From the IMG/VR virus record IMGVR_UViG_3300032289_002801, positions 1-21,784 of that record: DNA of 21,784 nucleotides; one strand, written 5' to 3'. A model generated the notes under the pieces. It was given only the letters and a program-made list of their open reading frames with translations, did not search any database and was not told the DNA's origin. Position 1 is the first letter of the stretch, and each line of letters begins with the position of its first letter. Source of the DNA: a virus. Positions 1-21,784 of the stretch are shown here, piece after piece. The position numbers were made by a program, and so were the translations under genes.

Positions 1-177
1 CAGCTGGGCGGCTACATGGTGCTCGAGGCCGCCCAGTGGAACCACTACGAGCTGGGACAGACGATCTGGAGCAAGCCCGGCGAGGCGCTCACCAGCACTT
101 TTTACAGCCGTGAGCAGTGCCTGGCGGCCTGGGCTGCGGCCTGGAGCCGTTACTGCCTGAGCCACCGCCCCTTCTGA
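1..177 (+). CDS. 3' end of an unidentified gene (partial)
   Basis: An open frame enters from the left edge and ends at TGA 175-177, giving the last 58 residues of a protein. The tail is rich in aromatic residues (Trp, Tyr) and contains the stretch WNHYELGQTIWSKPGEAL. I do not recognise the family. Its frame and strand match the downstream terminase cluster, so it may belong to the same element, but an 86-base non-coding gap with a possible promoter separates it from the terminase genes. It could equally be the last host gene before the element. The reading frame is supported by lack of stops and by codon use like that of the neighbours. Confidence 0.55.
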   Translation, partial: QLGGYMVLEAAQWNHYELGQTIWSKPGEALTSTFYSREQCLAAWAAAWSRYCLSHRPF

Positions 178-209
178 TCACCCAGACATCCAAGAGGCAG
201 GCCAGGACA

Positions 210-237
210 TTGGCTTGCAATGCAGAGCCGCTAGATT
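210..237 (+). promoter_or_regulatory. Candidate sigma-70 type promoter for the packaging operon
   Basis: TTGGCT (210-215) and TAGATT (232-237) are separated by 16 bases. Each matches the consensus hexamer at four of six positions. They lie in the only non-coding gap before the terminase genes, which makes this the most plausible site for an upstream promoter. The predicted start near 244 would give a very short leader. This is seen by eye only and is weak. Confidence 0.3.
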
Positions 238-281
238 GAGCAGGCTCGGAATTGTCCGGGTCAATGATCTCGTGCTCTCTG

Positions 282-656
282 ATGGCGGACCTCCTGCTCG
301 CTGCTGCTCCATCGGCATCCCTCGCAGATGCGGCTGATCTCGATGCCCTGCTGGATGCCGTTACCGCGATCAAGGCCCGGCAGAAGGAGCTGGAGCAGCA
401 ACTGGAGCCCCTGCTGGAGGCCCTTAACGCGGCGATGGCCGCCGGCCAGCTGGATCCAGCCTTCTCCCACAACGACTGGGCCTTTGCCCACAGCCCCGGG
501 CGGCTGAGCTACGACTTCCCGCCGGTGGTGCAACAGATCGAGCAGCAGCTCAAGGCCGCCAAGGACAGCGCGATCCAGCAGGGCAGCGCCACCGAAAAGC
601 GCGGCAAACCCTTCTGGACCATCCGTGCACCCAAAACGCCGGTACTGCCGTTCTGA
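282..656 (+). CDS. Small helical protein upstream of terminase, function unknown
   Basis: The protein has about 124 residues from ATG 282. An in-frame ATG at 264 and a TTG at 252 are alternative starts, and none has a clear Shine-Dalgarno site. Residues about 18-55 form a probable coiled coil (AIKARQKELEQQLEPLLEAL), followed by a Trp/Phe-containing segment and a second amphipathic helix (VVQQIEQQLKAAKD). The C-terminus (GKPFWTIRAPK) is basic. It ends 4 bases before the small terminase start and is probably co-transcribed with it. The position at the head of a packaging operon fits a phage DNA-binding or packaging accessory protein, but no known family is recognised. Confidence 0.65.
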   Translation: MADLLLAAAPSASLADAADLDALLDAVTAIKARQKELEQQLEPLLEALNAAMAAGQLDPAFSHNDWAFAHSPGRLSYDFPPVVQQIEQQLKAAKDSAIQQGSATEKRGKPFWTIRAPKTPVLPF

Positions 657-660
657 GCCC

Positions 661-1197
661 ATGGCGCAGCACGACCGCCAGCACAGCGCCGCTGATGCGG
701 TGGAGGAGCTGCGCTCTGCAGCCAGCGCAGAAGACGACAACGGCCAGCCGCTGTATGAGCCCACCGACCCCGCCCGGCCGATCGGGCATGCCAACCCCCC
801 GCGCCGCACGAGGGGACTGCTCATGCAGCCACCCCCTCGGCCCTCGCGTTTGGAGGTGGAGCGGCGTGTGGCAGAAGCGCAGCTTTGGATCGCCCAGCGC
901 ATTCCGCTGGCGCTGATCGCCGAAAAAGCTCGTGAAAGCTGGGGGGTCAAGAACACCCAGACGATCAATCGCTACCTCAACCTGGCCCGTGAGCGGATGG
1001 TGGAGGAGCTGATCTCCGACCGGCGCCGCCACCAGGCCGAGCAGATCTTTGCCCTCAACGACTGTGCCCGCCGCGCCATGGACGCTGAGCAGTTCTCCGC
1101 GGCGGTGGGTGCCTTCCGGGTGATCGCCGAGATCGGCGGACTGCTGCGGGCACCGATCAAACCACCCGAGCCCCATGGGGGCGGGTCCAGAAGTTGA
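661..1197 (+). CDS. Phage terminase small subunit-like protein
   Basis: This is a 178-residue protein from ATG 661. The N-terminal 55 residues are acidic and Pro-rich, probably disordered. Residues about 58-110 look like a helix-turn-helix DNA-binding domain with the terminase small-subunit pattern: IPLALIAEKA, then SWGVKNTQTINRYLNLARER. A helical oligomerisation region follows (RRRHQAEQIFALNDCARRAM ... AFRVIAEIGGLL), as in TerS proteins that read 'kxARexxxe... AlxxxxeiaxLlGL'. TerS recognises phage DNA and regulates the large subunit. The stop codon overlaps the ATG of the large terminase by one base (TGATG), implying translational coupling. Identification rests on fold pattern plus position directly before TerL. 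Confidence 0.8.
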   Translation: MAQHDRQHSAADAVEELRSAASAEDDNGQPLYEPTDPARPIGHANPPRRTRGLLMQPPPRPSRLEVERRVAEAQLWIAQRIPLALIAEKARESWGVKNTQTINRYLNLARERMVEELISDRRRHQAEQIFALNDCARRAMDAEQFSAAVGAFRVIAEIGGLLRAPIKPPEPHGGGSRS

Positions 1198-2834
1198 TGG
1201 CTGGCCTGCTTCTCGATCCGGCCAGCGACCGCTGGGCCGACTGGGGCCTACTGGATGTTCCCGATCCTGACCGCCGGCAGAACGGCCCCCAGGCCCAGCA
1301 GGCCTTCCGTGATTTCATCGTGGCCGCTTATCCCGGCTACGCCTTCCACACCTGGGCCGAGCGCCTGATCTCCCTGCTGCAGCGGGTGGCTGATGGCGAG
1401 CTCAATCGCCTGATCGTCTGCTGTCCGCCGCGCTTGGGGAAATCGCTCCTGGTTTCCAAGCTGTTTCCCGCCTACTGGGTGAGCCGGTACCCCACGCGCT
1501 TCTGCGCCATCGCCTCGTATTCGGCCGAGCTGGCCTATGCCCATAGCCGTGAGGCACGTCACTACTACCGCGCTGTCGGCCACCCCCTCTCAAAGGACTC
1601 CACTGCCGTGGGCAACTGGCTCACCCCTGATCGCGGCGGCTGCATCGCCGCCGGCGTGCGCGGGCCCTTCACCGGCAAGGGCTACGCGCTGGGGATCATC
1701 GATGACCCCTACAAGGGTCCAGAAGACGCCAACTCCGCCGGCCAACGCCAGAAGCTGATCGAGTGGTTCCAATCCGTCTGGCTCACCCGCGCTGAACCGG
1801 CCCCACAGGGGCCTTCGCGATGGGGTTTTGCAGGCGCGGCCCAAGTGGTGGTGCTGACTCGCTGGCACCAGGACGACCTGATCGGCTGGCTGCTGGAGCA
1901 GGAGAGCGGCGAGGCCCCGCAGCACTGGCAGGTGCTGAATCTGCCGGCCATTGCCGAACCGCCCCAGCACCACATCAAGTTCCCGACCACCTGCGACATC
2001 GAGCCGGACTGGCGCCAGCCCGGTGAGCCGCTCTGCCCGGAACGGTTCCCGCTGGTGGAGCTGGAGCAGATCCGCATCCGCGCCGGCAGTTACTGGTGGA
2101 ACGCGCTGTATCAGCAGCGGCCCTCACCGGCAGAGGGTCTGCTGTTTCAACGCGCCTGGATCCGCACCACAGCGGGCACCCCTGCCCCAGCCGGCCGGGC
2201 GGCGCAAAGGGCCTTTACTGCGGTGGTGCTCAGTTGCGATCTGAGCTTCAAGGGGGGAGCGGAGAACGACTACTGCGGCTTCTGCCTCCTCGGCCTGCTG
2301 CCGGATCAGGAGGCCCGCCACCCGGCGGCCCAGGCCAAGGCACGGGGTGAGCAGCTCCACCCCAGTGCCGCCCGGATGCGCTCAACGGCCGAACCGCAGG
2401 AAGGTGTTGTCCACCGAATTGAGGTGATCTGGAGCCAGCACCACCGCCTCGACCTGCCGGGGGTGGTCAAATTCCTCGGCCAGACCCTGGCGTCACTGGG
2501 CCAGGGTCTGAGTCCTGATGCGGTACTGATCGAGGACGCCGCCAATGGCCCGGCCGTCTGCCAGCTGCTGCAGCGGCAGATCCCTGGCCTGATTGCTGTG
2601 CGGCCCAATGGCAGCAAGGTGAGCCGGGCTCATTCCGTGGCTCCGTTGATGGAAGCCAGCCAGCTGGCTTTTCGCAGCGGCAACGACGCCCTGATCAGCG
2701 AGTTGTTGGGGTTTCCCAACGGGGCCCATGACGACCTGGTGGATGCGTTCTGCCAGGGCGTGATCTGGCTGCAGACCCAGCACTGGCGCAGCCAGGGCAA
2801 GGCCACGCCCCGGCCGCTGCTGTTTTCCCGCTGA
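1197..2834 (+). CDS. terL: Phage terminase large subunit (ATPase and nuclease)
   Basis: This 545-residue protein is the packaging motor that cuts concatemeric DNA and pumps it into the procapsid through the portal. ATPase domain: Walker A CCPPRLGKSL (75-84), Walker B ALGIIDD (164-170), and the coupling motif VVVLTRWHQDDL (217-228), which is diagnostic of phage terminases. C-terminal RNase H-like nuclease: D348 in LSCDLSF, E446/D447 in LIEDAANGP, and D512, D513 and D516 in HDDLVDAF. All expected acidic positions are present and the length is normal, so the enzyme looks intact. ATG 1197 is chosen over the TTG at 1194 because it gives a one-base TGATG overlap with the small subunit. The intact active sites argue against old, decayed prophage DNA. 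Confidence 0.95.
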   Translation: MAGLLLDPASDRWADWGLLDVPDPDRRQNGPQAQQAFRDFIVAAYPGYAFHTWAERLISLLQRVADGELNRLIVCCPPRLGKSLLVSKLFPAYWVSRYPTRFCAIASYSAELAYAHSREARHYYRAVGHPLSKDSTAVGNWLTPDRGGCIAAGVRGPFTGKGYALGIIDDPYKGPEDANSAGQRQKLIEWFQSVWLTRAEPAPQGPSRWGFAGAAQVVVLTRWHQDDLIGWLLEQESGEAPQHWQVLNLPAIAEPPQHHIKFPTTCDIEPDWRQPGEPLCPERFPLVELEQIRIRAGSYWWNALYQQRPSPAEGLLFQRAWIRTTAGTPAPAGRAAQRAFTAVVLSCDLSFKGGAENDYCGFCLLGLLPDQEARHPAAQAKARGEQLHPSAARMRSTAEPQEGVVHRIEVIWSQHHRLDLPGVVKFLGQTLASLGQGLSPDAVLIEDAANGPAVCQLLQRQIPGLIAVRPNGSKVSRAHSVAPLMEASQLAFRSGNDALISELLGFPNGAHDDLVDAFCQGVIWLQTQHWRSQGKATPRPLLFSR

Positions 2835-2854
2835 GGGGCATCCCCCCGTTTCTC

Positions 2855-3379
2855 ATGAGCACCACACCACACGCCCACCGCCCGAGGCCCCAGCAGGCCA
2901 CCGCTCGCGTGACGACATCCGGCCGTGCACGCGGGCCATTGCGCTCACCCCATGCCGCTGCTGATGCCTTGGTGGTGGAGCACCTGCCCTTTGCGGCAAA
3001 GGTGGCGGCCAATTACGCCCGCCGCACCGGTCATCCCAAGGAAGACCTTGAGCAGCTGGCGGCAATCGGGCTGATCAAAGCCTCACGCCGCTACGACATC
3101 CACCGACCCGGACGAAGTCCCAACCACTTCATCGCCTACGCCAGGCCGTTCGTGAATGGCGAGATCACCCATTACCTGCGTGACAAGGGGTTCTTGATTT
3201 CGGTACCCGGCCGCTGGCGGGAGCTGCATGCTCGGGGGCAGAAGTTGCTCCGGGAAGGAGTCGCAGCCCACGAAATCCCGCAACGGCTGGGGCTCTCGGC
3301 TGATCGCTGGGCTGAGATCTGCCGGGCATGCGCCGTGCGAGTTGTAGCGATGGCCACCCATCACCAAGATGGTACGTAG
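2855..3379 (+). CDS. Short sigma-70 family sigma factor lacking region 4
   Basis: This is a 174-residue protein. After a basic, disordered N-terminus (1-36), region 2 is recognisable: LVVEHLPFAAKVAANYA (2.1), DLEQLAAIGLIKASRRYD (core-binding helix, 64-81), then FIAYARPFVNGEITHYLRD (92-110, the -10 recognition helix). KGFLISVPGRWREL and a region 3-like helix pair (EIPQRLGLSADRWAEICRA) follow. The layout resembles SigB/SigF-type group 3 factors (GEI..y.RD.g..vrvPrR..El). The chain stops at ATHHQDGT, where region 4, the -35 reader, should begin, and no region 4 follows in any frame. It sits 20 bases after terL. By analogy with phage late sigma factors it may redirect host RNA polymerase to element promoters of extended -10 type, perhaps with a partner protein. 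Confidence 0.85.
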   Translation: MSTTPHAHRPRPQQATARVTTSGRARGPLRSPHAAADALVVEHLPFAAKVAANYARRTGHPKEDLEQLAAIGLIKASRRYDIHRPGRSPNHFIAYARPFVNGEITHYLRDKGFLISVPGRWRELHARGQKLLREGVAAHEIPQRLGLSADRWAEICRACAVRVVAMATHHQDGT

Positions 3380-3409
3380 GCACATCTGGCCAAACACTTC
3401 CACTCTTCA

Positions 3410-3841
3410 ATGCAGAGCGTCAACCCTGCTGATGTCGATCCTCAGCCTCTAAACAATCCTTATGCGCCACCCAATGATCCGGTATTTGACACGCTATTTG
3501 GGCTGGCAATTCAAGGCGACTTACGAGTCTATTTTGCAGCCGTCCCTTTGTCCCTGATCAAGCCCCATTCTCTCCATTTTCGCTTCCTTGAAACCCCCAA
3601 TGCCAGCGCCATCGTTGCAGCACTGATTGACGCTGCACGGCAAGGACAGTTCGCTCGACTTTGGGTCTACGAAAAGGACGATCATTTTGTTATGTCAGAC
3701 GACTATCCGCAATACGAAGCATGCCTCCAAGGGCAACCCGACTATGTCCCATGCTGGATTCTTGGCCGACCACGCAATCCGGCAGCGATTGATGTTCAAG
3801 GCCCTGTCAATGCCAGGGAAGCTGCAGGGCTAGACGGTTAA
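3410..3841 (+). CDS. Hypothetical protein of lower GC content between sigma factor and portal
   Basis: The protein has 143 residues from ATG 3410. The N-terminal 25 residues are Asn/Pro-rich. A compact alpha/beta region follows: VYFAAVPLSLIKP, a helix IVAALIDAARQGQF, strand ARLWVYEKDDHFVMSDDY, and YVPCWILGRP. The order strand-'SLIKPH'-helix-'SDDYPqY'-'vPCwiLG' distantly recalls ParB-like or sulfiredoxin-like folds, but the usual catalytic motif is not evident, so I assign no function. Two 60-base rows counted by hand are about 47-52% G+C, against about two-thirds in neighbouring genes, suggesting a separate origin. It is 30 bases downstream of the sigma gene and 38 bases upstream of the portal, in the same direction. 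Confidence 0.7.
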   Translation: MQSVNPADVDPQPLNNPYAPPNDPVFDTLFGLAIQGDLRVYFAAVPLSLIKPHSLHFRFLETPNASAIVAALIDAARQGQFARLWVYEKDDHFVMSDDYPQYEACLQGQPDYVPCWILGRPRNPAAIDVQGPVNAREAAGLDG

Positions 3842-3879
3842 TCAACTCGTCGGCAACAGCCAGTAGCTGATGGGCGGCT

Positions 3880-5295
3880 GTGCCAGCAAAGATTCCACAG
3901 GGCGGCTGCGCTCCGGCAGGCGGTGTGGAATCCACGCTGCGCCGCCATCAACTCGGCCTGGATCTTCTCCCCCGCCTGGATCTGATCCAGCACTGCTGGG
4001 ACCTCCTCGCAGGACGAAAGGAGCATTACCTCCCCCGCGGTGAACGCGAACCAGAAACCGCCTACCGCCGTCGGTTGGAGGCGGCTCTGCCCTCGGGCTT
4101 CTTCCGCGACGCACTGCGCACCTTTGCCGGGATGCTGGCCTCCAGCCACTGGCGTGGGCTTCCAGCCACTTTGCAAGCAGTGATCAGCGATGTGGATGGA
4201 CGCGGCACCGACTTGGGTGTGTTCCTCGAGCGTGCCGACGTGCTGGTGCTCCGCGATGGTGCAGCACTGATTGGCGTGCTGCCACCGCAGCACCTCTGGC
4301 CCAGCGAGGGCGATCGCCAGCAGGCCCTGCGCCGTGGCGATCGCCTCTCCCTGCCGCGTCTTGCTCTGCTGGAGCGCCGCGATGTCCTGAACTGGAACTT
4401 GCCCGGACCCCAGTCCCTACCTGACGCGGTCAGCTTTCGGCTGCCTAACCCCAAGGCCCAGGACGAGCCCCTGGACCCGGATCGACCACAGCATCCGTGG
4501 CTCTACGGCTCCGTTGCCCTCGATGGCGAGGGCATGAGCATTGAAACCATCGAGCTCGCGGCAGACCCGCAGGCACCAACCGGCTGGCGCCAACAACGCA
4601 GTGGGCTGCAGCACTACCGGGGCATTAGCCAGCTGCCCCTGATCTGGTACGCCAGTGATGGCGCCGCTTTTGGGGAAGGCGACCTGCCGCATCTGGGCCT
4701 GGCGCATCAGTACCTCAACCACTTCCGGTGCCAGAGCGACTACCAGGAGCTGCTGTACCGAACCGCCCTGCCCGTGGGAGTGCGGACAGGGGTCGTGGGC
4801 CCGATGGGCAGTGGCACCAGCGAGCCGGTGGTGCTCGGCCCCAACACCGTGATTGATCTGCCCGATGGGGCCAACTTCCAGTTCGTGGAGATCCAAGCCC
4901 GCTCCCTGGCCGAGCACCGCGCCTGGCTGGAATCCCTCGACCAGGGCATGCGCCGTGATGCCCTGATCCCATCCGGCGCCCAGGGAGCACCACGCACCGC
5001 CACAGAGATCTCGCTGGCGGCCTCGCAGGCCTATGCGCTGTTGCAGAGCCAGGCGATCCAGAAGGCCTCGATGTTCTCCTCTCTGCTGCAGCACTGGTGC
5101 GCGATCAGCGGAGAACCAGTTCCCGCGCAGGAGGGCCCGGCGCTGCTGGTGGAGATCAGCCCGCTGGCACCGGCGCCTAAGCCGCAACCCACCGTTGCCG
5201 AAATGCTGCAGCTGCATGAGCGCGGCATCGTGAGCGAGCAGGCCCTGCGGCAATGGCTGGGGGATCTGGCCGGTGTGGCACCGGCTTCTGCATGA
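3880..5295 (+). CDS. Phage portal protein, DUF4055-like
   Basis: The protein has about 471 residues. The portal forms the dodecameric ring at the capsid vertex through which TerL packages DNA. The N-terminal pattern is that of DUF4055 portal proteins: LIQHCWDLLAGRKEHYLPR, EREPETAYRRRLEAAL, FFRDALRTFAGMLASSHW, then a 'GTDLGVFLERADVLVLRDGA' segment. The middle contains HYRGISQLPLIWY and GEGDLPHLGLAHQYLNHFRCQSDY, typical of this family, and the C-terminal half has the long 'AATEISLAAS..ALLQS' clip/wing helices. GTG 3880 is the first start after an in-frame TGA at 3868; a GTG at 3925 is the alternative. A nearby ATG at 3870 is out of frame. It overlaps the next gene by ATGA. Confidence 0.88.
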   Translation: MPAKIPQGGCAPAGGVESTLRRHQLGLDLLPRLDLIQHCWDLLAGRKEHYLPRGEREPETAYRRRLEAALPSGFFRDALRTFAGMLASSHWRGLPATLQAVISDVDGRGTDLGVFLERADVLVLRDGAALIGVLPPQHLWPSEGDRQQALRRGDRLSLPRLALLERRDVLNWNLPGPQSLPDAVSFRLPNPKAQDEPLDPDRPQHPWLYGSVALDGEGMSIETIELAADPQAPTGWRQQRSGLQHYRGISQLPLIWYASDGAAFGEGDLPHLGLAHQYLNHFRCQSDYQELLYRTALPVGVRTGVVGPMGSGTSEPVVLGPNTVIDLPDGANFQFVEIQARSLAEHRAWLESLDQGMRRDALIPSGAQGAPRTATEISLAASQAYALLQSQAIQKASMFSSLLQHWCAISGEPVPAQEGPALLVEISPLAPAPKPQPTVAEMLQLHERGIVSEQALRQWLGDLAGVAPASA

Positions 5296-5819
5296 CCATC
5301 AGCAGCAACGCGCCCACCGCTCCAGGTGGTGCGATGTGGCAACCGCAAGACCAGGAGGCCATCCGCCAGTGTCTGGCGCTGCCCGCCACCGTTCCCTGTC
5401 TGGATGCCATCGGGCGGGCGATGGCGGATCTACTGCGCCAACACCCGGCCGGGGTGCTGAGCGCCCGTGCCCTGCTGGATGCGGTGGCCCTGATCGATCA
5501 GCAGCTGCTGGCTAGTGGCTGCGAGCAGGAGCAGGCGATCCAGAAACGCAGCCACTCGGGGCCGATCGCCGGCTCGGTCGCGGCGGCTGGTGATGCACCC
5601 CTGCAAAAAGCAGATGTGATCGCCTACGACACGGCGCTGCTGCGCGAGGAGAGCGAGACCACCTACGCCAACCCCAGCTCGCCCGCGATGGGACTGCTGC
5701 GCCGGCGGCGCCGCTACGCCGACCAGCTGCTGTTGCTGCTGCCTGGGCTCAGCAGCTGGGTGCAGTTCACCGCCCAGGCCGCAGGGCAGCTGGGAACAAC
5801 GCCGATGCTGCGGGGTTGA
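5292..5819 (+). CDS. Hypothetical head-cluster protein after the portal
   Basis: The protein has 175 residues and starts at ATG 5292, which overlaps the portal stop (ATGA), so translation is coupled. It is mainly helical: AIRQCLALPATVPCLDAIGR, ALLDAVALIDQQLLA, then a segment with ETTYANPSSPAMGLLRRRRRYADQLLLLLPGLSSWV containing a five-Arg run followed by a Leu-rich stretch. That stretch is short for a membrane segment and more likely a buried helix. No family is recognised. Position between portal and scaffold is where minor head or head-completion proteins commonly lie, which is the only basis for suggesting a virion role. Confidence 0.7.
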   Translation: MTISSNAPTAPGGAMWQPQDQEAIRQCLALPATVPCLDAIGRAMADLLRQHPAGVLSARALLDAVALIDQQLLASGCEQEQAIQKRSHSGPIAGSVAAAGDAPLQKADVIAYDTALLREESETTYANPSSPAMGLLRRRRRYADQLLLLLPGLSSWVQFTAQAAGQLGTTPMLRG

Positions 5820-5822
5820 GCG

Positions 5823-6416
5823 ATGACCACAAGCCCCAGACGTTTCACCAGCGGCGAACATCCACGGGCGGCCGGGCCCTGGCCCGCGACTCCATTGCAG
5901 CCATTTGCCAATGCACGCCTGCTGCTGGCGGAGAACGCCATCCCCGGTGACACCACCTCTGCTGTGGTGGCTGCGCATGTGCTCGAGTGCTTTCTGGTGC
6001 GCGCCAATTACATCTCCGCCAAGGAGAACGGCCCTGGCGTTGACACCGGCGACTTCACCTACAGCGGCATGATCTGCCGGGCTACCCGCCTGCCGCCCCA
6101 CCCTGGCGCCATCTGGCTGAGCAGCAACTTGAGCTGGCAGCAGAACGGACGCCGCGTTGCCAGCGGTGGCAGCGTCGCACCGGGAGGTGCGCTCAGCAGC
6201 ACCGTGGTGGCTCCCTGCGAGGGACTGATCTGGCTGGGGGATCTCAGCCTGCTCAACGCTGCGGGCGCTGCTGATGTGGATCCCTACGCCCAGCACACCG
6301 CCTTTGTGGTTCTGGAGTTCGGCGCCGATTACGGCTCTGGCGGCATCGGCTCCCTCGTGCAGCCGCTGATCGGCGAGCGGGTGTTCGGAACGCTCAAGCC
6401 GAATCGAGTCGTCTGA
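5823..6416 (+). CDS. Hypothetical beta-rich structural protein
   Basis: The protein has 197 residues and starts 3 bases after the preceding stop. It is predicted by eye to be beta-rich with many small and Gly/Ser/Thr residues: GAIWLSSNLSWQQNGRRVA, GGSVAPGGALSSTVVAPCEG, LIWLGDLSLLNAAG, HTAFVVLEFGADYG. The C-terminus is QPLIGERVFGTLKPNRVV. Neither a signal peptide nor a transmembrane segment is evident. The family is not recognised. Composition and place in the cluster fit a capsid decoration or virion protein, but this is inference. A long nested hairpin (6424-6479) separates it from the scaffold-like gene. Confidence 0.7.
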   Translation: MTTSPRRFTSGEHPRAAGPWPATPLQPFANARLLLAENAIPGDTTSAVVAAHVLECFLVRANYISAKENGPGVDTGDFTYSGMICRATRLPPHPGAIWLSSNLSWQQNGRRVASGGSVAPGGALSSTVVAPCEGLIWLGDLSLLNAAGAADVDPYAQHTAFVVLEFGADYGSGGIGSLVQPLIGERVFGTLKPNRVV

Positions 6417-6423
6417 TTCCTGC

Positions 6424-6479
6424 CTCGGCAACAGGGGATGGCAGCGCCGCGATGGGCTGCCATCCCACTGACAGCCGAG
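6424..6479 (+). promoter_or_regulatory. Nested stem-loop between structural genes
   Basis: Inner perfect 11-bp stem GGGATGGCAGC (6435-6445) / GCTGCCATCCC (6456-6466) with a 10-base loop; outer 6-bp stem CTCGGC (6424-6429) / GCCGAG (6474-6479). There is no T-tract after it. The outer arm ends only 7 bases before the ATG of the scaffold-like gene, so it could limit read-through, set mRNA stability, or mask that ribosome site to tune scaffold expression. Confidence 0.55.
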
Positions 6480-6486
6480 ACGGGTC

Positions 6487-7362
6487 ATGGCCACTGCTTC
6501 CGCAACCCCCAGCACCAGCACCGCCCGCAGCGGGGGTGATGGCAACGACTTGCTGGACCTCCGCGACCCGGAGGCCAGCGAGCAGGACAGCACTCAGGCC
6601 GAGCACAGCACTGGCTCGGATGCTGCAACCACTGCCAATGAATCCACCCAGGGATCCGGCGGCGATGGCCCCAGTGGGGCTGGCCTCAGCGAAGCGCTCA
6701 AGGCCGAGCGCCGCCGCAGCAACAACCTCGAAAAAGAACTGCGGGGGCTGCGGCAGCAGCTGACCCGTTTCTCGGAGATCAACCCCGAGGAGTACGCCCG
6801 TCTGCAGGAGGCCGAACGCCAAAAGCAGCACCTCGAGCAGCAGCTGGAGCTGCGTGAGCGCCAGATGGAGGAGGCCGCCTCCAAACGGGTGGCAGCTGTC
6901 TCGGCAGAGCGCGACGCCGCCCATGAGCGGGTGCAGGAGCTACGCAAGGAGCGACTGCTGGAGCGCGCCTTTTCAGAAGCGGAAGGGCGCACCGGCGGCG
7001 ATGGGCGCGGCACCTTCTTCCAGGTGTTCCGCTCGATGCTCTGGGACTGCTTCCGGCTTGGCAGCAGCAAGGACGGCAGCGATGCTCTCGAACCGTTGGA
7101 CGCTCAGGGCCAGCCACTGCTGGGTGATGACGGCCGGCCAATGACCACGGCCGACTACCTCGATCAGCTGCGCATCCACCCTGTCTATGGCTTTCTGTTC
7201 CAGCAGCGCGGCGCCATGGGCACGGGAGCTTTGCCCGCGGGCAGTGCAGCCGGCAGCCTCGGCGCCAGCGGTTTTGGGGAGGTGATCAATCCACAGGCGA
7301 TGAGCGCCAGCGAGCTCTACCGGGCCGGCTTTGCCCTCAATGGCCGCAGCCCGCGCAGCTGA
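6487..7362 (+). CDS. Putative capsid scaffolding protein
   Basis: This 291-residue protein has the layout of a phage scaffold. Residues 1-65 are acidic, Ser/Thr/Gly-rich and disordered. Residues about 68-160 form a long charged coiled coil (EALKAERRRSNNLEKELRGL, QEAERQKQHLEQQLELRERQ, AERDAAHERVQELRKER). A C-terminal region follows with PMTTADYLDQLRIHPVYGFLF and a Gly/Ala-rich tail with SASELYRAGFALNG. Scaffolds drive procapsid assembly and then leave. The expected position, between portal and major capsid gene, agrees, although accessory genes have been inserted between it and the capsid gene. No protease motif is seen, so how the scaffold would be removed is unknown. Confidence 0.75.
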   Translation: MATASATPSTSTARSGGDGNDLLDLRDPEASEQDSTQAEHSTGSDAATTANESTQGSGGDGPSGAGLSEALKAERRRSNNLEKELRGLRQQLTRFSEINPEEYARLQEAERQKQHLEQQLELRERQMEEAASKRVAAVSAERDAAHERVQELRKERLLERAFSEAEGRTGGDGRGTFFQVFRSMLWDCFRLGSSKDGSDALEPLDAQGQPLLGDDGRPMTTADYLDQLRIHPVYGFLFQQRGAMGTGALPAGSAAGSLGASGFGEVINPQAMSASELYRAGFALNGRSPRS

Positions 7363-7367
7363 GCGTC

Positions 7368-7652
7368 ATGACGCGCTGGCACTACTACCTGGCCTTCTGG
7401 AGCCGCCGCTCCACTGCCACCGTGGTGCCGGCGCTGAATCGCAGCCAGGCCAGGGATCGTGCTCAGGCCAGGCAGAAAGCCGGCTACGGCAGCTTGGTGG
7501 CGATCCAGCAGGCCAATGCGGCCGACCGCCGCCTGATCCGACAGGGCGTTTGGGTGCGGCGGCGCCGCAATGGCAGCAGCCCCCAGTTCGGCGCAGCTCC
7601 CGCTCGTGCGGCAGCGCGCAGGCAACGGAGCCGCTACCGGCCCTGGCTTTGA
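7368..7652 (+). CDS. Small, very basic hypothetical protein
   Basis: The protein has 94 residues from ATG 7368, 5 bases after the scaffold stop. It starts MTRWHYYLAFWSRRS and is rich in Arg/Gln (LNRSQARDRAQARQKAGYGS, VRRRRNGSS, AARRQRSRYRPWL). Strong positive charge suggests binding to nucleic acid or to an acidic partner such as the scaffold. No family is recognised. It is the last + strand gene before the accessory insertion and is followed by a hairpin at 7695-7713. It could in principle be a non-coding frame, since Arg-rich ORFs are common at high GC, but spacing and start codon favour a gene. Confidence 0.5.
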   Translation: MTRWHYYLAFWSRRSTATVVPALNRSQARDRAQARQKAGYGSLVAIQQANAADRRLIRQGVWVRRRRNGSSPQFGAAPARAAARRQRSRYRPWL

Positions 7653-7694
7653 AATCAGCCACTGGCCTGGAGGTGAGCTAGCCAAGGGCAGAAA

Positions 7695-7713
7695 GGCCCG
7701 GCAACGCCGGGCC
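7695..7713. terminator. Hairpin between convergent genes, probable bidirectional terminator
   Basis: A perfect 8-bp stem GGCCCGGC (7695-7702) / GCCGGGCC (7706-7713) with an AAC loop lies between the stop at 7652 (+) and the stop at 7728 (-). No T-tract is present, as is common for cyanobacterial 3' ends. The same stem core recurs at 13698-13733. Confidence 0.5.
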
Positions 7714-7727
7714 ACAAGGCCGCCGCC

Positions 7728-7943
7728 TCAGAGCACCGAGACGGTGCCGAGGCGCTTGGCGGCCAGCTTGCGGGCCAGCTGATGGGCCAGCTCAGCTGGC
7801 AGGAAACGCGGCTTCTTCACGGGCTTGCCGCGGCGGCCATAGAAGACCGTGACGCGCTCGGCAGCAGCGACCTTGAGCCCAGCCGGATAGCTGTGCAGCA
7901 CCAGCTGACGGATCGGACAGGCCAGAAGAGCAGAGGAGGCCAT
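7728..7943 (-). CDS. Small basic hypothetical protein
   Basis: The protein has 71 residues from ATG 7943 and reads leftward. It begins MASSALLACPIRQLVLHSYP, has a short strand-rich core VTVFYGRRGKPVKKPRFLP, and ends with a basic helix ELAHQLARKLAAKRLG. It is strongly cationic. An N-terminal extension to 7997 is open but has a composition unlike the rest. It is divergent from the HD hydrolase gene, with a 14-bp inverted repeat in the shared upstream region, an arrangement typical of a small regulator and its operator. No known DNA-binding family is recognised, so that role is speculation. Confidence 0.55.
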   Translation of the reverse strand: MASSALLACPIRQLVLHSYPAGLKVAAAERVTVFYGRRGKPVKKPRFLPAELAHQLARKLAAKRLGTVSVL

Positions 7944-7986
7944 GGGACGGAGGCGAGGAACACCTGCCCCATCGCCCCGGACGACA

Positions 7987-8037
7987 CGCCCTGGCAAGGG
8001 TCGGCGTAGCCGACTCGCGTCAGCCCTTGCCAGGGCG
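7987..8037. promoter_or_regulatory. 14-bp perfect inverted repeat in a divergent intergenic region
   Basis: CGCCCTGGCAAGGG (7987-8000) pairs perfectly with CCCTTGCCAGGGCG (8024-8037). The 23-base loop holds a smaller dyad TCGGC-GTA-GCCGA (8001-8013). A further 7-bp hairpin GCAGGGC-ACA-GCCCTGC follows at 8044-8060. The site lies in the 218-base gap between divergent starts at 7943 and 8162, so a terminator is unlikely. An operator for a dimeric regulator, or a structured leader RNA of the HD hydrolase gene, is more plausible. Confidence 0.5.
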
Positions 8038-8161
8038 GGGCGAGCAGGGCACAGCCCTGCGCTCCGGGGCAGTGCTGGTGATTCCTCGCCGACCCCATGG
8101 CCGGATGGCTGCCGGAGCCTGGTTGAGACAGCAGCCGCAACACCGGCTGTAGAACGTGGCG

Positions 8162-8836
8162 ATGACGGCTCCTGAGAACGCCCACAGCCAGCGCTACACC
8201 GATGCCCTGGGCTGGGCGGCTGAGCTGCACCGCGGTCAGCGGCGCAAGGGCAAGCCGGTTCCTTACATCGCCCACCTCATTGCCGTGAGTGCTCTGGTGT
8301 GGGAGGACGGCGGCAGCGAAAACCAGGCAATCGCGGGTCTGCTGCACGACGCCATCGAGGATGCGGGCCAGAGCCAGGCCTCGATTGCCGCACGCTTTGG
8401 CGCGGAGGTGGCCGCGATCGTGGTGGACTGCACCGACACCGCTGGCCCCGTGGAGCCCGGCGCCGAGAAGGAACCTTGGCTGCTGCGCAAGACCCGCTAC
8501 ATCGCCTCACTGGAGGACAAGCCGCAGACCTCTCTGCTGGTGACGGCAGCCGACAAGGCCCACAACGCCCGTGATCTGGTGCTCGATGCGCGCAGCAACC
8601 CCAATGACTGGGAGCGTTTCACGGCTGGGCTGGAAGGCAGTGCCTGGTACCTGCTGCGCGTGCAGCAGGCCCTGAGCCATCGCTTGCCGGAGAGTCGCTC
8701 CACCGCCCTGCTGGCAGAAGCGTTGCAGGAGCTGCTGAGCAGCGAGCCCTACCGGCGTCTGGTGCCCCATGGCATCGCGCCGGCGGTGTGGGCTGCCAGT
8801 TACCTGGAGCGGCCAGAGGCCCATCCCCAGCACTGA
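8162..8836 (+). CDS. RelA/SpoT-like HD-domain hydrolase (small alarmone hydrolase / MESH1 type)
   Basis: This 224-residue protein consists almost entirely of one HD domain of the RelA/SpoT hydrolase class. It shows the signature motifs in order: ELHRGQRRKGKPVPYIAHLI (21-40, with the metal-binding His), AIAGLLHDAIEDAG (HD 62-63 and ED 66-67), FGAEVAAIVVDCTD, and TAADKAHNARDL (Asp 131, Asn 135). No synthetase, TGS or ACT domain is present, so it should be hydrolase-only. Family members remove pyrophosphate from (p)ppGpp, or the 2'-phosphate from NADPH (MESH1). It is embedded in the phage head cluster, where it could lower host alarmone levels during particle production. ATG 8162 is preferred to GTG 8156. 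The upstream region is rich in dyads. Confidence 0.85.
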   Translation: MTAPENAHSQRYTDALGWAAELHRGQRRKGKPVPYIAHLIAVSALVWEDGGSENQAIAGLLHDAIEDAGQSQASIAARFGAEVAAIVVDCTDTAGPVEPGAEKEPWLLRKTRYIASLEDKPQTSLLVTAADKAHNARDLVLDARSNPNDWERFTAGLEGSAWYLLRVQQALSHRLPESRSTALLAEALQELLSSEPYRRLVPHGIAPAVWAASYLERPEAHPQH

Positions 8837-8865
8837 TTCACATCCCTCTGCATCAGCGCGGGAGG

Positions 8866-8883
8866 GAGCCGGTGGGACGGCTC
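8866..8883. terminator. Hairpin at convergent gene ends
   Basis: GAGCCG (8866-8871) / CGGCTC (8878-8883) with a 6-base loop lies between the HD hydrolase stop (8836) and the holin-like stop (8882-8884), partly overlapping the latter. A second, overlapping 6-bp dyad is TCCCTC (8843-8848) / GAGGGA (8862-8867). It is a modest candidate bidirectional terminator with no T-tract. Confidence 0.35.
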
Positions 8884-9139
8884 AGTCATCGGGATTGCGC
8901 CGCCGTGCACTCGCGATGCTGCCGCCACCAAGCAAGGCCAGGCTGGTGCCAACCGCCGTCTCAAAGGTCTGCTGCAGGTTCTCGGCGTAGCTGCTGCACA
9001 CCGGGCCAAGCCGCCGCTGCAGACCAAGCCAAAAGCAACCGCCAAGGCCAGCGGCATAGAGCGCGAACTGGGCGATGAACACCCCAGCCACCGCCCGCAA
9101 TAGGAAGCGCTCGCGATCAAACCCTTCACCACCGGCCAT
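8882..9139 (-). CDS. Holin-like two-TM membrane protein
   Basis: The protein has 85 residues from ATG 9139. It has a short charged N-terminus (EGFDRERFLLR), a hydrophobic segment at about 15-40 (AVAGVFIAQFALYAAGLGG), a polar loop (QRRLGPVCSSYAENLQQTFE), a second hydrophobic Gly/Ala/Leu segment at about 60-77 (TAVGTSLALLGGGSIASA), and a charged tail RRRNPDD. This topology and size fit a class II holin, which forms inner-membrane lesions that release or activate endolysin. The gene directly follows the C39-like peptidase gene on the same strand with a 19-base gap, as in a lysis cassette. No sequence family is recognised; the call rests on topology and neighbour. Confidence 0.6.
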   Translation of the reverse strand: MAGGEGFDRERFLLRAVAGVFIAQFALYAAGLGGCFWLGLQRRLGPVCSSYAENLQQTFETAVGTSLALLGGGSIASARRRNPDD

Positions 9140-9158
9140 GGTTCTGCTCCTCGGCGAC

Positions 9159-9905
9159 TCAGGGATGGCAGGTGAGCAGCCAGCCGGTGCCGGGGCCATC
9201 GGCCTGCCAGCGCGGCAGCCAGTTCTTCCAGCTGTAGTGCTGCCCTGCTCCATTGGTGTTGGCGGTGTAGCCGCCATGGACCAGGTCGGCCTCACCATTG
9301 GGGTCGTTGTGGATGGCAGCGGCCTCGGTGAAACCGATCACCACGCTCCAGTGACCGCCGCCGCTGGGGGCTGAGGCGGGGCCGTGGTGCAGCCAGCCCA
9401 CTGCCACTGGCCGCCCCAGATGGATCTGTTCCTCCAGCGTTGCGCGCTGGCCGTTGGTGGCGAAGTTGGCGGTCAGCCCCAGGGAGCGCAACGCCGCCAG
9501 CTGCGCTTCTGCCGAGGTGGTGTCGCCGTAGCGGGCACGGATGACGTTGTAGTCGTCGTCGCCTGAGACCTTGCCCCAGTAGCGGGCGAGCATGGCGCAG
9601 CTGCTGGAGAAGCATTCGCGGTAGCCCGTGCCTGAGGCGTTGTCGTTCTGGTTCTCCCAGGCCACCGGCAGCGGATTGGCATGGGCCGGGGCCGGCGGCG
9701 CCGAGGAGAAGGTCTGCCGCCAGGAGGCGGCTTCCGTCAGCAGTGCAGGGTCTGCAGCGATGACGGCCTGACGCAGCTGCTCGATGCCGTCCAGCTGCTG
9801 GGGCTGAGCCTTCCAGTTGTCCCAGAACTGACGCCAGCGCTCAGCGCTGAACGGGGCCTGGGCAGCAGGCGTGACGGCAGCCGGAGCGGGAGAGCTTGGA
9901 GACAT
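9159..9905 (-). CDS. C39-like (papain-fold) cysteine peptidase, putative endolysin
   Basis: This is a 248-residue protein from ATG 9905. Residues 1-80 are a Pro/Ala-rich and helical N-terminal part. The catalytic part starts with NQNDNASGTGYRECFSSSCA, which supplies the oxyanion Gln and the nucleophile Cys (C98, less likely C103). GRPVAVGWLHHG, GGGHWSVVIGF (catalytic H185) and IHNDPNGEADLV (Asp/Asn partner, 200-201) follow in the standard C39_2 order. Such domains act as murein or protein peptidases and occur in phage lysis and virion proteins. Lacking a signal peptide, it would need the adjacent holin-like protein to reach the wall. It is transcribed opposite to the head genes and diverges from the capsid gene, which suggests separate timing. 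Confidence 0.78.
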   Translation of the reverse strand: MSPSSPAPAAVTPAAQAPFSAERWRQFWDNWKAQPQQLDGIEQLRQAVIAADPALLTEAASWRQTFSSAPPAPAHANPLPVAWENQNDNASGTGYRECFSSSCAMLARYWGKVSGDDDYNVIRARYGDTTSAEAQLAALRSLGLTANFATNGQRATLEEQIHLGRPVAVGWLHHGPASAPSGGGHWSVVIGFTEAAAIHNDPNGEADLVHGGYTANTNGAGQHYSWKNWLPRWQADGPGTGWLLTCHP

Positions 9906-9984
9906 GGCAGCAGGGCAGTCCTCTGCTGTTGCCGCAGGGCTTCATCGCCAGCAGCAGCTGCTCGGCAATAGCCCCTGACATCAC

Positions 9985-9999
9985 TGGGGCCTGGCCCCA
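9985..9999. promoter_or_regulatory. Palindrome just upstream of the capsid gene
   Basis: TGGGGCC-T-GGCCCCA is a perfect 7+1+7 palindrome ending 8 bases before the major capsid ATG, in the 102-base gap between the divergent endolysin and capsid genes. It could be an operator for a dimeric regulator or a translational control element near the ribosome site. GC-rich palindromes arise by chance in such DNA, so confidence is low. Confidence 0.3.
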
Positions 10000-10007
10000 C
10001 CTGTGCC

Positions 10008-10937
10008 ATGGGCCTCACCCTGATCGAGGCAGCCAAATACGAGCACCGGCTTGAGCACCTCGCTGTGCTCAAGACCTTCTCGGAGGGCGAACTGCTCGCC
10101 CGGCTGCCGTTCATGAACATCGCCGGCAGCGGCCTCTTCTATTCCGCCGAGCAGGAACTGCCCTCGGTGGGCTTCCGCGCCGTCAACGAGGGCTACACCC
10201 AGAGCTACGGCGTGGTGGACCAGCGCGCAGAAGCGGTGCACCTCTTTGGCGGTGACGTGGATGTGGACCGCTCGATCGTGGACCTGATGGGCCCTGAAGC
10301 CCGCGCCAGCCAGATCGAGATGAAGGTGCGCTCGATGCGGTTGACGCTGGAGGCGACCGTGATCAACGGCGACACCGCCAGTAATCCCCGCGCCTTTGAC
10401 GGCTTGAGCAAGCGGCTGCCGCCCGGCAACCCGATGGCGATCAACAACGCAGCCGGCGCTATCCCCGGTGCACCGCTGAACTTCGATCGGCTCGATGAGC
10501 TGATCGATTCGGTGAATGCCTACGGCGGCAGCAAGGTGCTGGTGATGAGCAAGGCGATGCGCCGCCAGCTCAATGCCCTCGCCCGCGCCTCCATCGGCGG
10601 CGGCGTCTACCAGACCAGCACCAACTCCTACGGGATGACGGTGCACCGCTACCAGGACTGCGACATCCTCACCGTCGACCGCGATGCCCAGGGCGTCGAG
10701 GTGATGGGCTACGACGAAGCGGGCGGCACCAGCTCGATCTACTGCTGCACCTTTGGCGATCAGGGCGTTACCGGCCTGCAGGGCCCGTTCCAGGGCCGCT
10801 ACGGCATCTCGGTGCGGGACCTGGGCGAGGTGCCCGATGCCCCGGTGTTCCGCACCCGGGTGGATTGGTACGTGGGCTTTGCCGTGCTGCAGCCCCGCGC
10901 CGCCGGCCGTCTGTTCAACATCACCCCCGCTGCCTGA
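10008..10937 (+). CDS. Major capsid protein, HK97-fold type
   Basis: This 309-residue protein is the likely shell protein. It begins with a helical arm (LIEAAKYEHRLEHLAVLKTF), then GELLARLPFMNIAGSGLFY and an extended-loop-like segment with VDQRAEAVHLFGGDVDVDR. An alpha-helical spine follows (EARASQIEMKVRSMRLTLEATVI), then NGDTASNPRAFDGL, a pattern shared by many HK97-fold capsid proteins ('fingGd.a..p..FdGl'). The A-domain includes LDELIDSVNAYGGSKVLVMSKAMRRQLNAL, and the C-terminal part includes GYDEAGGTSSIYCCTFG. No separate protease or delta domain is visible. Being a shell protein with an intact frame, it supports a functional particle. It is followed after one codon by the decoration-like gene. 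Confidence 0.85.
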   Translation: MGLTLIEAAKYEHRLEHLAVLKTFSEGELLARLPFMNIAGSGLFYSAEQELPSVGFRAVNEGYTQSYGVVDQRAEAVHLFGGDVDVDRSIVDLMGPEARASQIEMKVRSMRLTLEATVINGDTASNPRAFDGLSKRLPPGNPMAINNAAGAIPGAPLNFDRLDELIDSVNAYGGSKVLVMSKAMRRQLNALARASIGGGVYQTSTNSYGMTVHRYQDCDILTVDRDAQGVEVMGYDEAGGTSSIYCCTFGDQGVTGLQGPFQGRYGISVRDLGEVPDAPVFRTRVDWYVGFAVLQPRAAGRLFNITPAA

Positions 10938-10940
10938 ACC

Positions 10941-11378
10941 ATGGCCACGCGCAACGGCAACCCCTTGATCGATGCGGAGACCACCCTGGTGGGCTGGACG
11001 AACCGCAGCGCCATCCGCAACAGCGAGCACACCTTCCTCTCCGGTGAGGAGGTGCTGCTCAACACCAAGCTCGATGCGGCCTCCCGCTTCTCGCTGGTGG
11101 CCTCCCATCCCGGCGCGCCCGCCGCAGTGGAGGTGGAGCTGCTGCTGGCACCGGTGCTGCGCGATGGCACCACCGGCAGCTGGATTAGTGCTGTCCGCGT
11201 TGCCCTACCGGCAGAAGGCGGCCGGGTGGAGGCATTTCTTTCCGGCCATGACATCCAGATCACACCGGCGGATCTGCCCAACCTCGATCTGCCGGCGGTG
11301 TGTTTCGCCAAGGCGCTCGTGACCCCGACCACACCGGCGGGCATGCACGTGGGCCTGACGGCCACCATCGCGGCCTGA
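10941..11378 (+). CDS. Small beta-rich virion protein, possible capsid decoration
   Basis: The protein has 145 residues and begins 3 bases after the capsid stop. It is rich in beta-forming residues: RFSLVASHPGAPAAVEVELL, SAVRVALPAEGGRVEAFLSG, FAKALVTPTTPAGMHVGLTA. It has no membrane segment and no known family. A small beta protein immediately after the major capsid gene is a common place for decoration or head-stabilising proteins, so that is the best guess. Its frame is the same as that of the capsid gene, with only one codon between the TGA and the ATG. Confidence 0.65.
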   Translation: MATRNGNPLIDAETTLVGWTNRSAIRNSEHTFLSGEEVLLNTKLDAASRFSLVASHPGAPAAVEVELLLAPVLRDGTTGSWISAVRVALPAEGGRVEAFLSGHDIQITPADLPNLDLPAVCFAKALVTPTTPAGMHVGLTATIAA

Positions 11379-11382
11379 GCCC

Positions 11383-11805
11383 ATGGCCCGCAAACGCTCC
11401 ACCAGCCCCGCAGAGGAACCGGCAGCCGAGCTGCTGCCGGCGCAGCCCACCGCGATCGAGGTGCCAACCGCCACGGCGACCCGTCACGACCTGGTGGATC
11501 CCACCGTTCCGGCCGGCCTGGTGAGGATCAGTGACGGCAGCCAGGAGCGCTTCATCTGGCCGGTGCACCTGAGCGGCTGGCAGCAGCAGGGTTGGACCCT
11601 GATCGCCGCCGCCACCGGCGTTCAGATCACGCCGCAGCCAACAGCGCCTCCAGCAGTGATCGAGGTGCCGCTGGCAGAAGAGACGCCAGAGCCGAGCTCA
11701 TCCGAACCCATGCCAGCCAGCACTGCGGCTGGGGGAGCTGCTAGTTGGGAGCTGGAGAGCAGTGCCACAGGCGAGGCGCTGCTGCTCGACGACCCGCTGC
11801 TGTGA
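11383..11805 (+). CDS. Hypothetical virion protein with a WQQQGW module
   Basis: This protein has 140 residues from ATG 11383. The N-terminal 40 residues are Ala/Pro/Glu-rich. A compact central module (about 42-80) contains LVRISDGSQERFIWPVHLSG then WQQQGWTLIAAATG. The C-terminal part is again low-complexity (Pro/Ser/Glu). The central module resembles one near the start of the next ORF (SVWVPPVEVTRWEQQGYRRA). The TGA stop (11803-11805) is followed at once, in the same frame, by the next open frame, so the two could be one gene split by a stop, a programmed read-through pair, or a duplication. The function is unknown. Confidence 0.6.
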   Translation: MARKRSTSPAEEPAAELLPAQPTAIEVPTATATRHDLVDPTVPAGLVRISDGSQERFIWPVHLSGWQQQGWTLIAAATGVQITPQPTAPPAVIEVPLAEETPEPSSSEPMPASTAAGGAASWELESSATGEALLLDDPLL

Positions 11806-11808
11806 TTG

Positions 11809-12597
11809 GTGATCGCTCCCGTGCGCTCCCTCCTGCCATCCCAAGCGAGCAGCTCGGCAGCCAGTCCGCAGCTGATTCGTCTTCTGCCGCCCCTGGGCTG
11901 CCCGGGCGAGAGCGTGTGGGTGCCTCCCGTGGAGGTGACCCGCTGGGAGCAGCAGGGCTACCGCCGCGCTCCCATACCCGCAGCACCGCTGGAGCTGGCC
12001 TGGCTGCCGGCTGCAGCGGTGCTGCAGGACCCGGCCAACAGCACCGCGGTTCAGCTGCTGCTCCTCGCACGGCAACCGCTGCCAACAGCCCTGACGATTG
12101 ATTGGGGCGACGGCAGCGTTGAGACCTGGCCCTGGCCGGCTGGCGACGGCAGCCCGCGGCTGCGCCATGCCTACGCCTGCGCCCAGGACTGGCAGGTTTC
12201 GGCAGAACTGAGCGGCAGCGGCATCAGCGCCGAGCTGGCGGTGCATCTGCTGGGCTGCCCGATCTGGCCGCCACCGCAACCCCTACCGCCGGGGGCGATT
12301 CAACCGCTGATCCCCGGCAGTGGCCTGCTGGGCCAACCCTTTGATGGCCGGCGCCGCGAGCAGTGGCAGCTGCAGCCCTGGAGTGGCGGCACCAGCAGCG
12401 GCGGCGTACCCGCCAGCGATGGCTCCAGCACCCGCTTCCTGCGAGCCGACGGCCTCTGGGCCACCCCGCCGGGCAGTGGCGGCGGCACCCGCTGGTGGAG
12501 CGGCGAGGGGCCACCCGGCCTGCTGCCTGATGCCCAAGCGGGCGACTTCTATCTCGACACCCGCAGCGGTGCTCTCTACCAACTGGAGCTGAGCTGA
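11809..12597 (+). CDS. Virion protein with PKD-like segment and fibre-type C-terminus
   Basis: The protein has about 263 residues. Starts are uncertain: TTG 11806, GTG 11809 or GTG 11821, with no ATG, directly after the TGA of the preceding ORF and in its frame. The N-terminal module VWVPPVEVTRWEQQGYRRA echoes one in the preceding ORF. Residues about 95-130 look like a PKD/Ig-like fold (ALTIDWGDGSVETWPW ... RLRHAYACA), common in phage tail and adhesin proteins. The end has a Gly/Ser-rich linker and GPPGLLPDAQAGDFYLDTRS, a collagen/fibre-type C-terminal motif also found in the fibre at 13137. It is probably a surface-exposed adsorption or baseplate component. It overlaps the next gene by one base. 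Confidence 0.65.
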   Translation: MIAPVRSLLPSQASSSAASPQLIRLLPPLGCPGESVWVPPVEVTRWEQQGYRRAPIPAAPLELAWLPAAAVLQDPANSTAVQLLLLARQPLPTALTIDWGDGSVETWPWPAGDGSPRLRHAYACAQDWQVSAELSGSGISAELAVHLLGCPIWPPPQPLPPGAIQPLIPGSGLLGQPFDGRRREQWQLQPWSGGTSSGGVPASDGSSTRFLRADGLWATPPGSGGGTRWWSGEGPPGLLPDAQAGDFYLDTRSGALYQLELS

Positions 12598-13064
12598 TGC
12601 CCTGGACACGCAGCACCAACCTCAAGGGCCCGTCGATGCTGCGGGTGGCGCGGCTACCGGCGGCGCTGAGCACTACCTCCAACACCAGCTGGCTCAGCCT
12701 GTTCAGCACACCGCTGGCGGCGCAACAGGTGCTCTCCTTCTCGGCGGAGCTCTACTTCTCCAGCGGCGCCAACAACACCGGCCTGGTGACCACCCTCTCC
12801 GGCCCCGCCACACCGCAGGCGGTGATCCACAACTTGGTAACCGGTGAATCGCTCACCAGCTTTCGCAACCTCACCGCCAGCAGCTACGACACGCCCCTGA
12901 TCGGCACCACCTCCGCCGGAAGTTCGGTGCTCAGGGCCCAGGTGAGCGGCACGGTGGAGAACGGCGCCAATGCCGGCACCCTCAGCCTGCGTTTCCGCTC
13001 AGAAGTGGCCGGCACAGCGGTGACGGTGCTGCGCGGCTCCTGGTGGCAGGTGCTGCAGCACTGA
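12597..13064 (+). CDS. Hypothetical beta-rich virion protein
   Basis: The protein has 155 residues, with its ATG overlapping the previous stop by one base (TGATG). It is Ser/Thr/Ala-rich and beta-rich: VLSFSAELYFSSGANNTGLV, SLTSFRNLTASSYDTPLIG, GSSVLRAQVSGTVENGANAG, TAVTVLRGSWWQVLQH. The composition resembles phage fibre or neck-appendage beta proteins. The family is not recognised. Its location between a PKD-like protein and the collagen-like fibre suggests that all three form one adsorption structure. Confidence 0.65.
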   Translation: MPWTRSTNLKGPSMLRVARLPAALSTTSNTSWLSLFSTPLAAQQVLSFSAELYFSSGANNTGLVTTLSGPATPQAVIHNLVTGESLTSFRNLTASSYDTPLIGTTSAGSSVLRAQVSGTVENGANAGTLSLRFRSEVAGTAVTVLRGSWWQVLQH

Positions 13065-13136
13065 GCCGGGCTCAGACGCGCGCAACAACGGCAATAGGGG
13101 GTGTGCTCTCGCCGGCCACAGGGCCGTTGCTCTTCC

Positions 13137-13697
13137 ATGGCCTGGATTCCCTCCGGTTCGCTCAAGGGCCCGCAAGGGGATCCCGGCCCGCAGGGACCTC
13201 AGGGGGTACAGGGCCAACCCGGTGCCGATGGCGCCCAGGGCGCTCAAGGCCCACAGGGACCAGCGGGGATGCAGGGCGTTGCTGGGCCAGAAGGACCGCA
13301 GGGCCAGCAGGGCATCCAGGGTGCTCCGGGCCTGGGCATCACCTTCAAGGGGCATGTGGCCACCGTGGCGGACCTGCCCGCCGATGCAGTCCAGGGCGAT
13401 GCCTACATCGTGCAGGCGGATGACTCCTTCCGCGTCTGGGACGCCACCAGCAGCGCCTGGGTGGATGGGGGTTCGATCCAGGGACCCCAAGGCATCGCCG
13501 GCCCGCAGGGACCGCAAGGCCTGCAGGGAGAGCCCGGCCCCCAGGGGCAGCAGGGGGTGGAGGGTCCTGCCGGGCCCCAGGGCAACCGCGGCACCGGCTG
13601 GTTCACCGGCAGTGGAGCACCCACAACCGTGCCCGGATCTGTGCCGGGTGATCTGTATCTGGATCAAACCAGCGGTGATGTGTACGTGCTGAGCTGA
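13137..13697 (+). CDS. Collagen-like fibre protein
   Basis: This 186-residue protein contains two blocks of Gly-X-Y triplets. The first, of about 18 (GPQGDPGPQGPQGVQG..., residues about 11-65), and the second, of about 13 (GPQGIAGPQGPQGLQGEPGP...), are separated by a globular module FKGHVATVADLPADAVQGDA / YIVQADDSFRVWD. It ends with GSVPGDLYLDQTSGDVYVLS. This repeat-module-repeat design is known from phage tail fibres and bacterial exosporium-like proteins, forming trimeric rods. The C-terminus matches the style of the end of the protein at 11809. ATG 13137 is chosen because the peptide then starts directly before the repeats. It is the last gene of the + strand structural run. Confidence 0.85.
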   Translation: MAWIPSGSLKGPQGDPGPQGPQGVQGQPGADGAQGAQGPQGPAGMQGVAGPEGPQGQQGIQGAPGLGITFKGHVATVADLPADAVQGDAYIVQADDSFRVWDATSSAWVDGGSIQGPQGIAGPQGPQGLQGEPGPQGQQGVEGPAGPQGNRGTGWFTGSGAPTTVPGSVPGDLYLDQTSGDVYVLS

Positions 13698-13733
13698 GGC
13701 CCGGCGGGCGTGATCAGCACGCAGCGCCGGGCC
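13698..13733. terminator. Strong two-part hairpin at the end of the structural operon
   Basis: GGCCCGGCG (13698-13706) pairs with CGCCGGGCC (13725-13733), and inside it GCGTG (13708-13712) pairs with CACGC (13718-13722) around ATCAG. It begins immediately after the fibre stop (13695-13697) and lies 9 bases from the convergent minus-strand stop at 13743. It very probably terminates both transcripts, although no T-tract is seen. It shares the GGCCCGGC core with the hairpin at 7695. Confidence 0.65.
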
Positions 13734-13742
13734 GTGATGCGC

Positions 13743-14066
13743 TCAGGCCAGCATCAGCCGCCGCTGCGCCTCGAGCTGGGAGCGCCGCAGCAGCTCCTGC
13801 TCGGCCAGCAGCCGCTCATCGAGCTCATCGATGCGAGCCAGGCACTGCTGGATTGCCGGGATCACCTCCTCTTCGAGCAGGGTGATCTCCTCTTCTCCAT
13901 AGGGCTGCTCGATCCAGGTGCGCCGCAGCGCCAACCCGCGCCGACGCAGCAGGATCTCCTGCACGGAGCGGAGCGTGGATTCCAGCAGCAGGAACGGATC
14001 TTCCTCAGGGCGGCAGAACGGCGATTCCGCGGAAGCCGGGTTGCCTGCAGCAGAGCGTGTGGCCAT
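13743..14066 (-). CDS. Hypothetical coiled-coil protein
   Basis: The protein has 107 residues from ATG 14066. A longer frame to 14285 is open, but its extension is Pro/Arg-rich and looks non-coding. The body is helical and acidic: EEDPFLLLESTLRSVQEILL, ITLLEEEVIPAIQQCLARID, ELDERLLAEQELLRRSQLEA, suggesting a coiled coil. No family is recognised. It is the last of three minus-strand genes following the ArdC-like gene and converges on the fibre gene across the hairpin at 13698-13733. Confidence 0.6.
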   Translation of the reverse strand: MATRSAAGNPASAESPFCRPEEDPFLLLESTLRSVQEILLRRRGLALRRTWIEQPYGEEEITLLEEEVIPAIQQCLARIDELDERLLAEQELLRRSQLEAQRRLMLA

Positions 14067-14205
14067 GACGATCGGCGCCGAGAGCGGCGCAGCGACGGGA
14101 CCGATCCCAGCGGAGGCCCGACCGCAGGAGGGCCTCAGACTGGAGAGGCCCCGAGCAAGCCCCCCCCAAAGCAGAGCAGGCATTAGGGGCCGTAGCCCCC
14201 AGCCA

Positions 14206-14433
14206 TCAGAAGGGCAAAAGAGCCTCGAGCTCGGGATCCGCAGCGGCCTCAGGCTGCTCCGCCTGACGCTCGGTGAGCAGATCATCCAGCAGAGCAGCCA
14301 GCCGGATCAGCCCGCGGCACCAGCACTCTTCACTGAGCCAGAGCAGCAAGCCATCGCTGCTGGCCGAGAACTGCAGCCGGCGGGCGGCATGCAGATGAGC
14401 AGGGGTGTGAACAGGAAGGCAAAGCGTGGCCAT
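14206..14433 (-). CDS. Small hypothetical protein downstream of the ArdC-like gene
   Basis: The protein has 75 residues from ATG 14433, reading leftward. It contains PAHLHAARRLQFSASSDGLL, a Leu/Cys/Trp-rich segment LLWLSEECWCRGLIRLAALL, and an acidic tail. No family is recognised. A 19-base near-perfect palindrome at 14501-14519 lies in its 170-base upstream gap. Downstream, GGGGC (14186-14190) / GCCCC (14195-14199) forms a short hairpin that could end the transcript. The gene may be part of the ArdC-like operon. Confidence 0.55.
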   Translation of the reverse strand: MATLCLPVHTPAHLHAARRLQFSASSDGLLLWLSEECWCRGLIRLAALLDDLLTERQAEQPEAAADPELEALLPF

Positions 14434-14500
14434 GGCGGAACCAGCGCAGGACCCCACCTCCAAGCGGGGCGGGGTCAAGGACCCGCGCCATTCGCCTGAT

Positions 14501-14519
14501 GTGCCGCGTCATGCGGCAC
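14501..14519. promoter_or_regulatory. 19-base near-perfect palindrome
   Basis: GTGCCGCGT-C-ATGCGGCAC pairs at eight of nine positions, the exception being a G:T pair near the centre. It lies between the end of the ArdC-like gene (14604) and the start of the small ORF (14433). A weaker GACCCC/GGGGTC stem (14450-14455 / 14471-14476) lies beside it. It could be an operator or an intercistronic attenuator; the sequence alone does not decide. Confidence 0.35.
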
Positions 14520-14603
14520 CAACGACAACCAGCCGCGGGCATGGCTCCGATCCTTGACGCCGCCCCGCACCATGAAGAGGCCTGCGCGGCAATGTCAGGG
14601 GGA

Positions 14604-15611
14604 TCACTCCCCGCCGCTCTCGGGACAAACCAGATCGGCAGCTTTGCGAGCATCACTGAGCACCTGCAACAGCACCTGGGGCGACTCACGCAGGAGCTCG
14701 ATCCAATGGCCCAGATAGGCGGCGTGATTGGCCATGGCACTGCCGATCTCGAGGCGATCGCCGAGGAGCACGGCGCCCAGCTCGGCCACCAGCTCCTCGC
14801 GGGCATAGGCCCGGCCGCCATCGCCTCCTTCGCCCATGCCGCCGGAGAGATCACGTGCCAGCCGGGAGCTGTGGCCAGTGGAATGAATCACCTCATGGGC
14901 CCAGGAGGCATAGAGGGCCCCTGCCGAGTGGAAAGCGGTGCGATCAGGGAGCTGGATGCGATCGGGCAACGGCAGATAGCAGGCCCGATCGCCCGCGAAA
15001 CTCACGGGCACCGGCCAGCGGCTGAGCACTGCTTCTGCATCAGCCAGCCGCTCCGGCTCGGGCCGCAGCACGGCCCCTTCGGCCTGGCGGCGCTTCTGGA
15101 TCAGCGCCTCCAGATCCTCGCCTTCTAGATCGGCGGCATTGAACAGTGCCACCGGCCGATAGCTGACCCAGCTGGGGCCAGGCTGAACCGATTGCTGGCC
15201 ATCGGCGCCAGCTAAAACCTGGCCACCCTGAGCAACTGAGCCCGGCTCCGCCAGCTGGCCTTCGCCCCGCTGATGCACCTGGGGCCGCAGCACATGCACC
15301 GCTTTGCTGCCCTTACGGGGAAAGACCCCCAGGGCCTTGGCCTCCGAGAAGCCACACCAGTAAGGCAGGGCTGATCCCCGCAGGTGCATGCCCAGGGTGA
15401 GCAGGGCCGGATTGGCGCCGCGGTAGCGGCGGCCGGAGAGCAGATTCACATGATGGCCCCCCGAGGCGGCATCCCACTCCCGCCGCCAGGGGGTGGTGCC
15501 GGCCTCCAGTAGGGCGACCAGGGAGGCCACCAGCTTCTCCTCAGGGGAGACCTTGGCAGCAGCAGCTCTCTTGGCTGACCGAGAGAAACGGGATGGTGAA
15601 GCAACAGCCAC
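14604..15611 (-). CDS. ArdC-like antirestriction protein / zincin metallopeptidase
   Basis: The protein has about 335 residues from GTG 15611; an earlier GTG at 15668 adds a Pro/Trp-rich stretch that looks non-coding, and no ATG is available. The N-terminal ArdC_N (DUF1738) ssDNA-binding domain, residues about 24-115, shows TPWRREW, NLLSGRRYRGANPALL, LPYWCGFSEAKALG and RKGSKAVHVL. The C-terminal polyvalent zincin domain has HEVIHSTGH (239-247, zinc ligands His239, His243) and REELVAELGA (271-280) in the usual order. ArdC proteins of plasmids and phages protect incoming DNA from host restriction and may cleave DNA or protein. It is placed between a phage-type cluster and a defence-type region, fitting a mobile-element origin. 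Confidence 0.85.
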   Translation of the reverse strand: MAVASPSRFSRSAKRAAAAKVSPEEKLVASLVALLEAGTTPWRREWDAASGGHHVNLLSGRRYRGANPALLTLGMHLRGSALPYWCGFSEAKALGVFPRKGSKAVHVLRPQVHQRGEGQLAEPGSVAQGGQVLAGADGQQSVQPGPSWVSYRPVALFNAADLEGEDLEALIQKRRQAEGAVLRPEPERLADAEAVLSRWPVPVSFAGDRACYLPLPDRIQLPDRTAFHSAGALYASWAHEVIHSTGHSSRLARDLSGGMGEGGDGGRAYAREELVAELGAVLLGDRLEIGSAMANHAAYLGHWIELLRESPQVLLQVLSDARKAADLVCPESGGE

Positions 15612-15873
15612 GGGTGGAAAAGCGCAGGACCGCAAGCGCCAGCGCGGCCAGCGGCAAGGGCCGGCCACAGCGCTCCGTCAACCCAGTGCCACCGGCGTCT
15701 CATCACCAGTGGTGGGCCGGCTTGCGAAGCCCTTGCGCGGCCGCGCACGCTGAGGATTCCTGCGCGACGACTTTTGGGGTCTTCAGGGGGAATCTGATCC
15801 CCCGGCAGGCCGGTGCTCGTCGTGTTTCTGGGCCATAGGCTGCTGGGCACAGCAGACGAGTGCTCCCGGCGCC
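15612..15873. promoter_or_regulatory. Divergent intergenic region between ArdC-like and HNH genes
   Basis: These 262 bases separate the ArdC-like start from the HNH start and should hold both promoters. A hairpin GGGGGA (15786-15791) / TCCCCC (15798-15803) with a 6-base loop is present. No convincing -35/-10 pair, tRNA or repeat was seen. The mobile-element and defence-type parts meet here, so an old integration junction is possible, but no att-like repeat was found. Confidence 0.3.
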
Positions 15874-16512
15874 ATGGAGCTGAAGTTCCGGGTCATCCAG
15901 TCGAACGACCGCGGACTGATCACGCAGCAGGGCGATCGCACGTATGCCCGACGCGGACCTGCGAAAGGAGAGGAGGCCCTTGAACTACCGACCCTTTTCA
16001 TCTGGGTCAGCGACAAAGACCGCTATCTCGCCCGCTGCTGGACCCAGTGGACAGGCGAACGGCTTGGGGATGACTTCATTTACGTCGTCAGCCGTTTTCG
16101 GGATGTGATCGATCTCCAGGGCGATACCCGGTATCACCAGTGGTGCTCCAAGCAGCTCCGCTCAGAACTCTGGACACTTGAGCGAGCAGCCCTGGACCTG
16201 GACGGGGTGAGATGTCCGCCACCAGAGACTGTCCATGAAGAAGATAGACACAAATCAGCGATTTATCTGCAGAGAAGAAAACAGCGTCTGCGCGAGCAAA
16301 CGCCGGAGCTGAGCGATGAAGAAGAGAAGCTGATCCAGCAGGTTTACGACCAAAGGGACAGGCTCAATCAAGCGGCGGGATTCATTCAGTACCACGTGGA
16401 TCACATCATTCCTCTCGCAAAGGGTGGCCAGCATCACCCTGGCAACCTTCAGGTGATCAGCGCCAACGAGAATGTCCGCAAAGGGGCCAAGGTGCGGTCC
16501 CCGATAGAGTAG
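15874..16512 (+). CDS. Free-standing HNH endonuclease
   Basis: The protein has 212 residues from ATG 15874. The N-terminal 130 residues, which include LPTLFIWVSDKDRYLARCWT and DFIYVVSRFRDVIDLQG, are not assigned to a known domain and could bind DNA or sense a signal. A charged helix RRKQRLREQTPELSDEEEKL leads into a C-terminal HNH nuclease: YHVDHIIPLAKGGQHHPGNL then QVISANENVRKGAK. The His/Asp-His, Gly-Gly, His and Asn-Leu positions of the beta-beta-alpha-metal fold are all present. No zinc-ribbon Cys pairs are seen. A restriction, homing or phage-type nuclease is possible. It stands alone on the + strand and converges on the HELLH gene. Confidence 0.85.
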   Translation: MELKFRVIQSNDRGLITQQGDRTYARRGPAKGEEALELPTLFIWVSDKDRYLARCWTQWTGERLGDDFIYVVSRFRDVIDLQGDTRYHQWCSKQLRSELWTLERAALDLDGVRCPPPETVHEEDRHKSAIYLQRRKQRLREQTPELSDEEEKLIQQVYDQRDRLNQAAGFIQYHVDHIIPLAKGGQHHPGNLQVISANENVRKGAKVRSPIE

Positions 16513-16557
16513 GCAGGTGGCAGACAGGCATGGCTAAAAATTCGTGACTCAGGCTCA

Positions 16558-17115
16558 TTAGAGACTTTCCATTAAGATCTGGATCTGGCCTTGCTTGTCA
16601 GAGTATCTACTCTGGTCGTCAAGGATCATCTGCCAGCTTGGATAGGGGTATTTCTGGAGCTTTCGCCAAGACTTCTTGACCCAAACGCATTCATTCGGGA
16701 TGTCCGTCTTGATGACTTCCCAGAAGGCGAGAACCATCCACCCCCACGACGCCGATTTCCAGGGAACCAGAGCCTGTTCCGCCTCCCAGAACTCAGGCGG
16801 GTGATGGAGCAGCTTGCCATCGATCTCCCTGGCCGGGATCTTCAGGTGCAGGAGCTCATGGCGCAGAACATGTTCAATTACTGGCTGAGGCACATCAGGG
16901 CGGTTGAACAGCGAGTGGAAGAAGACATCCCCACCCGGCTTCCCATGCTCCCAGCGAATGCAAGCCAAGGTCTCCATCGTCTGCAGACTGAAAGAGACAG
17001 GACCAACAGAATCGAGCCCCATCTCCTGCTGGAGCTTGACCAGTAGGGCCAGAACGTCAAATGACAGGAAGCTGATCTCGGGGTAGCCAATGGGCTTCTT
17101 GCGTGACAAAGCCAT
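16558..17115 (-). CDS. HELLH zinc-metallopeptidase-like protein (SprT/YgjP-like)
   Basis: The protein has 185 residues from ATG 17115, preferred over an in-frame TTG at 17121 and GTG at 17118. The core VIEHVLRHELLHLKIP (79-94) holds the HExxH zinc site (His86, Glu87, His90), and HHPPEFWEAE (104-113) supplies a probable third ligand. The order resembles YgjP/DUF45 or SprT-type proteins ('HEl.Hl....HsprFW'). Residues 40-72 (GPVSFSLQTMETLACIRWEH, VFFHSLFNRPDV) form the preceding strands, and the C-terminal part is Trp/Lys-rich. No signal peptide is seen, so it is cytoplasmic. It lies 66 bases after the four-gene cassette on the same strand and could be a fifth member or a separate gene. Confidence 0.65.
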   Translation of the reverse strand: MALSRKKPIGYPEISFLSFDVLALLVKLQQEMGLDSVGPVSFSLQTMETLACIRWEHGKPGGDVFFHSLFNRPDVPQPVIEHVLRHELLHLKIPAREIDGKLLHHPPEFWEAEQALVPWKSASWGWMVLAFWEVIKTDIPNECVWVKKSWRKLQKYPYPSWQMILDDQSRYSDKQGQIQILMESL

Positions 17116-17181
17116 CACCAAGACCGTTGAGATGACCTGTCACGTATGCGCTTCATGGGGAAGTATTGCCAAGGTCACAGT

Positions 17182-17460
17182 TCAGTGAGACGGTGGATCA
17201 CCAGAGTCACCGAAGACGCGTTCGTATTCCTCCGGCGAAAGCTCGCGTTCGAGCTCTTTTTTTAGCCTCTCATAGAGCGACTGATCTTGAAGGGCGACAG
17301 AACGCGCCATGGCCTTTGCCGCTTCCGCATGCTGCTCCGATACATGCAGCTTGATCTTTCTTGTCAACTGCTTCAGGGAGCCGTGCCTGCCCAGTAGCGC
17401 ACTGGAGAAACCAACCCCTGCGATGATCTTGCCCACGGTGAATGGATTGATTCCCCACAT
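17182..17460 (-). CDS. Small protein with N-terminal hydrophobic segment
   Basis: The protein has 92 residues from ATG 17460. A hydrophobic Gly-rich segment at about 8-24 (TVGKIIAGVGFSSALLG) may be a membrane anchor. A charged helical remainder follows (KQLTRKIKLHVSEQHAEAAK, LYERLKKELERELSPEEYER). No family is recognised. It starts 5 bases after the stop of the 119-residue gene and is clearly part of the same transcript. Base composition is lower in GC than in the phage cluster. The pattern of short membrane anchor plus coiled-coil tail fits a partner of the membrane-type TerB-like protein, but that is inference. Confidence 0.65.
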   Translation of the reverse strand: MWGINPFTVGKIIAGVGFSSALLGRHGSLKQLTRKIKLHVSEQHAEAAKAMARSVALQDQSLYERLKKELERELSPEEYERVFGDSGDPPSH

Positions 17461-17465
17461 CGAGG

Positions 17466-17825
17466 CTATCCGTTGAGAAATCTGGAAAACGAATCTGATT
17501 CCTTCGAACGGGCTGTAAACAGCTCAAACAGCGAGCGGATCAACTCCCGGTACATTGACTTTGTCTCCTCGTCTGCCGACTCACTCTTTGAAAGCTCGGT
17601 CAGGTTCTGGACAAGGGTCGTGAAGTTCTGACTGTTGATCTTCATGTCGGCGCAACGCGCCTCCAGTGCTGCCTTGAAGGCGCTCTCTTTGGCGCGCAAG
17701 GCATAGACCTCCTTGAAAGAAGACAGAATCGCCGGAAGGTTTTCGACAAGCCCCTTGGCAAGAATCACGCTCGTATCAAGAGATGCCGCAGGGGCTACTG
17801 GCAGGTCTTCAGGTGTGTTGGGCAT
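17466..17825 (-). CDS. Small all-helical hypothetical protein
   Basis: The protein has 119 residues from ATG 17825. After a Pro/Ala-rich N-terminus it is helical: ILAKGLVENLPAILSSFKEV, YALRAKESAFKAALEARCAD, FTTLVQNLTELSKS, MYRELIRSLFELFTARSKES. There is no membrane segment and no known motif. It lies 30 bases after the TerB-like gene and 5 bases before the 92-residue gene, so it belongs to the four-gene cassette. It could be a soluble assembly or immunity partner of the TerB-like protein; nothing in the sequence proves this. Confidence 0.7.
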   Translation of the reverse strand: MPNTPEDLPVAPAASLDTSVILAKGLVENLPAILSSFKEVYALRAKESAFKAALEARCADMKINSQNFTTLVQNLTELSKSESADEETKSMYRELIRSLFELFTARSKESDSFSRFLNG

Positions 17826-17855
17826 GGCTAAGGAAGAACAAGATGCGCGAAATGA

Positions 17856-18545
17856 TTACTTCTTGTCGATGACAAGGTCAACGAGCTTTTTCACTCCCCA
17901 GGCTGAACCCACCGCTATTGCAGGAACAACCAGGACAGTGCCAGCAAGCATCCCGCCTCCAATCAGGCCCCCCAGGGCAGCCAGACCAGATGTGATACCG
18001 GCAGCGCTGAGGCCAAACACGCTTCCGGTACCAGCGATCGCGGCAATCGGAACACCTGCCGCCGCAAGATTGCTGGCACATTCCTTGAGCATGGCCTTAA
18101 AGGCATCTGAATCGGATGGCGTTGACCTGAGCTGCCACAGGTGGAACTGAACATCCTTGATGGCCATCACTTGATCTTTCGTGATGCCAAGCTCGCTGCC
18201 TATTACTTCAACATATTCGAGTTCCTCTACGGATATATATCCGTTGCTCAATGCAAGCAGGAAAAGATCGGCGATCAAGGTGAAACGTAAATCGCTGTCA
18301 TCGAGGGCATGGAGCGACGCGAGGACCTCTGACCTGTGCTCCTCCTTGAAGTGAAAGACGGCGGCATAGACCTTGGCTTTACCTTCGTCGGAGATTTCAA
18401 AGGCCTTCAACTGCTCATCAAGATGTTTTCTCTCTTGCTCGTCGAACTTGCTGTCAACGTTGCTGAGTTCCGCAATGATTGAGAGGTAGGCAACACGCTC
18501 GACCTCTGGATAGGCAAGCAGCGGATGGGTCACTTGGTCAGTCAT
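17856..18545 (-). CDS. TerB-like domain protein with Gly-rich hydrophobic C-terminus
   Basis: This is a 229-residue protein from ATG 18545. Residues about 15-130 form a TerB/DjlA-N-like all-helical domain with acidic metal-binding-type loops: AYLSIIAELSNVDSKFDEQE and DLFLLALSNGYISVEELEYV, then IGSELGITKDQV. A linker leads to residues about 159-217, a continuous Gly/Ala/Val-rich hydrophobic region (AAAGVPIAAIAGTGSVFG, SAAGITSGLAALGGLIGGGM, AGTVLVVPAIAVGSAWG) like a glycine-zipper or pore-type membrane segment, followed by basic VKKLVDLVIDKK. TerB domains occur in tellurite- and phage-resistance gene sets. Its start overlaps the end of the upstream 104-residue gene by 8 bases. This looks like a sensor joined to a membrane effector (inference). 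Confidence 0.72.
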   Translation of the reverse strand: MTDQVTHPLLAYPEVERVAYLSIIAELSNVDSKFDEQERKHLDEQLKAFEISDEGKAKVYAAVFHFKEEHRSEVLASLHALDDSDLRFTLIADLFLLALSNGYISVEELEYVEVIGSELGITKDQVMAIKDVQFHLWQLRSTPSDSDAFKAMLKECASNLAAAGVPIAAIAGTGSVFGLSAAGITSGLAALGGLIGGGMLAGTVLVVPAIAVGSAWGVKKLVDLVIDKK

Positions 18546-18852
18546 GGGAGGCTTGGTTCAGATCTTGAGGGAGAGGACTGGTCTTGTAGGCATTGCGTAT
18601 GGCCTTCATCGCCTGCTCTTGGGTGACGGGGCGTCCGTGGACAAAACCAAGAGCTCCGAGCAAGCCTGTTCTTGCTCTGCCGACTTCCTGGATGGAGTCA
18701 ACAAGGTTGTATTCACTGGTTCTAATGCCAAATTCACCAAGGAACCACAGCAGCCCATACATCTCCTCATCGGAAAGACTGGCTGCCCAGCGGGTGTATT
18801 TGCCAAGGTTTAGGCGTCTTCGATCAATAACAAGTGGATCTGGGTTTTCCAT
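18538..18852 (-). CDS. Hypothetical protein, first gene of the four-gene cassette
   Basis: The protein has 104 residues from ATG 18852, 42 bases after the DUF499 stop. It has the segments RRLNLGKYTRWAASLSDEEM, YGLLWFLGEFGIRTSEYNLV, ARTGLLGALGFVHGRP and VTQEQAMKAIRNAYKTSP. It is probably a small helical cytoplasmic protein. No family is recognised. Its stop lies inside the start of the TerB-like gene (8-base overlap), showing tight coupling. Being the first gene after the DUF499 ATPase, it ties the cassette to that defence-type gene in one possible transcript. Confidence 0.65.
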   Translation of the reverse strand: MENPDPLVIDRRRLNLGKYTRWAASLSDEEMYGLLWFLGEFGIRTSEYNLVDSIQEVGRARTGLLGALGFVHGRPVTQEQAMKAIRNAYKTSPLPQDLNQASHD

Positions 18853-18894
18853 GCTGATTTCGTGCTGTTCGTTTGCGTGGATTGAGATGGAGGA

Positions 18895-21784
18895 TCAATA
18901 GACCTGTGGGTTATCCAGCTTCAGTGCCGCTGCGTTCTCGAGCACGATGCGGGCGGTCTGGTCGTCGATGCCGTTGGGGGCTTTGACGTGGACCTCAACA
19001 GACAGGTTCACCTCGGCGCCGGGGAGAGCCTGCAGGTGACTCATCACCTCCTCGAGGAATTGGCCCATCTGCAGGCCCGCCCGCACAGGTTCGAGCTTCA
19101 GGGAGCCGGTGAAGGTCGTGCGCTGAGGCGGCGCCTGCGGGGGAGGTGGATTGACGCCAGTCCCTGGCTTGCCAGTGCCTTCGGCGGTGTTGGTGTTGGT
19201 CGCGCTTGTGCCCTTTCCGGTGGCAGTGCCAGTCCCAAGACCAGGGCCAGTACCATCGCCACCGCCGGTTCCTGTGCCAGCGGGAGGATCAACGGTCTTC
19301 GCCCGCTGCTCCACCTCGATCTGCGCCAGGGCCACCTCGTCTTTGACGATCAGCATCCGCATGGTGGCGGCGCTCTGAAACTGCCCCTGGGGCTTGAGGC
19401 CGATAAAGCGTCCGCTGGCCTCGTCGAAGCCTTCAGCCAGATAGAAGGTGCTTTCGCCCTGCAGGGAGGCCTGGGCATTGGTGAGTCCGTTGAAGATCAC
19501 GTCGTCACTGCTCAGCCGGGGCAGGTAGAGGTACTTGCGGCACCAATCCACGAACTCCTGCACGCTGACTGAGTCACGATTGGCCCAGAGGAAGTTGTCG
19601 AGGTTGCGGCGGATGCGGCTGGCACCGATCTCCACATAAAGCGCCTCCTCGTCCTTGCATTTCTTCGAGACGCGATCGGCGAGGCGCGGTTCACCGCCGG
19701 TAAGACGGAACTCATCCCAGGACGGACCCTGGTTGCCGGGCTGGGCCTGGTGAGGGAGCAGTAGATGGCACCAGGTCTCAGGGATGCGGACATCAATCGC
19801 GTCGGTGGCGTCCTTGATGCGCTTGGCTGCCAGGTTCACCTGGCTGAGGGTGAGATCAAGCTCCTCTCGGTTGTCGCTGATCCGCTGCCAGGCCTTCTGC
19901 GAGGCGTAAGCGTCCGCAAGATCCTCAAGGGCCCGCTCGTCGGCCGCAAGGAACACCAGGGTGTTGGCGTATTGGCGCGGACTGGTGCCACGTGCGGAGA
20001 GCACCTCCTTCGCCCAACTGAGGGCTGCACTGTCTTCACCCTTCTTGTGGGGATATTGGGAGGGCACCACCACCAGACGGGTGGCGGGTTCATCGGGGAC
20101 GGCCGCACTGTTGGGAGGAGTGAGGTGCAGCCCGGCAAAAGCACCGCGACTTTTGCCTTCGCGGTCGAGCTTCTGGTTCAGCTCCACCAGCAAGGTGTCT
20201 CGGTCGTTGAGATAGCTCTGCTTGTGTTCGTCGGCGGTGCGGTTGAGGTTGGGCTTGGTGTCGAGCCAGTAGCGGTCACCGTCCTGGTTGAGAAAACGGG
20301 CTTGATCACTCAGCCGCCGTAGGGCATCGCCAAACACCGCTGGAGCTTCTCCCGGCATGGCGCAGGCGAGTTTGATGCGCTGATCGCCGATACCGGGCTT
20401 GGCGGCTCCTGAACCCGGAGCGGTGCCCATGTAGATGCTGCGAGAAACGCGCTTGCAGGCGCTGAGCCGTCCCAGGTTGCTGTTGGCGGCGTCGATACGA
20501 ACAGGGATCGAGCCTTCACCGTCGACGTCCTGGGAAATGATTGGGTCCCACTCATTGGGCAGGTAGCGCAGCAGCTCGTTCTTGACCTCGAGGTCATCGA
20601 GCGGCATGGATGAGGGCATGATCATCACGTCTTTGCTGCCGCCGTTCCAGAGCTCCTCGATGGTCTTGGCGAGCAGGCGCAGCACGCCTCGGGTGCGCTG
20701 GAAGTTGGGGAGAGTGCTCCAGTCGTCGTAAAGGCGTTGGAACAACTCCGGGTGGATGGGATAGGAGGCCGTCAACTTGTCGCCGTAGTCGGCCTCGCGT
20801 GTCTCGGCGGGGAACTCGTTCTTATTGAGCGCATACATCTCCTTGAAGGAGCGGACGACGGCGTCGCGATGGGCCCCGGCCTCATCACTCGGGATCGGCT
20901 CAAACAGGCGGCGACGCACAATCTCAAAGCCTTCGTTTGGACTGGCAGGGCGCCACTCCGTTGCAATGCGCTGGAGCACATTGCGCAAGCCCTCCAACGC
21001 TTTCTCACCATTCGAGCCCCCTATTTCGTTGGTGCTCTGGGGCACCGAGATCAACAGCAGGGCATTGGGCACCTGCTTGGCTGCTTCGGTGAGCGCCTGC
21101 GCGAAGGAGACCTGAGAGTCGTAGGTGCCGGCAGGCAGGTCGTCTTTGCCGACAAGATTGCGGGCGTAGGCCACCCACTCGTCGATCAGCACCAGGCAGG
21201 GAGCGCACTGCCGGAAGAGTTCAGCGATATCCCGGGCACCGGGGGAGATGCGTTCGCGGTCGCTGTTGGCCACGATGGCGTAACCCGCTGGGCCACCCAG
21301 CTGGTAAGCCAGCTCACCCCAGAGGGTGTTCACCACAGTGCCGTCGGCCTTGGTGGTGGGTTCCGCTGCACTGAAGGCCGTTCCCACCAGAACGGCGGTG
21401 TTGGCCTTGGGCACGCTCTTGATCCCCACCTCGGCGCACACCTCTTCGAGGCCGGTGAGGAGGTTGAGCGGGGTGCCTGAGCAGAGGTGATAAAGGGCCA
21501 GCATCGAGTGGGTCTTGCCGCCGCCGAAGTTGGTCTGCAGCTCGATCACCGGGTCGGCGGCCTGGCCGTTGAGCCGAAGCAAGGCGATGCGCAGCAGATC
21601 CTTGAGGCCACCCGTGATGTAAGTGCGGCGGAAGAACTCGGCAGGGTCGGTGTATTCGGAGCTGCCCTTGCCCTGGCGCACCTGGTCGAGGTCGGCGGCG
21701 AAATCAGCCTGTTGATAGCGACCGTGGATCACATCCTGATGTGGGGTGATCACATCCCGCCAGGGCACTAGCCCTGCCTTGACC
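18895..21784 (-). CDS. DUF499-family large AAA-type ATPase (5' end beyond the window)
   Basis: The protein has at least 957 residues. The frame is open to the right edge (upstream codons read VKAGL), so a start outside the window is possible; within it, GTG 21768 is the first candidate, giving the family-like start PWRDVITPHQDV. Walker A is TNFGGGKTHSML (79-90, Lys85) and Walker B is CLVLIDEW (191-198, Asp196/Glu197). A Gly/Thr/Pro-rich linker (about 827-882) precedes a C-terminal domain ending LSVEVHVKAPNGIDD ... VLENAAALKL, typical of DUF499. These ATPases occur with DUF1156 methyltransferases and helicases in antiphage and restriction-type islands and resemble BREX-type large ATPases. They probably act as DNA-associated motor or control subunits. 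The DUF1156 partner would be expected to the right. Confidence 0.85.
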   Translation of the reverse strand, partial: VKAGLVPWRDVITPHQDVIHGRYQQADFAADLDQVRQGKGSSEYTDPAEFFRRTYITGGLKDLLRIALLRLNGQAADPVIELQTNFGGGKTHSMLALYHLCSGTPLNLLTGLEEVCAEVGIKSVPKANTAVLVGTAFSAAEPTTKADGTVVNTLWGELAYQLGGPAGYAIVANSDRERISPGARDIAELFRQCAPCLVLIDEWVAYARNLVGKDDLPAGTYDSQVSFAQALTEAAKQVPNALLLISVPQSTNEIGGSNGEKALEGLRNVLQRIATEWRPASPNEGFEIVRRRLFEPIPSDEAGAHRDAVVRSFKEMYALNKNEFPAETREADYGDKLTASYPIHPELFQRLYDDWSTLPNFQRTRGVLRLLAKTIEELWNGGSKDVMIMPSSMPLDDLEVKNELLRYLPNEWDPIISQDVDGEGSIPVRIDAANSNLGRLSACKRVSRSIYMGTAPGSGAAKPGIGDQRIKLACAMPGEAPAVFGDALRRLSDQARFLNQDGDRYWLDTKPNLNRTADEHKQSYLNDRDTLLVELNQKLDREGKSRGAFAGLHLTPPNSAAVPDEPATRLVVVPSQYPHKKGEDSAALSWAKEVLSARGTSPRQYANTLVFLAADERALEDLADAYASQKAWQRISDNREELDLTLSQVNLAAKRIKDATDAIDVRIPETWCHLLLPHQAQPGNQGPSWDEFRLTGGEPRLADRVSKKCKDEEALYVEIGASRIRRNLDNFLWANRDSVSVQEFVDWCRKYLYLPRLSSDDVIFNGLTNAQASLQGESTFYLAEGFDEASGRFIGLKPQGQFQSAATMRMLIVKDEVALAQIEVEQRAKTVDPPAGTGTGGGDGTGPGLGTGTATGKGTSATNTNTAEGTGKPGTGVNPPPPQAPPQRTTFTGSLKLEPVRAGLQMGQFLEEVMSHLQALPGAEVNLSVEVHVKAPNGIDDQTARIVLENAAALKLDNPQVY

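Follow-up and report, generated by a model that had tools for sequence, protein, structure and literature searches.

Cellular sigma factors of the SigF, SigB and SigG types use two-part promoters, and in two-subunit sigma factors (SigO-RsoA of Bacillus, gp33/gp34 of SPO1) region 4 lies outside the polypeptide that carries region 2. The late sigma factor gp55 of T4 is based on sigma2 and has no region 4; it binds the gp45 clamp through a C-terminal motif and also binds the large terminase (TerL), and T4 late promoters have no -35 element (PMC7892883, PMC2988020, PMC9026906). Among cyanophages, P-SS2, S-CBS2 and the S-CRES phages carry a sigma gene directly after terL, labelled as an ordinary sigma factor; in 2009 the P-SS2 copy (ORF003) was annotated as a 'type III (group 3) RNAP sigma factor'. 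Our search of the literature, mostly of non-subscription papers, found no paper on a missing region 4 or on clamp motifs in cyanosiphoviruses.

The DNA analysed here (the window) is a complete virus record of 21,784 bases, with the genome ends lying outside it. At 2855..3379 on the plus strand it carries a sigma factor gene, an ORF of 174 residues with regions 2 and 3 only. It belongs to the same family as the sigma factors of P-SS2, S-CBS2 and S-CRES1-3, which likewise stand after terL and have no Pfam region 4. The S-CRES sigma ends in QGSLF, whereas the window copy has no clamp motif, and the marine phages do not have the portal gene beside the sigma gene. We propose that the gene represents a conserved family of cyanophage late sigma factors that would read only a -10 element, with the host clamp as the likely activator in those lineages that bear clamp motifs, and we put the probability of this reading at about 0.68.

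The likeness to T4 gp55 lies in the absence of region 4 throughout the cyanophage sigma family, in a motif without a -35 before late genes (the putative promoters), and, in the marine relatives, in a clamp motif on a C-terminal linker, for which binding is predicted. There are also differences. The cyanophage protein is a SigB/F/G-type factor with a region 3 bundle; the motif is GGCAANAG or GGNANACTA and not the T4 late element; and the host beta clamp would serve as the clamp. The clamp motifs lie at the N-terminus in two clades, and the window has none. gp55 is absent among the best 60 matches listed for the profiles of the window-type and marine copies (sets A2 and A3 below) against PDB sequences.

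The sigma factor and its relatives

The original prediction described the product of this gene as a sigma factor in which regions 2 and 3 are clear and region 4 is missing, and the profile searches bear this out. Pfam Sigma70_r2 (3.8e-7), the NCBIfam SigF model (residues 37-162, 8e-21, with the SigB/F/G models matching too) and the PHROG sigma factor family (5e-20) all match the protein. Region 2 occupies residues 39-112 (2969..3190, + strand) by Pfam Sigma70_r2, and the helices of the AlphaFold2 model here cover residues 32-111; from knowledge of the family, we take this region to be responsible for core binding and -10 recognition. Region 3 occupies residues 119-160 (3209..3334, + strand), modelled as three helices (119-133, 138-144 and 149-160) with a disordered tail following; the SigF profile extends to residue 162. 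The model, calculated for a single chain, has a mean pLDDT of 83. Its top PDB matches in Foldseek and VIA-align are all sigma factors, cyanobacterial SigA and S. aureus SigB among them. The structure prediction proposed as a check returns sigma2 and a three-helix sigma3.

Comparison of sigma2-sigma3 with cellular SigF-like proteins in hhalign gives 99.9%. In the trimmed window sequence this alignment reaches residue 143, and the chain stops near the start of region 3.2 of SigF-type proteins. The Pfam Sigma70_r3 model gives no score on the family, despite the three-helix region 3 bundle. As regards membership of group 3 (SigB/F/G), regions 2 and 3 are present in the window sigma and region 4 is absent. 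An ECF sigma factor is ruled out on the same features, region 3 being present and region 4 absent. Assignment to a non-sigma HTH family, which had been raised as a way in which the prediction could fail, is ruled out by the Pfam, NCBIfam, PHROG and fold matches.

Relatives were gathered from IMG/VR, GTDB genomes and annotated phages. Set A2 comprises 54 non-redundant copies of the window type from picocyanobacterial prophages and phages, which the tree divides into clade A, to which the window belongs, and clades B and C; set A3 comprises 43 marine siphovirus copies, including P-SS2, S-CBS2 and S-CRES; and set A4 comprises 23 cellular SigF-like proteins, used as controls. Pfam region 2 is found in 54/54 of A2. 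Pfam region 4 is found in none of the 54 window-type copies and none of the 43 marine copies, but in all 23 cellular controls. The best profile matches of the window sigma, the SigF/SigB/SigG proteins of cyanobacteria and Bacillus, thus differ from it in carrying region 4. The equivalents of the -10-recognition regions are strongly conserved in the family.

It had been anticipated that the homologues might all carry region 4, in which case the window gene would be a normal sigma gene that was cut short and is decaying. The chain does stop where region 3.2 would start. However, the homologues all stop at the same place, and in the window clade the sigma core has a median dN/dS of 0.107 (55 pairs), the value for the N-terminal tail being 0.45; the window sigma is under purifying selection, as judged from these sequence comparisons. 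Nor is there a remnant of region 4 downstream of the gene or, as the prediction had stated, in any frame: a region-4 profile run against six-frame segments of the window gave nothing convincing (best E 0.41, at 240-653), and the same profile detected the cellular controls but matched none of the ORFs in the phage and prophage loci of the relatives. Truncation can for practical purposes be set aside, and it is close to certain that this is a conserved sigma family without region 4.

The window copy stops after region 3, and the copies of P-SS2, S-CBS2 and S-CRES1-3 have a C-terminal extension of roughly 50-90 residues. Pfam and hhalign do not recognise region 4 in the C-terminal part of the marine proteins. 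HMMER, however, extends its profile alignment with sigmaF and FliA into some of this part, and the marine C-terminal domain may be a decayed region 4, as far as sequence alignment can indicate.

Neighbouring genes and cargo

The sigma ORF starts with an ATG 20 nt past the stop codon of the large terminase gene (terL, 1194..2834, +), and terL adjoins the sigma gene, directly upstream, in nearly all of the related phage and prophage loci. Before terL, the gene at 625..1197 (+) is probably the small terminase gene, as suggested by its position and an HTH-like N-terminal part; it occupies the place of the annotated terS in P-SS2, S-CBS2 and S-CRES, with a weak family match. The sigma gene had been placed between terminase and portal genes. 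This is correct for the terminase side, but on the other side a variable cargo gene with no family match (3410..3841, +) lies in the gap and precedes the portal gene (3880..5295, +; phrog_145, 1.4e-31). Further downstream are the genes for head scaffolding (6487..7362, +; phrog_206, 7e-16), the major capsid protein (10008..10937, +; phrog_212, 3e-70) and a collagen-like tail fibre (13101..13697, +). Terminase, portal, scaffold, capsid and collagen-like fibre are the recognised element genes; no recognisable tape-measure or other tail genes were found at 10941-13697 of the window or in loci L181 and L182. This element may represent a phage with a short tail, or else a satellite that forms capsids.

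The sigma gene had been called unusual among cyanobacterial elements. This does not hold, because the TerL-sigma pair is widespread, both in Cyanobium and Synechococcus genomes and in marine cyanosiphoviruses, and because the P-SS2 copy had been annotated in 2009. Some genomes hold several such elements, with four close matches in Synechococcus HJ21-Hayes and seven loci in Cyanobium Cruz-8D1; these two genomes underlie loci L033 and L037-L055.

Among the relatives, the gap between sigma and portal ranges from 0.1 to 7.1 kb and constitutes a cargo slot (3380-3851 in the window; also L017, L058, L066 and L118). A set of 62 ORFs from the slot includes matches to the anti-phage defence models HEC-01, HEC-06, AriA, Old, GajA and AbiLi, and to Pfam Shedu SduA, GmrSD and AbiGi. 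The 3' end of the sigma gene, which lies beside the slot (3245-3379 in the window, the second half of sigma3), is far more variable than the rest, and two loci hold an orphan second copy of this 3' end only (L042:10431-11180 and L048:8342-8518). The end of the sigma gene may be where recombination takes place during cargo exchange.

Between the scaffold and capsid genes, an HD_4-domain gene (8156-8836) and a C39-like peptidase gene (9159-9905), on the minus strand, form a second cargo slot, which lies before the motif site at 9964 described below. After the fibre gene come an ArdC-like antirestriction gene (14604-15668, -) and an HNH gene (15874-16512), followed further on by a TerB-domain gene (17856-18545, -) and a DUF499 antiphage-associated gene (18895-21768, -). 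The stretch 14604-21768 may hold a second set of defence cargo, or may be host DNA flanking the element.

Promoter-like motifs before particle genes

A search upstream of the cluster genes for a shared extended -10 motif had been suggested, and it yielded a motif that is extended -10-like and has no -35: GG[CT]AANAG in the window's group, and GGNANACTA in the marine relatives. In the window, this late promoter-like motif takes the form GGCAACAG before the portal gene (3852..3859) and the scaffold gene (6427..6434), and GGCAATAG before the major capsid gene (9964..9971) and the collagen-like fibre gene (13090..13097). All four sites are on the plus strand, in sense orientation and intergenic; the one at 13090, just 11 nt before the mechanical start of the fibre gene, is the weakest of the four. 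The window holds five occurrences on both strands, against a mean of 2.03 in shuffled sequences, of which 3/100 reach five. This count alone is not extreme, and the case therefore rests on position and conservation.

In the non-redundant regions of the window's group, GG[CT]AANAG is found before the portal gene in sense orientation in 41/42 and antisense in 1/42; before the scaffold gene the figures are 6/6 and 0/6, and before the capsid gene 9/9 and 1/9, these counts (like those for clamp motifs below) being taken over related sequences and so not representing independent events. The exact sequence GGCAATAG occurs 56 times in sense and four times in antisense orientation in 34 loci, where about six are expected per strand. 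A Cyanobium genome of 2.4 Mb has four copies of YGGCAATAGC, and two of these lie within the element. In the motif logo, the positions of the search pattern are invariant by construction, whereas the pyrimidine at -1 and the C/G at +8 are not. The portion GGCAANA presumably resembles the sigmaF -10. There is no conserved -35 in the window's group, columns -45 to -3 containing at most 0.34 bits. A scan of positions 1-14300 of the window for Sigma70-type promoters found none; with 0.9 expected in shuffled sequences, this is uninformative.

The marine relatives have a related motif in a different place. In S-CRES1, TGGYANACTA stands about 30 nt before several late genes, and a weight matrix from ten sites finds 10 sense and 1 antisense across the genome, the matrix being built from the same sites. 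Across 37 non-redundant 1-kb regions before TerL in the marine relatives, GGNANACTA is found in sense orientation in 29 and antisense in none, mostly 28-34 nt before the ORF in the terS position. We assume that it resembles the sigmaG -10 (CATACTA); a literature search for this -10 returned no text with the motif. No conserved block is seen at -35 in an alignment of 36 marine sites. A T-rich stretch immediately before the motif is, in many sequences, the tail of an intrinsic terminator. No T4-like TATAAATA late promoters were found in the upstream regions scanned in S-CRES1. The lack of a conserved -35 in both groups is what a sigma factor without region 4 predicts.

On the basis of these patterns of sequence, the sigma factor probably reads GG[CT]AANAG or GGNANACTA. 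The presence of the motif before the portal, scaffold and capsid genes fits the role in particle production that had been proposed for the sigma factor.

Alternatively, the motif might belong to the cargo slots, as a boundary, a leader or a recombination element, while the sigma factor reads something else. In the window's group the motif does stand where variable cargo meets conserved core genes, and its hexamer is not a classical -10. However, at the sigma side of the sigma-portal slot the motif is present in only 1/54 of the regions downstream of sigma, an argument against paired recombination sites; the motif is oriented towards the gene, and in the marine phages the related motif is at a fixed distance before terS. 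We regard a boundary element as unlikely. It is still less probable that the sigma factor mainly occupies core polymerase, displacing host sigma factors and shutting off host transcription, with no promoters of its own. Such a role would suit a protein with the core-binding region 2 and no reader of a -35, but it leaves aside the strong conservation of the -10-recognition equivalents and the strand-specific motif that accompanies the gene in most loci.

The original prediction left a choice between a factor that reads only the -10 or extended -10 element and one that needs a separate -35-binding partner. The motif without a -35 favours the first. As to the second, and unlike the SigO-RsoA type of system, neither the window nor the related loci yielded an ORF for a separate region-4 subunit. 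A search for region 4 could miss such a partner, since T4 gp33 sits on the flap in the place of region 4 and is unrelated to it, and several genes of the element have no family match. A phage or host protein might in this way supply the beta-flap and upstream-DNA contacts of region 4, like gp33 or SigO-RsoA. A partner that reads DNA is at odds with the absence of any conserved -35-like block, an objection that spares a flap binder reading no sequence. A split sigma of this kind seems to us improbable, to much the same degree as the boundary element, and we retain the reading of a late sigma factor that acts at a -10 element only.

Clamp-binding motifs and the proposed mechanism

Bacterial clamp-binding motifs follow the consensus QL(S/D)LF or QxxLF, with the N-terminal QLSLPL of Hda as a further form (PMC12309361, PMC3836487). 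In the marine sigma proteins, QxxLF is found near the end of the C-terminal tail in 37/45, mostly as QGSLF or QPSLF, where shuffled sequences give an expectation of 0.6. In S-CRES1, a C-terminal clamp motif is found in no other of the 67 CDS scanned. In S-CBS2 (L019 4561-4770) the motif is hidden because a one-base frame difference cuts the annotated sigma gene short; the other frame runs on to GDGRLQGSLF and a stop codon.

In clades B and C, sister clades of the window's own, the sigma gene begins a few nucleotides after the terL stop codon, with an N-terminal tail that carries hexapeptides of the form QLxLxL/F, usually two. These are present in 30 of 60 tails, with 0.4 expected from shuffles. 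The distal hexapeptides are QLDLPL, QLALPL, QLCLPL and QLPLPF, and the proximal ones QLVIAF, QLVFAF, QLVLAF and QLSLSL. The positions of the clamp motifs stay fixed inside tails that are otherwise variable. No clamp motif is found in the sigma of P-SS2 and some B subclades, nor in that of the window and the whole of clade A, which has MSTTPHAHRPRPQQATARV... instead. Elsewhere in the window the only clamp-like motifs are QLGLDL near the N-terminus of the portal protein and QLLLLL in ORF 5253, both treated as chance, in the case of QLGLDL because it is absent from the relative examined.

We infer promoter recognition, clamp binding and coupling to replication from sequence, and propose the following mechanism. 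The sigma factor would bind host core RNA polymerase through region 2, and would read only a -10-type element before the particle genes, GG[CT]AANAG / GGCAANAG in the window's group and GGNANACTA in the marine group; with no region 4, no -35 would be needed. The clamp motifs in the sigma of relatives make the DNA-loaded host sliding clamp the likely activator in the lineages that bear them. There, the sigma would be tethered to the DNA-loaded host beta clamp, which would stand in for region 4, and late transcription would be coupled to replication, as gp45 does for T4 gp55. It is this T4-like set of parts on a SigF-type scaffold that leads us to propose a clamp-tethered, -10-only late sigma. 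In the marine phages, the position of the motif before terS, and so upstream of terL and sigma, may create a positive feedback loop.

A clamp tether is thus a good prospect in the relatives that have the motif, as their sequences suggest, and a poor one for the window copy itself. As clade A has no clamp motif, for the window copy we go no further than a -10-only late sigma, which may act alone or with the help of a partner protein.

The clamp motifs of the relatives might serve DNA packaging, through coupling of TerL, sigma and clamp, and not the activation of transcription. The sigma gene adjoins terL, and in T4 the TerL protein (gp17) binds gp55 and the clamp machinery. This leaves the promoter-like motif unexplained, although packaging could act beside a role in transcription, and we consider packaging in place of transcription to be quite improbable. 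If the preferred reading of the motif as a promoter is correct, transcription start sites should lie 5-10 nt downstream of GGCAATAG or GGCATACTA.

There is about an even chance that these cyanobacterial siphoviruses and prophages make up a second lineage, separate from T4, in which late transcription is coupled to replication. A SigF-type sigma would there have lost region 4 and gained clamp motifs, C-terminal in the marine phages and N-terminal, usually in pairs, in freshwater prophages, so that the host clamp takes over from the -35 contact and activates promoters consisting of a -10 only; the clade of the window, which has no clamp motif, would then be derived or have branched off earlier. 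If so, sigma factors would have exchanged region 4 for a clamp of the replication machinery on more than one occasion. Replication, late transcription and, given that sigma lies beside terL, possibly packaging would be linked in cyanophages of Synechococcus and Prochlorococcus relatives. A concrete late promoter motif would also make late transcription units predictable in the contigs that carry it.
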